A DNA stretch of 64,000 nt from Nocardia testacea NBRC 100365 (GTDB lineage: Bacteria; Actinomycetota; Actinomycetes; Mycobacteriales; Mycobacteriaceae): the NCBI RefSeq assembly GCF_000308775.1, contig NZ_BAGJ01000086.1, positions 1 through 64,000 of the forward strand, in the 5' to 3' direction. Numbering within the stretch: the stretch's first letter is position 1; each line of letters begins with the position of its first letter. The translations under genes were made by a program, and so were the position numbers. The notes beneath the pieces were generated by a model. That model made no database searches. It saw only the letters and a list, made by a program, of their open reading frames with translations, and was not told the origin of the DNA. Below, one piece after another: positions 1-64,000 of this stretch.

Positions 1-15
1 AAGAGCACATCCACG

Positions 16-789
16 GTGGCCAGAATAGCGCCGTGGGAGCGGCTACCGCGTTTTATCGGCCACCGAGCCAGGGCCGGCGATCGGCGGGCGATTAGGCTGA
101 AACCCGTGGTCGTGCTCGCCGTGCTGCTGTTCGCCGTGGTCGCCGTGACGACCGGTTATGTCGTCGCGGGCGATGCCACCGCCGAGGTGGACCGTCCGTT
201 GCACGAGTGGGTGCTGACCCGGCGTAGCGATCCGGTGACCACGGCCGCCACGGTGATCACCCATCTCGGGGGTTCGGTGGCCATGTGGACCCTGGCGCTG
301 CTGGCCTGCGCCGTGCTGCTGCGCCGCGGCGCGTACGCGGACCTGCTGCTCGTGGCCGGGGTGGGTGCGGCTTCGGCGGTGGTGGTGCCGGTCTCGAAAC
401 AGCTGATCGGCCGGCCCCGGCCTCCGGTGTCCGGGCAGTTGGTGGAGGTGAGCAATCCGGCCTTCCCCTCGGGGCACGCCGTCGGGTCCACCGCGGTGGT
501 GGGCGTACTCGCCGTCCTGTTCTGCATGCGGACCGCGCATCGCGTCGCCGGGCGGATCGTCGCCGCGGTGGCGGTCGTGTTCGTACTGCTCGTGGGCCTT
601 TCACGGATCTACCTGGGAGTGCACTGGCCCACGGATGTACTCGCCGGCTGGGCACTCGGTGGTCTACTGGTGGCGGTCGGGGTGGTGGTGCGGACCCGGA
701 TCGGCGGGCCGACGGCGGAACCGCACCGTTCCGTCACCGCCGCCGGCTCCGGAACCGCGGACCGCACCGCCGGGAACACCCGCCGCTGA
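16..789 (+). CDS. PAP2-family membrane phosphatase
   Basis: Type-2 phosphatidic acid phosphatase-like membrane enzyme of 257 residues, expected to hydrolyse a lipid phosphate or pyrophosphate at the membrane. All three family motifs are visible: K128 with the RPRPP stretch, PSGH at 151-154, and SRIYLGVHWPTD at 196-207 with the catalytic His. About six hydrophobic segments alternate with short loops, beginning near residue 30. The GTG start lies only 16 bases from the window edge, so the true start could be further upstream. The tail after residue 225 is polar and looks non-catalytic. The substrate cannot be told from the sequence. The next gene is convergent, ending 9 bp away. Confidence 0.88.
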   Translation: MARIAPWERLPRFIGHRARAGDRRAIRLKPVVVLAVLLFAVVAVTTGYVVAGDATAEVDRPLHEWVLTRRSDPVTTAATVITHLGGSVAMWTLALLACAVLLRRGAYADLLLVAGVGAASAVVVPVSKQLIGRPRPPVSGQLVEVSNPAFPSGHAVGSTAVVGVLAVLFCMRTAHRVAGRIVAAVAVVFVLLVGLSRIYLGVHWPTDVLAGWALGGLLVAVGVVVRTRIGGPTAEPHRSVTAAGSGTADRTAGNTRR

Positions 790-798
790 CCGGGGTGT

Positions 799-2118
799 TC
801 AGCCACCGCGTTCCAGCTCCAGGCCCGCGGCCCGCCAGCCCGCGATACCACCGTCCAGGCTGTAGGCGGTGTGGCCGGTCCGGCAGGCGGTCGCGGCGAA
901 CTGCCGGGAGATATCGCCGGTGGGACAGGTGAAGATGACCGGGTGGGCCCGGGAGAACGGCGTTCCGTGTGCGAACAGGTCGGTGAGCCGGTCGTCGGGG
1001 ATATTGATGGCACCCGGGATATGGGCGACCCGGTAGGCCATGGCGCCCCGGGTGTCCACGATCACCGGTTGCCTCATGCGGATCAGTTCGGCCATTTCGG
1101 TGGGGGTGAGCCGTGGTGTGGCGGCGAGCTCGGTGATGCTCGGCGGCCGGGGGCCGGCATCGCGGCCGAACAGGTCCGGGCGGCGCTGTTCGATATAGGA
1201 CAGGTAGGGCTCGAGCCGGTCGCAGACGATGATCACCCCGACAGTGCGCTCGCCGCCGCGCTCGCCGCGTCCGAGCACTTCGCGCGCGGCGGCGTAGGCG
1301 GCGCCGCTGGTGGGCCCGGCCAGGACACCGTATCCGGTGGCGAGTTCGAGTGTGGCCTCGATCGCCGGGCCCGATCCCACGGTCCGGATCTCGTCGTAGA
1401 AATCGGGCTGGAACAGGCCGACCTCCCACATCTCCCGTTCCGACCGGATTCCGGGAATGAAGTCCTCACGTTCGGAGACCACCGCGACCGTCCGCAATTC
1501 GGGATGGAATTTCCGCAGGTAGCTGCCTGCTCCCCGGCTCGACCCGGTGGTGCCCAGACCGCCGAACAGGTAGTCGATCCGCTCGATCCCGGCGGCGGTG
1601 AGGTCCTCGTGGATCTCCCGGCCGGTGCCGTCGTGATGGGCGGCGATGTTCTTCTCGCTGGTGTACTGGGACAGATGCCGGAATCTGCCGGGTTCGGCGG
1701 CCATGGCCGCGTCGATCGCCGAGTACACGTCATTGGGTGTGGTGGGATCCGGGCATTCGGACAGGCCGGGGAGTTCGACGATATCGGTGCCGATCAACCG
1801 GAGCAGATCGCGCACCTCACCGACCTTGATCCGATTGGTCATGGCCCGCAATCCGATACCGTGGATCGCGCCGAGGATGCGCAGCGCCTTGGCGGTGTTG
1901 CCGCTGGACGCCTCGATCAGCGTCCGCCGCTGCGCGCGCAGCGTATCGAGTTCGTCGCGCAGCATCGCCCAGGCGACCCGGTCCTTGACCGAACCGAACG
2001 GATTATGCGATTCGAGTTTGGCGTACAGGTCCACCCCGTCGAGGCCGTGCACGGCCGGGTCCAGGCGGAGCAGGGGAGTGTCACCGATCAGTTCGGTGAT
2101 GTGCTGGTGGATCGTCAC
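799..2118 (-). CDS. Cysteine-synthase-like PLP enzyme fused to rhodanese
   Basis: Fold-type II PLP enzyme of the CysK/SbnA group with a C-terminal rhodanese domain, 439 residues. Residues 5-320 carry the PLP lysine in NPFGSVKDR (K45), the SSGNT substrate loop (71-75), a GGLGTTGSSRG phosphate loop and GPTSGAA. Residues about 335-439 form a rhodanese with an intact active-site loop starting at Cys398 (CPTGDISR). The open frame reaches 67 codons further upstream, but the GTG at 2118 is preferred: it overlaps the stop of the preceding gene as GTGA and removes an unlike N-terminus. This is the last gene of a four-gene coupled operon. The family normally joins a nucleophile to an activated serine; the fused rhodanese suggests persulfide sulfur as donor, which is inference. 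Confidence 0.88.
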   Translation of the reverse strand: MTIHQHITELIGDTPLLRLDPAVHGLDGVDLYAKLESHNPFGSVKDRVAWAMLRDELDTLRAQRRTLIEASSGNTAKALRILGAIHGIGLRAMTNRIKVGEVRDLLRLIGTDIVELPGLSECPDPTTPNDVYSAIDAAMAAEPGRFRHLSQYTSEKNIAAHHDGTGREIHEDLTAAGIERIDYLFGGLGTTGSSRGAGSYLRKFHPELRTVAVVSEREDFIPGIRSEREMWEVGLFQPDFYDEIRTVGSGPAIEATLELATGYGVLAGPTSGAAYAAAREVLGRGERGGERTVGVIIVCDRLEPYLSYIEQRRPDLFGRDAGPRPPSITELAATPRLTPTEMAELIRMRQPVIVDTRGAMAYRVAHIPGAINIPDDRLTDLFAHGTPFSRAHPVIFTCPTGDISRQFAATACRTGHTAYSLDGGIAGWRAAGLELERGG

Positions 2119-3608
2119 GGAACCTCGGGTGCGTCGGAGTAGGCGGGGGATGACGGCGGCCGGTAGTCGGCGTCGGGTGTGGTCAGGAAGCGGCCGCCGT
2201 GGCCGGTTACCACCACCTTCTCCGCCGGGGGGTGCATGGCGGCGGCGGCCGCCGACAGATCCATGTGGTAACCGGCCGTATTGGGGAAGACGATCAGGTC
2301 GCCCGGGCGGGGCAGCCACGGCAGCCAGACCGTATGCGCGGTAACGAGATCCCTTTCCAGGCAGAGCCGCCCGGCCAGGAAGACGCCGGCGGGCGGGCCG
2401 TCCGGTGCGATTCCGTCCCCCGGCAGCAGGAGGGGGTCGGCCATCACTTCCTGATCGGCCGGTGTCACCGTGTCCCGGCTGATGTCGAGGTGGACGAGCA
2501 CGCTTCCGTCGGCGGCCTCCTTCGCGAATTCCACTCGGGCCACCGTGATCCCGGCGTGGTCGGCGAGGGCTTTGCCGGGCTCCAGCCAGATGTCGAGGAG
2601 ATTGTCGGCGGCCACCCGGGCGACACTGCGGCCGCCGTGCCGGCCGAGCGGGGCGGCCAGGAAATCTGCGAGCATCTCGGCGGCGGACACGGTGTTGGCG
2701 TATTTGTGGAAGACCGGTGTCCCGCGTACCGCGCCGCCGTCGACCTGGTAACCGAACGTGTTGCTACCCCAGCTCATCGGTGCGCCGTGACCGGCGAGCG
2801 CGGCACGCAGCCGGTGCACGTAGTCGTCGAATCGGGCGCCGTCGGCGGTGAACACCTGGCGAAGTCCGCCGCCGATGTTCAGGACCGACGGTGCGAGTCC
2901 GGCCGAGTATGCCTGTTCGAGTAGCGCGAAACAGGTATCGGCGGCCCGCACCCGTTCGGCGGTATCACCGGTATCGAGGTGAAATGCCGTACCGCGGAAC
3001 ACCAGCCGATCCCGGTGCCGCGCCAGCAGTTCGAGCGCGCGATCCACCCGCTGCACCGGGATACCGAAGCGGCTCACCTGCGACCCCGCAAATCCGCTGA
3101 CTCGGAGCAGGACCGGCACCGGTGCGGACCGTTCGGCGAGATCGGCGAGGGTGCCCAGCTCCCATTCGTTGTCGATGTTCACGGTCACGCCGGTACCCAC
3201 CAGTGCCCGGAGGAACGTCTCACCCTTGGGTCCGGTCACCTCGATCCGGCCGGTGTCGAAACCGGCCGTCAGCGCCGATTCCAGTTCACCGGCCGAGGCC
3301 ACGTCCACACCGATTCCGTGGGCCGCGGCCGTGCGTACGAAGGCCCGGGATCGGTTCACCTTGTGCGCGTAGCAGAGGCGATAACCGGTATGTGCCTCGT
3401 CGAGTACCTCGGTGAGCCGGTCGATATTGCGTGCGAACACCTGCGGGAACAGCAGATGCAGTGGTGTCCCGAAGCGGTCCAGCACCGCGTCGAGGGCGCG
3501 GCGATCGGCGAGGAACGCCGCGACGAGCCGATCCCAGCGTGCCGGTAGGGCAGGTGGCCCGGTGTGCTCGGTGGGTTCCGGACGGTCCGGATGCGGCCGA
3601 ACGGTCAT
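2115..3608 (-). CDS. Y4yA-type fold III PLP-dependent decarboxylase
   Basis: Alanine-racemase-fold PLP enzyme related to diaminopimelate/ornithine decarboxylases, 497 residues (LysA is about 420-450). The Schiff-base lysine is K83 in YAHKVN, followed by HLDTGD, the glycine loop NIGGGL, EPGKALADHAG (normally EPGR) and the paired-active-site Cys in GRLCLERD. The best match by eye is the Y4yA group, whose founder on the Rhizobium NGR234 plasmid lies, as I recall, beside a cysteine-synthase-like gene and siderophore-synthetase-like genes. Both ends are coupled: the start ATG overlaps the upstream stop as ATGA, and the stop overlaps the next start as GTGA. It probably decarboxylates or otherwise processes an amino-acid conjugate made by its neighbours; the substrate is unknown. 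Confidence 0.87.
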   Translation of the reverse strand: MTVRPHPDRPEPTEHTGPPALPARWDRLVAAFLADRRALDAVLDRFGTPLHLLFPQVFARNIDRLTEVLDEAHTGYRLCYAHKVNRSRAFVRTAAAHGIGVDVASAGELESALTAGFDTGRIEVTGPKGETFLRALVGTGVTVNIDNEWELGTLADLAERSAPVPVLLRVSGFAGSQVSRFGIPVQRVDRALELLARHRDRLVFRGTAFHLDTGDTAERVRAADTCFALLEQAYSAGLAPSVLNIGGGLRQVFTADGARFDDYVHRLRAALAGHGAPMSWGSNTFGYQVDGGAVRGTPVFHKYANTVSAAEMLADFLAAPLGRHGGRSVARVAADNLLDIWLEPGKALADHAGITVARVEFAKEAADGSVLVHLDISRDTVTPADQEVMADPLLLPGDGIAPDGPPAGVFLAGRLCLERDLVTAHTVWLPWLPRPGDLIVFPNTAGYHMDLSAAAAAMHPPAEKVVVTGHGGRFLTTPDADYRPPSSPAYSDAPEVP

Positions 3609-4882
3609 CCGGGACTGCCCGGGTGTACCGGTTCCGGCCGTTCGCCGACGGGGTTGTAGCCGCCGTCGCGCAACGCTTCGAAGGCGCGGGCCCGGTTGCG
3701 CGGGCTGCGGAACTCCGCCACGACCCGCTTGCTGTCGAGGTCGATGTCCACGACGCGGATGGACATCGACTCCAGTACTCCGCCGATCGTGCGCACACAG
3801 TGCTTGCAGGTCATATCCGGTACATAGAAGATGCGGTCCTCTGCCGCCGCCGGTCCCGTGCCGAAATTTTCCCGAGCCGCCACCGCCACCGGTTCGCAGC
3901 GCCCGGCGATATCGGTGAACACCTCGACGAAGCGGTGTACCACGTCGGTGAGCACGCTGTAGTTCGTGCCGCTGTCGCGGTGTGTGACCGCCGCCGGGCA
4001 GGAGGACTGCTCACCGGGTGGTAGCAGGGCGTACTGCCGGGAGATGAGATCCAGATCGTCGTGATACCGGGCGATCGCCGCGGGTACGGTCAGTCCCTCC
4101 TCGGTGGTCGCCCGGGCCATCACCCGGTGCGCATCGGCAATGGTCGCCTCCTTCATCGCCCGCAGCGTGGCGATCGACTCGGCGGTGTATCGCACCGGAC
4201 CGCCGGGTTCGACGCGCAGGCTCACCGGGATCATGCCTCGTCGATAAGTCGATGCCTGCAGTTCCCAGAACCAGCGGGTGGCAACCGCGGTGAAGATCCC
4301 GGAATCTCGCATTACGCAGGCGAACTCTTCCGGAGTCCGGTACGGCGTCTGCCGCGCGATGAGGGCGTGCTGGGCCAGCGCCCGGCCCGCGGACTCCACG
4401 CCCACCCGGAAGATATCGATGGGGTCGTGATCGGTGGTCGTGCCGGCCAGAACTGCGTGCGCCGCCGCGTCGAGACGCGCAATCCGGTCGGCGAGGCCGG
4501 GGTTGTCGTCGATCGATCGCCAAAGCGCGAGTACGGCTTCCCGGGCGGCGATCGGCACGACCGGGCCCGGCCCGTCGGCACGGTAGAACCCGGTATTGGG
4601 CACTCCGGCGCTGTCCACCCAGGTCATCCGGTGGGACGCGGAGGTGACCGCGCCGGCGGGACAGGGTCGCATGAACCGTTCCAGATACAGCCGTTGCGAA
4701 AATGTCAGATGACTGCCGGGTTCGGGGCGCAGTTCGGTCGCGGTGTATTCGAACCGGGTAGTTCCGGCCGGCCGGTGGGCGGCGAAGAGTCCGGGCCGGG
4801 CGAGTTCGGCCAGGATCCGTGCGGTGGCCCGCCGGTCGTACCGGGTGGCGGTATCGGTGGATGCGCTGATCTCGGTGCTCAT
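3605..4882 (-). CDS. Unknown protein with C-terminal HMA (CxxC) domain
   Basis: 425-residue protein in two parts. Residues 1 to about 335 match no family I recognise: soluble, mixed helical, rich in Arg and His, with Trp/Phe clusters near residue 220 and no signal peptide or membrane segment. Residues about 350-415 are a heavy-metal-associated domain with MTCKHC (C359, C362) and the usual beta-alpha-beta pattern, as in copper chaperones. The frame is open far upstream, but the ATG at 4882 fits the ATGA overlap with the upstream gene. It is the second gene of the PLP-enzyme operon. It may deliver a metal to, or take metal or sulfur from, the product of the other three enzymes; that is inference. 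Confidence 0.8.
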   Translation of the reverse strand: MSTEISASTDTATRYDRRATARILAELARPGLFAAHRPAGTTRFEYTATELRPEPGSHLTFSQRLYLERFMRPCPAGAVTSASHRMTWVDSAGVPNTGFYRADGPGPVVPIAAREAVLALWRSIDDNPGLADRIARLDAAAHAVLAGTTTDHDPIDIFRVGVESAGRALAQHALIARQTPYRTPEEFACVMRDSGIFTAVATRWFWELQASTYRRGMIPVSLRVEPGGPVRYTAESIATLRAMKEATIADAHRVMARATTEEGLTVPAAIARYHDDLDLISRQYALLPPGEQSSCPAAVTHRDSGTNYSVLTDVVHRFVEVFTDIAGRCEPVAVAARENFGTGPAAAEDRIFYVPDMTCKHCVRTIGGVLESMSIRVVDIDLDSKRVVAEFRSPRNRARAFEALRDGGYNPVGERPEPVHPGSPG

Positions 4883-6177
4883 GGCAGCTCCTCGGCGAGG
4901 GTCCGGACGCAGTCGACGAAGCGATCGATATCGTCGAGGCAGGTGTAGACATGGGTGCTGACCCGCACCGATTCGGGGTCGCTCCCGGTTTCGGGCATAC
5001 AGTGGGCGCCGGTGCGGACGAGGAAGCCGTATTCGGCGAGGACGAAACCCAGATCGGCCGCCGATATCCCGCGGAGGGTGAACGAGACGATGCCGTATCC
5101 GGTGTCCTCCCGGGCGTGGGCGGGCCCGGGCAGGAACATCAGCCCGGGCACCGTTCGCAATCCGTGGATCAACCGCTGGGTGAGCACCCGATTGTGCGCC
5201 GCGACGGCGGGCATGCCGTAGGCCTCCAGCACCTCCAGTGCGGTGCCCAGCGAAAGGATGCCGGGGATATTGGCGGTACCGCCTTCGAGCAGGCCGGGCA
5301 TGACGCCGGTGCCGAAACCCTCGGCGGTCAGTGCCGCATCGGTACCGCCGCCGGGTAGGAAGGGCCGCAGTTGCGCGTGTGTCCGCTGCCGGCAGTACAG
5401 GATGCCGATGCCCGGTGACGCGAACATCTTGTGCGCCGCGAAGGCCGCGAAATCGGCTCCCAGCGCGGTGACGTCCACCGGGAGGTGGCCCCCGCTCTGG
5501 CTGCAGTCGAAACACAGGTGTACTCGCGGGGGAATCCGGTCGCGCAGTTCGGTGAGAGTGGTCCGGGCGCCGAATACGTGATGCAGGTGCGTCACGGTGA
5601 GCAGCCGGGTGCGCGGGCTCAGTTTCGTGGCGATATCGGCGGTATCGGCCTGCCCGGTCGCGGTGACCCGGTAGGGCACGAGTTCGATCCGGGTGCCGAA
5701 GCGGGCCAGGGTGTCCCGCAACAGGAACCAGGGTGAGATATTGGCCGCGTGGTCGCGCGGGCTGTAGAGGATCTCGTCCCCGTCCGCCAGCGCCGCGAGC
5801 CCCCAGGACAGTGCGACGGCATTGAGTGCCGCGGTGGCGCCCGCGGTGAAGACGATCTCGTCGGGCCGGGCGGCGCCTACGAACCGCGCGGTCGCGGCAC
5901 GAACCGCGGCGATGCGCTGGGTGAGCGCCGTGGACCAGGGATAGGTGCCGCGGGCGGCATTGGCGGTGGCGATCGTGTGGTAATCGCGAACGGTGTCGAT
6001 CACCGCCCTCGGCTTCTGCGTCGTGGCCGCACTGTCCAGGTAGGTCTCCCGGCTCTCGGCCAGCGCGGGAAAGGACGCGCGGACTTCCGGTGGGAGCAGT
6101 CCGGTGACCGGGGAGACCGGTGCGGGAGCGCCGGTGGAGAGAGGTGGACTATCCGGTCGGCGCAGGGGTGATCCCAT
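4879..6177 (-). CDS. Class V aminotransferase / cysteine-desulfurase-like enzyme
   Basis: Fold-type I PLP enzyme of the SufS/CsdA/isopenicillin-epimerase group, 432 residues. Visible features are the PLP lysine K250 in FAAHKMF, cofactor Asp224 in FDCSQ, THLHH (about 196-200), and Cys393 in RTGAHCMPE followed by a RVSTHVY segment, where SufS-type enzymes carry the persulfide-forming cysteine and C-terminal arginine. The first 30 residues are a Pro-rich extension. The start has a strong site, GGAAGGAG 7 nt before ATG. It is first in the four-gene operon, so its promoter should lie in 6178-6334. The likely role is release of sulfur from cysteine or a related beta-elimination; no suf or isc genes are present, pointing to a dedicated pathway. 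Confidence 0.87.
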   Translation of the reverse strand: MGSPLRRPDSPPLSTGAPAPVSPVTGLLPPEVRASFPALAESRETYLDSAATTQKPRAVIDTVRDYHTIATANAARGTYPWSTALTQRIAAVRAATARFVGAARPDEIVFTAGATAALNAVALSWGLAALADGDEILYSPRDHAANISPWFLLRDTLARFGTRIELVPYRVTATGQADTADIATKLSPRTRLLTVTHLHHVFGARTTLTELRDRIPPRVHLCFDCSQSGGHLPVDVTALGADFAAFAAHKMFASPGIGILYCRQRTHAQLRPFLPGGGTDAALTAEGFGTGVMPGLLEGGTANIPGILSLGTALEVLEAYGMPAVAAHNRVLTQRLIHGLRTVPGLMFLPGPAHAREDTGYGIVSFTLRGISAADLGFVLAEYGFLVRTGAHCMPETGSDPESVRVSTHVYTCLDDIDRFVDCVRTLAEELP

Positions 6178-6334
6178 GTGATCGCTCCTTCCGCCGATCC
6201 ATCCGGACTGCGAACAACGATACTCATTGTCGGAAAGTTCGCCCAGTGCGCTTGGTGCGCAGCCGGTTTCGCCTGCGTCGGGTACCCGCGGCGAGGTCCC
6301 GGGAGCTGTCGGTGTCCGGCGTTATGGTGCGGGT

Positions 6335-6754
6335 ATGCCACTCACACTCGACGAACGCCAGGCGTTTCTGGCCGAACCGCATATCGGTGCGCTCTCGGTA
6401 TCGGCGGGTCCGGAGCGCGGTCCCCTCACCGTGCCCATCTGGTATCAGTACGAGCCGGGCGGTGATCTCTGGGTGCTCACCGGGCCGGAATCGGAGAAGA
6501 TGCGCCGGATCCGGGCGGCGGGCCGGTTCAGTCTGCTGGCCGAGCGCGTCCAGCCCACCGTCCGCTATGTCAGCGTAGAGGGCCCGGTGACCCGGGTCGA
6601 GCCGATGACCGACGACCGGCATCGCGAGATGGTGGCGCGCTATCTGCCGCCCGAGCGCGTGGAGGAGTACCTGTCCTTCGCCGCGGCCGAACTGGGTGAG
6701 CACGTGGTCGTGTTCATGCGTCCGCAGCGCTGGTTGTCCGCCGATCTCGGCTGA
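6335..6754 (+). CDS. PNPOx-like split-barrel flavin/F420 protein
   Basis: 139-residue pyridoxamine-5'-phosphate-oxidase-like split-barrel protein. It shows the typical opening (FLAEPHIGALSV), a PLTVPIWYQYEPGG strand pair and a SLLAERVQP segment. In actinomycetes these proteins bind F420, FMN or haem and often reduce small hydrophobic molecules; the cofactor is not decided here. The frame opens 36 codons earlier, but those residues are unlike the family. A TATGGT hexamer 6-7 nt before the chosen ATG suggests a leaderless transcript. It is divergent from the PLP-enzyme operon and ends 4 bp from the convergent CBS gene. Confidence 0.82.
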   Translation: MPLTLDERQAFLAEPHIGALSVSAGPERGPLTVPIWYQYEPGGDLWVLTGPESEKMRRIRAAGRFSLLAERVQPTVRYVSVEGPVTRVEPMTDDRHREMVARYLPPERVEEYLSFAAAELGEHVVVFMRPQRWLSADLG

Positions 6755-6758
6755 GCGG

Positions 6759-7193
6759 TCAGTAGCCGCCCTGGAGGTATTCCACGAGTTGTTCCCGTTC
6801 GGTGGCAAGTTCGGAGATGGCGCTCTTGACCACGTCACCGATACTCACGATGCCGACCAGTTCACCACCGGACACCACCGGCAGATGCCGGACCCGGTGA
6901 TCGGTCATGATCCGGCGCAGCCCGTCGACATGGTCGTCGGGGGCGCAGGTCCGGACCTCGGTGGACATGATCCGTGAGACCGGGGAATCCAGTAGTGCCG
7001 CGCCGTGCCGGTACAGGGCGCGGACGATATCGCGTTCGGAGACGATTCCGGCGATCCGGCTGCCGTCGGGAGAGACCACCACGGCCCCGATATTGTCCTC
7101 GGCCAGCAGGGCCAGCAGCGCGCGGACGGTCAGATCCGGACGCGCGGTGGTCACGGCGTGGCCCTTGTTGCGCAGTATCTCGGCGATTCGCAT
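6759..7193 (-). CDS. Tandem CBS-domain protein
   Basis: 144-residue protein made of two CBS domains: about 8-60 (LTVRALLALLAEDNIGAVVV then IAGIVSERDIVRAL) and 70-125 (MSTEVRTCAPDD then RHLPVVSGGELVGIVSIGDVV). CBS pairs bind adenine nucleotides or S-adenosyl ligands and act as energy or redox sensors; stand-alone proteins of this size are common in actinomycetes. Start choice is open: 7193 fits relatives best, 7202 adds three residues, and 7265 has a weak AAGAG site and adds 24 residues of non-conserved sequence. A short C-terminal helix (residues 126-144) ends with GGY. Confidence 0.85.
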   Translation of the reverse strand: MRIAEILRNKGHAVTTARPDLTVRALLALLAEDNIGAVVVSPDGSRIAGIVSERDIVRALYRHGAALLDSPVSRIMSTEVRTCAPDDHVDGLRRIMTDHRVRHLPVVSGGELVGIVSIGDVVKSAISELATEREQLVEYLQGGY

Positions 7194-7312
7194 GGTCACC
7201 ATCCACTCGAGCGCGGGATTCCAGAATCTCGCGCTCGGGCCGCCGACGCCAGCACGAATCGGCATCGACCGCTCTTTTCTCGAGTCCGTACGGTGAGCGG
7301 GACCGCGACCGG

Positions 7313-7564
7313 TTACTCGTCGTCGAGACCCGCGGAGAGATAGGCGGCTGCGGCCAGCCACTGGCGGCACTGGGGCCCGTGCACATCGTGGATGTGCAGG
7401 ATCTCGCGGGCCTGCCGATAGGTGAGTACCGGCGGCTCGGAATTACAGTCGGTACCGGCCTCCGGGGCCGCGTAGCGGCGTAGCGGTTCCGGGTGGTGCC
7501 CGAGCGAATGACCGCCGGCGCTGCCCACGGCGTTCCGATGGGGACTTCGGAATGGTTGGATCAT
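7313..7564 (-). CDS. Small protein of the XRE/DUF397 cassette
   Basis: 83-residue hypothetical protein. The C-terminal half is predicted helical (YRQAREILHIHDVHGPQCRQWLAAAAYLSAGL); the N-terminal part is polar and probably disordered. I do not recognise a family. The ATG at 7564 is chosen because GAGGGG lies 7 nt upstream; an in-frame ATG 15 bases earlier has no such site. Support for a real gene comes from its promoter: the region at 7659-7697 carries the same element found in front of the 121-residue orphan at 10212-10577. It probably belongs to the regulon of the XRE regulator at 9250. Confidence 0.6.
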   Translation of the reverse strand: MIQPFRSPHRNAVGSAGGHSLGHHPEPLRRYAAPEAGTDCNSEPPVLTYRQAREILHIHDVHGPQCRQWLAAAAYLSAGLDDE

Positions 7565-7658
7565 TCGGTTGCCCCTCACATGCGACGTTGCGGGGCGACA
7601 GCTCCGGCCGGCGAATCAGCCGAGGAAAATGCTGTGTATCGCCCCTCCTGTGCGCCTG

Positions 7659-7697
7659 AGTCTAAGCCGCCGTCGCTTACAAATGCAAGTACATCTG
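7659..7697 (-). promoter_or_regulatory. Shared TTGCAT promoter element, copy A
   Basis: On the minus strand, TTGCAT (7683-7688) and TAGACT (7659-7664) are 18 bp apart, a good sigma-70-type pair. The -35 lies in ACTTGCATTTGTAAG. Over about 24 bases around the -35, this copy differs from the one at 10636-10657 at a single position. It should drive the small gene ending at 7313, with a leader of about 90 nt. Confidence 0.7.
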
Positions 7698-7819
7698 CAA
7701 ACAACAGACGAAGTCGCGCGAAGCGTGTCGCCGGCACCTTCCGCGGCGATCGGCGCTGTGGCAGTGTGCCTTTCCGTCGCGCGCCGACGGCCCTCGGGTT
7801 CCGCCGCGGCGGCGGGTTC

Positions 7820-8617
7820 TCACGGTTTGCGGCCCACGCCGCCGTACGCGGAGATCGGGGGCGCGTCTTCGGTACCGGGGGTGTCCGGACGCCACCGGTC
7901 GATCGGTACAACGCCCGGCTCCACCAGTGTCAATCCGTCGAATACGGCCCGGATCTCCGACTGCGGCCGCGGGGTATAGGGCACCCCGCCGGTATCGGTG
8001 TAGTTACGGCACAGCGTCACATACGCCGCGCTGTCGTCGGTGCCGTCCCACAGGACCAGGTAGCTACCGGACGAGGTGGCCTCCAGCACGGTGTGCACGA
8101 TCCGTCGCATCTCGTCGAAAGACTGCGCGTGGCCGAGTACGCCCATGAACATGACTGCCACCGGCCGGGTGAAATCGAGGACATGGCGCGCGTCGGAGAC
8201 GATGAGCTCGGGCCGGTGATAGTCGGAGTCCAGGTAGACGGTGACACCCGCATCGGTGGTATCGGCCAGCAGCGCGCGAGCGTGGGCGAGGACGAGCGGA
8301 TCGTTGTCGACGTAGACGATCTTCGATTCCGGCGCGACCTGCTGGGCCACCTCGTGCGTGTTCTGCATGGTCGGCAGGCCGGTGCCGATATCGAGGAATT
8401 GGCGAATTCCCTTCTCCGCGGCCAGGAATCGCACCGCGCGGATGAGGAACTGCCGGGACCGGACGGCCATGGTGGTGATCTCCGGGTCGACCGCTATTCC
8501 GGCGTCACCGGCGATGCGATCGACCTCGTAGTAGTCCGTGCCGCCCATCCAGTAGTTCCAGATACGGGCGGAGTGCGGGATATCGGTGCGAATTGCGGGG
8601 CGGTGCTCTTCGGACAT
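7820..8617 (-). CDS. SAM-dependent methyltransferase, Methyltransf_19 family
   Basis: 265-residue protein of the actinomycete family formerly called DUF574. The hallmark IWNYWMGGTDYYEVDR opens the domain, followed by the SAM-binding FLDIGTGLPT, VYVDNDPLVLAHARALL and a VMFMGVLGHA strand. The start at 8617 has AGGAG 7 nt upstream; 8638 is an alternative without a site. These proteins are abundant in Nocardia and Streptomyces, often beside XRE-DUF5753 and DUF397 genes, and their substrates are mostly unknown. It lies divergent from the DUF397 gene, with a palindromic promoter between them. If the minus-strand element there is its promoter, the leader is about 215 nt. Confidence 0.86.
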   Translation of the reverse strand: MSEEHRPAIRTDIPHSARIWNYWMGGTDYYEVDRIAGDAGIAVDPEITTMAVRSRQFLIRAVRFLAAEKGIRQFLDIGTGLPTMQNTHEVAQQVAPESKIVYVDNDPLVLAHARALLADTTDAGVTVYLDSDYHRPELIVSDARHVLDFTRPVAVMFMGVLGHAQSFDEMRRIVHTVLEATSSGSYLVLWDGTDDSAAYVTLCRNYTDTGGVPYTPRPQSEIRAVFDGLTLVEPGVVPIDRWRPDTPGTEDAPPISAYGGVGRKP

Positions 8618-8840
8618 GGCGGACTCCTGGGCGGTCATGGTCGGAACGCGCCGGTACCGGTTCCGGCGGTGGGCCCGACGGCTGGTGAAACCGATGTCCA
8701 CTGCGACAGTACAAGACTCACCGCCGCCGGACCCGCTGCTCGGCGCAGTGCGAGGCGTCTCCGCCGGCGCCGTCCGAGGGCAGGTCACGGGCATGTTCAC
8801 CGGCGCCGGGGGGCGGTGAACGCGGTGTGGCGAACTTCGT

Positions 8841-8912
8841 GCTATCGTCCTGATGTCGGTGCAGATGCAAGAACACCTGCGTTTGCATCTGTAAGGACCG
8901 ACGGTATGCGAC
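8841..8912. promoter_or_regulatory. Divergent palindromic promoter, copies C1 and C2
   Basis: CAGATGCAA (8862-8870) and TTGCATCTG (8883-8891) form a perfect inverted repeat with a 12-bp spacer. Each arm contains a TTGCAT -35 facing outwards: rightwards TTGCAT at 8883-8888 with TATGCG at 8905-8910 (16 bp), leftwards TTGCAT at 8865-8870 with GATAGC at 8841-8846 (18 bp). The arms resemble the single-copy elements at 7676-7697 and 10636-10657. It probably controls the methyltransferase leftwards and DUF397 rightwards. Confidence 0.68.
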
Positions 8913-8948
8913 AGTGGCGTCAGCGACCATGAGCAAGGAGTGGGTCCT

Positions 8949-9167
8949 ATGTCGGAAGTAACGAACCAGGTGATCGGAGCCTGGCGGAAGAGCACCTTCA
9001 GCAACCCGAGCGGGAACTGTGTCGAGTTCGCCGAGGCGGCCAACAATCTGGTGGCCATGCGTAACTCGCGCTTCCCCGACGGTGGGGTGATCTTCTACAC
9101 GCGCCCGGAGATCGAGGCTTTCCTGCAGGGCGCCAAAGCCGGAGAGTTCGACGATCTGGCGGGTTGA
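8949..9167 (+). CDS. DUF397 small acidic protein
   Basis: 72-residue DUF397 protein with the family signature WRKSTFSNPSGNCVEFA and a following strand-rich core (MRNSRFPDGGVIFYTRPEIEAFL). In Streptomyces, DUF397 proteins pair with an XRE regulator (as with WhiJ) and modulate it, possibly by direct contact. AAGGAG at 8935-8940 sits 8 nt before the ATG; a GTG nine bases earlier overlaps that site and is less likely. The XRE regulator follows 82 bp downstream on the same strand, so the two probably form one transcription unit under the palindromic promoter. Confidence 0.9.
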   Translation: MSEVTNQVIGAWRKSTFSNPSGNCVEFAEAANNLVAMRNSRFPDGGVIFYTRPEIEAFLQGAKAGEFDDLAG

Positions 9168-9249
9168 GAGGTAACATGGGCCGTCGGCGTGGTGTGCCCG
9201 ATTCGATGAGCGGCGCACCGTGGGTTAACCCGAAATCGGAGACGACTCC

Positions 9250-10137
9250 ATGATCGCAGAGCCCGAGAACCGCGGTGGCACGCAATCCGTCGAGGCGGAA
9301 CGTGGCCCCACGGTTCTACGCATCGCTCTGGGCGGCCAGCTACGAAAACTGCGCGAGAGCAAGAAGATCACCCGAGAAGCCGCGGGTGACGCGATCCGCG
9401 GTTCCCATGCGAAGATCAGCCGGCTCGAACTGGGCCGGACGAGTTTCAAAGAGCGGGATATCCGGGATCTGCTGACGCTGTACGGCGTCGACGACCCGGA
9501 AGAGCGGGAGAGCTTTCTCGAGCTCGCGCGTAAAGCGAACGAACCAGGGTGGTGGCACCGCTACGGCGATCTGCTGCCACCCTGGTTCAGTACATATCTC
9601 GGTCTGGAGCAGGCCGCCAGCAAGATTCGCACCTACGAATCGCATCTGGTGCCCGGTCTGTTGCAGACACCGGATTATGCCCGCGCGGTGGTGACCCTCG
9701 GTTACGAGGATTCCGATACCGATCGCCGGGTGGCATTCCGTCAGCGCCGACAGGAAATACTGCATCGTGCCGACCCGCCGGTCATCTGGGCGGTGCTCGA
9801 CGAAGCGGCACTGCACCGTCCGGTCGGGGGCCGGGAAGTGCACCGGGCGCAGATGGAACACCTGCTGGATCTGACCCGGCTGCCGAATGTGACGATCCAG
9901 GTGGTCCCGTTCTCCACGGGCGAACATGCCGCTGCGGGAAGCTCTTTCACGATTCTTCGCTTCGCCGAGACCGAACTGCCCGATATTGTCTACCTCGAAC
10001 AGCTGACCAGCGCGCTGTATCTGGATCGGCGTGAGGATCTGGCGTTGTACCTGTCGGTGATGGATCGGTTGAGTGTGCAGGCGGCCCCGCCGGAGGAGTC
10101 ACGCAGGATCATCGCGGACTATACGAAAGGCCTGTGA
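9250..10137 (+). CDS. XRE-family regulator with DUF5753
   Basis: 295-residue one-component regulator. Residues about 27-80 are a helix-turn-helix of the XRE/Cro type (GGQLRKLRESKKITREAAGD then HAKISRLELGR); residues about 109-290 are the DUF5753 domain (WWHRYGDLLPPWFSTYLGLE, VPGLLQTPDYARAV, ITLRF-like strand near 235). This architecture is typical of the WhiJ/AbaA-like regulators of mycelial actinomycetes, paired with DUF397 partners. GGAG lies 8 nt before the ATG. It is the most likely protein to bind the TTGCAT elements nearby (inference). A closely similar paralog is encoded at 12551-13528. Confidence 0.9.
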   Translation: MIAEPENRGGTQSVEAERGPTVLRIALGGQLRKLRESKKITREAAGDAIRGSHAKISRLELGRTSFKERDIRDLLTLYGVDDPEERESFLELARKANEPGWWHRYGDLLPPWFSTYLGLEQAASKIRTYESHLVPGLLQTPDYARAVVTLGYEDSDTDRRVAFRQRRQEILHRADPPVIWAVLDEAALHRPVGGREVHRAQMEHLLDLTRLPNVTIQVVPFSTGEHAAAGSSFTILRFAETELPDIVYLEQLTSALYLDRREDLALYLSVMDRLSVQAAPPEESRRIIADYTKGL

Positions 10138-10160
10138 GGCCGGTCGAGTGACGAAAGTCG

Positions 10161-10204
10161 CCGCCCCGCTCGGCGTCTCGATTCCGGGACGACCAGCGGG
10201 GCGG
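10161..10204. terminator. Bidirectional hairpin between convergent genes
   Basis: Perfect 10-bp arms CCGCCCCGCT (10161-10170) and AGCGGGGCGG (10195-10204), with a 24-nt loop that can pair further. It lies exactly between the XRE stop and the stop of the convergent small gene. There is no T-run on either side, so termination efficiency is uncertain. Confidence 0.5.
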
Positions 10205-10211
10205 AGTTGTG

Positions 10212-10577
10212 TCAGGCCCGGATGAAGGTGGAAGCGACGCGCCAGAAGGTGTCCGGCCGCAACGATCGGAAATCCCAGTCGTCCGCCAATGCGTGAGCCG
10301 TGGTGACGATCTGGTCGATGTCGAAATCGTCGCGGGTCGCCGCACCGGTGGATTCGATTGCGTCGATAACGAATTCCACGGCCGATTCGCGTGTCGAATC
10401 GCCGAGCGGGTGGCCGCTGTGGAGGCCGAATGTTGTCATATCAATACCGTTCGCCGGCTTGCCGATCGGGGCGGGATCGATTCTTGCTGGAGTAGTTGCG
10501 AATCGGGTCGGATTCGCCGGACTCTCCCGCAGGTGCGGCAGTAAGCCACTGGCGAATGGTGTCGTCGGCTCACTCAC
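10212..10577 (-). CDS. Orphan small protein of the XRE cassette
   Basis: 121-residue hypothetical protein. The N-terminal 50 residues are polar and Pro-rich; the C-terminal 65 (FVIDAIESTGAATRDDFDID then ALADDWDFRSLRPDTFWRVA) look like a compact helical domain. I do not recognise it. The GTG at 10577 is preceded by AGGGGAGG, a strong site; the longer frame to 10691 would run through the promoter. The promoter at 10619-10657 is almost identical to that of the small gene ending at 7313, suggesting co-regulation, with a leader of about 35 nt. Confidence 0.62.
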   Translation of the reverse strand: MSEPTTPFASGLLPHLRESPANPTRFATTPARIDPAPIGKPANGIDMTTFGLHSGHPLGDSTRESAVEFVIDAIESTGAATRDDFDIDQIVTTAHALADDWDFRSLRPDTFWRVASTFIRA

Positions 10578-10618
10578 GCGGCCTCCCCTTGTTTTCCCCT
10601 GTATAGCGGTGTGGGACG

Positions 10619-10657
10619 AGTCTAGGTCCCGGGTGCTTTCAAATGCAAGTACATCTG
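10619..10657 (-). promoter_or_regulatory. Shared TTGCAT promoter element, copy B
   Basis: Minus-strand TTGCAT (10643-10648) and TAGACT (10619-10624), 18 bp apart, the same two hexamers and spacing as at 7659-7688. The flanking TGCAGATGTACTTGCATTTG is shared base for base with copy A; the spacers between the hexamers are different, so this is not simply a recent duplication of the whole region. Confidence 0.7.
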
Positions 10658-10699
10658 CACGATCGATTCTTTGTCCCTGAAGGTTTTTCAATGCCGGAA

Positions 10700-11359
10700 T
10701 CAGCGCGCCAGCGCGGCGACCGCGGCCTCTATCGGTGTGCTGCCGGTGACCAGATCCAGGGTGCGGCCGGCGGTGTGGTCCGCTTCGAGCAGTGCGGCGA
10801 GCACCGCGGCCACATCCGCGCGGGGGATATCCCCCCGGTCGAGCCGCGGTGGCGCCAGCGTGACCGACCCGGTGCCGGGTGTGTCGAGCAACCGGCCGGG
10901 TCGCAGGATGGTCCAGTCCAGGTCACGGCCTCGCAGATCGTCTTCGGCCTGGCTCTTGGCGGCGATATAGGCCGCCCACACCTCGTCGGTGCCGGCGGCC
11001 GGGGCCAGACCCGCGCCCATTGCCGAGATCTGCAGGAAGCGCCGGGTCCCCACTCGTTCGGCGGCCTCGGCCAGCAGGACCGAGCCGTCCCGATCGACGG
11101 TGTACTTGCGGGCCACCCCGCTGCCCGGCCCGGCGCCGGCCGCGAAGACCACCGCGTCCGCCCCCTGGACGGTCGCGGCCAGGTCGGTCACCACCGCCTG
11201 TTCGAGATCAAGGACCACGGATTCGGCGCCGGTCGCGTACACCTCGGGCGCGTGAGCGGCATTGCGGATCAAGGAGATGACGCTGTGGCCACGGCCGGTG
11301 AGGAGTTCGGCGAGCAGCAGGGCGATCTTGCCGTGGCCACCGGCTATGACGATGCGCAT
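10700..11359 (-). CDS. NAD(P)-binding atypical SDR (NmrA/YwnB-like)
   Basis: 219-residue atypical short-chain dehydrogenase-like protein. The nucleotide-binding motif GGHGKIA follows directly after MRIVIA; later landmarks are VVFAAGAGPGSG, ISAMGAG, the YIAAKSQAEDDLRGRDLDWTI segment with Tyr and Lys spaced as in SDRs, and RPGRL. Proteins of this kind act as NAD(P)H-dependent reductases or redox-sensing binding proteins. AAGGA lies about 7 nt before the ATG; the frame is open upstream but unlike the family. It follows the lipoprotein gene at 11374 on the same strand with a 14-bp gap, so both may be one transcript. Confidence 0.82.
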   Translation of the reverse strand: MRIVIAGGHGKIALLLAELLTGRGHSVISLIRNAAHAPEVYATGAESVVLDLEQAVVTDLAATVQGADAVVFAAGAGPGSGVARKYTVDRDGSVLLAEAAERVGTRRFLQISAMGAGLAPAAGTDEVWAAYIAAKSQAEDDLRGRDLDWTILRPGRLLDTPGTGSVTLAPPRLDRGDIPRADVAAVLAALLEADHTAGRTLDLVTGSTPIEAAVAALAR

Positions 11360-11373
11360 ACGAGGTCCTTTCG

Positions 11374-11877
11374 TCAGCGTTCGGGTCCGCCGGGATTGCA
11401 GGCGGCGTCGACGGTCGCGTCGTAGCCCACCGGCGGCCGCCAGGGTTCGAGATTCCAGGTGGGTTTGTCCGGTGCGATGAGGCGTGCCCACTCCCAGTGG
11501 CAGCGGAACTGGTCCCACATGCCGGGTGTGTCGGCGCCCGGATCGGCGCTGAGGATCTCCTGCCAGGCGCGCAGATCGGATGTGGGAAAAGTGGTGTCGC
11601 GGCCCGCCCGGGTCGGGTGCACCCTCAAACGTGGACCGTCGGCGTTCTCGGTCCATTCCAGGTGGTCGATGAGAGGTTGCCCGGCATACGGATCCACCGT
11701 GGGGGTGGGGCGGGAGGTGCGGGTCGTGGCGCCCGGCGGAGCCGTGATCGTCGTCGTGGTGGCCGCGGGGGCACTGCCGGATCCGATATCGGAGTTCGAA
11801 CTCGCGCATCCGGTGGTGACCAGCGCCGAGAGGATCGCCAATACGCCGGCCGCGCGGACCGCGGATTCGATCGGCAT
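11374..11877 (-). CDS. DUF2599-domain lipoprotein
   Basis: 167-residue secreted lipoprotein. A short signal peptide ends in the lipobox LVTTGCAS, so Cys24 should be acylated. A Thr/Pro/Ser-rich linker (residues 35-62) is followed by the DUF2599 domain (HLEWTENADGPRLRVHPT, then MWDQFRCHWEWARLIAP and a final Cys). The domain has two cysteines, probably disulfide bonded. Function is unknown; the family is common in mycobacteria and nocardiae. CAGGAG precedes the ATG by 7 nt. Confidence 0.85.
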   Translation of the reverse strand: MPIESAVRAAGVLAILSALVTTGCASSNSDIGSGSAPAATTTTITAPPGATTRTSRPTPTVDPYAGQPLIDHLEWTENADGPRLRVHPTRAGRDTTFPTSDLRAWQEILSADPGADTPGMWDQFRCHWEWARLIAPDKPTWNLEPWRPPVGYDATVDAACNPGGPER

Positions 11878-11996
11878 ACTCGCTCCTGCGCCTCGGAGCC
11901 GGCCCGCTCGTCGCGCCGGCTGCCTCCGAGCCTAGAGGGTCGTGCCGCTACGGTGCGGATCTGCCGGTGAGTGTGGCGCGCGCCGCGCCCGGCCGG

Positions 11997-12242
11997 TCAG
12001 TGCCACAGACTGTGGCAGGGTAGTCGGCGCAGACCGGGCCTGACCTGGTTGTCCACCGTCACAGTGAGTCCCGCGTGCGCTGCGGCGGAGGTGAATTCCC
12101 AGGCTTCGGCGGCGGTCGCCGCGTATTCCAGGACGAGGGCGCTGCCCGCGGCGCTGTCGTCGAAGTAGACCGTGACCCGGCGGGTGAGCTGGTCGCGGGC
12201 GATGTCGTCGCGTTCGGCCGTGGCCGGTGTCGTGGCGTCCAA
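11997..12242 (-). CDS. Small hypothetical protein beside second XRE gene
   Basis: 81-residue protein with a beta-strand-rich core (TRRVTVYFDDSAAGSALVLEY, then EFTSAAAHAGLTVTVDNQV) ending in RLPCHSLWH. I do not recognise a family. A TTG start at 12242 is proposed because AAGGAG lies 9 nt upstream; the frame continues to 12317 but with Arg/Cys-rich sequence that looks non-coding. It is divergent from the second XRE-DUF5753 regulator, the same arrangement as other orphans that accompany such regulators. Confidence 0.5.
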   Translation of the reverse strand: MDATTPATAERDDIARDQLTRRVTVYFDDSAAGSALVLEYAATAAEAWEFTSAAAHAGLTVTVDNQVRPGLRRLPCHSLWH

Positions 12243-12550
12243 GATCCGCGTCTCCTTCCGGGCGTCTCGTCGGCGCCGTTGTGTGCAACAGTAAGTTCGC
12301 ACCATTGCTGAGAACATGTTCCGGTTGCGGGTCTGGGGAATTCACAGCCGGCCGCATCCAGAGCTCGGTGCGGTTCACCACCGGTTGGCGCCTGCGGGTC
12401 GTGCCTTCCTCGGCAGGGGCGCCGGGTATGAATCGCATCGCAGCGTCCGCATCAGCGAGTCCGATCGCGGGTCCGGCCTCCGGCGAATGTCGTTCATGCC
12501 ACGACTGTTTCGTTTGGTCTCCGGCACCGCTCCCATGCGAAACTCGAATA

Positions 12551-13528
12551 ATGGGTGCTTCTGGAATGCGATCGGCGTTGGAGGCGGAGACCTCGGCCGG
12601 CCCGGCGGCGACGGCGCGAGTCGCGACCGACGGTGGGCCGACAGTGCTGCGGATGGTGCTCGGTGGCCGGTTACGGCGGCTGCGCGAGGCCAGCGGGTTG
12701 TCCCGGGAACAGGCCGGGGACCATATCCGTGGTTCGGATTCGAAGATCAGCCGGCTCGAGCTCGGGCGCACCAGTATCCGTGAACGCGATCTGGTGGACC
12801 TGCTCGAGCTGTACGGGGTCACCGATAGCGAGGAGCTCGACGCGTTCCAGGAACTCGCCCGCCAGGCCAATACCTCCGGGTGGTGGCACCGGGACAACGA
12901 TTGGCTGCCGAAGTGGTTCGATATGTACCTGGGTCTCGAGCAGGCCGCCCAGGTGATCCGCTGTTACGAACCGCGTACTGTGCCGGAGCTACTACAGACC
13001 GCGGACTACGCGCGCGCCCTGCTGACACTCGCACATCCGGGGGAGCCGGAGGACGCGATCGAACGCCGGGTAGCGCTGCGGATGCGCCGCCAGCACATTC
13101 TCGACCGGCCGCATCCACCGCACCTGTGGCTGATCGTGGAGGAGGCCGCCCTGACCCGCCGCATCGGTGGTTCGAGGATATGGGGCGCGCAGATGGACCG
13201 GCTGCTGGCCGCAGCTCGGCAGCCGCACATCACGGTGCAGATCCTGGCCGACCATGTGGGCGGCCCGGCACTGGCCGACGGCGCGTTCACCTATCTGCGG
13301 TTCGCCGAGGCGGATCTCCCCGATATCGTCTATCTGCAGCAGCTCACGGGCGCTCTCTATCTCGACAAGCAGGCGGACCTGGACGCCTACCGCGCGGTCG
13401 CCAATCAACTGTCGGTGCACGCGGCACCGCCGGAGTACACCCCGGGCCTGCTGACGGCTCTGCGCCGGCGCCAGCCCCGGATCATGGATCAGCCGGCCCG
13501 CCGGGAACCGGGCGGCACGGGTCGCTGA
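12551..13528 (+). CDS. XRE-family regulator with DUF5753 (second copy)
   Basis: 325-residue paralog of the regulator at 9250. The HTH is at about 37-90 (LGGRLRRLREASGLSREQAGD, DSKISRLELGRTSIRERD) and DUF5753 at about 118-300 (WWHRDNDWLPKWFDMYLGLE, VPELLQTADYARALLTL). It has an N-terminal extension of about 10 residues and a basic C-terminal tail relative to its paralog. The frame is open 108 codons upstream, but conservation starts here; no ribosome site is visible and the ATG could be leaderless. No DUF397 gene lies beside it, unlike the first copy. I did not find the TTGCAT element in its upstream region. Confidence 0.87.
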   Translation: MGASGMRSALEAETSAGPAATARVATDGGPTVLRMVLGGRLRRLREASGLSREQAGDHIRGSDSKISRLELGRTSIRERDLVDLLELYGVTDSEELDAFQELARQANTSGWWHRDNDWLPKWFDMYLGLEQAAQVIRCYEPRTVPELLQTADYARALLTLAHPGEPEDAIERRVALRMRRQHILDRPHPPHLWLIVEEAALTRRIGGSRIWGAQMDRLLAAARQPHITVQILADHVGGPALADGAFTYLRFAEADLPDIVYLQQLTGALYLDKQADLDAYRAVANQLSVHAAPPEYTPGLLTALRRRQPRIMDQPARREPGGTGR

Positions 13529-13585
13529 CCGCCCGCGACACTCGCCGGTGTCGCACCGAATTGCCCGATTCTTGCTCTGCCAGGG

Positions 13586-13599
13586 GGTAACTCGTTACC
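13586..13599. promoter_or_regulatory. Inverted repeat upstream of PucR-like gene
   Basis: GGTAAC-TC-GTTACC is a perfect 6-bp inverted repeat about 105 bp upstream of the PucR-like ATG, in an otherwise empty 176-bp gap. It could be a repressor site; no protein can be assigned. Confidence 0.35.
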
Positions 13600-13704
13600 G
13601 TCTTGTGATCGAACCCAATCCGCGGGCCGGTCGCTGATGAACTCTCCGGAGTAGCGGTAGATCGTATCGATCGGCCGCGGGGGAGAGGTTACTGTCCGGT
13701 AGTT

Positions 13705-14730
13705 ATGGTGGGCAGTAGAGCCGATTCCGGGAGCGCGGACCTGGAAACCGAACTCGTGGCGCATCTGCGGCGCCCCGACCGATTCGACGCAACCACGGAT
13801 GTGGTCACGACGGTGCGGCGGTGTCTTGCCGATATCGCCGAAGCCCTCGCGCCCGAGCCCGGTGCTCCCGCCGCCGCGCCGCCGGCGGTCGTGACCGCGG
13901 CCGTGCGCTGGGCGCGGGAGGGGGTGGCCCTGGAAACCGTGCTCACCGCCTGCCATGAATGTGCCCGGGACGCACTGGAATTCCTCGCCGAGCGAATCGC
14001 CGCCGCGGCATTGCGGGCCGAGGCCATGGTCGACGGTGCCCGGCTACTGGTCCGGGTGGTGGAGGTGGTGACCACCGCCGCCGCGGCGGCGTACCTGGAC
14101 GAGCACCGAATCGTCGCGCGGGAACACCAGACCTCGGCGCAGACCATGGTGGCCGCCTTGCTGAGCGGGCACGGAGTCGCCGCGCTGGCCAAGCGGTCCG
14201 GCTTCCGGGTGGCGCCGGCCTACCAGGTGGTGGCGCTGGCGCTTCCGCCGCACGCCGAGGAGCGCGCGGGCGGCCCGGAGGCGGTCTCGGCGGCACGCCG
14301 GAAGCTGCGCCGGGTGCAGGCCGCCCTGGGCACTCCGCTGGGCTCGCGTGCGCTGTCGCTGCTGCGGGCCGACGGCGGCACGGTACTGATTCCGCTGGAG
14401 ATGGACCGATCCGGTGCGGGTGGTCGCACCACGGCGGGTCTGATGAGCGCGGAGGTGCTGGAGTTGGTGGCCGAGGCCGCGGAGGTGCGGCCCACGGCGA
14501 CGGTCGCCGCGGGTGTCACCGCGCAGGTACCGGAGCTGGCGGGGCGCGCCCACGACGTCCTGGACCGGCTCCGGGCCGGCGGGCAGCCCCCGGGCCTGTA
14601 CCGGATCGCCGACGAGGCGATCGCCGAACACGACGGCCCGGTCGCGGATGCGATACGGGTGCACCGCCTGGTGCGCCCCCTCGCCGCGCCGGGCCCGCGG
14701 TCCCGGCCGGACACCCCGGGAGCGGCGTGA
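13705..14730 (+). CDS. PucR/CdaR-like protein lacking the C-terminal HTH
   Basis: 341-residue protein. Residues about 15-155 resemble the RsbRD-type N-terminal helical domain of Nocardia PucR regulators (VRWAREGVALETVLTACHEC, EHQTSAQTMVAALLSG); residues 160-320 resemble the GGDEF-like CdaR middle domain (AYQVVALALPPH, SLLRADGGTVLIPLE, VAAGVTAQV). The family normally ends with a PucR-type HTH of about 60 residues. Here the protein stops after VHRLVRPLAAPGPRS, and no HTH is found in the 42 bp before the next gene. It is either a natural HTH-less partner or a truncated regulator. The ATG may be leaderless, with TACTGT about 10 nt upstream. Confidence 0.75.
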   Translation: MVGSRADSGSADLETELVAHLRRPDRFDATTDVVTTVRRCLADIAEALAPEPGAPAAAPPAVVTAAVRWAREGVALETVLTACHECARDALEFLAERIAAAALRAEAMVDGARLLVRVVEVVTTAAAAAYLDEHRIVAREHQTSAQTMVAALLSGHGVAALAKRSGFRVAPAYQVVALALPPHAEERAGGPEAVSAARRKLRRVQAALGTPLGSRALSLLRADGGTVLIPLEMDRSGAGGRTTAGLMSAEVLELVAEAAEVRPTATVAAGVTAQVPELAGRAHDVLDRLRAGGQPPGLYRIADEAIAEHDGPVADAIRVHRLVRPLAAPGPRSRPDTPGAA

Positions 14731-14772
14731 TGGATGAACCGGGTGGGCGCGAGCTCTTCTGCGAGGTGTGAG

Positions 14773-15804
14773 ATGAAGGCACGGTTTTCGGTCGTATCCG
14801 CCTTGGCCGTCCTGGGCGTGATCGCCACTGCGATGGCGCCTGCCGCGGCAGGTGATCCGCCGCCTCCCGCACCGGCCGCCCCGGTCACGAGCACGCCGGA
14901 GTCCGGCGGCCGGTTGTTGCGCGTGCAGGTGCTCGGCGATCGGCGGATCCGGTTGCATATCCGGTCGGCCGCCATGGGCCGCGAGATCGCGATCGACACC
15001 CTGATCGGTTCGGGCCCGGCGCCTCGGCCCACGCTGTATCTGCTCGACGGCGTGGACGGCGGCCCGACCTCGGGCTGGCTGACCAAGGGCGGCGCGGCCG
15101 AGTTCTTCGCCGACAAACCGGTCGACGTGGTGCTGACCACCGGTGGAACGGCCAGCATGTACGCCGACTGGATCCGGGTGGACGCCGCGCTGGGCCTGAA
15201 CCGCTGGGAAACCTTTCTCACCGAAGAACTGCCACCGATCGTCGAAAAGTACCTGGGTTCCAATGGAACCCGGGCGATCGCCGGAGTGTCCATGGGTGCG
15301 CAGGCAGCGATGATGCTGACCCAGCGGCATCAGGGTTTCTACCGGGGCGTTGCCGGGATGAGCGGGTGCTACTCCACCTCCGACCAGCTCGGCCGCGCGG
15401 TGACGACCATGACGGTGGCCTCGCGTGGCGGCAATCCGGAGAATCTGTTCGGGCCGCCCGCGTCGCCGGAGTGGCTCGCCCACGACAGTCTGCTGGGTGC
15501 GGACAAACTGCGCGGCACCCGCATCTATGTGTCGGTGGCCAACGGTTCCCCCAGTGATGCCGCGCTGATGTCGATCGGGGACAGCCCGGAAATACTAGCG
15601 GTGCTGCTCGGTGGTGGTTCGCTGCTGGAATCCGGCGCCAACCTGTGTACGCGACGATTCGCCGGTCGCCTCGCCGAACTCGATATTCCCGCCGTGGTGG
15701 ATTATCTGCCCACGGGAATGCACTCCTGGCCGGATTTCGAAGTGCAATTGCATCGCAGCTGGCCCACCCTCGGCGCGGCGCTGGAAATACCGCAGAATTC
15801 GTGA
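14773..15804 (+). CDS. Antigen-85-like mycolyltransferase/esterase
   Basis: 343-residue secreted alpha/beta hydrolase of the antigen 85/corynomycolyltransferase family. A signal peptide covers about 1-26, followed by a Pro-rich stretch. The family landmarks are present: YLLDGVDGGPTSGWL, TTGGTASMYADW and the nucleophile elbow GVSMGAQ with Ser173, with a late HSWPDF giving the catalytic His. Known members transfer mycolic acids to trehalose or arabinogalactan outside the cytoplasm, which places the host among mycolic-acid bacteria. GAGG lies about 8 nt before the ATG; an earlier in-frame ATG at 14734 has no site. Paralogs in this family differ in activity, so mycolyl transfer is likely but not certain. 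Confidence 0.87.
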   Translation: MKARFSVVSALAVLGVIATAMAPAAAGDPPPPAPAAPVTSTPESGGRLLRVQVLGDRRIRLHIRSAAMGREIAIDTLIGSGPAPRPTLYLLDGVDGGPTSGWLTKGGAAEFFADKPVDVVLTTGGTASMYADWIRVDAALGLNRWETFLTEELPPIVEKYLGSNGTRAIAGVSMGAQAAMMLTQRHQGFYRGVAGMSGCYSTSDQLGRAVTTMTVASRGGNPENLFGPPASPEWLAHDSLLGADKLRGTRIYVSVANGSPSDAALMSIGDSPEILAVLLGGGSLLESGANLCTRRFAGRLAELDIPAVVDYLPTGMHSWPDFEVQLHRSWPTLGAALEIPQNS

Positions 15805-16458
15805 GTCGCGGGCGGGGTCCCGGGATTTCCCGGGGACGGTCCTCGCGACGGCCGCGGCGATTCCGGTGTGGAACTCGTCGCCGGCGGCGATCACCGAAAT
15901 GGGTCCGTTCGGGCTCGTGGGCACGGTCCCGGTGCCCGGGCCGTGCGGCCGGGTGAAGCGGCCGGACGCCGGGCCCACCGGTCCGGTCCGGGCCCCCGCA
16001 GGGGTTCGTAGCGGCTGTTGCCGGGAAAAGTAGTGGGCACTGCTGTGTGCCGGTTCGCGGGCGGCATGGGGGCGGACCCGACGCGCTCCGAAGGAGACGA
16101 GTCCTGTGAACCGCCTCCAGAGTATTGATCGTTTCATAGATCTAGAGTCGGCGTGATCTGCTCGTTATCGCCCGCGAATTAGGGGAAGATTCACGATACT
16201 GTGCTGATCCGCCCGGGGCGTAATACAGCCGTACCCGCCGTATGGGAATCCTCGAACGAGTATCCCGGCGGAAATACGCGCCGAATCTCCCTGTGATGGG
16301 CGCCAAATCCACTGACCGCCGTTCGTGAGGTCTCCAGTTCCTGATTGTGTGTGGCCGAAATCGGACTCGGCGCCCGTACTGTCGGCGCAGCTCGCCTGCC
16401 GGGAAAACCTCACGGCGACAGGCGAATCGGACAGTGATGTTCTCCAGGAAGGCCCCCG
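15805..16458. other. 654-bp stretch without a convincing gene
   Basis: No recognisable coding region on either strand. A GTG at 16106 with AAGGAG upstream opens a 16-codon frame ending at 16156, too short to claim. The last 300 bp are less GC-rich and probably hold the promoter and leader of the lipase gene. Confidence 0.4.
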
Positions 16459-17658
16459 ATGACAAGAATGAATCCTGCCCGGCTGCGGTCGGCGGTGTTG
16501 CTGGCCGCCACGGTGCTCGTCTGCGGCCTTGCCGGTACCGGCGCGCAGGCCGAGCCCGCGGCGGCGCCGACCGAACAGGATCTCGCCGCCTATATCGCGG
16601 CAGGGCGCACCGGGCAGCCGGTGGCCGGCACCGGCAGCGCCAGCGGCTCGGCCTGTAACTCCGGCAGCGGCGCCGGGTCCGGCAACGGGTCCGGCGACTG
16701 TTACGGCGGCTCGGGCAGCAGCTCCGGCCTGTCGGGTGGATACGCCTCCGATACCGTCGGTTACGGACCATCGCAGACCGCGTGGCTGGCCGCGTTCGGT
16801 TACGGGCTGGCCCACGGTGACGCGGCTCCTCCGGGCGCCAACGACTGGAACTGCAAACCCACCGTCGAACACCCGCACCCGGTAGTGCTGGTCCACGGCA
16901 CCTGGATGAACGCCTACAACGGGTTCGCTTTCATGGGGCAGCCGCTGAAGGACGCGGGCTTCTGCACTTTCACCTTCAACTACGGTCGCTCGAATCTCGT
17001 CCAGGGTGGTGGTGTCGGATCGGTACTACCGGGCACCATGGGCACCGGTTACATTCAGGATTCGGCGAAACAGCTGGCCGTTTTCGTCGACCGGGTGCTC
17101 GCGGCGACGGGCGCGCCGGAGGTCGATGTGATCGCCCACTCGCAGGGCGGTTCGATGGCCAACTGGTACACGAAGTTCGAAGGCGGCGCAGACAAGGTGG
17201 ACAAGCTGATCACCTTCGGCGCCACCCATCACGGGACCACCCTCGACGGTATCGGGGCGCTGGGCCGGGCCATCAACAACTTCGGGATCGATATCCTCGG
17301 CTTCATCGAGATCTTCGTCGGCCACTCCGGTATCCAGCAGACGGTCGGCTCGGATTTCGTCAACGAGCTCAATGCCGGCGGCGATACGGTGGCGGGTGTG
17401 GATTACACCGTCGTGGGCACCCGCTACGACGAGGTGACCACCCCCTATGATCTGACCTTCCTGCGCCCGGGCCCCGGTGCCACGGTCCGCAATATCACGC
17501 TGCAGGACGGCTGCGAACAGGATCTCTCCGATCATCTGACGGTGATGTACTCCCCGCGGGCGCTGTCCATCGCGCTGCAGGCGCTCGACCCGGCCGGATT
17601 CCCGGCCCTGCAGTGCACCTTCAACCCCTGGCTGATCGGTGGCGGTGGCAAGCTGTGA
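16459..17658 (+). CDS. Secreted class 2 lipase with Gly/Ser linker
   Basis: 399-residue secreted triacylglycerol lipase of the EstA/LipA (Lipase_2) type. The signal peptide ends near A31. Residues 56-94 are an unusual Gly/Ser run holding two cysteines (C66, C81). The catalytic domain follows: VVLVHGTWMNAYNG (oxyanion region, 142-154), AHSQGG with Ser228, and a late DHL for the His. AGGAAGG lies 6 nt before the ATG. The protein is expected outside the cell, hydrolysing acylglycerols or esters. Its neighbour upstream is also a secreted ester-active enzyme. The linker is not typical of the family. Confidence 0.88.
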   Translation: MTRMNPARLRSAVLLAATVLVCGLAGTGAQAEPAAAPTEQDLAAYIAAGRTGQPVAGTGSASGSACNSGSGAGSGNGSGDCYGGSGSSSGLSGGYASDTVGYGPSQTAWLAAFGYGLAHGDAAPPGANDWNCKPTVEHPHPVVLVHGTWMNAYNGFAFMGQPLKDAGFCTFTFNYGRSNLVQGGGVGSVLPGTMGTGYIQDSAKQLAVFVDRVLAATGAPEVDVIAHSQGGSMANWYTKFEGGADKVDKLITFGATHHGTTLDGIGALGRAINNFGIDILGFIEIFVGHSGIQQTVGSDFVNELNAGGDTVAGVDYTVVGTRYDEVTTPYDLTFLRPGPGATVRNITLQDGCEQDLSDHLTVMYSPRALSIALQALDPAGFPALQCTFNPWLIGGGGKL

Positions 17659-17894
17659 CCGACGCGTAGACGCGTGTGCTCCGGGGTCCGGCCGGACCGA
17701 CTCCACCGGTCGGCCCGGAGCGCGCACGGCCGCCGCGGATTTCGCACGGGTGGTCCGCCTCACCGCCTGTGTCCCCTCGTCCGCGCGCGGCGGCAGTGCC
17801 CGCCGGGTGGCTCCACCGCACAGGTCACCCGGCGGGCCCGCTCCATCCGGCCGCCACCGGCCCGGTACTGCGCCCGGGCCGGTGGCGCCACGGT

Positions 17895-19481
17895 CTATGC
17901 GCGGGTGAGGAAATCGGCCGCCTGGGCCCCGATGAACATACTGGGCGCGTGCGTGTGCCCGCGCACCAGCACCGGCATGATCGAGGCGTCGGCGACCCGG
18001 AGTCCCCGCACACCGCGCACCCGCAGTTGCGGATCCACCACGCTGTTCTCGTCCGAGCCCATTCGGCAGGTACCGGCCGGATGGTAGAGGGTGTGCGAAT
18101 AGCCGTTGAGCGCCAGTGCGCGAGTGGCCTCCGACGCTCCGTCGGCGGGCGCGTCCGGCGGATAGCAGAGCGGGCCCAGCACCTCGCGCATGGCGGCGGT
18201 ATCCGCGATCTCGGCGCAGTACCGCAGGCCGGTCATCAACGCGGCCCGGTCGATGCCCTGTTCATCGGAGAGGTACTTCGGATCGATCACCGGCTTGGCC
18301 AGCGGGTCGGCGGAGGCGAGGGTGATCGTGCCGCGACTGTGCGGGCGTACCAGGACGGCCGCGAGGATGACGCCGTGGGCGGTCGGCTCGATCAACCCCT
18401 CGTGGTAGAACGGCGCGGGCGCGTAGACCAATTCGAGATCGGGGTGTTCCAGTTCGGGGCGGCTGCGGAGGAATCCGTACGCCTCCCCGACATTCGAGGT
18501 GAGCATGCCGCGATGGCGTAGCAAGTAGTTGATCAGCTGGACCGGTTTCTCGGCGTCGAACAGGGAATCGGTGTCCACGCCGTAACCGAGTCCGGTGACC
18601 AGGTGGTCCTGCAGGTTGGCGCCGACCTCCGGCGCGTGGTGGCGGACCTCGATCCCGTGGCGTTCGAGTTCGGCGCGATCACCGATACCCGAGAGCATGA
18701 GAAGTTGCGGACTGTTGATCGCGCCCCCGCAGAGCACCACCTCGGTCCGGGCCGTCACCGTTTCGATGCGGCCGCCGCGCGCGTACTCGACACCGGCGGC
18801 GCGATCCCCGTCGAACAGCACCCGGGTCGCCGTCGCCTCGGGGTACACCTCGAGATTGCGCCGCTTCAGCGCCGGTCGCAGATACGCGTCGGCGGTGCTC
18901 CAGCGCCTCCCCTTGTACTGGGTGACCATGGTCTGGCTGAACCCCCGCGGTTCGGGCGAGTTCGGTTCCTCCACGGGGTAGCCACGTTCGGCCACTGCAC
19001 GCAGGTAGGCCGCGGTCGACGGGCGTGGACTGCGCTGGTGGGAGATGTGCAGGGGGCCGCCGGTACCGTGGTCGGGTGCGGTCGCCCCTTCGACGTGCTC
19101 GATCGCACGGAACTGCTCGACCGCCCGGTCGAAGCCCCATTCCGGACCCCCGGCAACCGACCACTCCTCGTAGTCGGCCCGGAAGCCGCGCACCCACATC
19201 TGGGCGTTGAGTGAGGACGATCCGCCGAAGGTCTTGCCGCGGGGCCAGTAGATCTGCCGGCCGTCGAGCTGCGGCTGGGGTTCGGTGAGGTAGTCCCAGT
19301 CGTAGGGGGTACGGAAGAGTTTGGAGAAGGCGGCCGGTATGTGGATGAATTTGTCCTTGTCGGCCGGGCCGGCCTCGAGCAGGATCACCGAGCGGCTCGG
19401 ATCCGCGCTGAGCCGGTTCGCGAGTACGGCTCCCGCCGAGCCCGAGCCGACGATCACATAGTCCGCACTGACTTCTGTCAC
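17895..19481 (-). CDS. GMC-family oxidoreductase (choline-dehydrogenase-like)
   Basis: 528-residue FAD-dependent glucose-methanol-choline oxidoreductase. The FAD motif is at the N-terminus (YVIVGSGSAGAVLANRLS, then LLEAGP); PRGKTFGGSSSLNAQMWVRG is GMC signature 1, GGAINSPQLLMLSGIG is signature 2. The C-terminus has YHPAGTCRMG with the active-site His, and GHTHAPSMFIG, where many relatives have NTNAPT. It probably oxidises an alcohol; the substrate is unknown. No ald/bet genes are adjacent. It is convergent with the lipase gene across a 236-bp gap. Confidence 0.88.
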   Translation of the reverse strand: MTEVSADYVIVGSGSAGAVLANRLSADPSRSVILLEAGPADKDKFIHIPAAFSKLFRTPYDWDYLTEPQPQLDGRQIYWPRGKTFGGSSSLNAQMWVRGFRADYEEWSVAGGPEWGFDRAVEQFRAIEHVEGATAPDHGTGGPLHISHQRSPRPSTAAYLRAVAERGYPVEEPNSPEPRGFSQTMVTQYKGRRWSTADAYLRPALKRRNLEVYPEATATRVLFDGDRAAGVEYARGGRIETVTARTEVVLCGGAINSPQLLMLSGIGDRAELERHGIEVRHHAPEVGANLQDHLVTGLGYGVDTDSLFDAEKPVQLINYLLRHRGMLTSNVGEAYGFLRSRPELEHPDLELVYAPAPFYHEGLIEPTAHGVILAAVLVRPHSRGTITLASADPLAKPVIDPKYLSDEQGIDRAALMTGLRYCAEIADTAAMREVLGPLCYPPDAPADGASEATRALALNGYSHTLYHPAGTCRMGSDENSVVDPQLRVRGVRGLRVADASIMPVLVRGHTHAPSMFIGAQAADFLTRA

Positions 19482-19619
19482 CTTCGCACCTTTCGATCTC
19501 GTGTACCGCCAACATACGAGAGCGGGGCCGGATACGCGGCGTCTTCGCGGCAGCGTACGGATCGATCGGAAAACCGCGTTCGCGGGTGACTTCGCGCGCC
19601 ACCGGGGTATAACCTGCGC

Positions 19620-20261
19620 ATGAGTTACCCGGTGGATTTCGGGGTGCTGCAGGCCGGTTCGATCCTCGCGATCATCCTCGGTGTGGCGCTGCTGGTTTCG
19701 GCGTTGTTCGCATTGCGCAAGCGAGGGCCGCGGGCCCTGATCGCTCGGGGCGCCGGTGGCGCGCTACTTCTGGTCGCCGCGGTGCTGGTGCTGTGGATCG
19801 CCACCCTCGTCCAGACCTATCTGGGCCTGACGGGAGAGGTCCGGGCGGCGCACGTGGTGGTGGCGCCGGTCTCCGGGGCGGAACACCAGCTCGAGGTACA
19901 GCTGACGCTGTTCGACACCGACGGCGGCACCACCCAGCGCAGTACGCACCGGGTCGAGGGCGATATGTGGGTGCTGCAGGCACAGTTGGTCGAACTGGAA
20001 CCGTGGGTCAACGCCCTCGGCTTCCATTCCGGGTACAAGGTCTCGCGCCTGTACGGGCAGCGGCTCGACGGGGTGGCCACCCGGCAGAACCACATCTTCC
20101 TCAACGGCGGGGATCGCGACTTCTTCGAGGATATGAGCGAGAACCGCTGGTTCACTTCGCCATTCGTCCGGTCGGCCTACGGCAACGCGGTGATCGCGAC
20201 GCCCGGCGAATACGACGTGTTCATCTCGCGCGACGCCATCAAGACCCGCGCGGTGGAATGA
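19620..20261 (+). CDS. Two-TM membrane protein of unknown function
   Basis: 213-residue protein with two hydrophobic segments (about 11-31 and 43-65) and a soluble C-terminal domain of about 145 residues (LTLFDTDGGTTQRSTHRVEGD, WVNALGFHSGYKVSRLYGQR, ending in ISRDAIKTRAVE). The C-terminal part looks like a strand-rich extracytoplasmic domain. I do not recognise the family, though it is probably a conserved one because both domains are well formed. It ends 5 bp before the convergent TetR gene. Confidence 0.72.
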   Translation: MSYPVDFGVLQAGSILAIILGVALLVSALFALRKRGPRALIARGAGGALLLVAAVLVLWIATLVQTYLGLTGEVRAAHVVVAPVSGAEHQLEVQLTLFDTDGGTTQRSTHRVEGDMWVLQAQLVELEPWVNALGFHSGYKVSRLYGQRLDGVATRQNHIFLNGGDRDFFEDMSENRWFTSPFVRSAYGNAVIATPGEYDVFISRDAIKTRAVE

Positions 20262-20266
20262 GCGGG

Positions 20267-20848
20267 TTAGCGGTCCTCGACCGCGGTCCGGCATATCTCG
20301 CTCAACTCCTCGACCACCGTGTCCAGTGCGGCCGGTCCGCGCTCGGTGCGGGCGACGATCAGCGCGCCCTCCAGGGCACTGATCACCAGTAGCGCGATGG
20401 AGCGGGCCCGCTCCGGCGGGGCCCCGTCCTCGACGAGTTTCGCGGCGACGAGTTCGCGCAGGGTCTCGAAGGCCGCTCCGGCGGCGGCGACGGCGCCGGG
20501 TTCGTTGCCCAGTGCGGCGGCCGCGATCGGGCATCCGAGCGCGTAGTCGTGTTTGTCCAGCCCGCGGGCCAGCATATCGGCGAGGGCGCGGAGCGCCGCC
20601 GAGGTCTGCGGGGCCACCAGCGCCCTGGTGACTCCCGTGGTCACCCGGCTACCGGCGGTCTGGGTGGCCTCGGTCATCAGCTGGGCCCGGCCGCCGGGGA
20701 AGTGGTGGTACACCGATCCACGCGGTGCGCCACTGGCCTGGAGCACGTCGGCGAACGAGACGGCCGCGACACCGCGCCGCCGGATCAGCGATATGGCGCT
20801 GTCGATCATGGCCGCCCGGGGCCCCTCCGGATTCTTCGGTCGTGGCAT
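20267..20848 (-). CDS. TetR regulator (LmrA/YxaF-like)
   Basis: 193-residue TetR-family repressor. The N-terminal HTH is clear (AAMIDSAISLIRRRGVAAVS, GAPRGSVYHHFPGGRAQL); the C-terminal domain with ALGCPIAAAALGNEP is typical of the LmrA/YxaF branch that senses small planar compounds. It is divergent from the thioesterase gene, with an inverted repeat at 20880-20893 between them, so it probably represses itself and that gene. Confidence 0.88.
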   Translation of the reverse strand: MPRPKNPEGPRAAMIDSAISLIRRRGVAAVSFADVLQASGAPRGSVYHHFPGGRAQLMTEATQTAGSRVTTGVTRALVAPQTSAALRALADMLARGLDKHDYALGCPIAAAALGNEPGAVAAAGAAFETLRELVAAKLVEDGAPPERARSIALLVISALEGALIVARTERGPAALDTVVEELSEICRTAVEDR

Positions 20849-20879
20849 GCGCTGCTCCCTCTTGCCCGCTGATTACTAT

Positions 20880-20893
20880 GTATGTTGTCATAC
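20880..20893. promoter_or_regulatory. Probable TetR operator
   Basis: GTATG-TTGT-CATAC inverted repeat 31 bp upstream of the TetR start and 48 bp before the thioesterase start. A TATTAT hexamer at 20895-20900 immediately downstream could be the -10 of the thioesterase promoter, so a bound repressor would block it. Confidence 0.5.
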
Positions 20894-20941
20894 TTATTAT
20901 CGTCTCGCCGCGGAGCGCGGCCCAATTCTGCTGGAGGATTC

Positions 20942-21781
20942 GTGACCGGGATCGACGCGCCGACCCATCCCTTCGATACGGCCATCGCCGTGGAGTACAT
21001 CGAGGCGCACCAGCTGGCCGGTCACACCTGCCCCGACTACGCCAATATGGTCGGCCCGTTCGGCGGCGTCACCGCGGCGGCGCTGCTGCGCGCGATCGAA
21101 CGGCATCCCGAACGCGTCGGTGACCCGCTATCGCTGACGGTGAACTACGCGGGCCCCATTGCCGACGGTCCCTTCGAGATCACCGCGCGGCCGGTCCGCA
21201 CCAATCGCACGAATCAGCACTGGCAGCTCGAACTCACCCAGGACGGCACGGTCACCACCACCGCGACCGCGGTATTCGGGATCCGCCGCGACACCTGGTC
21301 GGATCTCGAGCTGAGCATGCCGTCGGTGCCGGGGCCGGACGCCGACGAAGTGCTACCGCAGATCTTCCCCGACTTCATCGCCTGGGGACGCAACTACGAT
21401 CTGCGATTCGTCACCGGCGCGATCCCCGATGTCGAGCCCGGCGCCGAGATTCCGGAGAATCCCGATTCGGTGAGCACGCTGTGGTTGCGCGACACCCCCG
21501 CCCGGCCGCTGGATTTCGCCTCGCTCACCGCCATGTCGGACGCGTTCTACCCGCGTGTATTCCTGCGGCGTGGGCGCTACCTACCGGCCGGCACCATTTC
21601 GCTCACCGTCTACTTCCACGCGACCGCCGAAGAACTGGCCGCCCAGGGGAGCGAGTATCTGCTGGGCCGCGCCCGCGCGAACCGCTTCGGCCACGGCCAC
21701 TTCGATCAGATCGCCCACCTGTGGGGTCACGACGGCACCCTGCTGGCGACCAGTCATCAGCTGGTCTACTTCAAGGGCTGA
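20942..21781 (+). CDS. TesB-like acyl-CoA thioesterase (double hotdog)
   Basis: 279-residue protein of the actinomycete thioesterase-family group (TE-like 3-HAD). Two hotdog units are visible: the first from PFGGVTAAALLRAIERH to TRTNQHWQLELTQ-like strands, the second from the LDFASLTAMSDAFYPR motif with its catalytic-type Asp to GHFDQIAHLWGHDGTLLATSHQL. A GTG at 20942 is chosen because GGAGG lies just upstream and the residues before it do not resemble the family. It probably hydrolyses acyl-CoA esters in fatty acid or sterol breakdown; regulation is by the divergent TetR protein. Confidence 0.83.
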   Translation: MTGIDAPTHPFDTAIAVEYIEAHQLAGHTCPDYANMVGPFGGVTAAALLRAIERHPERVGDPLSLTVNYAGPIADGPFEITARPVRTNRTNQHWQLELTQDGTVTTTATAVFGIRRDTWSDLELSMPSVPGPDADEVLPQIFPDFIAWGRNYDLRFVTGAIPDVEPGAEIPENPDSVSTLWLRDTPARPLDFASLTAMSDAFYPRVFLRRGRYLPAGTISLTVYFHATAEELAAQGSEYLLGRARANRFGHGHFDQIAHLWGHDGTLLATSHQLVYFKG

Positions 21782-21791
21782 GGCCGCCGGC

Positions 21792-23510
21792 TCAGCTCGC
21801 CGCCGGATCGGTCACCGGCGTGATCGGCAACCGCAGTGCGCCCGGCGCCGAGTCGGGGACCACCGGGGATTTCGGCGCCACCGGAGCGATCCGGCGGTAG
21901 GGCGCGTCCTGCGCGGGCCGGGGATCCTGTTCACCCTTGTTCGGCCAGTACGCGGCGGCGCGCTCGGCCTGCGCGGTGATGGTCAGGGACGGATTGACCC
22001 CGAGGTTCGCCGAGACCGCGGCGCCGTCCACCACGCTCAGGGTCGGATAGCCGAAGACTCGGTGGTAGGCGTCGATCACCCCGGTGTCACGGTCGGCACC
22101 GATCGCGGCGCCGCCGAGGAAATGCGCGGTGAGCGGGATATTGAATACTTCCCCCCAGGTGCCGCCCGCGGTGCCGCCGATATGCTCGGCGACCCGGCGG
22201 GTGGCTTCGTTGCCCGCCGGGATCCAGGTAGGGTTCGGCCGGCCGTGGCCCTGTTTGCTGGTCAGCTTCCGGCCGAAGAGCCCACGGGTGGTGTAGGTGG
22301 TGATGGAATTGTCCAGATGCTGCATCACCAGCGAGATAATGGTCCGCTCGCTCCAGTTGCGGACGCTCAGGAAGCTGAGTAACAGCAGAGGGTGACGCAG
22401 AGCGGTGCCCAGGAAGCGCAGCCAGCGTGGTACCCGGCCGCCACCGTCGACCATCAGCGTCTGCAGCAAGCCCATCGCATTGGACCCCCGGCCGTAACGC
22501 ACCGGCTCGATATGGGTGTCGGGGGTGGGGTGGATCGACGAGGTGATCGCGACGCCCCGGGTGAAGTCCTGGCCCGGCGCGAGCTTCTTGGTGGCGGCGC
22601 CGACGATCGATTCGGAGTTGGTGCGGGTGAGCAGGCCGAGCCGGTCGGACAACTCGGGGAGTATCCGGCGGTCCCGCATGTCGTGCAGCAGCCGCTGGGT
22701 GCCGAGCGTGCCGGCGGCGACCACGACCTGGCGGGCGGTATAAGTGGTGCGCTGCTTGCGCACCCAGGCGCCGGTGCGCTGTGCCGAGACCACCCAGCTT
22801 CCGTCGGGCTGCGGCCGCAGTTCGGTCACTGTCGTCATCGGCACCACCTGCGCCCCGGCGCGTTCGGCCAGATACAGGTAGTTCTTGACGAGGGTGTTCT
22901 TCGCGCCGAACTTGCATCCGACCATGCAGTCGCCGCATTCGAGGCATCCGGTACGGGCCGGGCCGACCCCGCCGAAATAGGGATCCGCTACGGTTTCGCC
23001 GGGTTCACCGAAGAACACGCCGACGGGCGTGCGGACGAAGGTGTCGCCGACGCCCATATCCTCGGCGACCTGTTTGAAGACTTCGTCGGCCGGGGTCATA
23101 TGTGGGTTCTGTACCACGCCGAGCATGCGTTTCGCCTGCTCGTAGTAGGGCGTGAGTTCGCCGCGCCAGTCGGTGATATCGCGCCACTGCGGGTCCTGGA
23201 AGAACGGCTCCGGCGGTACATAGAGGGTGTTGGCGTAATTGAGTGATCCGCCGCCGACCCCGGCGCCACCCAGAATGAGCACATTGCGCAGGGGGTGGAT
23301 GCGCTGGATGCCGTAGCAACCGAGTTTGGGCGCCCACAAGAATTTGCGCAGATCCCAGCTGGTCTTGGGTAGCTCGTCGTCGGCGTAGCGGCGGCCGGCC
23401 TCCAGGACGCCGACGGTATAGCCCTTCTCGATCAGCCGCAGGGCGGTGACACTGCCACCGAACCCGGAGCCGACGATGAGGACATCGAAATCCGTGGCCG
23501 CCTCGGACAT
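21792..23510 (-). CDS. ChoD-like GMC/sterol oxidase
   Basis: 572-residue FAD-dependent oxidoreductase resembling mycobacterial ChoD. The FAD motif VLIVGSGFGGSVTALRL is followed by GGAGVGGGSLNYANTLY, a Cys-rich TGCLECGDCMVGCKFGAKNT and the C-terminal TAHFLGGAAIG and NPSLTITAQAERAA. ChoD was named a cholesterol oxidase, but sterol activity of this branch is debated. AAGGAG lies 7 nt before the ATG; the frame is open for 62 further codons that lack similarity. The C-terminal 45 residues are Pro/Ala-rich. A TetR gene lies divergent 117 bp upstream and probably controls it. Confidence 0.85.
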   Translation of the reverse strand: MSEAATDFDVLIVGSGFGGSVTALRLIEKGYTVGVLEAGRRYADDELPKTSWDLRKFLWAPKLGCYGIQRIHPLRNVLILGGAGVGGGSLNYANTLYVPPEPFFQDPQWRDITDWRGELTPYYEQAKRMLGVVQNPHMTPADEVFKQVAEDMGVGDTFVRTPVGVFFGEPGETVADPYFGGVGPARTGCLECGDCMVGCKFGAKNTLVKNYLYLAERAGAQVVPMTTVTELRPQPDGSWVVSAQRTGAWVRKQRTTYTARQVVVAAGTLGTQRLLHDMRDRRILPELSDRLGLLTRTNSESIVGAATKKLAPGQDFTRGVAITSSIHPTPDTHIEPVRYGRGSNAMGLLQTLMVDGGGRVPRWLRFLGTALRHPLLLLSFLSVRNWSERTIISLVMQHLDNSITTYTTRGLFGRKLTSKQGHGRPNPTWIPAGNEATRRVAEHIGGTAGGTWGEVFNIPLTAHFLGGAAIGADRDTGVIDAYHRVFGYPTLSVVDGAAVSANLGVNPSLTITAQAERAAAYWPNKGEQDPRPAQDAPYRRIAPVAPKSPVVPDSAPGALRLPITPVTDPAAS

Positions 23511-23570
23511 GGGACTTCTCCTTGGGTTCGGTTGGTCAGCAGTGACTTGCGGTAACATTAACACAATGGA

Positions 23571-23635
23571 AGTGGAGCAATGCTCACTACTGTTGACAGT
23601 GCTCTCTGAATTGGCCAGGGTGGTCATATGACCAC
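23571..23635. promoter_or_regulatory. Clustered inverted repeats between GMC oxidase and TetR
   Basis: Three symmetric elements lie in the divergent gap: AGTGGAGCAATGCTCACT (23571-23588, one base out of register), ACTGT-TG-ACAGT (23589-23600) and the perfect 16-bp palindrome GTGGTCATATGACCAC (23620-23635), which contains the TetR start codon. At least one is probably the TetR operator. Confidence 0.5.
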
Positions 23636-24323
23636 TCCCCGCGCCCGGGCCCGGGCCCAGACGATGATCGATATCAAGCGGATCGCGCGCGAACATCTTG
23701 CCACCGACGGCGCGGCCGCCCTGTCGTTACGCGCGGTGGCCCGCGACCTGGGAGTGGTCTCCTCGGCGGTCTACCGCTATGTCCGCAGCCGGGATGAACT
23801 GCTGACCCTGCTGGTCGTCGACGGTTACGACGCGCTGGGCGATGCCGTGGATGCCGCGCTCGCCGCCGCACCCGACGATCCGATCGAGCGGTTCCGGGTC
23901 ACCGCGCGCGCCATCCGCGCCTGGGCGCTCGCCGAACCGGCCTGGTACGGCCTGCTGTTCGGTACGCCGGTCCCCGGATACGCCGCCCCGGCGGATCGCA
24001 CGGTCACCCCGGGTACCCGGGTGATCGTGACACTGATGGGGCTCTTCGCCGCGGCCCACCGCCGCGGACTGCTCGTGCCCCCGGCCGGTCACCGACCGCC
24101 GCTCGCCGGACCGCTGGCCGACGATTTCGTCCGGATCCGGGCCGAATTCGGGCTCGAGGTCCCGGACTGGGTGCTCGCGCGCGGGCTCACCGTCTGGTGC
24201 GCGCTGTTCGGCGCGGTGAGTTTCGATGTCTTCGATATGTACGGCGCGGACACCTTCACCGACCGCGCGCAGGTCTTCGAAGCCCATATCGCCGGGCTGG
24301 AAGCCCTGCTCGGCGTCGTGTGA
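23628..24323 (+). CDS. TetR regulator with WHG-type C-terminal domain
   Basis: 231-residue TetR-family protein. The HTH is at about 14-60 (IKRIAREHLATDGAAALSLR, SAVYRYVRSRDELL). The C-terminal domain (AWALAEPAWYGLLFGTPVPGY, then LARGLTVWCALFGAVSFDVF) is of the WHG/TetR_C_33 type. It lies divergent from the ChoD-like oxidase. The start codon sits inside a perfect 16-bp palindrome, consistent with tight autoregulation. Confidence 0.88.
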   Translation: MTTPRARARAQTMIDIKRIAREHLATDGAAALSLRAVARDLGVVSSAVYRYVRSRDELLTLLVVDGYDALGDAVDAALAAAPDDPIERFRVTARAIRAWALAEPAWYGLLFGTPVPGYAAPADRTVTPGTRVIVTLMGLFAAAHRRGLLVPPAGHRPPLAGPLADDFVRIRAEFGLEVPDWVLARGLTVWCALFGAVSFDVFDMYGADTFTDRAQVFEAHIAGLEALLGVV

Positions 24324-24348
24324 AGCTCGGAGCCGCTCGAGCCCGGCG

Positions 24349-25551
24349 CTACCGGCCGGCTTCGGCCGGCTTTTCGGTGTCCACCCCGGGTGGCGCGGGA
24401 TCTGCTCCCGGGTCCTCGGCCGGATTCGCCTCGGCCACGGCCACATCGATCTGTTCGCTGATGTAGCGGACCACCACCGCCACCACGGCGACCACCGGCA
24501 CCGCCAGGAACGCCCCCGTGATGCCGTACAAGGTGCCGCCCCCGGTGACCGCCAGCAGCACCACGACCGCATGCAGTTTCATGGTGCGGCTCTGCAGCAC
24601 CGGCTGCAGCACATTGCCCTCGAGCTGCTGGACCGCGATGATGATGACCAGCACGATGAGCGCGGTGGTGAACCCGTTGCCGACCAGCGCCACCAGCACC
24701 GCCAGCGCACCGGCGACGAACGCGCCCACCATGGGGATGAAACCGCCGAGGAAGGTCAGGGCGGTGAGCACACCCCACAGCGGTACGCCGAGCAGCACCA
24801 GCCCGAGCCCGATGAAGAACGCGTCGATAAAGCTGACCAGTGCCTGGGTGCGGATGAACCCGCCGAGCACATCCCAGACCCGCACCAGCACCTCTTCGAA
24901 ATGCCGGCCGCTGCGGCCGCCGGTGAACTTGTGCATCCACGGGACGAATTTGGGCCCGTCCTTGACGAAGAAGAAGCTGAGGATCAGCACCAGGAAGATG
25001 GTCACCAGGACGGAGGTGGCGGTGCTGACCCCGGTGAAGACACCGGAGGCGATCTGCTCGGCACTGGACTGCAATCGCGACACCACCGCGTCGACCGCCG
25101 AGTTCAGCTGTTCGTCCCGGATGTTGAGCGGCGGGCCCTGCAGCCAGTCCCGGACCGTGTTGATACCCGTGGTGGCCTTGTCGGAGAGTTCGGGTACCTG
25201 ATCCACCACCGAGGGCACGATCAACGCGATCCCGCCCGCCAGCACGCCGATGAACCCGATCAGCGTGAGCGAGGCGGCCGCGGCCGGCGGCAACCCGGCT
25301 TTGACCAGCAGACGGGTGGGCGGCCAGAGCACCGTGGAGACCACGATCGCGAGCAGCACCGGCAGCAGGACCACCCACAGCCTGGCCGCCAGGAATCCCA
25401 GCACCCAGGCCCCGGCCGCGATGGCGACGACGCACGCCGCCCATTTGGCCAGCCACCACATGCCGGACCCGAACACGTCCCCCCGGTCGGGAGGCCGCCT
25501 GGCATCGGTGGAGCGAGTGCGGTCGGCGCGGACTTCCTTCTCCCCGTTCAC
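24349..25551 (-). CDS. AI-2E-family (YdiK/PerM-like) transporter
   Basis: 400-residue polytopic membrane protein of the AI-2E transporter/PerM superfamily. Paired hydrophobic segments at about 33-75, a long periplasmic-type loop with amphipathic helix (about 115-165) and a second membrane block from about 170 with the family stretch FFFVKDGPKFVPW, FIDAFFIGLGLVLLGVPLW and GGGTLYGITGAFLAVPV. Members include sodium/proton antiporters and exporters; the AI-2 label is historical. The GTG at 25551 gives a 30-residue cytoplasmic N-terminus; no strong ribosome site is seen. The C-terminal tail is acidic and Pro-rich. Confidence 0.84.
   Translation of the reverse strand: MNGEKEVRADRTRSTDARRPPDRGDVFGSGMWWLAKWAACVVAIAAGAWVLGFLAARLWVVLLPVLLAIVVSTVLWPPTRLLVKAGLPPAAAASLTLIGFIGVLAGGIALIVPSVVDQVPELSDKATTGINTVRDWLQGPPLNIRDEQLNSAVDAVVSRLQSSAEQIASGVFTGVSTATSVLVTIFLVLILSFFFVKDGPKFVPWMHKFTGGRSGRHFEEVLVRVWDVLGGFIRTQALVSFIDAFFIGLGLVLLGVPLWGVLTALTFLGGFIPMVGAFVAGALAVLVALVGNGFTTALIVLVIIIAVQQLEGNVLQPVLQSRTMKLHAVVVLLAVTGGGTLYGITGAFLAVPVVAVVAVVVRYISEQIDVAVAEANPAEDPGADPAPPGVDTEKPAEAGR
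24355..24374 (+). terminator. Intrinsic terminator of TetR gene
   Basis: Six-bp stem 24355-24360 with 24365-24370 closed by a UUCG tetraloop on a C-G pair and followed by TTTT (24371-24374). It lies 31 bp after the TetR stop, overlapping the last codons of the convergent transporter gene. Confidence 0.65.
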
Positions 25552-25663
25552 CCGGCCAGTCTCGCACGCGCGGCCCGGTCCGGCATCGCACCGGTCCGGG
25601 CCGAACGGGTCACACCACCACGCCGGGGTTCGGGGCGGGGCGGGGTGAAATGCCCGGCGTGGT

Positions 25664-26989
25664 TCAGCGCGGGACGGTGACCTGGTCGGTGCAGCTGCCG
25701 AGCCCGTCCACGATCGAACAGGTGGCCGGCGCCCGGGTCGGCCGATAATCGCCGGGGACTCCGCCGCGCCGGGTGATGGCCGCATAGGCGTCCACGGCAT
25801 CGGTGGGAAGGCGGGTCAGGGAGGGATCGCCGAGCACATCGACGGTGTACAGCCCGAACCTCGGGGTGTAGGAACCCCATTCGTAGTTGTCGGTGAGGCT
25901 CCAGTAGTTGTACCCCATCACGTTCATGCCGTCGGCCGCCGCGCGCTGTAGCCAGTAGACGGTGTCGCGCAGGAGATCGGCGCGGGTGTAGCCGTCCGCC
26001 CGCGGGCGGCCGTTCTCCGTCGGCATCCCGTTCTCCACGATGTAGAGGGGTTTGCCCGGGAACCGCCGGGCATAGTGGTCGAGCGCGTAGTAGATCCCCT
26101 CCGATTGCAGTGGCAGGCTCCACAGTTTGCCGGGGTCCGGGATGCGGGCGAGGACGTCGGCGGGGGAGAACCCGTAGTAGTAGTCGATCCCGATGTAGTC
26201 CAGTTTCGCGCCGACGCGGCCGATGAACGCGCCGTTCACGGCGTCTTCGGCGGTGGGGATATACGCGACATTGCTGCTGACCATCGCCTCCGGTTGCACA
26301 CGGTGGATGTGGTCGTAGATCGCATTGTGGGAGTCGGCCAGCCGGTCCTGCATTGCCGGGATATCCGTGACACCGATCCCGCCGTGGCGTACCTCGTTCA
26401 TCAGGTAGGCGGCCGGTTCGTTGAAGGTGATCCACAACGGTTCGTATTCGGCGTATCGGTCGACGACCCGGTGAGCGTTGGTCAGCCAGTCCTCGACCAT
26501 CCCGGCGCGCCGCCACCCACCCCGATCGACCTGCCAGCCCGGATAGACCCAATGATCGAGGGTGAGCACGGGACGCATCCCCGCCCCGTGAATGGCCGTG
26601 ATCACCTCGTCGTAGAACCGGAATCCGGCCTCGTCCCATTCGTCCGGGCGCGGTTGCACCCGGGCCCATTCGATCCCGATCCGGTAGGCGCGGACACCGA
26701 GCTGTCGGGCCAAGTCGATATCGGACCGGTAGCGCGAGTAGAAATCGACCGAGTCGAGGTACGGGTCCTCGGTTTTCCCGGCTGCGATATACCGGGTCCA
26801 GTTGCTGTCCGGTGCATGCCCTTCGGACTGAAAGCCCGAGGACGCGACACCCCACAGGAAGTCCTCACCCAACGGCGCGACCTCGACCGGGGGAGCGGGG
26901 CGCGCGCCGGCTCGTCCGGTTCCCAGGACGACAGCGCCGGCGGCTACCGCGCTGGTGGTGAGAAATCGGCGACGGTTCACCGGGCCCAT
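25664..26989 (-). CDS. Tat-exported GH1 beta-glycosidase-like enzyme
   Basis: 441-residue glycoside hydrolase family 1 protein. A twin-arginine signal (NRRRFLTTSAVAAGAVVLG) predicts export of the folded enzyme. The (beta/alpha)8 barrel begins at FLWGVASSGFQSEG; the acid/base Glu lies in TFNEPAAY and the nucleophile Glu in IVENGMP; the late NYWSLTDNYEWGSY segment forms the sugar-binding edge. All catalytic elements are intact. A disulfide may join the two C-terminal Cys residues. Substrate is unpredicted; actinomycete members hydrolyse beta-glucosides or glycosylated lipids. Confidence 0.88.
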   Translation of the reverse strand: MGPVNRRRFLTTSAVAAGAVVLGTGRAGARPAPPVEVAPLGEDFLWGVASSGFQSEGHAPDSNWTRYIAAGKTEDPYLDSVDFYSRYRSDIDLARQLGVRAYRIGIEWARVQPRPDEWDEAGFRFYDEVITAIHGAGMRPVLTLDHWVYPGWQVDRGGWRRAGMVEDWLTNAHRVVDRYAEYEPLWITFNEPAAYLMNEVRHGGIGVTDIPAMQDRLADSHNAIYDHIHRVQPEAMVSSNVAYIPTAEDAVNGAFIGRVGAKLDYIGIDYYYGFSPADVLARIPDPGKLWSLPLQSEGIYYALDHYARRFPGKPLYIVENGMPTENGRPRADGYTRADLLRDTVYWLQRAAADGMNVMGYNYWSLTDNYEWGSYTPRFGLYTVDVLGDPSLTRLPTDAVDAYAAITRRGGVPGDYRPTRAPATCSIVDGLGSCTDQVTVPR

Positions 26990-27345
26990 CGGATCGGTCT
27001 CCTGTCCTCTGTTCGTCTCGCGGCGCTCGCCCCAGAGTAACGGCGCAGCACTGGATTCGGGCCGAACCGTTCGGATCCCCTCCAGGCGATGCGGGGCCGA
27101 CGGAAGTGGGGGACAGGCCTCACCACAGGGTGCGGCTCGTCGTGGCCGAACGGACGAATCGCATCGGCCCGGCCGAGTTGCCGAACCGTCGGTGTTCCCG
27201 GTGTGTGGCCCTACACCCGACCCCGCCTGTAATAGTTAGATATATAGATATACGCATTAAAATATTTATCGACCGAACCCGACGAGTTACCGCTACATGC
27301 AGTTGCCGGAGCGCCATGAACAGCCGCTCGGACTGATCGGAGTCC
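26990..27345. other. 356-bp gap with an AT-rich island
   Basis: No gene recognised. Bases 27231-27280 are strikingly AT-rich for this genome and include TAGATATACGCAT. A similar island with TAGATATGCGCAT lies at 33060-33115. The rest probably contains the promoter of the GH1 gene. Confidence 0.4.
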
Positions 27346-27996
27346 CTATCCGGTCATGCGGTCGGGGAGTTCGTGCGCCGTGAGGAGCAGGTGGTCGAAG
27401 CGGGTGCGGGTCTGCACTGCCACGCCACCGAACTCGATGAGGCCGTCGACGAGCTTCTCGGCCAGGACCCGCAGCTTGGTGTTGGTTTCCTGCGACCGCC
27501 ACACCAGCACATCGAACGCTTTCTCGGCCGGGATCGCATACATGGCCATCACCGCACCCTTGGCCTGTTCGATCACCGACCGTGCCTCCACGATCTCGGG
27601 CATCGCCTCGTCGATCACCTGGGTGCGGATGCTCGCCGCGGTGTCGGAGACATCGATGTAGAAGCCCATGGTGCCGATCGAGGCGCCGGACCCGTCGCGC
27701 ATCTGATCGCTCACCACCAGGACATGGTGCTCGGCACCGTCGGTATCGAGAATGCGGTGCCGCGAACAGTAGGGCCGACCGGCCTCCACGACCGCCCTCA
27801 GCACGTCGGCGACCTGATCCCGATCATCGGGGTGTTTATGCTTCAACAGCAGCTCGACGGTCAGTTCCACCTCGCCGGGGCGGTAGCCGTGCAAGGCAGC
27901 GACCTCGTCGGACCACTCCCAGCGCTGCCCGTCGGCATAAAACCGGAACCCACCCACACGCTGCGATGCAGGGCCGGGACTCGGCTGGTCGGTCAT
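27346..27996 (-). CDS. PAS-ANTAR regulator
   Basis: 216-residue protein. Residues about 15-115 are a PAS sensor domain (WEWSDEVAALHGYRPGEVELT, LLLKHKHPDDRDQV, MGFYIDVSD); residues about 130-195 are an ANTAR RNA-binding domain (VEARSVIEQAKGAVMAMYAI, AFDVLVWRSQETNTKLRVLA). ANTAR proteins stop transcription termination by binding paired hairpins in leader RNAs. It follows a STAS gene 114 bp upstream on the same strand, suggesting a partner-switch or signal-dependent antitermination unit. The targets are not visible here. Confidence 0.88.
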   Translation of the reverse strand: MTDQPSPGPASQRVGGFRFYADGQRWEWSDEVAALHGYRPGEVELTVELLLKHKHPDDRDQVADVLRAVVEAGRPYCSRHRILDTDGAEHHVLVVSDQMRDGSGASIGTMGFYIDVSDTAASIRTQVIDEAMPEIVEARSVIEQAKGAVMAMYAIPAEKAFDVLVWRSQETNTKLRVLAEKLVDGLIEFGGVAVQTRTRFDHLLLTAHELPDRMTG

Positions 27997-28110
27997 AGAT
28001 TCTTCTCGATCACCACCCCAGTATCGCCACTGCCCCGAGCAGCCGATCACGCGACCTGTGCGACGCCGGACACACAGACGGCTCGGCCGGTGGCCGGACA
28101 TACCGCGTGT

Positions 28111-28482
28111 TCACGCCTGTAGCGCCTCCTCGACGCTGTGGTAGAGCGCAAGGAACTCCTCCAGCCCGGTGATCTCGAGCGGGCGAATCACAGGCCGGTT
28201 GTGGTCGACGGCGATACGCAGAGGATGTCGGCGGTCGTCGGCAGCCCTGGCGGCTTTCAGTAGGGCGCTGAGGCCGTGGCCGCCCAGGAATTGCACAGTG
28301 GTCAGATCCAGGACACAGAACCCGCCGCGGGTGTGGTCCAATGCTGTCCGCACCGCCTGCAGCAACTGGTGGGCGGTCGCGTGATCGACCTTCCCGCTCA
28401 CCGCCACGACCGCGACGTCGCCGGCCATCCGATGAGCGATCTCCAGTCGGGAATCCGGCGACGCGTCATCGCCTTCAGTCAC
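28111..28482 (-). CDS. STAS anti-anti-sigma-like protein lacking the phospho-Ser
   Basis: 123-residue STAS-domain protein (RsbV/SpoIIAA-like). The fold is clear (VAVVAVSGKVDHATAHQLL, GGFCVLDLTTVQFLGGHGLSAL, then PLRIAVDHNRPVIRPLEITG). The canonical D-S-S/T-G phosphorylation motif reads G-G-H-G here, so the usual serine is missing. It may be a constitutively active antagonist or bind another partner. The start is a GTG with AAGGG immediately before it, too close to be ideal; a later start is possible. No RsbW-type kinase gene is nearby. Confidence 0.82.
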   Translation of the reverse strand: MTEGDDASPDSRLEIAHRMAGDVAVVAVSGKVDHATAHQLLQAVRTALDHTRGGFCVLDLTTVQFLGGHGLSALLKAARAADDRRHPLRIAVDHNRPVIRPLEITGLEEFLALYHSVEEALQA

Positions 28483-28811
28483 CCTTCAGAGCTTATCTCT
28501 CGGCGACCGGGTTTGGCAGCCTCGTCGCTCGGGTGCGAGGCTCCCGCCGTCGGCAATGGTTCGCCCTTCCTGCGAGACCACGATCTGCTCCCGGCTCGGA
28601 GGACGTCAGGAAACCCACCGGGCGGCGCGTCGGGGCACACGATCGCCAAGCCGTCCCGGACCGGGCCCAGGCGCAATCGAGGTGCAGGTTGTCGGGTCGC
28701 CGAGTTCGGCGATGCCGCCCGGCTCCCGGGGACGATGCGAGCCCCGACAGCATGACCGCCGACGCGGAATCGGACCGAGGTCCGGCCGAACTACAGCGAC
28801 TCCCTCGAGCG
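28483..28811. other. 329-bp stretch without a recognised gene
   Basis: Open frames exist on the minus strand, continuous with the broken hydrolase gene, but their translation resembles nothing I know. This may be decayed sequence. Confidence 0.35.
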
Positions 28812-29545
28812 TCAGGGTGACGTTTCGGCCGGTGGATAGCATGATCGGGTTCCGTCTCGGCGGCCGTCGTTCGGGAGGATGTCCCCGGCTCGAGAGCGGG
28901 CGAAGGGACCCGGCTCCGCGAAGACCCCATCGGCGAAGCGTTCGCCGATGAGGAGATGGGTGGCGGCATCGGGATGCAGCCGATCGGGGAGGGGTCTCGC
29001 GGCGTAATCCGCCGTGCCGTACAGGGCCGTTCCATCGAGGTAGTGCAGATTCGGATCCTCGACCGCCCGCTGTGCCACGATGCGCGCGAGTTCGGTCCGC
29101 ATGCGGGCCAGTGTCGGCCGGGTGGGGTCGTCGGGGTCGCCGTCGGCGCGGAACAGGATTCTGCCGCCGACGCTTTCGAGATGGCTCCGCTGGTGGCGTC
29201 GATACGGTGCATGACGCCGGTGGGGATGCTCGCCGCGCCGGCCGGTCGGCCGTCCACCAGCATCTCGAACACCCCTCGTGGCAACGCGAGCCCATTGCTG
29301 AAGGCGACACGGGTGGGCAGTGCATCCAGTGCGACGACGGTGGCCCGGGTCCGGAACACTACGCGCGCACCGGTGGGCTGGGCCTCGACCATCGTCAGGA
29401 ACGAGTCCTCGAATCGGCGGCGCGCGGCCGTAGGGAACCGGTGCGGCCGGACGCCGTGGGCGGTCGGCTCGAGCTCGAGTACGCCCCGCACCAGGCGGTC
29501 GTCGATCGGGGTGATCATCAGCTCGCCGCGTCCGGATACATTCAT
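28812..29545 (-). pseudogene. SGNH/GDSL hydrolase remnant, internally deleted
   Basis: The N-terminal beta-sandwich domain of a two-domain SGNH hydrolase is readable from 29545 to about 29190 (VRGVLELEPTAHGVRPHRFP, ARVVFRTRATVVALDALPT, VFEMLVDGRPAG). At about 29165-29190 the reading frame changes and only the end of the catalytic domain follows (ELARIVAQRAVEDPNLHYLD, then the DALHPDAATH-like block with LHPDAATHLLIGERFA). The middle, including the GDS nucleophile block, is missing. It is therefore a deletion plus frameshift derivative and should be inactive. The true 3' end of the homology is near 28915. Confidence 0.75.
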
Positions 29546-29768
29546 GCGGTGAGCCTCCCATCGGCGGCAGGTCGCCCGGCGACGGGGTCGGCGGCCGTGT
29601 CACCGGCGTTCTACGCTCCGAAGGTTGCCGTGGGCAGCCCGGCGATCGTGATCGGCGCGACCAGGGTGGCGCGTCGGGACCGAACGCCGGACCATTGGGA
29701 ATGGTGAGCACGGCGCCGAGCGCACCGACGACGTACACCGATCCGCTCCCCGCCGGCTGCCGCCCCGG

Positions 29769-31010
29769 TCAGCGCCGCCCACGAAAGGTGCGGCGAAGAT
29801 CGATGGTCCATCGGTCGGGGATCTCCCACGGGATGAAGTGGCCGCCGCGATCGTGGACGGTGAGGTTGACGTAGTTGTACCACCGGGCGCGGTCGCTCGC
29901 GCGAAAGTGTTCGATGCGCTGGTCGGTGCTGATACCGGGTGGGTTCTCGTACCCGACGAAGGTGATACCGGTGGGAGCCTGCACGACCGGGAGACGGTCG
30001 TGGGACGGTGTCCAGGGGTAGCGGTTGTGGTTGGCGTAGAGGCGTAGCGAGGTGCCGATGGTGTTGGTGGCCCAATAGATCGTGGCGTGCGTGAGTAGAT
30101 CGTCTCTACTGAACACAGTCTCGATATCGCCGCCGTTATCGCTCCATTTGACCCAGCGTTCCAGGATCCATGCCAGCATGCCCGCCGGGGAATCGGACAG
30201 GGCGTGGGAGAGCGTGCTGGGGGCGAGGAGATGCGCGGCCAGGTGAACAGCGAAACGCTGGTCCAGTTCCACGGTACGTGCGCGTACCTCGGCCGGCGCG
30301 TTGTCGGGAATGGGTTGTCCGCCACTGAAATCCCAGGCGCGGTCGCCGTTGAACAGGGTGAGCTTCAGTCCGGATCCGATGTGGATGGCATACAGTTCGT
30401 CGGCGTACTTGTGGCCCAGTTGCGCGGTGACCAGCGCGCCCACGTCGCATCCGGCGGCACCGTATCTCCGGTGGCCCAGCACATCGGTCATGAGCGTATG
30501 CCAGAGGTCGGCGACCTTCCAGAAGTTCAGATCCGGGCGGTTGGTCAGCGGACCGGAGAAGCCGAAGCCGGGAAACGAGGGCACGATCACGTCGAACGCC
30601 TCGGCCGGGTCGCCGCCGTGGGTCGCCGGGTCCGCCAGCATGTCGATGACCTTGGACCAGTGCCAGAATGTCCAGGGCCAGCCATGGGTGAGGATCAGGG
30701 GGGTCGGGTTCGGGCCGACGCCGGGTCTGTGCAGAAAATGTATCGGCACCTCGTCGATGACGATCTCGTAGTGCCGGTAGCGGTTGATCTCCGCTTCCGC
30801 TGCGCGCCAGTCGTATCCGTCGCGCCAGTAGTCGACGAGCTCTTGGAGGTAGCTGCGGGGCACGCCGTAGTACCAGTCCTCGTTGCCTACATCGTCGGGC
30901 AGGCGGGTGAGCTCCAAGCGGTGCCGCAGGTCGATGAGCACACTGTCCGGCACGTGGATTTCGATCGGTGTCAAGGGGAACGCCCGGGTATCGCGGGTCC
31001 TATGGCTCAC
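29769..31010 (-). CDS. Epoxide hydrolase (EHN N-terminal domain)
   Basis: 413-residue epoxide hydrolase of the microsomal type. The EHN domain is at about 12-115 (IEIHVPDSVLIDLRHRLELT, NEDWYYGVPRSYLQELVDYW, INRYRHYEI); the alpha/beta hydrolase core follows, with THGWPWTFWHW (oxyanion loop), the nucleophile Asp in GCDVGALVT and a terminal GGHFIPWE with the catalytic His. AGGAGG sits 5 nt before the GTG start. It is divergent from a MarR gene, with repeated TAACC/GGTTA half-sites between them, so epoxide or phenolic effectors may induce it. Confidence 0.88.
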   Translation of the reverse strand: MSHRTRDTRAFPLTPIEIHVPDSVLIDLRHRLELTRLPDDVGNEDWYYGVPRSYLQELVDYWRDGYDWRAAEAEINRYRHYEIVIDEVPIHFLHRPGVGPNPTPLILTHGWPWTFWHWSKVIDMLADPATHGGDPAEAFDVIVPSFPGFGFSGPLTNRPDLNFWKVADLWHTLMTDVLGHRRYGAAGCDVGALVTAQLGHKYADELYAIHIGSGLKLTLFNGDRAWDFSGGQPIPDNAPAEVRARTVELDQRFAVHLAAHLLAPSTLSHALSDSPAGMLAWILERWVKWSDNGGDIETVFSRDDLLTHATIYWATNTIGTSLRLYANHNRYPWTPSHDRLPVVQAPTGITFVGYENPPGISTDQRIEHFRASDRARWYNYVNLTVHDRGGHFIPWEIPDRWTIDLRRTFRGRR

Positions 31011-31042
31011 TCTGTCCTCCTACGCCGGTGCAACATTTTATA

Positions 31043-31079
31043 TAACCTGGTTATTTAACCAACTTATATAATCCGGTTA
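31043..31079. promoter_or_regulatory. MarR operator array and leaderless promoter
   Basis: Four alternating half-sites: TAACC 31043-31047, GGTTA 31049-31053, TAACC 31056-31060 and GGTTA 31075-31079. A consensus-like TATAAT at 31067-31072 precedes the MarR GTG by 17 nt. The array covers the gap between MarR and epoxide hydrolase, where an autorepressing MarR protein is expected to bind. Confidence 0.6.
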
Positions 31080-31089
31080 CACTGTTCGG

Positions 31090-31527
31090 GTGGACGACAG
31101 CGACGCTTTCGACGTGGACACCTTCGCCGCCGCGATCGAGGACTTCAACCGGGTCTACATCCGCATTCCGGTCCGCGAGAAGTTGCCGTTCACCACCTTG
31201 TCGGTGCTCGACACCCTGGCTCACCGCGGTCCGGTGCGGCCGACCGATCTGGCCGGGACCGAGCAGCTGACCCAGCCGGGTATCACCCAGCTCGTCGCGC
31301 GCTTGGAGCGCGATGGGCTGGTGCGGCGGCGCCGCGATCCTGCCGATGGCCGGGCCGTGATCGTGCACCTCACCGAGGCGGGTCGGCAGGTACGGGCAAG
31401 GCGGCACGAGGATCGGGTCCGCTATCTGGCTTCGATGGTCGCCGAGCTGAGCCCGGCGCACCGCCGGGCACTCGTCGCCGCATTGCCCGCCCTCACCCGG
31501 CTCGCCCGGCTGGAACGAGAGCGCTGA
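31090..31527 (+). CDS. MarR-family regulator
   Basis: 145-residue winged-helix protein of the MarR family. The recognition region (GPVRPTDLAGTEQLTQPGIT, VARLERDGLVRRRRDPADGR) and wing (VIVHLTEAGRQ) are well formed. GTG start; no ribosome site, and the TATAAT upstream suggests a short leader. It probably represses the divergent epoxide hydrolase gene and itself. Confidence 0.88.
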   Translation: MDDSDAFDVDTFAAAIEDFNRVYIRIPVREKLPFTTLSVLDTLAHRGPVRPTDLAGTEQLTQPGITQLVARLERDGLVRRRRDPADGRAVIVHLTEAGRQVRARRHEDRVRYLASMVAELSPAHRRALVAALPALTRLARLERER

Positions 31528-31553
31528 CGCCTGCGCTCTGCCGCACTCTTCCG

Positions 31554-32372
31554 CTACCTGAACGCGGCGATATTGCGCTCCGCCCAATCGTCGAAGGTGC
31601 GCGCGGGCCGCCCCAGCAGTCGCTCGATATCGGGGGCGACCTGCTGCTCGGCTTCTGTGGGCGTACCGAGTACTCCGAGTGTCGCGTCGACCACGGGTTC
31701 GGGCATGTACTGCACCATCTGTTCGCGCGCCCGGTCCCGGCTCAGTTCGGTGAACCGGACCGGTTCGCCCAAGATGTCGCCAATCGCCTCGGCCTGCCGG
31801 CGGGGGGTGATCGCCACGGGCCCGGTGAGTGTGTACGTATTTCCTTCATGCCCCGGTTCCTGCAGGGCGAGGGCGGCCACCGCGGCGATATCGGCGGGGT
31901 CGACGGCCGGAAGGCCGATATCGCCGAAAGGAGCGGCCACCTCCCGGCGGGTGCGGACGCTGTGTGCCCACTGCAGCGCATTGGAGTCGAAGTTGCCCGG
32001 CCGCAGCACGGTCCAGTCCAGGTCCGACTGCCGGATCGCGTGCTCCAGGTGAGGGGAGTGGCGTCCGGTACCGACCCCCTGTGACGACAGCAGGACGACC
32101 CGTCGCACCCCGGCCCGGCGTACCACGTCGACGACGGCATCGATATCGCCGGCGGCCAGGAAATCCGCTGCGGTGAGCAGGAACAGCGCTTCCGCGCCAC
32201 GCAGCGTGTCCTCGATGCTCTCCGGGTTGATCAGATCGGCCTGCCGGAAACGGACCCCGGCCGGTACTTCCGCTTGCTTGCGTGAGACGGCGGTGACCTG
32301 CTCCCCGGCGCCCGCCAACGTTTCCACCAGGGGCCGGCCCACGTTCCCTGTCGCTCCTGTAACCACGATCAT
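31554..32372 (-). CDS. NmrA-like NAD(P)-binding protein (first copy)
   Basis: 272-residue atypical SDR of the NmrA/QOR2-like group. Landmarks are MIVVTGATGNVGRPLVETLA, LLSSQGVGTGRHSPHLEHAI, LDWTVLRPGNFDSNALQWA, PAVDPADIAAVAALAL and the terminal ARTFDDWAERNIAAFR. It is clearly similar along its whole length to the protein at 45741-46556, so the two are paralogs under different regulators. The divergent gene encodes an HxlR protein; the arrangement resembles quinone/redox-responsive pairs such as QorR/Qor. Its reaction is unknown. Confidence 0.85.
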   Translation of the reverse strand: MIVVTGATGNVGRPLVETLAGAGEQVTAVSRKQAEVPAGVRFRQADLINPESIEDTLRGAEALFLLTAADFLAAGDIDAVVDVVRRAGVRRVVLLSSQGVGTGRHSPHLEHAIRQSDLDWTVLRPGNFDSNALQWAHSVRTRREVAAPFGDIGLPAVDPADIAAVAALALQEPGHEGNTYTLTGPVAITPRRQAEAIGDILGEPVRFTELSRDRAREQMVQYMPEPVVDATLGVLGTPTEAEQQVAPDIERLLGRPARTFDDWAERNIAAFR

Positions 32373-32417
32373 CGCGTAACTCCCGTTCTCGACTGGTCTT
32401 TCGGATGAGTCGACGGT

Positions 32418-32452
32418 ACTTTCCTGTTGCTAGTAGGTACCTAGGGGAAAGT
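32418..32452. promoter_or_regulatory. Probable HxlR operator
   Basis: Outer arms ACTTTCC (32418-32424) and GGAAAGT (32446-32452) flank an inner TAGGTACCTA palindrome, all inside the 89-bp gap between the NmrA-like and HxlR genes. Nested symmetry of this kind suits a dimeric or tetrameric winged-helix repressor. Confidence 0.55.
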
Positions 32453-32461
32453 GAGACTATT

Positions 32462-32845
32462 GTGATCGAGACCACAGCCGAGGTGGATCCCGAGCTCGCC
32501 TGCCCGATAGCGCCGGTCGTGGATATCGTCTTCAGCCGGTGGACCACGCCGATTCTCTGGACCCTCAATGAATTCGGCCGGCAACGGTTCGTGGAACTCG
32601 AGCGGCGGATCACCACGATCACGCCGAAGGTCATGACCCAGCGGTTGCGACAACTCGAGCGGGACGGCCTCATCGCGCGCACCTACTACCCGGGGGTCCC
32701 GCCGCGGGTCGAGTACGAGATCAGCGATCTGGGCAGGAGCCTGGCGCCGCTGTTCGCCACCCTGGCCGAGTGGTCGGTCAACCTCGACAAGGTCGAGGCT
32801 GCGCGACGTGCGTACGACGACCGGAAGAAAAGTGCCCAGCCGTAA
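32462..32845 (+). CDS. HxlR-family regulator
   Basis: 127-residue HxlR winged-helix protein with the family Cys near the N-terminus (ELACPIAPVVDIVFSRWTTP), then LWTLNEFGRQRFVELERRIT and TPKVMTQRLRQLERDGLIAR. HxlR proteins often sense electrophiles or quinones through that cysteine. The GTG at 32462 is preferred; an ATG 57 bases upstream would place the operator within the coding region. It is divergent from an NmrA-like gene that it probably controls. Confidence 0.86.
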   Translation: MIETTAEVDPELACPIAPVVDIVFSRWTTPILWTLNEFGRQRFVELERRITTITPKVMTQRLRQLERDGLIARTYYPGVPPRVEYEISDLGRSLAPLFATLAEWSVNLDKVEAARRAYDDRKKSAQP

Positions 32846-33164
32846 CGTCCGCTGCGAACCCGTTCTCGCCGCGGCCCCGCCTGTGTGTCCGCAGGGAAGG
32901 ACTCTCACCCCGGCTCGGGCCGGGGTGAGGACGGCAGGGTAGGGGAGTACTCGGAGACGATCGCATGCGCGCGGCAGTCCGCGCCGAACGTGATCAACCG
33001 GGAAACGAGTCGAGGCGCGCGTAGCCAGGGTATTCGGACAGTCGGCCCGGCAATGCACGGCAACGTTGAATAAGAATGATACGTAGATATGCGCATCTAA
33101 CTATATAACTCCATCCCTAAATGGTCCATTCGACACCTCCAACCACACTCCAAAAAACAAGAGA
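32846..33164. other. 319-bp gap with an AT-rich island
   Basis: No gene recognised. Bases 33060-33115 form an AT-rich island carrying TAGATATGCGCAT (with the ATGCGCAT palindrome) and TATATAAC, similar in composition and core motif to 27231-27280. Confidence 0.4.
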
Positions 33165-33218
33165 GGGAGGGGTCGGGTCGAGCGGGTGATGTAGCACCCG
33201 CTCGACCCGACCCCTCCC
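33165..33218. terminator. 24-bp perfect hairpin terminator
   Basis: Arms 33165-33188 and 33195-33218 are perfectly complementary over 24 bp, with a six-base loop ATGTAG. Leftwards, the stem is followed on the minus strand by CTCTTGTTTTTTGG, an intrinsic-terminator U-tract, so it should terminate the DUF1801 gene (stop at 33264); it would also block transcription from HxlR. Confidence 0.8.
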
Positions 33219-33263
33219 GTTGTCTGGACCCTCACACAGCCGACGACGCGAGGCCCGCCCGGT

Positions 33264-33737
33264 TCAGCTCGATGATTTGGCGAGGAGTTCCCCGATCCGG
33301 TTCTCGTCGGCCGGGGTCAGCTTCGTCAACGCGAAGGCTGTCGGCCACAGGGTCCCGTCGTCCAATTTCGCCGAGTCGTTGAAACCGAGGGTGGCGTAGC
33401 GGGCTTTGAATTTCGCCGCGCTCTGGAAGAAGCAGACGACCTTGCCGTCCTTGGCGTAGGCGGGCATCCCGTACCAGAGCTTCGGGGACAGCGCCGGTGC
33501 ACTGGCTTTGACGAGGGCGTGGATCCGCTCGGCCAGGGCGCGGTCGTCCTCCGACATCTCCGCGATCTTGGCGAGCACGTCGCGCTCGCCGTCCGCCTTC
33601 GTGGCGCGGGAGCCGCGGCGAGCCGCGGTCTTCAGTTCCTGAGCGTGTTCCTTCATCGCGTCGCGTTCCTCGGCGGAGAACGCGACGGAAGCGGTGTTCT
33701 TCGTGGCGGTGCGGGTGGCCTTCTTCGGTGCGGTCAT
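33264..33737 (-). CDS. DUF1801 protein (YdhG-like)
   Basis: 157-residue protein. A Lys/Thr-rich basic N-terminus ([12 protein letters not shown]) and a helical region lead to a DUF1801 domain ([55 protein letters not shown]). The domain is frataxin-like in fold, and some members were proposed as iron chaperones; function here is unproven. GGAGGAATCGGAA before the ATG is a strong site. It is 60 bp downstream of a VOC gene on the same strand and is followed by a very strong terminator. Confidence 0.84.
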
Positions 33738-33796
33738 TTCCGATTCCTCCGTGAACATGGTCGAGTCGGTGACTGTGGTGGTGTCGGGTGGTCGGG

Positions 33797-34153
33797 TCAG
33801 CGGTCCTGGATGAGGCCGAGGACATTGCCGTCGAGATCGGTGACGGTGGCGACGAGGCGGCCCGCTCCGACATCGCGGAGGGGTTCGCGGACCGTAGCGC
33901 CCGCGGCGGTGACCTCGGCGAGTGTGGTTTCGATATCGGGTACGTGCCAGTACGCCACCGGTGCGGTCATGCCCTGGGGCCCGCCGCCGGGAACCAGGCC
34001 GATGTGCTGGCCGGCGATGTCGAAGCCGATGTAGTACGTGCCCTTGGTCTGCGGCTCGGTGCCGAGCAGCGCGGTGTACACCGCTTCGGCTTTCCCGAGA
34101 TCGGAGACGGGATGCAGGACGGTTTTGATCCCGAAGGTGGCTTCGGCGCTCAT
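33797..34153 (-). CDS. VOC/glyoxalase-like protein
   Basis: 118-residue vicinal-oxygen-chelate protein with two beta-alpha-beta-beta-beta units ([22 protein letters not shown] and [20 protein letters not shown]). A metal-type His appears in VLHPV and a terminal Asp/Glu position is not obvious, so catalysis is uncertain. GAGGAG lies 7 nt before the ATG. It probably forms an operon with the DUF1801 gene, a pairing often seen in actinomycetes. Confidence 0.85.
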
Positions 34154-34348
34154 GGTCACTCCTCGTGGGTGGGTCGGTGGACGGAAGCCGGTGCTCGACC
34201 GGCGATTTCTCGGCCGGCCCGTTCGGGGCGCGTCCATGGCAATTACGTTATGGACGGGCGGCAGCCACCACATCCGTGCCGACCACGGAACGCACCACGG
34301 AGTGAGCACGTAGCCGTGCCCGCGTAGCGGTACGGAGCGTGCGCGAAG

Positions 34349-37192
34349 ATGGGTGGCGTGTCGAAGCAGAAGGTCGCCGGCGGGATCTCGGAGCGGGAGG
34401 CCGAAGTCCTGGCCCTGGTGGGGCAACATCGCAGCAACGCGGAGATCGCCGCACAGTTGTTCATCTCGGTACGCACCGTGGAAACCCATGTCTCCTCGCT
34501 GTTGCGAAAGGTCGGGGTCCCCGACCGGCGGGCCCTGGCCGACCGCGCCGCCGATTTCGGGCGGGCCGGTCGCGTGTCCGGGACCACCTCGGTGCTGCCT
34601 TCACCGCTGACGTCGTTCATCGGCCGTGCCGGGGAACGCAGCGCACTGCGCGCGGCCGTCGTGGCGAACCGTGAGGTGACGGCGCTCGGGCCCGGTGGTG
34701 TGGGCAAAACCCGGCTGGCGCTGGCCGTCGCCGCGGATCTGGGCGGGGAATTCGCCGACGGTGTGTGGTTCGTGGATCTGGTCCCGGTCACCGATGCGGA
34801 GATGACGGGCGCTGCCGTGGCGCGGGCGTTGGGGCTGGGTGAGCAGCAGGGCCGGAGTCTCGACGAGTCGGTGCTCATCGCCCTCGCCGATCGGGAAACG
34901 CTGCTCGTGCTGGACAATTGCGAGCATCTGCGGGAGGGCGTGGCGCCGTTCGTCGAGCGGCTGCTGGCCCGGTGCCCGCGCGTGACGGTGCTCGTCACCA
35001 GCCGTGCTCGGCTGGTGGTGCCGTTCGAGCAGGTGTATGTGGTGCCCCCGCTGTCGGTGGGCGAGCCGGCGGTGTCCGCGGCGGGCGGGTCGGACGCGGT
35101 GGCGCTGTTCCTGGATCGAGCATCCGCGCTGGGTTGGCCGGTGGAGCCGGAACAGTTGGATCGCGTCACCGAGATCTGCCGGCGGCTGGACGGTTCGGCG
35201 TTGGCGATCGAGCTGGCGGCCGCGCGGCTTCCCGCGCTCGGTCTGGACGGGCTCACGGCGAGCCTGGCCGATCCGCTGCGTCTGCTGGTCGGTGGTCGTC
35301 GCGCCGACGACCGGCACCGGTCGATGCGGGCGATGCTCGATTGGAGTCAGGCGCTGCTGGCGGAGCCGGATCGTTGCCTCCTACGGCGGGTGGCGGTGTT
35401 CGTCGCGCCGTTCACCGTGGCCGATGCCGTCCGGGTGGCCGGGTACGGGTCGTTGGCGCCGGCGGCGGTCGCGGATGGTCTGGCGCGGCTCACCGAGCAG
35501 AGTTTGTTGACCGCTGTCATGGCCGCGGCCGGTACTCGGTACCGGGTGTTGACGACGATCCGGCAATACGAGACCGAGCAGCTGGACGAGGCCGGTGAGC
35601 TCACCGAGGTCCTCGCCCGCCATCTGCACTGGTGTGTGGAAACCGGTGCGGCCCTGGCGGCGGCGTTGCCGGAGACCACGGGCGCGTGGCGGGCCGGTTT
35701 CGACGCGGCGGCCGATGATATGCGCGCGGCGCTGGGGTGGGCGGAAAAGCAGTCCGCGCACCGGCAGTCCGCGTACGACCTGGCGCTGTCGCTGGCCGAG
35801 CTGGCTTTCGCCCGGAATCTGGTCGGTGAGTCGCAGCGCCGCTACGAGCAGGCCGCCGCTCTTGCCGCCGGTCCGCCGGCGGCAAGAGCGGCATTCCGGT
35901 CGGCTGCGGCGGCGGCCGGTTGCCGGATGGACGGTGTGGATATGTTCCGTCTGTATCGGGCGGCCGCGGAGGTCGCTCGGGAGGCCGGGGACGCGGCCGC
36001 GGCGGCGACGGATCTGGCGACTGCCGCGATCACCGTCTACCGGATGTCGGATACGTTCGCCGAGTCGCCGCCGACGGAGGCGGCCGCGTTGTTGTTGTCG
36101 CAGGCACGGGAGCTGGCCGGTGGGGACGCCGCCGCGGAAGCGGCGGTGGCGCTGGCCGAGTGCGGGGTGCCCGCCGATATCGGTGCTGTGGGGCGCGTCG
36201 ATCCGGGGGCGGGTGTGGTGGCGCCGTTGGGTGCGGCCGAGCGTGCGGTCGAGCTGGCGTCGCGGACCGGGGATCGGCCGGCGTACAGCGCGGCGCTGGA
36301 CGCACTCGCGGCCGCGCAGTTGTGGGCCGGTGATACGTTCGCGGCGGCCGCGACGACCCGGCGGCGGGTGGAGTCGCTGGCGGGGGTGCCGGTGACGCCG
36401 GCGAGTGCGCTGGAGTGGGTGAGCGCGCTCGCGGAGGCGGCCGAGTCGTGTCTCGGTGTCGGTGATCTCGTGGGCGCCCGGCGGTGGGGTGAGCAGTTGC
36501 GGGGGTTGCCGTTGCTGGCGGAGCGGGGTGATTTCGCGACGTCGCGGTTGCTGGTCGCGGATGCGCTGGCGGGCCGGGTGGCGGATGTGCTCGCGGCGGC
36601 GGGCCGTTTCTTCGACGCGTGGACGCTGTCCGGGCGTGGGCACGCTCCGACGCTCGCTCCGGCGGCGGCCGCGGTGGCGATGGTCCATGGGTTGCGCGGC
36701 GATGGGGCGGCGCGGGCGGAGTGGTTGACGGTGGTCGCCGATCTCGGGGTGAGGTGTGAGCAGCAGGCCGTGTACCGCGCGGTGTTCGATGCGGTGGTGT
36801 TGTTGCATGAGGGCCGGGCGGGCGAGGCGCTGTCGCGGTTGGCGGCCGATCCGGGGGAGATGGATCAGCGGGTCGTGTGGGTGTGGCGGCACTGGTATTT
36901 CGCGTTACGTGCCGAGTCCGCGGTGCTGGCCGGTGATCCGGTGGCTCGGGAGCATCTGGTGACGGCTCGGACAGTGGTGGCCGATGATCCGGTGGCGGGC
37001 GCGATCGTCGATCGTGCCGCTGCTCTGGCGGAGGGCGACGTCGAGTTGCTGCCTGCGGTGGCGGCTGCTTTCGAGGCGGCGCAGTGTGGGTATCAGCGGG
37101 CCCGCACTCTGTTCCTGGCCGGTGGGAGTTCCGCCGCGGCGGGGGCGGCCGGGTTCGTGGAACTCGGTTGTACGGTGCCGGGGAGTCGCTGA
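34349..37192 (+). CDS. LuxR-HTH/NB-ARC-like ATPase regulator
   Basis: 947-residue regulator. A LuxR-type HTH is N-terminal (about 12-65: GISEREAEVLALVGQHRSNA, ISVRTVETHVSSLLRKVGV), whereas LAL regulators usually carry it C-terminally. An AAA/NB-ARC ATPase follows, with the P-loop GPGGVGKT ending near K120, Walker B LLVLDNCEH near 190 and the SLADPLRLLVGGRRADDRHR segment near 310. The rest, from about 440, is Ala-rich helical repeats of TPR type. Signal and targets are unknown. Coding bias shifts in the repeat region (many GCG/GTG codons), but the frame is unbroken. Confidence 0.86.
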   Translation: MGGVSKQKVAGGISEREAEVLALVGQHRSNAEIAAQLFISVRTVETHVSSLLRKVGVPDRRALADRAADFGRAGRVSGTTSVLPSPLTSFIGRAGERSALRAAVVANREVTALGPGGVGKTRLALAVAADLGGEFADGVWFVDLVPVTDAEMTGAAVARALGLGEQQGRSLDESVLIALADRETLLVLDNCEHLREGVAPFVERLLARCPRVTVLVTSRARLVVPFEQVYVVPPLSVGEPAVSAAGGSDAVALFLDRASALGWPVEPEQLDRVTEICRRLDGSALAIELAAARLPALGLDGLTASLADPLRLLVGGRRADDRHRSMRAMLDWSQALLAEPDRCLLRRVAVFVAPFTVADAVRVAGYGSLAPAAVADGLARLTEQSLLTAVMAAAGTRYRVLTTIRQYETEQLDEAGELTEVLARHLHWCVETGAALAAALPETTGAWRAGFDAAADDMRAALGWAEKQSAHRQSAYDLALSLAELAFARNLVGESQRRYEQAAALAAGPPAARAAFRSAAAAAGCRMDGVDMFRLYRAAAEVAREAGDAAAAATDLATAAITVYRMSDTFAESPPTEAAALLLSQARELAGGDAAAEAAVALAECGVPADIGAVGRVDPGAGVVAPLGAAERAVELASRTGDRPAYSAALDALAAAQLWAGDTFAAAATTRRRVESLAGVPVTPASALEWVSALAEAAESCLGVGDLVGARRWGEQLRGLPLLAERGDFATSRLLVADALAGRVADVLAAAGRFFDAWTLSGRGHAPTLAPAAAAVAMVHGLRGDGAARAEWLTVVADLGVRCEQQAVYRAVFDAVVLLHEGRAGEALSRLAADPGEMDQRVVWVWRHWYFALRAESAVLAGDPVAREHLVTARTVVADDPVAGAIVDRAAALAEGDVELLPAVAAAFEAAQCGYQRARTLFLAGGSSAAAGAAGFVELGCTVPGSR

Positions 37193-37219
37193 TGCGCCGG
37201 TGTGCCGGGTTTCGGCCGG

Positions 37220-38011
37220 TTACGGTGTGCCGGCGGTGCTTGCCATGTCCGCGATTCGCGCGACGATGTCCGGATAGCGTTTGGTGTGGGCGCCGCCGTT
37301 GAGGTCGATGGCCGCGCCGGTCATCCAGCCGGCCGCGGCGGAGGTGAGGAAGCCGATCGTCTGCGCGATATCGCCGGGTGTGCCCGCCCGCCCGAGTGGG
37401 GTGTTCTCGATGTATTCCTCGACGAGTCCGGGGACGAGGGTGGCGCCGTGGGTGAGTGGTGTGTGCACGAATCCGGGGTTGACCGCGTTGACCCGGATAC
37501 CGCGGGGTGCGAGTTCCATGGCGGCGACTTCGGTGAGCATGAGGACACCGGCTTTGGCGGAGCAGTAGGCGCCCATTCCGATTCCGGGCTGTCGGCCGTT
37601 GAGGGAGACCACGAGTACCACTGATCCGTTGTCGCGCAGGGTGCGGGCGGCTTCGCGGACGGTGAGGAATGCTCCGGTCAGGCAGACGTCGACCGTGGCT
37701 TTCCAGTCGGCGAGGGAGAGGTCGGCGAGGGTGCCGGACCGGGAGATGCCGGCGCAGTCGACGACGGTGTCGATGGGTCCGTGTTGTGTGGTGACGGTGT
37801 CGCAGAGGGTGCGCATGCTGGTTTCGTCGGTGACCTGTACCTGGTGGGCGCTGGTCGCGCCGCCGAGTTCGGCGGCGCGGGTGGTGGCGGCGTCGCCGTC
37901 GAGGTCGGCGATGACGACGGTGTCGCCGCGTTCGGTCATGAGTTGTGCGGTGGCCCAGCCGATTCCGGAGGCGCCGCCGATGATGACGGCGACCGTGTGT
38001 TCTGTGCTCAT
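37220..38011 (-). CDS. Classical SDR oxidoreductase
   Basis: 263-residue short-chain dehydrogenase. The coenzyme motif reads GGASGIG, with VIADLDGD after strand 2 suggesting NAD preference; DCAGIS replaces NNAG, and the catalytic YCSAK is intact with a Ser in the preceding VVSLNG strand. Late landmarks are PGFVHTPLTHG and DLNGGAHTKRY. It is convergent with the LuxR-ATPase gene and divergent from a second SDR at 38197. Substrate unknown. Confidence 0.86.
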   Translation of the reverse strand: MSTEHTVAVIIGGASGIGWATAQLMTERGDTVVIADLDGDAATTRAAELGGATSAHQVQVTDETSMRTLCDTVTTQHGPIDTVVDCAGISRSGTLADLSLADWKATVDVCLTGAFLTVREAARTLRDNGSVVLVVSLNGRQPGIGMGAYCSAKAGVLMLTEVAAMELAPRGIRVNAVNPGFVHTPLTHGATLVPGLVEEYIENTPLGRAGTPGDIAQTIGFLTSAAAGWMTGAAIDLNGGAHTKRYPDIVARIADMASTAGTP

Positions 38012-38196
38012 GGGTGTTTCCTCCGTCGATCTGGGGTACCGGCCGCGTTACACGGACAATCATCCATACAGGTGTCTAGCAGCCGGTGGGGGATTTGGCC
38101 AGCGGATCCGGCGGTGGCGCGGTGCACCCGGAGCCGGAATGTTCCGCCCCGGTTCGACGTTCATCGAACCATTCGTTCCATGGGAAAGGTTTCTCG

Positions 38197-38967
38197 ATGT
38201 CCAGTGCTCGCTCTCGTTTCGACGGTAGGACCGCGCTCGTCACCGGCGGCAGCAGCGGTATGGGTCTGGCCACCGCGCGCCGCCTGCTCGACGAGGGCGC
38301 GCGGGTGATCATCACCGGTCGCGACCGGGCGGGTCTGGACGCTGCCGTGGCGGAATTGGATGCCGGGGACCGCCTGGTCGCCGCACGGGGCGATGTCGCG
38401 GATCCGGCCGATCTCGACGCGCTCGTGGAGACGGCACGTTCCCGTTTCGGCCGGCTCGACGTGGTATTCGCGAACGCCGGGACTGCCGCGTTCCGCCCGG
38501 TGCCCGAGATCGCCGAGGACTACTTCGACCGGGTGGTCGCCACGAACTTCAAGGGTGTTTTCTTCACCGTCCAGAAGACGCTGCCGCTGGTTCCCGACCA
38601 TGGTGCGATCGTGGTGAACTCGTCGTGGGCGGTGCACCGCGGCGTGCCGGCGGCGGCGCTGTACTCGGCGACCAAAGCGGCGGTCCGGAATCTGGCACAG
38701 ACGTTGGCCGCCGAGCTGGCTCCGCGCCGGATCCGGGTCAATTCGATCAGCCCGGGCTATATCGACACTCCTTCGTATCGCGCCGAGGTGTCGCCGGAGG
38801 CACAGGCTGCCGCGGTCTCGTCGGTGGCTGCCGCCCGGTTGGGTTCCGCGGCGGATATCGCGGCCGCGGTCGCGTTCCTGGCCTCGGACGAAGCGTCCTA
38901 CATCAACGGCCAGGATCTCTTGGTGGACGGTGGTCTTATCACCTCGGTGCCCGCGGTCATGGTCTGA
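38197..38967 (+). CDS. Classical SDR oxidoreductase
   Basis: 256-residue short-chain dehydrogenase with TGGSSGMG, TGRDRAGLD (NADP-type Arg), NAG in FANAGTAAF, catalytic Ser in VVNSSWAVHRG and YSATK. The C-terminus has PGYIDTPSYR and the typical NGQDLLVDGG. AAAGG lies about 7 nt before the ATG; the longer frame upstream is not conserved. It is divergent from the SDR at 37220, across a 185-bp gap in which no clear operator stands out. Confidence 0.87.
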   Translation: MSSARSRFDGRTALVTGGSSGMGLATARRLLDEGARVIITGRDRAGLDAAVAELDAGDRLVAARGDVADPADLDALVETARSRFGRLDVVFANAGTAAFRPVPEIAEDYFDRVVATNFKGVFFTVQKTLPLVPDHGAIVVNSSWAVHRGVPAAALYSATKAAVRNLAQTLAAELAPRRIRVNSISPGYIDTPSYRAEVSPEAQAAAVSSVAAARLGSAADIAAAVAFLASDEASYINGQDLLVDGGLITSVPAVMV

Positions 38968-39271
38968 ATCCCCCGGTGCGGATGCTGCGCCGTCATACCC
39001 ATGACGAGACCTGGAAGGGTGGAGCCCACAGGGTAGGGATCCCGCGCCGGATGGCGTTCGGCGCTCGGGTCCACCGACCACCGGGATGGCGCCGACCTCA
39101 TGACCCACAACACGTGTCGCGACACGCCACGATTATCAAAATAGAAACTGTGAGTTCGTTCGATTGCGATTTTCGTAATCCGATGCTCGTCCGGTTCGCG
39201 ATAGGCGGCTCACTCGCCGCATCGGTGGCGCTGCGGCACAGCTGTCCGACGCGGCGATGCCGTCCGTGGCC

Positions 39272-39793
39272 TCAGAGTCGTTGACCTGGTTGTACCGCCG
39301 TTGCCAGGCGGCGTAGCCCGTCCACGAGGGCGGCTCGGCGATCTGCGGTCAAACAGTCGGTGAGGGCGGTTTCATGATCGAGCAGCTCGCGGACCGTCCG
39401 CTCGATCAGCTCGTGCCCCGGAGCGGTCAGGGTGACCAGGACGCCCCGGCGAGACGCGGCAGTCGGCTCGCGGGTGATCAGCCCCGCGCTCTCGGCGCGG
39501 GCCAGCCGCTGTGAGATGGCACCGGCGGTGACCAGACTGCGGGCGGTGAGCTGCCGGGTGGTGAGCTGGTAAGGAGGGCCGGCGCGCCGCAGTGTGCTCA
39601 GCAGATCGAGAGTGGACTCATCGACGCCGAGCCGGGTCAGGGTGCGCTGCCGCTCATCGCTCAAGAGCTTGGCCACTCGCCACAGCGGCGTGATGACCTC
39701 GATGGATTCGGTGCGGGCACCCGGTAATTCACGGTCCCAGGCGGCGGCGATCTGCTCCGCCGTGGGCACCGCGTCGCTCGTTACGGCCGACAT
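39272..39793 (-). CDS. MarR-family regulator
   Basis: 173-residue MarR protein with an N-terminal helical extension (EQIAAAWDRELPGARTESIE), then a winged helix (LTTRQLTARSLVTAGAISQR, LARAESAGLITREPTAASRR, VLVTLTAPGHEL). It is divergent from an SDR gene, with a TTTAGCACTAAA palindrome between them. It probably represses that gene; the effector is not predictable. Confidence 0.87.
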   Translation of the reverse strand: MSAVTSDAVPTAEQIAAAWDRELPGARTESIEVITPLWRVAKLLSDERQRTLTRLGVDESTLDLLSTLRRAGPPYQLTTRQLTARSLVTAGAISQRLARAESAGLITREPTAASRRGVLVTLTAPGHELIERTVRELLDHETALTDCLTADRRAALVDGLRRLATAVQPGQRL

Positions 39794-39815
39794 CGCTCTC
39801 ACTCCCTCATGTATG

Positions 39816-39827
39816 TTTAGCACTAAA
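39816..39827. promoter_or_regulatory. Probable MarR operator
   Basis: TTTAG-CA-CTAAA perfect inverted repeat within a longer imperfect symmetric stretch, in the 55-bp gap between the MarR and SDR start codons. Confidence 0.5.
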
Positions 39828-39848
39828 TGTAATCGAAGGAGGACGCCG

Positions 39849-40565
39849 ATGGCGAGAACCATCGTGATCACGGGTGGCAGCAGGGGCCTCGGACGGAAAG
39901 TGGCGCAACGCTTCTCCGAAGCCGGAGAAGATGTGGTGATCACCGGTCGTTCGGAACGGGTCCGGGAAACGGCGGCCGAGCTCGGGGTCACCGGCATCGA
40001 ATGCGACGCCGGCGACCCCGCGAGCGTCGAGGCATTCGCCGCGCGACTCGGTGACAGCGTGGACGTACTGGTCAACATGGCCGGCGGCAATACCGATCTC
40101 GTCGGCCCCGCCCCGGAGTCGCTACAAGACCTCGCGCTGCAATGGCAGGCCAACCTGTCCGCGAATCTGCTCACCGCGGTGCTGACCACCTCCGCTCTGC
40201 GTGACCGTCTTCGTCCGGGAGGAGCGCTGATCAATGTCGGCTCGATCGGCGCCGAGTATGCCTCCGCCTCCTACGGCGCGGCCAAGGCTGCCCTCGCCGC
40301 TTGGTCGGCGGGACTTTCGGCCGAGTTGGCGCCGAGGGGAACAACGGTGAACGTGGTTTCACCCGGCTACATCGAGGACACCGACTTCTTCCGAGGCAAA
40401 CTCACCGAAGAACGTCGTGCGCAGCTGATCGCGGCAACACACGACAAGCGCCCGGGGCGTCCCGACGATGTGGCCGACCTCGTCGAATTCCTGGCCTCCC
40501 CGCAGGCCCGCCACATCACCGGCCAGACCATTCACCTCAACGGGGGTGCCTACACCACGCGCTGA
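39849..40565 (+). CDS. SDR oxidoreductase (FabG-like)
   Basis: 238-residue short-chain dehydrogenase with TGGSRGLG, TGRSERV (NADP-type), NMAGG in place of NNAG, SIGAEYASASYGAAK giving Ser/Tyr/Lys, and PGYIEDTDFF. AAGGAGG lies 6 nt before the ATG. The divergent MarR gene and the operator between them suggest effector-inducible expression. It ends before a strong hairpin. Confidence 0.87.
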   Translation: MARTIVITGGSRGLGRKVAQRFSEAGEDVVITGRSERVRETAAELGVTGIECDAGDPASVEAFAARLGDSVDVLVNMAGGNTDLVGPAPESLQDLALQWQANLSANLLTAVLTTSALRDRLRPGGALINVGSIGAEYASASYGAAKAALAAWSAGLSAELAPRGTTVNVVSPGYIEDTDFFRGKLTEERRAQLIAATHDKRPGRPDDVADLVEFLASPQARHITGQTIHLNGGAYTTR

Positions 40566-40607
40566 CCCACCTGGTCGAAACGAACGCGCGTGCGCCGCAG
40601 ACGAGTA

Positions 40608-40642
40608 CGGGATCCGGTGAACTGCATGTTCACCGGACCCCG
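40608..40642. terminator. Bidirectional hairpin between convergent genes
   Basis: Fifteen-bp arms 40608-40622 and 40628-40642 with one mismatch and a five-base loop TGCAT, placed between the SDR stop (40565) and the stop of the coiled-coil gene (40695). A second 16-bp palindrome CCGGGCGATCGCCCGG (40662-40677) lies beside it. Confidence 0.6.
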
Positions 40643-40694
40643 TCTCGACCGGCTCCGGATACCGGGCGATCGCCCGGCCGGATGCCGGGCTCTT

Positions 40695-41195
40695 TTAGAA
40701 CTGACGCATCTGCTGGCGGACCTGGTGGAACTGCAGCTCCCACTGCATGGCGCGATCCTGGGAGCGGCTGGACTGGTCCTCGGCCTGCTGCGCGAGCTGG
40801 GCGGCCTGGTCCGACTGGTCCTGGGCCGACTGACAGCGCTGGGCGGCCTGGTTGGCCTCGCTCTGGGCCTGCTGGGCCTGAGCCTGGGCCCGGTCGGCCT
40901 CGCTCAGGGCCTGCTGCGCCTGGTTCTGCGCCTGCATCGCCTGCTGGCGGGCCTGCTGCGCCTGGTTGTTGGCCTGGTTGGCCTGGTTCTGCGCGATCTG
41001 CGACTGGTGCTGGACCTGGCGGGCCTGCTGCTGCACCTGCCGAGCGATGTTCTGTGCCTGCTGCGCGTATTGCCGCGCGTTCTGGCATTCCTGCCGGATC
41101 TCGTCCAGGCCCATGCGCAGCATGTCCAGGCTCTGGATTTCCTGCTGACTGCTTCCGTTGCTGGAACGGGTGGCAGTGCTGGTGTCTTGCGCCAT
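40695..41195 (-). CDS. Gln/Ala-rich coiled-coil protein of unknown function
   Basis: 166-residue soluble protein. After a Ser/Thr-rich N-terminus, residues about 20-155 are one uninterrupted run of Gln, Ala, Asn, Glu and Arg arranged in heptad-like repeats (ARQVQQQARQVQHQ, QANQANNQAQQARQQA, AQAQQAQSEANQAA). It should form a long polar coiled coil. There is no signal peptide or membrane segment; the last residues WELQFHQVRQQMRQF are amphipathic. GGAAGG lies about 10 nt before the ATG. I know no function. The repetitive antisense strand gives Leu-rich open frames that I take as shadows. Confidence 0.72.
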   Translation of the reverse strand: MAQDTSTATRSSNGSSQQEIQSLDMLRMGLDEIRQECQNARQYAQQAQNIARQVQQQARQVQHQSQIAQNQANQANNQAQQARQQAMQAQNQAQQALSEADRAQAQAQQAQSEANQAAQRCQSAQDQSDQAAQLAQQAEDQSSRSQDRAMQWELQFHQVRQQMRQF

Positions 41196-41481
41196 CTGAG
41201 CATCCTTCCAAAGGGGGTTTGAAACGGACTGACTCGTGGAGCGCTCATATCCTCGCACAGTCGAGCGCGGGACCGGAGAGCACGATCGGAGAAAATTTGG
41301 CGGGAAAAGCCCAGCTCGGACGGTATATCGCGGTTATCGGACGCGACCCCCGCATGACGCCGACCGATATGCTCACCCGCGACATCGGCGGATGCCATAC
41401 CGAGACCTCACCGTCATCGGCACCCGGTCCGTTGCCGGAGTCCGCGCGGCAACGGACCGCCCGGCCCCCGGGAATGCGAAC
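41196..41481. other. Gap upstream of the coiled-coil gene
   Basis: No gene recognised. It holds the promoter region of the coiled-coil gene and, at 41426-41458, a strong hairpin. Confidence 0.35.
41426..41458. terminator. 12-bp perfect hairpin
   Basis: GGTCCGTTGCCG (41426-41437) and CGGCAACGGACC (41447-41458) pair perfectly around a nine-base loop. It is 24 bp beyond the end of the threonine-aldolase-like remnant, on the side where minus-strand transcription from the recombinase would exit. No clear T-run. Confidence 0.5.
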
Positions 41482-41712
41482 TCACCGGGACCGAGCTTTC
41501 TCGGCGGCCTGGAGGTCGGCCGGCATGGGCAGAAGCTCGACTCCGGGCATCGCCGCGAGCCCGGTGCCCAGACGGGCTGCCATCGTGTTGGCGTGGGCAG
41601 CGTTGCGGAGCCACAGGCCGTCGGTGAGGTAGGCGTCGAGCTGGGCGGATTGAAAGCGCATCTTGGCGGTGAGCTGGCCGGCGCGTTTGGCCCGGAAGGA
41701 CAGTTCGGCTGT
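41482..41712 (-). pseudogene. Fragment of a threonine-aldolase-like gene
   Basis: Directly after the recombinase stop and in the same frame, the minus strand reads [15 protein letters not shown], then [20 protein letters not shown] and [18 protein letters not shown] before a stop at 41482. This matches the segment that follows the PLP-lysine region of low-specificity threonine aldolases. There is no start codon or N-terminal two-thirds, and the C-terminus after PGVELL is replaced by unrelated residues. It is a remnant, cut at both ends, lying against the recombinase gene. The family call is from memory of the motif. Confidence 0.58.
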
Positions 41713-41748
41713 GAGGGTACGGTGATTCCGTTGTTCGCCGGGCCGCTG

Positions 41749-42951
41749 TCAGAGCCCGAGTTTGGTGACCGCGTTGTCGGCGAGCGGATCGGCTGTGCGG
41801 ATGTAGCGGTGGACGGTGCGCGGGTTGCTCCATCGGCCCTGCCGCATGATCTCGCGGTCGGCGGCGCCGCCGAGGGCGGCCTGGGTGGCGAATCCGGCGC
41901 GCAGGGAATGACCGGAGAACAGTGCGGGGTCCAGGCCCGCGCGTGCCGCATAGCGTTTGACGATCTCGGCGACCGCGCGACCGGACAGGGCGGTGGCACC
42001 GAGTCCGCCGTGCCGGTTGATCGCGGGGAGCAGCGGTTGTTCCGGTCGCAGCCGCGGATCGGACCGGTAGCCGTGGCAGCGGTGGATTCGCGGGTCCGCC
42101 GCGGGGAGTCGCTCGACCCACGGACGCAGGTTCGCCGGGTTGTCGGTGTGCACGGCCAGCATGCGCATCCAGTCGGCGCACGCGCAGACGGGGCAGGTGT
42201 GTGCCTGCCGGCCGCGGGGAAGCGCGACGTGTTGTTCGGTGATGCCGGTGGGATCGGTTTTGGTGGTGGGCAGGTGGATCAGCAGCAGCGGTTCCCCGGT
42301 GCCGTGGTCGGTGCCGAAATGGATATCGGCGATCCGCAGGCCGGCGAGTTCGCTGCGGCGCAGTGCCCCGGCGAAGCCGAGGAGCAGCAGCAGTGTGTCC
42401 CGGCGGCGGGCCGGTTCGCCGGGCCAGCCTGGTTCGGGGAGTCCGTCGAGGAGTTCGCCGAGGGTGTGCAGCAGGATCGGGCGTTTGCGGTCGGGCCGGC
42501 TGCGGCGGGTGCGGCGGATACCGCGCAGGGTGAGCCGGACGACATCGCTGCGGGTGGGCGCGGCCAGCCCGTTGGCGGCGTGTACGGCGGCGATGGCGGC
42601 GGATTTGCGTTCCAGTGTGGCCGGACTGTAGGCGTGGCGGCCGTCGGGTGTGCGGGCGTCCGCGGCGGCGGCGAGGTAGACGGCGATATCGAGCGGGTCG
42701 GCGGGCAGGGCGCATCGGTTCTCGGTGGCGCACCAGGCGGCCCAGGCGATCCAGTCGGTGCGGTAGGCGCGCAGGGTGTTGGGGGATTGGGAGGCCGTGA
42801 GGTAGCGGCCGAGCGCTGTGGCCTGTTCGGCATCGAAGCGTTCGCGGACCTGCCGTAGCGCGGCGGTGTCGACGAGGACGCTGGTGACGCCGCGCCGGAG
42901 TTCGGTGCGGACGGTGTCGGGTAGCGCAAGATCGGCGTTGGATTCGGTCAC
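41749..42951 (-). CDS. Tyrosine recombinase / integrase-like protein
   Basis: 400-residue tyrosine recombinase. A SAM-like core-binding domain lies at about 45-150 (SPNTLRAYRTDWIAWAAWC); the catalytic domain has Arg198 in GALRRSELAGL, Lys231 as a possible beta-hairpin lysine, H348-x-x-R351 in GHSLRAG, Trp374 in QGRWS and the nucleophile Tyr383 in VHRYIR. All catalytic positions are filled. An inserted CPVCACADW (about 263-271) could bind zinc and is unusual. No tRNA, excisionase or flanking attachment repeats were found. It is divergent from a KfrA-like gene, with shared repeats between them. Confidence 0.86.
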   Translation of the reverse strand: MTESNADLALPDTVRTELRRGVTSVLVDTAALRQVRERFDAEQATALGRYLTASQSPNTLRAYRTDWIAWAAWCATENRCALPADPLDIAVYLAAAADARTPDGRHAYSPATLERKSAAIAAVHAANGLAAPTRSDVVRLTLRGIRRTRRSRPDRKRPILLHTLGELLDGLPEPGWPGEPARRRDTLLLLLGFAGALRRSELAGLRIADIHFGTDHGTGEPLLLIHLPTTKTDPTGITEQHVALPRGRQAHTCPVCACADWMRMLAVHTDNPANLRPWVERLPAADPRIHRCHGYRSDPRLRPEQPLLPAINRHGGLGATALSGRAVAEIVKRYAARAGLDPALFSGHSLRAGFATQAALGGAADREIMRQGRWSNPRTVHRYIRTADPLADNAVTKLGL

Positions 42952-42971
42952 TATGGGCCCCTTGGTAATTG

Positions 42972-43012
42972 CGTTACATCATTCGTTTGGTTGGCGCCAA
43001 CGTAACGAAACG
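42972..43012. promoter_or_regulatory. Repeats upstream of recombinase gene
   Basis: CGTTAC (42972-42977) and GTAACG (43002-43007) are inverted, enclosing the perfect 12-bp palindrome GTTGGCGCCAAC (42990-43001). The right part reads CGTAACGAAACG (43001-43012), whose CGAAAC core recurs in the inverted repeat at 43124-43163. Probably a regulatory site of the divergent pair. Confidence 0.55.
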
Positions 43013-43123
43013 TATTGCACGCCAGCCCATCTTGCCACAGCCTACAGCTCTAGCCACCGATAATGTTCACTTATCGGAGGTTAGAGATTTCGAGCCTTGC
43101 GAGGGCCCCTAGCCGACCCATCC

Positions 43124-43163
43124 TGTTTCGTTTCGTGTAAATACGTAGGAGACAAACGAAACA
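43124..43163. promoter_or_regulatory. Long inverted repeat upstream of KfrA-like gene
   Basis: TGTTTCGTTT (43124-43133) and AAACGAAACA (43154-43163) are perfect 10-bp arms with a 20-bp spacer, about two helical turns centre to centre plus one. It ends 16 bp before the KfrA-like GTG, as expected for an autorepressor site. KfrA proteins of plasmids bind long inverted repeats at their own promoters. Confidence 0.6.
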
Positions 43164-43179
43164 ACGTTACGATTCTCCG

Positions 43180-44322
43180 GTGCCCACTGTCTGCAACTAC
43201 CCCGGCTGCACCCGCCCCCTCGCCAAGCCCACCGGCCCCGGCCGGCCCTCGGAGTACTGCGACCTTCCCGACCACACCCGTTGGCGCGCATGGCGCGAAC
43301 GTCAACGACTTCAGCAGGAGGCGGAGACACCCACAGAAAACGTCACTGTGACACCTAAGGGTCCGGTGACCACCGCACGACTCCGTGCCGATGAACTGCT
43401 CACCCAATTCCGCACCCTCGCCGACCAACTCGGTGCGACCCTGACCGCCGCGGTCGCCGAAATGAACACCCTCGCCGACCCGGGCGCGGCCGAAGCCCAG
43501 GTCCAGGCGGTGCAAGCCGATGCGGCACGCCGCATCGCCGAAGCCGAAATGGCCGCCGCCGCAGCCGAACAGTCGCGACGCGACGCCTACGACGCCCGCC
43601 TGCGCGCGGAGGAAGCCGCCGAGGACGCGACCCGGGCCGCCGAGGACGCGGAAGACCGCATCGCCGAAGCGGATACCCGTACCGCCGCGGCGGTACGGGA
43701 CCGCGACGATGCCCTCCGCGAGGTCGAGAAGGTCACTGCCCGGGCCGCCGACGATGTCTTCGCGGCACGCAGCGCGGCCGAGGAAGAGATCCGCACCGCC
43801 CGCGCCGAATCCGAACAGCAGCAGCAATATCTCCGCGAACAGTGCGATCAGGAGATCACGCGCGCCCAGCGGGACGCCGACACCGAGATCGAACGGCTGC
43901 GCCGGGAATGCGCCCAGCGTGAATCCGCCGCGGCAGCCGAACGCGATCTGGCCGTCCAGCGCGCCGCCGATATCGAACGCGCCCTGGAACGTGCGGAACA
44001 ATCCGCCGCCGAACGGGCTCAGACCGCCCAGGAGATGCGGGCCGAGCTGCAACGCCTACGCACGGACACCGACAGTCTCCGCGCCGAACTGGCGGAGCTG
44101 CGGCGCAGCTCGGCGGCGGAGCTGGCGGCCGCGCGCGCCGAAGCGGAGGACCGGCTGGACAAGGCACGCGCGGAGGCCACTCAGCGGATAGAGGCCCTGG
44201 AGCACGCCCGCACCCAGACTCTGGCACGTGCCGAACGCGCCGAACGTCAGCTCGACGATCTGCTCGCCGAACGCGGAACCCGGCCGTCCTCGGCACCGGT
44301 ATCCGCCGGTGACGCGGTCTGA
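43180..44322 (+). CDS. KfrA-like protein: zinc motif plus long coiled coil
   Basis: 380-residue protein. The first 32 residues carry C5-x4-C10, C27 and H32, a probable zinc site, followed by basic residues (RWRAWRERQRL). Residues about 70-365 are one continuous Ala/Glu/Arg coiled coil with no membrane segment. The layout, an N-terminal DNA-binding part with a very long coiled coil, is that of KfrA and related plasmid or nucleoid-associated proteins, but the zinc motif differs from KfrA's HTH. GTG start. It is divergent from the tyrosine recombinase gene, sharing inverted repeats, and may regulate it or organise DNA there. Confidence 0.72.
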   Translation: MPTVCNYPGCTRPLAKPTGPGRPSEYCDLPDHTRWRAWRERQRLQQEAETPTENVTVTPKGPVTTARLRADELLTQFRTLADQLGATLTAAVAEMNTLADPGAAEAQVQAVQADAARRIAEAEMAAAAAEQSRRDAYDARLRAEEAAEDATRAAEDAEDRIAEADTRTAAAVRDRDDALREVEKVTARAADDVFAARSAAEEEIRTARAESEQQQQYLREQCDQEITRAQRDADTEIERLRRECAQRESAAAAERDLAVQRAADIERALERAEQSAAERAQTAQEMRAELQRLRTDTDSLRAELAELRRSSAAELAAARAEAEDRLDKARAEATQRIEALEHARTQTLARAERAERQLDDLLAERGTRPSSAPVSAGDAV

Positions 44323-44340
44323 GGTAGCACAATCTCCGGT

Positions 44341-44970
44341 ATGGCTCTCATCCACCGCACGACCATGGCACCGTCGAAGTTGGAATTGCTCGGCCGCTGG
44401 CTCCCGAGCCGCCCGTGGTATTCGGGTCCCGGCAGAACGGAGGATCTACAGCGGGTGGGCGGGTTCCGCCTCGACGACCCCGCCGGTGCGGTGGGTATCG
44501 AGTTCCTGATGGTGACCGATACCGGAGGCGCCGAGCCGATCACCTATTTCGTGCCCTTGAGTTACCGCGATGCGGAGTTCGGCACCGACGCGGACGCCCT
44601 GCTCGGCACCGCGGAGCACGGGGTGCTCGGCACCCGCTGGATCTACGACGGCACCCGGGATCCGGTCGCTGTCGACCGGATGGTGGCGTTGCTGGCCGGC
44701 GGCGCGCGGGCCCAGCACGCCACCGACAGCGATACTCCCGACCTGAGCGTCCTGGTCGCCGCCGCCGGCCTGCCCGCCCGGGGCTCGGCACTGGTGTCGG
44801 CCGCGGAGAACCCGGTGGGCACCGATATCACCGTTGCCGCGGGGCAGCTGCGGGTGCACCGCGTGCTGGGCCGCTCGGAGCCGGTCCTGCGTTCGGGTCA
44901 GGTCATCGCACCGTGGACCGCACCCGACGGCGCCACCGTGCGCAGCGTGGTCCTGTCGGAATTGCGCTGA
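44341..44970 (+). CDS. Stand-alone maltokinase N-terminal cap-domain protein
   Basis: 209-residue protein resembling the N-terminal cap of maltokinase (Mak/Pep2). The signature near the start is IHRTTMAPSKLELLGRWLPS, then a PWYSG block, VGGFRLDDPAGAVGIEFLMV and ITYFVPLSYRDA. The kinase catalytic domain is absent. Such free caps are found in actinomycetes with no assigned role; they may bind a sugar or nucleotide. The C-terminal 90 residues (LPARGSALVSAAENPVGTDI and on) form a second, beta-rich part. It is 18 bp downstream of the KfrA-like gene, so probably co-transcribed. Confidence 0.8.
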   Translation: MALIHRTTMAPSKLELLGRWLPSRPWYSGPGRTEDLQRVGGFRLDDPAGAVGIEFLMVTDTGGAEPITYFVPLSYRDAEFGTDADALLGTAEHGVLGTRWIYDGTRDPVAVDRMVALLAGGARAQHATDSDTPDLSVLVAAAGLPARGSALVSAAENPVGTDITVAAGQLRVHRVLGRSEPVLRSGQVIAPWTAPDGATVRSVVLSELR

Positions 44971-45094
44971 TCGCGACACCACCGAGACAGCGAAGCGCCA
45001 CGTTCAGTCCACTGGCGCGGAAAGTCGCGCCAAGGCGGCGTGAGTTGCGCGGTTGCGGGTTCGCGGGTCGGATACAGCCGCTCACTCTTGCGGG

Positions 45095-45685
45095 TTAGAG
45101 GGAGTCGATCCAGCGTTGCAGACGGCGGCCCTCGGTGGCCATCAGCTCGGGCTCGCGGAACGTGTTGGTCAGTACCGAGATCCCTTGATATGCCGCGATC
45201 AGCGCGACGGCCAACTCGCGCGCATCGCGCTGGTGTCCCATCTCGTGGAACTGCCGTTCGGTCCAGTCGACCAGGCTGCGCATATGCTCGGCCAGCTTCT
45301 GGTCCAGGCCGTCGGCGCGCTTGTCCAGTTCCGAAGCCAACGTGCCGGTGGGGCACCCGTATCGCGCGGCGAGATCGCGCTGATCGACCCAGCCGCGGAC
45401 GAGCGCCTCGAGCCTCTGGCGCGGGGTGGGCAGTGAGTCGAGCTGGGCGAGTAGCGCGCGCAGCGTGTCGCCGTGCACGCCGATGGCGGCCTCGACCAGC
45501 TCGTCCTTGGTCTTGAAGTAGTAGTAGATGTTCCCGACGGGTACGTCGGCGGCGCGCGCGATGTCGGCGAGTGTCGTCTTCTCGACTCCCTGCTCGTGCA
45601 GGACGGTGGCCGCGGCGGCAGTCAGTCGTTCCCGTTTGCCCGGTTCTCGCACAGTTGGGTGAGTCACCTGACTAAGTCTAGACAT
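45095..45685 (-). CDS. TetR-family regulator
   Basis: 196-residue TetR protein with a clear HTH (LTAAAATVLHEQGVEKTTLA, VPVGNIYYYFKTKDELV) and a TetR_C_AcrR-like C-terminus (LASELDKRADGLDQKLAEHM, ALIAAYQGISVLTNTF). Three starts compete: a TTG at 45700 behind AAGGAGG, the ATG at 45685, and a GTG at 45667 that could be leaderless behind TAGACT. The last leaves the inverted TTAGTCAG sites outside the coding region. It is divergent from, and probably represses, the NmrA/PNPOx/dehalogenase operon. Confidence 0.86.
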   Translation of the reverse strand: MSRLSQVTHPTVREPGKRERLTAAAATVLHEQGVEKTTLADIARAADVPVGNIYYYFKTKDELVEAAIGVHGDTLRALLAQLDSLPTPRQRLEALVRGWVDQRDLAARYGCPTGTLASELDKRADGLDQKLAEHMRSLVDWTERQFHEMGHQRDARELAVALIAAYQGISVLTNTFREPELMATEGRRLQRWIDSL

Positions 45686-45732
45686 ATCGGCGAGGCGCAA
45701 CTAACCTCCTTGTTAGTCAGTCAACTAACTAA
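45668..45732. promoter_or_regulatory. TetR operator region with inverted TTAGTCAG sites
   Basis: CTGACTAA (45668-45675) and TTAGTCAG (45713-45720) are exact inverse copies. The second belongs to a 20-bp near-palindrome (45713-45732, 8 of 10 pairs matched), and GTCTAGAC (45676-45683) lies beside the first. This is the only gap between the TetR gene and the operon it faces. Confidence 0.55.
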
Positions 45733-45740
45733 GGATGCAA

Positions 45741-46556
45741 ATGATCGTAGTAACCGGCGCAACCGGAAACGTCGGCAGCGAGCTGGTCCGAGCCCTCACG
45801 GCTGCGGGCGAGGACGTAGCGGCCGTGTCCCGCCGACCCGGGCCATTGCCCGACAGCGTGAGGCACCGGGCGGCCGATCTCGGTGCCCCGGAGGGCCTGC
45901 GGGACGCGTTCGACGGAGCCGACGCGTTGTTCCTGCTCGTCGCCGGCGATGATCCGGATGCGATCCTCGGCATTGCCAAGGAAAAGGGAGTCCAGCGGGT
46001 CGTGCTGATGTCTTCCCAGGGCGCCGGCACACGACCGGCTGCGTACGGACACGCAGCGATGTTCGAGGCCGCAGTGCGTGGCAGCGGATTGGACTGGACG
46101 ATCCTGCGCTCCGGCGCCCTCGACTCCAATGCGTTCGCATGGGTCGAGTCCATCCGGAGAACTCGCACTGCCGCAGCACCATTCGGCAGCATCGGGCTGC
46201 CGACGGTGGACCCGGCCGACGTTGCGGCGGTCGCCGCAGTGACGCTGCGCGAGGACGGACACGTCGGCCGGACATACGAGCTGACCGGCCCGGACCTGGT
46301 CACCCCGCGTGGCCGGGCCGCGGCCATCGGCGCCGCACTCGGCGCACCGGTGCACTACATCGAACAGACCCGCGACGAGGCACGTGCCCAGATGCTCACG
46401 TTCATGCCCGAACCGGTCGTCGACGGTACCTTGGCCATCCTCGGCAACCCACTGCCCGCCGAGCAGCGCATCAGCCCCGACGTGGCGTATGTGCTCGGTC
46501 GCGCCCCGCGCACCTTCGCCGACTGGGCCACCCGCACTGCCGACGCATTCCGGTGA
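45741..46556 (+). CDS. NmrA-like NAD(P)-binding protein (second copy)
   Basis: 271-residue paralog of the protein at 31554-32372. It shares MIVVTGATGNVGSELVRALT, VLMSSQGAGTRPA, LDWTILRSGALDSNAFAWVE, PTVDPADVAAVAAVTL and the terminal APRTFADWATRTADAFR. AAGG lies 6 nt before this ATG; an ATG two codons earlier is closer to the site and less likely. Its stop overlaps the next start as GTGA, so the two are translationally coupled. Probably an NAD(P)H-dependent reductase or redox sensor in an inducible operon. Confidence 0.86.
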   Translation: MIVVTGATGNVGSELVRALTAAGEDVAAVSRRPGPLPDSVRHRAADLGAPEGLRDAFDGADALFLLVAGDDPDAILGIAKEKGVQRVVLMSSQGAGTRPAAYGHAAMFEAAVRGSGLDWTILRSGALDSNAFAWVESIRRTRTAAAPFGSIGLPTVDPADVAAVAAVTLREDGHVGRTYELTGPDLVTPRGRAAAIGAALGAPVHYIEQTRDEARAQMLTFMPEPVVDGTLAILGNPLPAEQRISPDVAYVLGRAPRTFADWATRTADAFR

Positions 46557-46927
46557 AGACCGACATCAATGCGTTCCTCGCCGAGCCGCGGATCGCGACC
46601 CTCACCACGATCCGCTCCGACGGGACACCACATGTCGCACCGGTACGGTTCACCTGGGACGCCGTGACGAGCACGGCCCGCGTCCTGACGGTCGCCACCT
46701 CTCGTAAGGCACGGAACGTGGCCGGCGGTGGGCGCGTGGCCCTCTGCCAGCCGGACGGTTTCCGCTGGGTGACGCTCGAAGGTGCCGCGACCCTTTCCGA
46801 TGCCGCCGACCGTATAGCCCGCGCCGCCCACCGCTACCAACGGCGCTACGGATCCACTCCGCCCGACCCCACCGGACGGGTCGTCATCGAGATCGCGGTC
46901 GATCGCGTCCTCGCTCTCAACCTCTGA
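46553..46927 (+). CDS. PNPOx/F420-type split-barrel oxidoreductase
   Basis: 124-residue split-barrel protein with the F420-family pattern: FLAEPRIATLTTIRSDGTPH, PVRFTWDAVT, TVATSRKARNVAGGGRVALC and VTLEGAATLSD. Members reduce or oxidise small ligands using F420 or FMN. The GTG start lies inside the stop of the previous gene (GTGA, 46553-46556), giving tight coupling. Part of the operon controlled by the divergent TetR protein. Confidence 0.84.
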   Translation: MKTDINAFLAEPRIATLTTIRSDGTPHVAPVRFTWDAVTSTARVLTVATSRKARNVAGGGRVALCQPDGFRWVTLEGAATLSDAADRIARAAHRYQRRYGSTPPDPTGRVVIEIAVDRVLALNL

Positions 46928-46937
46928 AAGGACATCC

Positions 46938-47792
46938 ATGCCCGACACCCGTGTACTCGACTCGACCATCCACCACCGCGAAACCGGCACCGGCATGCCG
47001 ATCGTTTTCCTTCACGGCAACCCCACCTCGTCGTACCTGTGGCGCAATGTCCTGCCGCGCGTCGGTCCCGGCCGGCTGCTCGCCCCGGACCTGATCGGCA
47101 TGGGGGACTCGGGCAAACCACCGATCGATTACGTGTTCGCCGACCACGCGCGATATCTGGAGGCATGGTTCGACGCGATGAGGTTGGACCGCGTGGTGCT
47201 CGTCGGCCACGACTGGGGTGGCGCGCTCGCGTTCGACTGGGCCGCCCGCCATCCGGACCGGGTGCGCGGGATCGCATTCACCGAGACCATTGTCAAACCG
47301 ATGACCTGGGAGGAGTTCCCCGAGGCCGGTCGAGACCTGTGGCGCGCCATCCGGACCGACGGAATCGGCGAGTCCATGTTCTTGGACGATTCGTTCGTCA
47401 CAGACGGGCTACGTGCGATTTCGGACCGACTCGGCCCCGACGACCTGGAGGTTTACCAGCGGCCTTACCCGACGCGGGAAAGCCGGATCCCGCTACTGCG
47501 CTGGGCACGTTCGATGCCGCTGGACGGGACACCGAACGACGTCGTCGCGCGCGCCGAAGCATATGACGGATGGCTGGCGTCCAGCCCGGACGTACCGAAG
47601 CTCATGGTGACCTTCACGCCGGCGTACGGAACGATGACCGAACCCGCCGTCATCGACTGGTGTGCGAAAACCATCGCCGCCCTGGACATCCGCCGGTTCA
47701 ACGAGGTCGCCGGCCACCACACTCCCGAGGACCGGCCGGACCTGCTGGCCGCCGCCATCTCCGAATGGCTGGACCGCAACAACCTCCGCTGA
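46938..47792 (+). CDS. dhaA: Haloalkane dehalogenase (DhaA/LinB-like)
   Basis: 284-residue alpha/beta hydrolase with the haloalkane dehalogenase pattern. HGNPTSSYLWRN supplies the halide-binding Asn (N28), GHDWGGALAFDW holds the nucleophile Asp92 and the halide-binding Trp93, FTETIVKPMTWEEFPEAG supplies a Glu of the HLD-II type acid, and GHHTPEDRPD the base His. Cap and core are complete in length. AAAGGA lies before the ATG. It releases halide from short-chain haloalkanes in known members; the natural substrate here is unknown. It is the last gene of the TetR-controlled operon. The symbol is by similarity. Confidence 0.82.
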   Translation: MPDTRVLDSTIHHRETGTGMPIVFLHGNPTSSYLWRNVLPRVGPGRLLAPDLIGMGDSGKPPIDYVFADHARYLEAWFDAMRLDRVVLVGHDWGGALAFDWAARHPDRVRGIAFTETIVKPMTWEEFPEAGRDLWRAIRTDGIGESMFLDDSFVTDGLRAISDRLGPDDLEVYQRPYPTRESRIPLLRWARSMPLDGTPNDVVARAEAYDGWLASSPDVPKLMVTFTPAYGTMTEPAVIDWCAKTIAALDIRRFNEVAGHHTPEDRPDLLAAAISEWLDRNNLR

Positions 47793-47877
47793 CCCGGTCA
47801 CGCGACCCGGGTAAGGTTCCGGCAGCAGGATGGGATTCGATCCGGCCACGAAGCCGAACCTTCCGTCGGCTGCCGGC

Positions 47878-49095
47878 TCACATGCGCAGGGGCAATCCGG
47901 CTTCGGTACGCGCCACCCGGTCGGCGTGGACGATATGGGCGCGTTCGAGCAGCGCGATGAGTTCGGATTCGCCCTCCCGGATACGCCGCGTGTATTTGCG
48001 CGGTAGCGCGGCGATCGTATTCTCTTCGGCGGTCATCTTCGCGTAGGTGCGTTCGCGCAGTGTCTGGTCGGCTTCGTAGCCGAGGTCGAGGTAGCGGGTG
48101 GCGTGCCGGCGGGCGCCCGCGACCGCGGTCTGGGCGCGTCCGGCGGGGCTGAGCAGCGAGGCCGCCACGGTCACCAGGAGCACCACGATGATCACTCCCA
48201 GCGAGGCGGCGGTGGATATCTCGGTGACCGGGACCGGTTCCCCGTGGTTGATGAACGGCACATTGTTCTGATGCAGCGCGTGCAGGACGAGTTTGACTCC
48301 GATGAAGGCGAGGATGGCGGCCAGTCCGAAACCGAGGTAGATCAGGCGGTCCAGCATTCCTTCGAGCAGGAAGAACAGTTGGCGCAGCCCGAGCAGGGAG
48401 AAGGCGGTGGCGGTGAAGACGAGGAAAACGTTCTGGGTGAGACCGAAGATGGCGGGGATCGAGTCCAGCGCGAAGAGCACATCGGTGCCGCCGATGACGA
48501 CCATGGCCGGCAGCATCGGGGTGAGTCGGCGGCGGCCGCCGGCGACGGTGACCAGTTTGTCGCCGTCGTAGTTGTCGGTGGCGTGCAGGAACCGGCGGGC
48601 CAGCCGCAGCACGACGGTGTCCCCGGTATGGCTGTCCTCGCTCTCCGGTTTGATCATGTTCCCGGCAGTGATGAGCAGGACGGCGCCGAACACATAGAAC
48701 ACCCAGGCGAATCGATTGATGAGGGTGGCGCCGACGAAGATGAATCCGGTACGGACCACCAGCGAGAACACGATTCCGACCAGCAGCACTTTCTGCTGGG
48801 CCGCGCCGGGGACCCGGAAGGTGGTCAAGATGATGAGGAAGACGAACAGATTGTCCACCGACAGGGCTTTTTCGGTGAGGTAGCCGGCGAAGTATTCGAC
48901 TCCCATGGTCGGACCGCCGAATACCCACACTCCGAACCCGAACAGGACGGCGACACCCACGTAGGCGGCCGACCAGATCGCGGCCTCGGTCAGCGACGGC
49001 GTGTGCGCGGTGCGGACATGGAAGAAGAAATCGAACAGCAGCAGGCCCGCGATCAGTGCGAGTGCGCACGCCCATGCCAGCGCGGGAACAGTCAC
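47878..49095 (-). CDS. TerC/Alx-family membrane protein
   Basis: 405-residue integral membrane protein of the TerC/Alx family, with about eight or nine hydrophobic segments. The family core is clear: GYLTEKALSVDNLFVF, then VVIGGTDVLFALDSIPAIFG with paired acidic residues, and LGLRQLFFLLEGMLDRLIYL. Members export manganese or support metal loading of secreted proteins, with a role in tellurite resistance for some. A cytoplasmic C-terminal tail of about 80 residues follows. The GTG at 49095 is preferred because AGGAGG lies 5 nt upstream; the ATG 21 bases earlier has none. No yybP-ykoY riboswitch is visible upstream. Confidence 0.88.
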   Translation of the reverse strand: MTVPALAWACALALIAGLLLFDFFFHVRTAHTPSLTEAAIWSAAYVGVAVLFGFGVWVFGGPTMGVEYFAGYLTEKALSVDNLFVFLIILTTFRVPGAAQQKVLLVGIVFSLVVRTGFIFVGATLINRFAWVFYVFGAVLLITAGNMIKPESEDSHTGDTVVLRLARRFLHATDNYDGDKLVTVAGGRRRLTPMLPAMVVIGGTDVLFALDSIPAIFGLTQNVFLVFTATAFSLLGLRQLFFLLEGMLDRLIYLGFGLAAILAFIGVKLVLHALHQNNVPFINHGEPVPVTEISTAASLGVIIVVLLVTVAASLLSPAGRAQTAVAGARRHATRYLDLGYEADQTLRERTYAKMTAEENTIAALPRKYTRRIREGESELIALLERAHIVHADRVARTEAGLPLRM

Positions 49096-49300
49096 CTCGG
49101 CCTCCTGACGGGTCACGTGGTGGGGCTGGGGCGACTCTAGCGTCGGATCCGTGGACTACCGGCCCGTTGCAGGTGGCGTCGGGGAGGTCGGGCTTTCGGG
49201 GTGCGGTACGGGTGGGTGCCGCACGGCGGCGTCAGGGGACTGAACGGACACTCCCGGCAACCCTGCGGCAATCCAGGGTCCATACCCATATCATTTTGCT

Positions 49301-49948
49301 ATGCCGACCTACGAGGAAGCGGACGCCGCTCCGGTGTTCGGTCGCGGTGTCCGCCAGACGGTGCTGGCGATGGGGGTCTGTTCGGTGGTGATCGGGGTGG
49401 CCACGGTGATCTGGCCGGACAAATCCTTGAGCACGGTCGGCAACCTGTTCATGTTCTCGCTGCTGTGCAGTGCGGTGACCTTGGCGGCGGTGGCGTTCGG
49501 GAGCCGGTTGGGCCGGTTCCCGCGGGTGCTGCTGCTGGTGGCCGCACTGGCGTCGCTGGTGACCGCGACCCTGTGTTTCCGGGCCGGCGATTGGACGCTG
49601 CTGCTGGCCATGTGGCTGGGGCTGGCGTGGGCGGTGCGGGGGATCGCGCATGCGGTGGCCGGAGTGTGGGACGACGACGAGATCACCGGCAGTGGGAAAC
49701 AGGAAGTGTTCGGTCTGGTGACGCTCACCGCGGGTCTGGTGGTCGCGATCGCGCCGTTCGACGATATCGCGACACTGGCGCTGGTGGCGGGTTGCTGTAT
49801 CACCGTGTTCGGGGTGCTGGAAGTGTGGACGGCGGTCCGTTCGCCCGCTGCGGTGCGCGGTGCGGCGGACGGCTCGCCGACCCCGGACGAGCATCTGACC
49901 ACGGTGATCGCGAGCGCCGGAGGTTCCGGGGGACGCACCCGCGACTGA
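49301..49948 (+). CDS. HdeD-like (DUF308) membrane protein
   Basis: 215-residue membrane protein of the HdeD/DUF308 family with about six hydrophobic segments in three hairpins (TVLAMGVCSVVIGVATVIW, VLLLVAALASLVTATLCF, VFGLVTLTAGLVVAIAPF). Acid-stress linked in E. coli, otherwise unknown. The ATG follows TATCAT by 6 nt, so the transcript is probably leaderless. The C-terminal tail is polar and Gly-rich. Confidence 0.82.
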   Translation: MPTYEEADAAPVFGRGVRQTVLAMGVCSVVIGVATVIWPDKSLSTVGNLFMFSLLCSAVTLAAVAFGSRLGRFPRVLLLVAALASLVTATLCFRAGDWTLLLAMWLGLAWAVRGIAHAVAGVWDDDEITGSGKQEVFGLVTLTAGLVVAIAPFDDIATLALVAGCCITVFGVLEVWTAVRSPAAVRGAADGSPTPDEHLTTVIASAGGSGGRTRD

Positions 49949-49987
49949 GACGCCGGAAGGGCCCCGATTTCGATACCCTTTCCTGCT

Positions 49988-50527
49988 ATGGCGATCATTT
50001 CGAGCCATCGGATCATGCGCCTGCGGGCTCTCATCGAGCACCCCAACACCGGTGCGGACGAGCGCGCGACCGCGCAGCGCATGCTGGACCGGATGCTGGA
50101 CCGCTCCGGCTATTCGGCGACCGGTGACCGCACCTACGGTAATCGTCACCATCGAGTCGGTAAGCATGCCGATCTGCCGGCGGTGGCCGAGATGATCCGT
50201 GCCGATATCGCTTTGGGCCGCATCATGTTCGCCCCGCAGACCCGCTTCGGTGAACCGGCGGTCCGGGATCCGCTCGGTGACGCGCCGGTGCAGATCGTGA
50301 TCACCGTGGACCTGCCGCACCACGGGTGCATCGACATCACCATCGACAATGTGCCCCGGGAGTGGGGGTGGGTGATCGAGGACGGTATCGAATGCGTGAG
50401 CCCGCAGTTGCAGGAGCTGGCGACCGAACTGGCCGACATCATGAACGGGTACAACTTCGACGGCAGTGATATCGCCAAGCGTTTCTTCGGCCGGGTGCGT
50501 ATCCCGGATTTCACGCTGGTCTGGTAG
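49988..50527 (+). CDS. Hypothetical protein with DUF2786-like N-terminus
   Basis: 179-residue soluble protein. The N-terminal 40 residues (RIMRLRALIEHPNTGADERA, AQRMLDRML) resemble the helical start of DUF2786 proteins; the rest (VQIVITVDLPHHGCIDITID, SPQLQELATELADIMNGYNF, KRFFGRVRIPDFTLVW) matches nothing I recognise. Composition is normal for the region and the gene is well spaced, so I take it as real. Confidence 0.7.
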   Translation: MAIISSHRIMRLRALIEHPNTGADERATAQRMLDRMLDRSGYSATGDRTYGNRHHRVGKHADLPAVAEMIRADIALGRIMFAPQTRFGEPAVRDPLGDAPVQIVITVDLPHHGCIDITIDNVPREWGWVIEDGIECVSPQLQELATELADIMNGYNFDGSDIAKRFFGRVRIPDFTLVW

Positions 50528-50536
50528 CGGCCGGCG

Positions 50537-50989
50537 TCAGGAGACGCAGAATTCGTTGCCTTCGGGATCCAGCATGACCCACCAGTGGCCGGCGGGCCCC
50601 TGATCCACTTCCCGGACGCGCGTCGCTCCGAGTTGTTCGAGGCGGGATACCAGCTCGTCGAGTCCGCCGGGGGCGCTGTGGATATCGATGTGCAGCCGGT
50701 TCTTCACGGTCTTGTTTTCGGGGACGTCCTGGAACAGCAGCCGCCGGCCCTGACCGACACCGGTGACGGGGTCGAACGGGTCGTCCGGGTGCCGGACCGC
50801 GGCGAGGCCGCGGAAGAGTCTGCGGCCGCCGTGTTCGGTGACGGCACCTGGATCGAGGTGGCCGGCGGTGAGCAGCCGGTCGATCAGCGCGGTCTGATCT
50901 TCCGGTTCGTATTCCAGGGCCGCGGCCCAGAAGTCGGCGATGGCGGGCGCGTTCGCGCTGTCGATGACGAGTTTCCAACCCAAGCTCAT
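50537..50989 (-). CDS. VOC/glyoxalase-6-like protein
   Basis: 150-residue protein of the Glyoxalase_6 type: WKLVIDSANAPAIADFWAAA, GRRLLFQDVPENKTVKNRLH, HIDIHSAPGG and the terminal VMLDPEGNEFCVS. The ATG (50987-50989) lies inside one arm of the inverted repeat shared with the divergent CGNR gene; no ribosome site exists upstream, so the transcript is probably leaderless. Enzymatic activity is not predicted. Confidence 0.84.
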   Translation of the reverse strand: MSLGWKLVIDSANAPAIADFWAAALEYEPEDQTALIDRLLTAGHLDPGAVTEHGGRRLFRGLAAVRHPDDPFDPVTGVGQGRRLLFQDVPENKTVKNRLHIDIHSAPGGLDELVSRLEQLGATRVREVDQGPAGHWWVMLDPEGNEFCVS

Positions 50990-51013
50990 GTAACCAGTTA
51001 TAGTGGTTACATG
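50987..51013. promoter_or_regulatory. Palindrome holding both divergent start codons
   Basis: CATGTAACCA (50987-50996) and TGGTTACATG (51004-51013) are perfect 10-bp arms with a seven-base spacer. The outermost bases of each arm contain the start codon of the VOC gene (left) and of the CGNR gene (right). TATAGT in the spacer and right arm would serve as the -10 for a leaderless rightward transcript. Confidence 0.7.
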
Positions 51014-51613
51014 ACTTCAGGTGCAAGCCCCGGCCTGACGCTGCGTTCCCGTTCCGGCGTCGACTACCACTTCGACCCCGGCGCGCTGTGCCTGGAACTG
51101 CTGCCCACCGGCGGTCCCGGCCCGTATCGCGTCTACGAAATCCTGCACACCCCCGCCGACCTCGCGACCTGGGCCGGGCGGTCCCGGCTCACCCCCACAC
51201 CCGAGCTCACGATCACCGCGGCCGAGGTCACCGCCGCCCGCCACCTGCGCGACACTCTCTTCGAGATCGCGCGGGCCCGCTCCCACGGTGAATCGTCCCC
51301 CGCCGGCGACCTCGATGTGCTGAACGAATTCGCCGCCGCGACACCGCTCACCCCCCGGATCACCGCCACCGGCGCCCGCGCCTGGACCCCGAGTACCGGC
51401 ATCGCACTGCTGTCGACCGTGGCCCGCGACGCGATCGACCTGCTCACCGGGCCGCATGCCGGCCGGATCCGGACCTGCTCGGCCACCGACTGCCAGCTCA
51501 TCTACGTCGACACATCGCGGCCCGGCCGCCGTCGCTGGTGCTCGATGGAGCACTGCGGCAACCTCAACAAGGTGCGCGCGCACCGCGCCCGCACCCCGGA
51601 GAAAGAAGGTTGA
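51011..51613 (+). CDS. CGNR zinc-finger regulator
   Basis: 200-residue CGNR protein. The N-terminal ABATE-type domain (DPGALCLELLPTGGPGPYRV, HLRDTLFEIARARS) is followed by the C-terminal zinc finger (CSATDCQLIYVDTSRPGRRR, WCSMEHCGN). Members are transcription regulators, often of stress or secondary metabolism. Its ATG lies inside the palindrome shared with the divergent VOC gene, the natural candidate for its own operator. An SRPBCC gene follows 5 bp downstream, probably in the same operon. Confidence 0.87.
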   Translation: MTSGASPGLTLRSRSGVDYHFDPGALCLELLPTGGPGPYRVYEILHTPADLATWAGRSRLTPTPELTITAAEVTAARHLRDTLFEIARARSHGESSPAGDLDVLNEFAAATPLTPRITATGARAWTPSTGIALLSTVARDAIDLLTGPHAGRIRTCSATDCQLIYVDTSRPGRRRWCSMEHCGNLNKVRAHRARTPEKEG

Positions 51614-51618
51614 CCATT

Positions 51619-52044
51619 ATGCCCACCGGACTCACCGCGGACGCGGGCTGGCAGATCGGCGTCTCCCGCACGTTGCCCTTGCCCCCGGAAATCGTCTGGG
51701 CCCACCTCACCGGCGCGGGGGGCCTGGCCTGCTGGCTGGGCCCCGGCGCCGACCCCGACTTCGTGCCCGGTGCGCGATATCGCACCGACACCGGAGTGAC
51801 CGGCGAAGTACGCAGCTACCGTCCCGGCGAGCGCATCCGCCTCACCTACGGCCCGACCACCGTGCAGGTCACCCTCACGCCCGCGCCCGGGAATCGGACC
51901 CGCCTGCGATTCCACCAGGAGAGGATGTCCGGTGCCGCCCAGCGTGACCGGCAGCGGACACACTGGCAGCAGGTCATGGACGCGGTTGCCGCGGCCCTGA
52001 ACGCGGACCGCGCCGGTTCAGCCGGCGACCTCGATCCGCGGTGA
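51619..52044 (+). CDS. SRPBCC/AHSA1-like protein
   Basis: 141-residue START/Bet v1-like protein. The fold begins with SRTLPLPPEIVWAHLTGAGG and has WLGPGADPDF and RIRLTYGPTTVQVTLTPAPG, then a long C-terminal helix. The family binds hydrophobic ligands or acts as an Hsp90 co-factor (AHSA1). AAGG precedes the ATG by 9 nt. It follows the CGNR regulator and its 3' end overlaps the convergent OsmC gene by 27 bp. Confidence 0.82.
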   Translation: MPTGLTADAGWQIGVSRTLPLPPEIVWAHLTGAGGLACWLGPGADPDFVPGARYRTDTGVTGEVRSYRPGERIRLTYGPTTVQVTLTPAPGNRTRLRFHQERMSGAAQRDRQRTHWQQVMDAVAAALNADRAGSAGDLDPR

Positions 52045-52494
52045 ATGGGTGACCGGGAAGTTCACCGACGCCGCGATGAAGCATTTGGCATGGGCGGCGC
52101 GGTGCAGTTCCCGCGCCCGCTCGGTCATCTCCGCGGACGCCACGGTGACCACCGGACGCAACTCCACGCCGGTGAAACGGCCGCCGCCGGCACTGTCCTC
52201 GGCCATGGTCCCCACGGCGTCGTCCCGGTAATCGAGCACCGTGACCCCGCCGGTCGCGCAGAGGTGCAGATACCACAGCAGATGACACTGACTCAGCGAG
52301 GCGAGCAGCAACAGCTCGGGATTCCAGCGGCTCGCGTCGCCACGGAAGGCCGGGTCCGCGGAACCGAGCAGATCCGGGCGCCCCGGCGCCCGGGAGACAT
52401 GGGCGCGGTCGTAGGACCGGTAGTCGACCGTCCCTCGCTCACCCGCCCCGGTCCACTCGGTGCGGCATTCGTATCGATGCGTTGTCGCTGCCAT
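52018..52494 (-). CDS. OsmC/Ohr-family protein
   Basis: 158-residue OsmC-like protein with two redox-type cysteines, in SLSQCHLLWYLHLC and HAKCFIAASVNFPV, spaced as in organic hydroperoxide reductases. The N-terminus is RYECRTEWTGAGERGT. It probably reduces organic hydroperoxides in the cytoplasm. The frame is open far upstream through the next gene but the homology starts here. Its 3' end overlaps the SRPBCC gene on the other strand. Confidence 0.85.
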   Translation of the reverse strand: MAATTHRYECRTEWTGAGERGTVDYRSYDRAHVSRAPGRPDLLGSADPAFRGDASRWNPELLLLASLSQCHLLWYLHLCATGGVTVLDYRDDAVGTMAEDSAGGGRFTGVELRPVVTVASAEMTERARELHRAAHAKCFIAASVNFPVTHSPRIEVAG

Positions 52495-52535
52495 GCCGGT
52501 GATCGTCGCCCAGGCCGGGGCCGTTTGTCGAACGA

Positions 52536-53426
52536 CTATGTCGCGGCTCGCTCGTTCGATTCTTCGCGCAGGTCCAATCCGATCGGGGTGACCGCCGGAA
52601 TCTCCCCGGACGCCAGGACCGCGCGGGTGAGCGGGCGCAACGCCGCGATCAGGTCCGCGCGTTCGCCGGGAGTCAGCACCGCGTACGCCGGTGCGGCCGC
52701 CGCGTCGGTGCGCGCCTCGATCTCGGCTTTGACCGCCCTGCCTCGTTCGGTGGGGCCGTCGGCGGCGGCCAGCCCTTTGCCGCGCAGCGTGTCCAGCCGC
52801 GCCGCCCATTCGGCGTCGTCGAAATCCCTGGACACCGTGTAGATCTCCCGGGGTACCCGGTTCGACAGTGTCTGCAGCACATGCGATTCGCGTCCGTCGA
52901 TACCGGCAGCGACCAGTGCGGCGATATGCCCGTCTCCGCGGTGTTCCCGCAGCAGTGTCGCCGCGTGCCACAACCGCGCCACCGGGTCGCATGGTTCGGG
53001 TAGTGCCCGGTTGGCGGCGAACAGTGCCCGCCCCTCCGCCGGCGCCGCGGCGGCTGCCCGGGCTGCCAGTTCGGCCGCCGCCGCGACCTCCGGGCCCTCG
53101 GCGAGTTCCCCGAGTTGCCGGCGCAGTGCCGCGCAGGCCCCTTCCTCGCGAGCGGTCAGCGCCGCGGCCGGGGCGGCGAACTCCCAGGCGTCGGGCAGGG
53201 CCGCGCGGACTCGCTCTATGGTGAAGTTGTAGAACAGCGCGTGCACCACATCGGGCCCGGCCGCGCCGAGTGGGGCGGCACGACCGGCGAAGTAACCCAT
53301 CCAGAACCCGCGATAGCCCGCGTTCTTCAGCGCCTGCAACGGTTCGGGCGAGAAGTAGGTGACGGCGTGCAGCGGTTCGAGCAGGTGCCATGCCTGCCGG
53401 GCGAAGCCGGGAAGTTCGGTGCTCAT
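52536..53426 (-). CDS. SCO6745-family helical protein
   Basis: 296-residue Ala-rich helical protein resembling the SCO6745 family. Landmarks are ARQAWHLLEPLHAVTYFSPE, GFWMGYFAGRAAPLGA, LFYNFTIERVRAALPDAW, RVPREIYTVSRDFDDAEWAA and a MarR-like winged-helix segment near the C-terminus (GLAAADGPTERGRAVKAEIE). It may be a DNA-binding protein; no role is established. Same strand as the OsmC gene, 41 bp upstream of it, possibly an operon. Confidence 0.8.
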   Translation of the reverse strand: MSTELPGFARQAWHLLEPLHAVTYFSPEPLQALKNAGYRGFWMGYFAGRAAPLGAAGPDVVHALFYNFTIERVRAALPDAWEFAAPAAALTAREEGACAALRRQLGELAEGPEVAAAAELAARAAAAAPAEGRALFAANRALPEPCDPVARLWHAATLLREHRGDGHIAALVAAGIDGRESHVLQTLSNRVPREIYTVSRDFDDAEWAARLDTLRGKGLAAADGPTERGRAVKAEIEARTDAAAAPAYAVLTPGERADLIAALRPLTRAVLASGEIPAVTPIGLDLREESNERAAT

Positions 53427-53619
53427 ATCGTCACGCTACTGCGCCTCACCGCTGCCGGAGTGAGACATCATATGACCCAGCGGGATCCCAGCGCAGGCCG
53501 CGGCCCAGCGGCCGTCCGTATCTTCCCCGCACCCCGGAGTCCGCTGCGATCCGCGGAGACGCCGCTGCCGGGGGAGTCCGGCAACTACTTCTTCCGGCGG
53601 CACCGCCCCGCGAAACGAC

Positions 53620-53653
53620 GGACGCCCAGGAGTCCGAAGACTCCCGGGCGTCC
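53620..53653 (-). terminator. Terminator of the furA-katG operon
   Basis: Fifteen-bp arms GGACGCCCAGGAGTC (53620-53634) and GACTCCCGGGCGTCC (53639-53653), one mismatch, with a CGAA tetraloop. It lies 27 bp after the katG stop; only a short T-run (GTTTCG) follows. Confidence 0.6.
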
Positions 53654-53680
53654 GCTACGGTCCGGTCACATCGGCGGAGA

Positions 53681-56321
<2,641 letters not shown>

Positions 56322-56342
56322 GATTCGGAGCTTACCGTTTTT

Positions 56343-56373
56343 CTTGAATCAATCAAGTATTAGCTTGAATCAA
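56343..56373. promoter_or_regulatory. FurA operator: two CTTGAATCAA copies
   Basis: CTTGAATCAA at 56343-56352 and at 56364-56373, a direct repeat 21 bp apart, two helical turns, so both sit on one DNA face. The first also forms CTTGA-ATCAA-TCAAG symmetry. It overlaps the -35 region of furA and fits Fur-type AT-rich boxes. Confidence 0.6.
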
Positions 56374-56466
56374 GATCCGAGCGGTGTGGTGGGCCCGGTC
56401 CGATCCAGGTACCGGGGGATACGATGCCCACACTTCACGAACGACGCCGATCCGCCCGGAGGATAT

Positions 56467-56817
56467 ATGCGTTCCACAGTCCGCCGCAGGGTTATCGCCG
56501 CAATCGGTACGGCCGCTCTCGGCTGCGCCGGCACGGCGGCGACAGCGGCCGCGCAACCCACCTACTACGACCCCCGGATCAGTCACTGCGACCACCTGTT
56601 CCGCACCCCACTGGACGCGCCGAGGCCGGGTGCCGCGGTGTACTGGAGCCCGTTCGGCAGCACCGGAATCGTGTGCTACGACAACGGCACCGGGGTGGCG
56701 GACTACTACCAGCGCGACCCTTCCGGCGCCTGGCGCGATATGAACGAACTCCTGCCCGGCCAGTTCTTCTACAGCATCTTCACCACCGGGATACCGGACG
56801 CCGCCCACTGGGGCTGA
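56467..56817 (+). CDS. Small secreted protein of unknown function
   Basis: 116-residue protein with a signal peptide of about 29 residues (RRRVIAAIGTAALGCAGTAA, cleavage near AAA-QPT). The mature part (YYDPRISHCDHLFRTPLDAP, VYWSPFGSTGIVCYDNGTGV) has two cysteines, probably a disulfide. I recognise no family. GGAGG lies 4-5 nt before the ATG. It is divergent from furA, but the gap is short enough that its promoter must lie near the FurA box. Confidence 0.74.
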   Translation: MRSTVRRRVIAAIGTAALGCAGTAATAAAQPTYYDPRISHCDHLFRTPLDAPRPGAAVYWSPFGSTGIVCYDNGTGVADYYQRDPSGAWRDMNELLPGQFFYSIFTTGIPDAAHWG

Positions 56818-56881
56818 CGCTCCCGGACCGGCCGTCCGCCGCCGGATGACGCCGCCCGGAAAGATCACGACGTCACCGAGG

Positions 56882-56897
56882 TAATACCGAGGTATTA
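56882..56897. promoter_or_regulatory. Operator of the toxin-antitoxin pair
   Basis: TAATACC-GA-GGTATTA perfect inverted repeat whose right arm overlaps a TATTAT -10 (56893-56898), directly before the first gene's GTG. This is the classic place for an autoregulating RHH antitoxin. Confidence 0.6.
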
Positions 56898-56899
56898 TC

Positions 56900-57199
56900 G
56901 TGTCAGTCGTGGAGTACGAATGGCACGCATCCAGCGAACCGTTCCTTCGGCACTTCGAGGTCGCGGCCTGGGAAGTGGTGGAGGTGCTGTACTCGCCGCG
57001 GCGGTGGTCGCGTCCGGCGACCACCGCTCAGGGACTGGCGGTACTCACCGTGTGGGGCCGCACCGAGGACGGGCGGCCGCTGGTGGTGGTCCTGCGACCG
57101 CGTTCGCACCCCGACCGGTGGCAGATCCTCATGGCCGCACCCATGGGGGACCGCCAGCTCGCCGAATTCACCGCATGGGAGGCGACCCGAGATGAATAA
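56900..57199 (+). CDS. BrnT-like toxin
   Basis: 99-residue protein of the BrnT/RelE-like type: HFEVAAWEVVEVLYSPRRWS, then LTVWGRTEDGRPLVVVLRPR and WQILMAAPMGDRQLAEFTAW. BrnT toxins are ribosome-dependent or RNA-cleaving growth inhibitors neutralised by BrnA. The order, toxin first and a ribbon-helix-helix protein second, is that of brnTA. Starts at 56900 and 56909 are both GTG; the second is favoured if the transcript is leaderless. The next gene overlaps it by 8 bp. The family call rests on the fold pattern, not on strict motifs. Confidence 0.66.
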   Translation: MSVVEYEWHASSEPFLRHFEVAAWEVVEVLYSPRRWSRPATTAQGLAVLTVWGRTEDGRPLVVVLRPRSHPDRWQILMAAPMGDRQLAEFTAWEATRDE

Positions 57200-57518
57200 C
57201 GAACACGACCCCGGTTTCCCGCGCAGCACCGCCGAAGCCGAACAGTTCCTCGACGGACTGGCCTTCGACGACACCGCGCAGGTGCCGCCGCTCCCGCCGA
57301 GCACCGACGAGGTCGAACGCGGAATGGTCACGACCTCGCTCAAGCTCCCGCAGGAAATGCGCGAGCGCCTGCGGGAGGTCGCCGCCGCGCACTGCCTCAC
57401 TCCGTCGATGCTGATCCGCCAGTACATCGAACTGGGCCTGTCCAGCGAACAGCCGGAGCGCATGATCCCGCTGTCGGACGCTATCCGGGTGCTGTCCAGC
57501 CTCCGGCCCACTGCCTGA
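57192..57518 (+). CDS. BrnA/CopG-like ribbon-helix-helix antitoxin
   Basis: 108-residue protein. The N-terminal half (GFPRSTAEAEQFLDGLAFDD) is polar and likely toxin-binding; residues about 45-85 form a ribbon-helix-helix (VTTSLKLPQEMRERLREVAA, LTPSMLIRQYIELGL). It overlaps the toxin gene by 8 bp and is expected to bind the inverted repeat at 56882-56897 as the repressor of the pair. Confidence 0.72.
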   Translation: MNNEHDPGFPRSTAEAEQFLDGLAFDDTAQVPPLPPSTDEVERGMVTTSLKLPQEMRERLREVAAAHCLTPSMLIRQYIELGLSSEQPERMIPLSDAIRVLSSLRPTA

Positions 57519-58517
57519 GCCCTCTCGCCACCACCGCCGGGCGCGCGGCGATCGCGCGCGCCTCCCTCCGCCCGGCGGACATCCGTTCGCGTGTCGGCCG
57601 GGCCAGCGAATGGTATGCACCCGTGCCCCCTTCCGTGTCGCCCGTCGGCGACCGCCTGCGCCGGCACCGGCCGGTCCCGGCGTGGTGAGAAGCCGGCCCG
57701 CGCCCCCGCCCCTGGTCCGGTGAACCCCTACCCGAGCGCGGCTTCGGCCGATTGCCGACCCCTGCCCCCTCGTGCCGGGCACAGAGGTCCCGCTTTTCCA
57801 CTTCCCGGGCCGTTCCGGGCGGCTTTTTGAAAGGCTCCAGAAACCGGCGTTGCGGACCTCGCTCGACCTCGCATATTATGGCGTTCCGAAGCTGGTCGTC
57901 GAGATTATCGAGAATGCACTTCGACGACTGCCGGTCCGATTGCCCGAATAGTGGGCAGATCGGCACGACCAAGGATTCTCCCGATTGTCGGGGTTGCGGA
58001 GAATCCACCGGGACAACAGACGTAAAGGTTAGCCACGGCCAGAAGGCGATTTGGTGCAGCCTATGAATACCGATGATGTTCTATTCCTGCTCAGCGACCC
58101 CGACGCAACTTCGAGCCACATCCGTGACCTGCATGTATCCCATCTCGGGGAAGGTAACGATGCGTGCACTCGCAGTGCGGACTCCGCCCGCGGCGGACTC
58201 GCCGGGTGGCGGTTACACAGTCACCCGGCCCGCCGAAGAACGGTGGAATACCTGATGCGCCTCGGCAGTTTCAGGTCTTATACGGCCGACCGGCGGGTGC
58301 GCGAGGGTTTTTATAACCGCCGGGTATAGATCATTCCGGATTATTTCTTTTCGGGATCGAATGCGGGCCCGTGGGCCCGCCGCCGTCATCGCTGACGGGC
58401 AAAAATCTCGATTCGACTACATAAATGTTGTTCCAATGAAATCCGCCTGCGCATTTCAGGAGTAGTGAACCGGCTTTATCGGCCGGTTTCCCCCGATGCC
58501 GGGAAAATGGAGGACAG
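57519..58517. other. About 1 kb without a convincing gene before the NRPS
   Basis: No recognisable gene. Four things are seen. CCCGG/CCGGG with TTTTT at about 57804-57828 may terminate the toxin-antitoxin transcript. A TTG-opened 33-codon frame at 57850-57951 reads plausibly (SLDLAYYGVPKLVVEIIENA) but has no start signal or family. A 92-codon frame at 58051-58329 is unconvincing, being Arg/Ser-rich with no ribosome site. GCGGGCCC/GGGCCCGC (58363-58380) is a perfect hairpin, about 140 bp before the NRPS. AT content rises after 58320, as expected for a promoter and leader. Confidence 0.4.
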
Positions 58518-61500
58518 GTGACCCAGTCCAAGCGCAATATAGACAGCGGCCGGGGTCGGTCGGACTCATCGGAGATCGGCCCGTCCACGACAACAGGAGA
58601 CTCGGCGTCGGGTAACGGTTCGGATGCGCGGCCGGACGCCGTCGCCTTCACCGGCCCGCCCCACCGCGACATCCTCCGGCTGTCGGCCGCCCAGCGAGGG
58701 ATCTGGTTCGCCCAGCATCTCGCGGGTTCGTCTCCGATCTCGGTGGCCCAATATGTCGAGATCGTCGGCGAACTGCAACCGGAACTGCTGTTGGAGGCCT
58801 GCCAGGCCGCCGACCGCGAATTCGGACCCGGGCACCTCCATCTGATCGAGGTCGACGGCGAACCGTGCCAGTACGTCGACGAGACCACCGGATCACCGGC
58901 CTCGGTGGTGGACCTGCGCCGCCGTGCCGATCCGGTCGCGACCGCGCATCGTCTCATGGTCGAGGACTATTCGGCGCCACTGGACCTGCTCCGCGACTAC
59001 CTCATGAAATGCATCGTGTACCAGGTGGGCGACAACCACTACCTGTGGTATCAGCGCGCGCACCATATCGCGCTGGACGGGTTCGCCGCGGTGACGATGC
59101 TGCACCGCATCACCGAGCTGTACAACGCGTGGGTCCACGGCGAGGACGCGCCCCCGGCCACCGCGAAATACCTGGGCGAGATCATCGAACAGGACCTCGC
59201 CTACCGGGGATCGGAACGATTCGACAACGATCGCAAATACTGGACCGAACACCTCGCCGGCGCCCCACCCGTGGTCAGTCTCGCCGGACGGGTCAGCAAA
59301 CCCACCATCCACCCCGAACTCGTGAGCGCCTCGCTGCCGGAGGACACCGCACGTCTGCTCGACAGCGTTGTCACCGAACGCGGCACCAGCGTCACCCCGA
59401 TCGTCGTCGCGGCATTCGCCGCCTACCTGGCCCGGATGACCGGAAGCGACGAAGTGCTGCTGAGCCTGCCGGTATCGGGCAGGCATTCCGCGGTACTGCG
59501 CCGTTCGGGCGGCATGGTCGCCAATGTGGTGCCGCTGCGCGTGCAGGTCACCGACCGCACCGTCGGGGAACTGATCGACGCCACCCAGAGCGAACTGACC
59601 AGCGCACTGCGCCGGCAGCGTTACCGCCAGGAGGACATCTTCCACGACATGGGGATCGCCCGCGACGAGGCCGCCTCGTTCGGTCCGGCCGTCAACCTCA
59701 TGATGGTGGACAACGAGATCGTGCTCGGGGAGACCACCGGCCGGCTGCACGTACTCACCTCCGGCCCGACCGCGGACCTGTTCGTCAACATCTATCCGGG
59801 CGCGGGCCGCGACAGCACCCATATCGATTTCCAGGGCAACCCGAACATCTACAGCGCCGACGAACTCGCCGGGCACCACCGCCGATTCCTCATGTTCCTG
59901 CACGAGTTCCTCGCCGGCGGAACAGAGAATTCGGTCACCGGGCTACCGTTGCTCGAAGCACGCGAGCGCGCCGCACTGCTACCCGTGCGGGGACCCCACG
60001 GCGCCGGAACCCGGCTGCTGCCCGACATCCTGGCCGACACCGCCCGCCGCCACGGTCCCGGCAACGCCATCTGCACGCCCGGCCGCACGGTGACCTACAC
60101 CGAACTCGACACCAGGTCCTCCCAGTTGGCCCGCCACCTCATCACCCTCGGGGCCGGGCCGGAGACCGCGGTGGCGATCCTGCTGCGGCGCTCGGTGGAA
60201 TCGGTGGTCGCGGCATGGGCGGTCGCCAAGACCGGCGCCGCCATCGTGCAGATCGATCCGGAGTACCCGCCCGCCCGTATCCAGCACATGGTCACCGACA
60301 GCGGCGCGTCCGTAGCGATCACCGTCGAGGAACACCGCGAACGGCTACCGCAGCAGGTACATCCGCTCATCCTCGACGACCCCGGCACCCAGCGGGAATA
60401 CGAGTCCGCCGCGACCGGCCCGGTCACCGACGCCGACCGGGTCCGCCCGCTGCGTCCCGCCGACCTCGCCTATCTCACCTACACGTCGGGATCCACCGGG
60501 CTCCCGAAGGGCGTGCAGGTCACCCATACCGGGCTGGCGAACCTCATCGCCGACCGCGGCGACACCTACGGCATCGACGCGGACGCCCGGGTGTCCTACG
60601 CGCTCTCACCCAGTTTCGATGCCTCGCAGGAACAGTTCCTCACCTGCTTCGCCGCCGGCGCCACACTGGTGATCGTGCCGCCGGACGTGATCGGCGGCGA
60701 ACCACTGACCCGGCTGCTCGCCGAAGAACGCGTCACCCACCTGACCCTGACCCCCGCCGTGCTGGCGACCGTCGACCCCCAACCGCTCACCGAACTGCGT
60801 GTCGTGGTGGTCGGTGGTGACGTGTGCCCGCCGCACGTCATCGAACGGTGGACCGGACCGTGGTCGATGTACAACGAATACGGCCCCACCGAGACCACCA
60901 TCACCGCCGCCGGAGCGCCGATAGACCCCGATCGTGATCTCACCGTCGGCGGCCCGATCCGCGGCGTCGCCGCCATGGTGCTGGACCGGACCCTGCAACC
61001 GGTCCCCAAGGGCACCGCCGGCGAACTGTATCTGGCCGGACCGGGCCTGGCGCGCGGCTACAGCCACCGTTTCGGTGAAACCGCGGCACGTTTCGTCGCC
61101 GACCCCTACGGCGACCCGGGGGAGCGGATGTACCGCACCGGCGACCTCGCCCGCTGGTCCGGTGCCGGCGACGAGATGACACTGGAACTGATGGGCCGCA
61201 GCGATTTCCAGGTCAAGATCCGCGGCTACCGGATCGAACCGGGTGAGATCGACGCCGCGCTCAGCGGACACGCCGACGTGGATCTCTCGGTCACCGTGCC
61301 GGTGCGCAACAAGGCCGACGCGACCGTACTCGCCACCTATGTCGTTCCCGTGCACGGCCGCCGGATCGACACCGTCGAACTGCAGCGCTACGCCCGCGAA
61401 TCCCTGCCCCCGCACATGGTTCCCGCGGTGATCCTGCCGCTGGACAGTCTGCCGGTGAACGCGTTCGGCAAACTGGACCGTAAAGCGCTACCCGAACCCG

Positions 61501-64000
61501 ATTTCGGGACAGCCCCGGCCGGGCGGGCACCGGCCGGCCCCCGGGAGAACCTGCTGGCCGGCCTGTTCGCCGAGGTCCTCGGGGTCGCGCAGGCCGGAGC
61601 CGACGACAGCTTCTTCGCGCTCGGCGGCGACAGCATCCTGTCGATCCAACTGGTGGCGCGCGCCAAAGCGGCCGGGTTGAGCTTCTCCACCCAGGACGTG
61701 TTCGACGCCAAAACCGTCGCCGGGCTGGCCGCGGTGGCGACCGACGCCGGGGACGCGCCGCGACTGGCCGAACTGCCCGGCGGCGGCGTCGGGCCGATGC
61801 CGCTGTCGCCGATCATGCACGCCATGCTCGGCCGCGGCCACTACGACCGGTTCGCGCAGGCCTCCCTCGTGCAACTGCCGGACCACGTCGAACACGCGGA
61901 CCTGGTCCGCGCCCTGCAGGCCGTGCTGGACCGGCACGACCTGCTGCGCGCGGTACTGCGCGGCGCCGAATCGGTGGACCGGTTCGTCGACGTCCTCGAC
62001 CGCGGGACCGTCGACGCCGACACCGCGCTCACCGCGGTGACCCTGACCCGGCGCGACGCCGCCGAGGTCGACAGCCACCTGCAGGCGGCCGCCGACCGGC
62101 TGGACCCCGCCAACGGAGTACTGCTGCAAGCCGTCCGGCTGCAGGACCCCACCGGCCCCGACCTGCTGTGGCTGGTGATCCACCACCTCGCCGTCGACGC
62201 GGTGTCCTGGCGCATCCTGCTCACCGAGCTCGCGCAGGCATGGGCGCAGATATCCGAGGGCGGCGAACCACAGTTCCCGGCGCCCAGCACCTCGGTGCGA
62301 CGCTGGGTCCACGGCCTGGTCGAACAGGCACCGGCCCGGCGCGCGAGCGAACTCGGGCTGTGGCGCGGCATCCACGAACTGGGCGACCGGCTACTCGGAC
62401 CACGCCGCCTGGACCCGCAACGCGACGTGGTGGCGACGGCGGGCCGGGTCCGGATCCGGATTCCCGCCGATATCACCGAGGCGGTGCTCACCACCGTCCC
62501 GGCCCGCTACCACGGCAACGCCAACGACCCGCTGCTGACGGCACTGGCGCTGGCCCTGGGCGAATGGCGGCGCCGGCGCGGTATGGCCGCCGGCGCGGAA
62601 CTGATCTCCCTGGAAGGCCACGGCCGCGAGGAACAGGCGGTACCGGGCGCCGATCTCAGCGCCACGGTGGGCTGGTTCACCACCCGGTTCCCGATCCGGC
62701 TCGAACTGCGCGATATCGACCCCGAGGAGGCGTTCGCCGGGGGTGCGGCCGCGGGCCGCGCCGTGGAGCAGGTGAAAGAGCAGCTGCGGGCGGTGCCCGA
62801 CAACGGCATCGGCTACGGCATGCTGCGCTGCCTCGACCCGCAGGGCAACACCGAACTGGGGAGCTCACCGGAACCTCAGATCAGTTTCAACTATCTGGGG
62901 CGGGTGGGTGTCCGCGAACACTCGGGGGCGTGGACACCCACCCGTGAGTTCACCTCGCTGACCGCGACGAGCGACCCCCGGATGGCGCTGCCCGCGCTGC
63001 TCGATATCAACGCGATCGCCGAACCGGGACCCGACGGTCTCGAACTGGACGCGACCTGGGAGTTCGCCGCGCAGGTGCTCGACGCCGCGGAGGTCGACGA
63101 ACTCGCCGGCCTGTGGGTGCGGGCGCTGCGCGCCCTGGCCGGCCATATCCGCTCCGAATCCGCGGGCGGCTTCACCCCCTCGGATTTCGCGCTGGTCACC
63201 GTGTCGCAGGACGAAATCGACGGCTGGCTGCGCGACTACCCGTCACTGACCGATGTGTGGCCGCTGACCGCCCTGCAGGCCGGGCTGCTGTTCCACGCCA
63301 TCTACGACCGCGACACCACCGACGGGTACACGGTGCAGGCGGCGCTCACCTTCGCCGGGGATGTCGACACCGACCGGATGCGGCGGGCCGCCCAGGCACT
63401 CGTCGACCGGCATGACAGCCTGCGCACCGCGTTCGTCGAAAGCGCCGGCGGGCCCCGCCAGCTCGTGCTCGGCGACACCCGGGCCGACTGGCAGTACTCC
63501 GATCTCACCGAAATCCCCAGCGGCGAGGCACGCGATCATGCCTTCCAGGACCTCGCGGACGCGGCCACGGCACCGTTCGACCCGGCGCGTCCACCACTGC
63601 TGCGGTTCCATCTCGTGCGCACCGGCACCGACGAATACCGGCTCCTGGTCACCAACCATCACCTCGTGCTCGACGGCTGGTCGATGCCGCTGCTGATCCA
63701 CGAACTACTCACGCTGTACGCCGCCGGTGACGAACCGGCCGACCTCGCCGCGCCCCGCTCCTACCGGGACTACCTGCAGTGGCTGCACGGCCAGGACCGC
63801 GACGCGGCCACCCAGGCGTGGCAGCGGATGCTCGCCGGTATCGAGAGCCCGACACGGGTCACCGGACCCGCCGACCGCGCGGTCACCGCGCCCAGCGGCG
63901 AAACCGGCCGCGCGCTCGACGCCGCGACCACCGCCGCGGTACTCGACCTCGGCCGCACCCACGGGATCACCCCCAATACCGCCATCCAGGTCGCGTGGGC
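58518..64000 (+). CDS. Nonribosomal peptide synthetase, C-A-PCP-E-C... (runs off window)
   Basis: First 1827 residues of an NRPS. Domains: condensation about 50-480 (HHIALDG near 182), adenylation about 490-1000 ([11 protein letters not shown] near 654, [38 protein letters not shown]), carrier about 1015-1080 ([10 protein letters not shown], Ser near 1036), epimerisation about 1090-1540 ([10 protein letters not shown] near 1221, [11 protein letters not shown]), then a second condensation domain (HHLVLDGWS near 1713). It should load one amino acid, epimerise it to the D form and pass it on. Hand alignment to GrsA gives pocket residues D-A-E-T-V-G-E-I-T, which I cannot assign safely; acidic residues at two positions hint at a basic substrate. 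The N-terminal C domain suggests an acyl or aryl starter. GTG start with GGAGG 4 nt upstream. Confidence 0.93.

Follow-up and report, generated by a model that had tools for sequence, protein, structure and literature searches.

A four-gene operon of three PLP enzymes and an HMA protein kept throughout Nocardia, with a putative role in a sulfur-transfer pathway

The window analysed here is a stretch of 64,000 nucleotides at the start of contig NZ_BAGJ01000086.1 of Nocardia testacea NBRC 100365. Four open reading frames on the minus strand were verified between positions 799 and 6177, together with all three 4-nt junctions between them, which lie exactly where the initial annotation had put them (Table 1). 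The genes, here called DES, HMA, Y4YA and CYSRHO in the direction of transcription, encode a desulfurase-like enzyme, a protein with a C-terminal HMA domain, a decarboxylase-like enzyme and a cysteine-synthase/rhodanese fusion. These family assignments, already proposed in the initial annotation, are right in outline, i.e. all four proteins have Pfam or NCBIfam profile matches: Aminotran_5/SufS-like for DES, HMA (PF00403) for the HMA protein, Orn_Arg_deC_N for Y4YA, and PALP plus Rhodanese for CYSRHO.

Table 1. Positions of the genes, domains and junctions in the window
Feature	Position	Strand	Basis
Extended -10-like promoter element TGAGTATCGT, upstream of DES	6217..6226	(-)	conservation; function inferred
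DES: SufS-like class V PLP enzyme, 432 aa; K250, C393	4879..6177	(-)	profiles, alignment
DES/HMA overlap, ATGA	4879..4882	(-)	sequence
HMA protein: orphan N-terminal domain and C-terminal HMA, 425 aa	3605..4882	(-)	profiles, fold model
Orphan N-terminal domain, residues 13-340	3863..4846	(-)	fold model, fold searches
HMA domain, residues 349-412, M357-x-C359-x-x-C362	3647..3838	(-)	Pfam, fold match
HMA/Y4YA overlap, ATGA	3605..3608	(-)	sequence
Y4YA: fold-III decarboxylase-like PLP enzyme, 497 aa; K83, H210, C416	2115..3608	(-)	profiles, alignment
Y4YA/CYSRHO overlap, GTGA	2115..2118	(-)	sequence
CYSRHO: CysM-like cysteine-synthase domain and rhodanese, 439 aa, GTG start; K45, R225	799..2118	(-)	profiles, alignment
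Rhodanese domain of CYSRHO, residues 338-430, active-site C398	829..1107	(-)	Pfam, alignment

The four-gene order, with all genes assigned, was found in 51 of 57 named Nocardia loci. The six exceptions are two loci cut by contig ends, three without DES and one in which a decarboxylase match has no assigned ORF. With start codons set by script, the HMA-Y4YA overlap is 4 nt in 54 of the 57 loci, the DES-HMA overlap is 4 or 34 nt in 50 and the Y4YA-CYSRHO overlap is 4 or 1 nt in 50. Overlaps and gene order repeated across this many loci place the arrangement beyond chance, and the conserved junctions back the earlier suggestion that the four products are made together. The putative promoter element has the form TGNGTAT[C/G]GT in 48 of 55 regions upstream of DES.

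The four-gene block is a genus trait of Nocardia. HMA and CYSRHO were each present in 148/148 genomes, DES in 138/148 and Y4YA in 95/95. In two genomes (G669 and G755) HMA is separated from Y4YA-CYSRHO, with all genes still kept. The searches made found one of the operon proteins outside Nocardia in a single genome, which belongs to another family. We note some details of scoring: two CYSRHO matches in G658 were taken as one gene split over contigs, DES of G695 is only a piece at a contig end, and N. crassostreae (L069, L180 = G676), whose DES is frame-disrupted with both halves conserved, was counted as DES-present since the DES search matched; it has no second CYSRHO. The DES of G763 is intact and carries an insertion. 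Phages yielded no Y4YA relative at E<=1e-10, and plasmids yielded CYSRHO at E<=1e-40 only in two Streptomyces records. A description of the operon was not found in the titles and listings of the literature on the gene combination, the fusion or Nocardia core genes.

DES resembles the SUF-type SufS enzymes in fold, PLP lysine and catalytic cysteine loop, as seen in the alignment with 1t3i. The PLP lysine K250, the presumed persulfide cysteine C393 and the PLP-stacking histidine H143 are found in 33/33 aligned rows; the L069 row has a frame shift at C393, and its true continuation likewise carries the cysteine. It is apparent that C393 is kept although the loop around it is variable. DES differs from SufS in that it reaches 302.6 bits against a curated NCBIfam cut-off of 475.1 and has an alanine at the position of the NVHRG histidine of the best solved SufS match; for these two reasons its substrate may not be cysteine. 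DES also lies outside the SUF operon; judging by the gene calls, the same genome has another SufS-like gene within a SUF-type cluster at a different locus (L142). An assignment to the family 2A encapsulin cargo desulfurases was rejected: DES scores 243.5 bits against the NF041166 cut-off of 800, matches only profile positions 229-623 and lacks the long N-terminal extension.

The catalytic residues of the other two PLP enzymes are equally well conserved. In Y4YA, the PLP lysine K83, the catalytic cysteine C416 of the C-terminal domain and the GGG motif G246-G248 occur in 32/32 rows. In CYSRHO, K45 and R225 are invariant in 34/34 rows, and C398 of the rhodanese domain is found in every one of the 32 rows in which the gene call extends over it. 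R225 aligns with R220 of M. tuberculosis CysM, the O-phosphoserine ligand of that enzyme, and is by this alignment probably the corresponding O-phosphoserine arginine. The rhodanese loop reads CPTGDIS and lacks the arginine that is presumably usual there. Two solved chains, 8h4q and 8h4h, match CYSRHO from the PALP domain into the following rhodanese region (26-375 of 439 residues). Both were deposited as 'Rhodanese domain-containing protein', and a literature search found no paper for either entry.

The HMA protein is composed of a small domain of metal-chaperone fold and a much larger region ahead of it. The HMA domain scores 26.6 bits with PF00403 (gathering score 24.8, residues 352-391), while one member (L071) falls below that score with 21.5 bits. 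M357, C359, H361 and C362 are invariant in 21/21 aligned members, and the domain superimposes on the metal chaperone GolB (4y2i; Z 9.8, rmsd 1.4 over 63 residues) and on copper Atx1 (2xmv; Z 9.2). The predicted ligand motif is consistent with Cu(I). The approximately 340 residues ahead of this domain have no Pfam or NCBIfam match, and Pfam found nothing in residues 1-290 at E up to 10. PDB sequence profiles and whole-protein PDB fold searches returned only HMA. The fold model of the orphan domain is of good quality (pLDDT 84.6, pTM 0.85); searched alone, it gave no Foldseek match at E<=0.001 in PDB or BFVD, and its best VIA Z was 3.9. The modelled fold is possibly new, a missing match not being enough to establish this. 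The conserved residues E163, H172, E207, H274 and D278 brought to mind a helical di-metal oxygenase fold, which was dropped as support for it was not found.

A second cassette, found in Streptomyces and other actinobacteria, contains the three PLP enzymes without HMA. The three PLP genes are in constant order at 16/16 second-type loci, all of which have the rhodanese domain (two in a shifted frame), and all three genes are present at 18 further second-type loci in Nocardia. The Streptomyces-type cassettes usually add a methyltransferase gene; apart from it and the trio, no gene family is common to more than 4 of the 16 loci. HMA is absent from all 34 second-type loci read, so it is dispensable for the core chemistry.

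The second cassette also bears on the ten Nocardia genomes that lack DES; N. ignorata, N. coubleae and N. rosealba are species of this kind. All ten carry a second cassette with its own DES, as opposed to 9 of the 138 genomes with DES (Fisher p 9e-11, no phylogenetic correction). In other words, DES is absent only where the second cassette supplies another one; the one possible counter-case is the frame-disrupted DES of N. crassostreae, where there is no second cassette. DES state changes 4 times on the HMA tree, and an independent-pairs test of DES loss has 4 pairs only (p 0.25-0.5), a number that cannot reach significance. A purely housekeeping desulfurase had been named in the initial annotation as a finding that would count against its pathway. 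The replacement pattern in all ten genomes speaks against such a role and suggests that DES is a dedicated desulfurase.

Taken together, we tentatively propose, at slightly less than even confidence, that the operon's enzymes relay sulfur into a small PLP pathway whose putative product is a small sulfur-containing amine. By homology and by its invariant cysteine, DES would load C393 with sulfane sulfur drawn from cysteine or a similar amino acid, and the persulfide would then pass to C398 of the CYSRHO rhodanese domain. The CysM-like domain would convert O-phosphoserine or a similar substrate to an aminoacrylate, to which it would add the protein-bound sulfur. Y4YA would decarboxylate the resulting sulfur amino acid or conjugate to an amine, and in Nocardia the HMA protein might act on, carry or metal-load the product, the soft metal probably being Cu(I). 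Were the product again cysteine, transfer of sulfur from cysteine to serine would achieve nothing, so that either acceptor or product has to be a different one. Coenzyme M, capnine (via cysteate synthase) and fluopsin were considered and dropped, since there was no reason to prefer any of them.

Mycobacteria offer a precedent in the MoeZR - CysO - CysM route, in which sulfur from a rhodanese reaches a CysM that uses O-phosphoserine (PMC3227635). The operon would resemble this route in having an O-phosphoserine-using CysM relative with the matching arginine, protein-borne sulfur and a rhodanese-type domain that carries the sulfane sulfur. Compared with the route described there, the operon fuses the rhodanese to the synthase, has no CysO or adenylation domain, and adds a dedicated desulfurase, a decarboxylase and HMA. 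CYSRHO would thus join in one polypeptide the jobs of MoeZR, CysO and CysM.

The initial annotation had favoured a sulfur-containing conjugate or a metallophore. The sulfur-centred part is supported, as are the synteny, the co-expression and the case against a mere housekeeping desulfurase. The metallophore part is not supported. In staphyloferrin B biosynthesis, CysK-like SbnA and LysA-like SbnH make the precursors, and the operon has the same pairing of PLP enzymes. By analogy, CYSRHO would add an amine to O-phosphoserine and Y4YA would decarboxylate a diaminopropionate conjugate, with DES and the rhodanese as accessories. A counterpart of R225 is expected in SbnA-type enzymes as well, and the neighbourhoods of Y4yA relatives point in this direction. 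Three rhizobial-type records show these relatives beside genes for a CysK-like enzyme, opine dehydrogenase and IucA/IucC (two with an annotated MFS gene, two with an iron ABC transporter). In Sulfitobacter they occur together with a gene that bears the annotation SbnA, and in M. avium and N. farcinica their neighbours are CysK-like, ornithine cyclodeaminase (OCD) and MATE genes. The neighbourhood that the initial annotation gave for Rhizobium NGR234 was also right, i.e. Y4yA adjoins a cysteine-synthase gene on pNGR234a, as in the operon. Y4YA is 32.8% identical to the NGR234 gene over 87% and about 31-34% identical to plasmid genes annotated Y4yA over 85-89%. The NGR234 cluster (y4yB-y4yA-y4xPONM), the role of which is termed enigmatic in PMC3973906, differs from the operon in having a ParB-domain gene, opine dehydrogenase, IucA/IucC and MFS, and no annotated desulfurase, rhodanese fusion or HMA.

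However, typing of the operon and three neighbouring genes found no SbnB/OCD, opine dehydrogenase or IucA/IucC, and likewise no MFS, iron ABC transporter or MATE. CYSRHO scores far below the cut-off of the SbnA model (TIGR03945; 123.4 against 349.95 bits; one second-type CYSRHO reaches 142.7), and beyond the trio and the methyltransferase no family recurs in more than 4 of the 16 second-type loci. Iron and copper boxes (IdeR, CsoR-like and RicR-like consensus) show no excess over single-base shuffles in the 55 upstream regions. The Zur consensus has a mean of 9.27 of 15 versus 8.17 in shuffles; this slight excess is attributed to the extended -10 and upstream elements common to related sequences and is not counted as evidence; a zinc link of the operon may exist. 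As a siderophore-type pathway would also leave the invariant cysteines of DES and the rhodanese unexplained, we consider it quite unlikely, though the first of the alternatives.

Next in our ranking, and improbable, is a natural-product line in which DES is a non-desulfurase class V PLP enzyme with C-C, C-N or C-S lyase chemistry. Lines of three PLP enzymes have parallels in loline LolC, LolD and LolT and in ustiloxin UstD, the logic of which the trio fits; DES is divergent from SufS, and in one second-type cluster (L124) an MFS gene and two genes of ATP-grasp type separate DES from the methyltransferase. Nevertheless, C393 is retained in every row despite its variable loop, the rhodanese domain is present at every second-type locus, and presence in every examined Nocardia would be unusual for a specialised metabolite. 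We place after it, at a low probability, the delivery of a Cu-S or persulfide group onto a target enzyme, with HMA bringing copper and DES and the rhodanese bringing sulfur. The HMA fold with its M-x-C-x-x-C motif and the sulfur-carrier cysteines agree with such a role, which leaves the decarboxylase and the synthase domain unexplained and does not fit second-type loci without HMA. Cysteine or sulfide homeostasis, with CYSRHO as a beta-lyase or persulfide former in redox or sulfide balance, is least probable, since the rhodanese and desulfurase combination suits it but it has no need for a decarboxylase and the similarity of CYSRHO to the L-cysteine desulfhydrase Cds1 is weak, far under the cut-off (34.2 against 600 bits).

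The sulfur relay proposed above can be extended, at a confidence that makes the full version unlikely, to a Nocardia-defining pathway in which DES, CYSRHO and Y4YA would make a new low-molecular-weight sulfur amine (a thiol or persulfide), the orphan/HMA protein would load or sense its metal complex, and the sister cassette of Streptomyces and other actinobacteria would have spread horizontally and make a related methylated compound. The three-enzyme relay is a concrete proposal that can be tested in vitro, the orphan domain is a target for structure work, and the loss of DES only beside a second cassette is a natural replacement experiment linking the desulfurase to the pathway. Being kept in all 148 genomes, the locus should underlie something basic to Nocardia, and a product that proved to be a new cellular thiol or metal ligand would have implications for copper and oxidant handling in these bacteria.

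The three gene overlaps claimed in the initial annotation are all present in the window, whose host genome is 7.3 Mb. DES, the first gene product of the operon, is a class V PLP enzyme whose nearest family is SufS (302.6 bits, against a curated SufS cut-off of 475.1). By family typing Y4YA is a fold-III decarboxylase, and in CYSRHO a cysteine-synthase domain is joined to a rhodanese. In the HMA protein the HMA domain comes after approximately 340 residues that matched no Pfam or NCBIfam family.

Coordinates of the operon, its surroundings and features of individual loci
Feature	Sequence	Position	Strand
Four-gene operon, transcribed in the order DES, HMA, Y4YA, CYSRHO	window	6177 down to 799	minus
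PPOX (F420-type) and CBS-domain genes adjoining the operon	window	6227-7370	
Extended -10-like element TGNGTAT[C/G]GT	window	6226-6217	
HMA protein with Ala/Pro-rich tail	L072, N. stercoris	7944-9836	
Second cassette in which two ATP-grasp-type genes and an MFS gene separate DES from the methyltransferase	L124, Streptomyces-like genome G643	7661-16442	
Y4yA relative with cysteine-synthase, ornithine-cyclodeaminase and MATE genes	L133, Mycobacterium avium plasmid pMAH135	6181-11672	
TauD/clavaminate-synthase-like, ornithine cyclodeaminase, Y4yA relative, cysteine-synthase, MATE	L138, Nocardia farcinica NCTC11134	6553-12776	

A scan for the HMA protein with one genome per species gave 67 loci, i.e. 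57 from Nocardia and 10 others. In the latter the similarity was confined to the surroundings of the HMA domain; all named loci with the full protein (57/57) belong to Nocardia. The four-gene order, which the initial annotation had proposed to look for in other genomes, was complete with all genes assigned in 51 of these 57, and the junctions were tight throughout: the HMA-Y4YA overlap was 4 nt in 54, the Y4YA-CYSRHO overlap 4 or 1 nt in 50, and the DES-HMA overlap 4 or 34 nt in 50, the 34-nt value depending on the start codon chosen. The operon is real and conserved, not a chance arrangement. In whole Nocardia genomes, HMA and CYSRHO were each found in 148/148, Y4YA in 95/95 and the operon-type DES in 138/148. 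Among 298 genomes drawn from the order, one outside Nocardia (G033) had a full-length HMA protein (54% identity), the 12 remaining non-Nocardia matches being short or weak; at class level (394 genomes) matches at E<=1e-15 came from the 4 Nocardia and from no other genome. The gene order in G033 is that of Nocardia; its DES, Y4YA and CYSRHO contain frame breaks (assembly 74% complete). CBS-domain, XRE-like and PPOX genes neighbour the operon in 45, 44 and 39 of the 57 Nocardia loci, respectively, and such recurring flanking genes fit its vertical inheritance.

We note that the PPOX and CBS-domain genes occupy the same place in many Nocardia loci as in the window. The N. fusca HMA protein (L027) is 91% identical to that of the window, and the N. 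stercoris protein bears a tail of approximately 200 residues. Fragments of HMA protein on contig 15 of Nocardia G254 (L023-L025; 50-72% identity, with a stop) are probably a decayed second copy.

A CYSRHO search of the 394 class-level genomes returned 15 non-Nocardia genomes and a second copy in Nocardia G021. Thirteen of the 15, G021 and two Streptomyces plasmids from a protein search made up a set of 16 second-type loci, all 16 with the order Y4YA, CYSRHO, DES. A class I methyltransferase lies near this trio in 13 of them (directly next in line in 12), and beyond these genes no family was common to more than 4. At E<=1e-5 the HMA protein was found in 0/34 second-type loci (the 16 and 18 further Nocardia), while the positive control L026 was found. 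The rhodanese is in a shifted frame in two second-type loci (L126 and L127). The arrangement in L124 resembles a natural-product cluster.

Ten Nocardia genomes possess HMA, Y4YA and CYSRHO without the operon-type DES, and no DES was seen around the HMA gene in any of the ten stretches read. All ten have a second CYSRHO. Among the 138 DES-bearing Nocardia two CYSRHO matches occur in ten, or nine after setting aside G658, whose double match is taken for one split gene. All 19 Nocardia second-type loci (L140 and L141 standing for G665 and G768, matched by coordinates) contain the trio, with Y4YA broken in G021. DES absence was associated with the second cassette (Fisher's exact p 9e-11, uncorrected for relatedness). 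On a tree built from 71 HMA proteins the absence corresponds to four changes, all ten DES-less rows carrying the second cassette; an independent-pairs test gave a median p of 0.25 from four pairs, a number that cannot reach significance. N. crassostreae has a frame-disrupted DES and no second cassette. In G669 (L146, L153) and G755 (L150, L154) HMA lies far from Y4YA-CYSRHO; all components are kept, and the second cassette is the sole source of DES. A further SufS-like protein is encoded in the window's genome and in all three DES-less genomes searched for one. It is suggestive, though not proven, that loss of the operon DES is confined to genomes with a sister DES, despite this additional protein, which speaks for a dedicated role of DES and against a purely housekeeping desulfurase, the outcome that the initial annotation regarded as refuting its proposal.

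Active sites were compared with Nocardia and second-type members aligned together. DES K250, H143 and C393 are kept in 33/33 rows (L069 is frame-shifted at C393, its true continuation also having the Cys), Y4YA K83, H210 and C416 in 32/32, and CYSRHO K45 and R225 in 34/34. The rhodanese C398 is kept in all 32 rows that reach it, two second-type rows stopping earlier by frame shift. DES is without the histidine of the NVHRG stretch present in its best solved SufS match, which counts against a plain desulfurase; its substrate may be other than cysteine. R225 aligns with the arginine in the GVYALRNMDEG segment of M. tuberculosis CysM, presumably R220, the O-phosphoserine ligand. Compared with the mycobacterial MoeZR-CysO-CysM system, CYSRHO looks like a shortened version, its rhodanese being built into the synthase. 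In mycobacteria the carrier CysO supplies CysM with sulfur; MoeZR forms the thiocarboxylate of CysO, sulfane sulfur on the rhodanese-like domain of MoeZR being the proposed source (PMC3227635).

The HMA domain resembles the metal chaperone GolB (4y2i; Z 9.8, rmsd 1.4 over 63 residues) and copper Atx1 (2xmv; Z 9.2). Its motif is M357-x-C359-x-x-C362, with M357, C359, H361 and C362 invariant in 21/21. The N-terminal domain, modelled alone, gave a confident structure (pLDDT 84.6, pTM 0.85) for which Foldseek found no match at E<=0.001 in PDB or BFVD (best VIA Z 3.9), a result that falls short of proving a new fold. Many polar residues of the domain are invariant, a pattern to be expected of an enzyme or of a domain that binds a ligand.

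Upstream of the operon the -10-like element was present in 48 of 55 regions, with conserved positions approximately 45 to 20 nt further upstream. Of the iron- or copper-responsive boxes that the initial annotation proposed to look for, IdeR, CsoR-like and RicR-like consensus boxes showed no excess.

Finally, Y4yA relatives elsewhere were compared. In three rhizobial-type records Y4yA is adjoined by ParB-domain, cysteine-synthase, opine-dehydrogenase and IucA/IucC genes, with an iron ABC transporter in two; in Sulfitobacter an annotated sbnA gene is found nearby; the relatives from mycobacteria and N. farcinica are accompanied by cysteine-synthase, ornithine-cyclodeaminase and MATE genes. Such arrangements look like Sbn-like sets. 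On pMAH135 the set adjoins genes for CsoR, a copper ATPase and a multicopper oxidase, and has the appearance of a precursor cluster of Sbn type within a copper island. The N. farcinica cluster, its genes named by reading the sequence, is separate from the four-gene operon.

Among the typed genes of the operon and second cassette (part of the 64-kb window was typed) no Sbn-like partner was found. The initial annotation had envisaged a sulfur-containing amino-acid conjugate or metallophore pathway, with SbnA/SbnH pairs as a parallel; its sulfur part is better supported than its metallophore part. Homology, the invariant residues and the replacement of the desulfurase gene lead us to infer that the operon may act by a sulfur mechanism. 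In contrast to the Sbn-like sets, the operon and second cassette add sulfur-transfer modules and are without those partners among the genes typed, and we therefore read both as employing the same two families, decarboxylase and synthase, for a different purpose based on sulfur.
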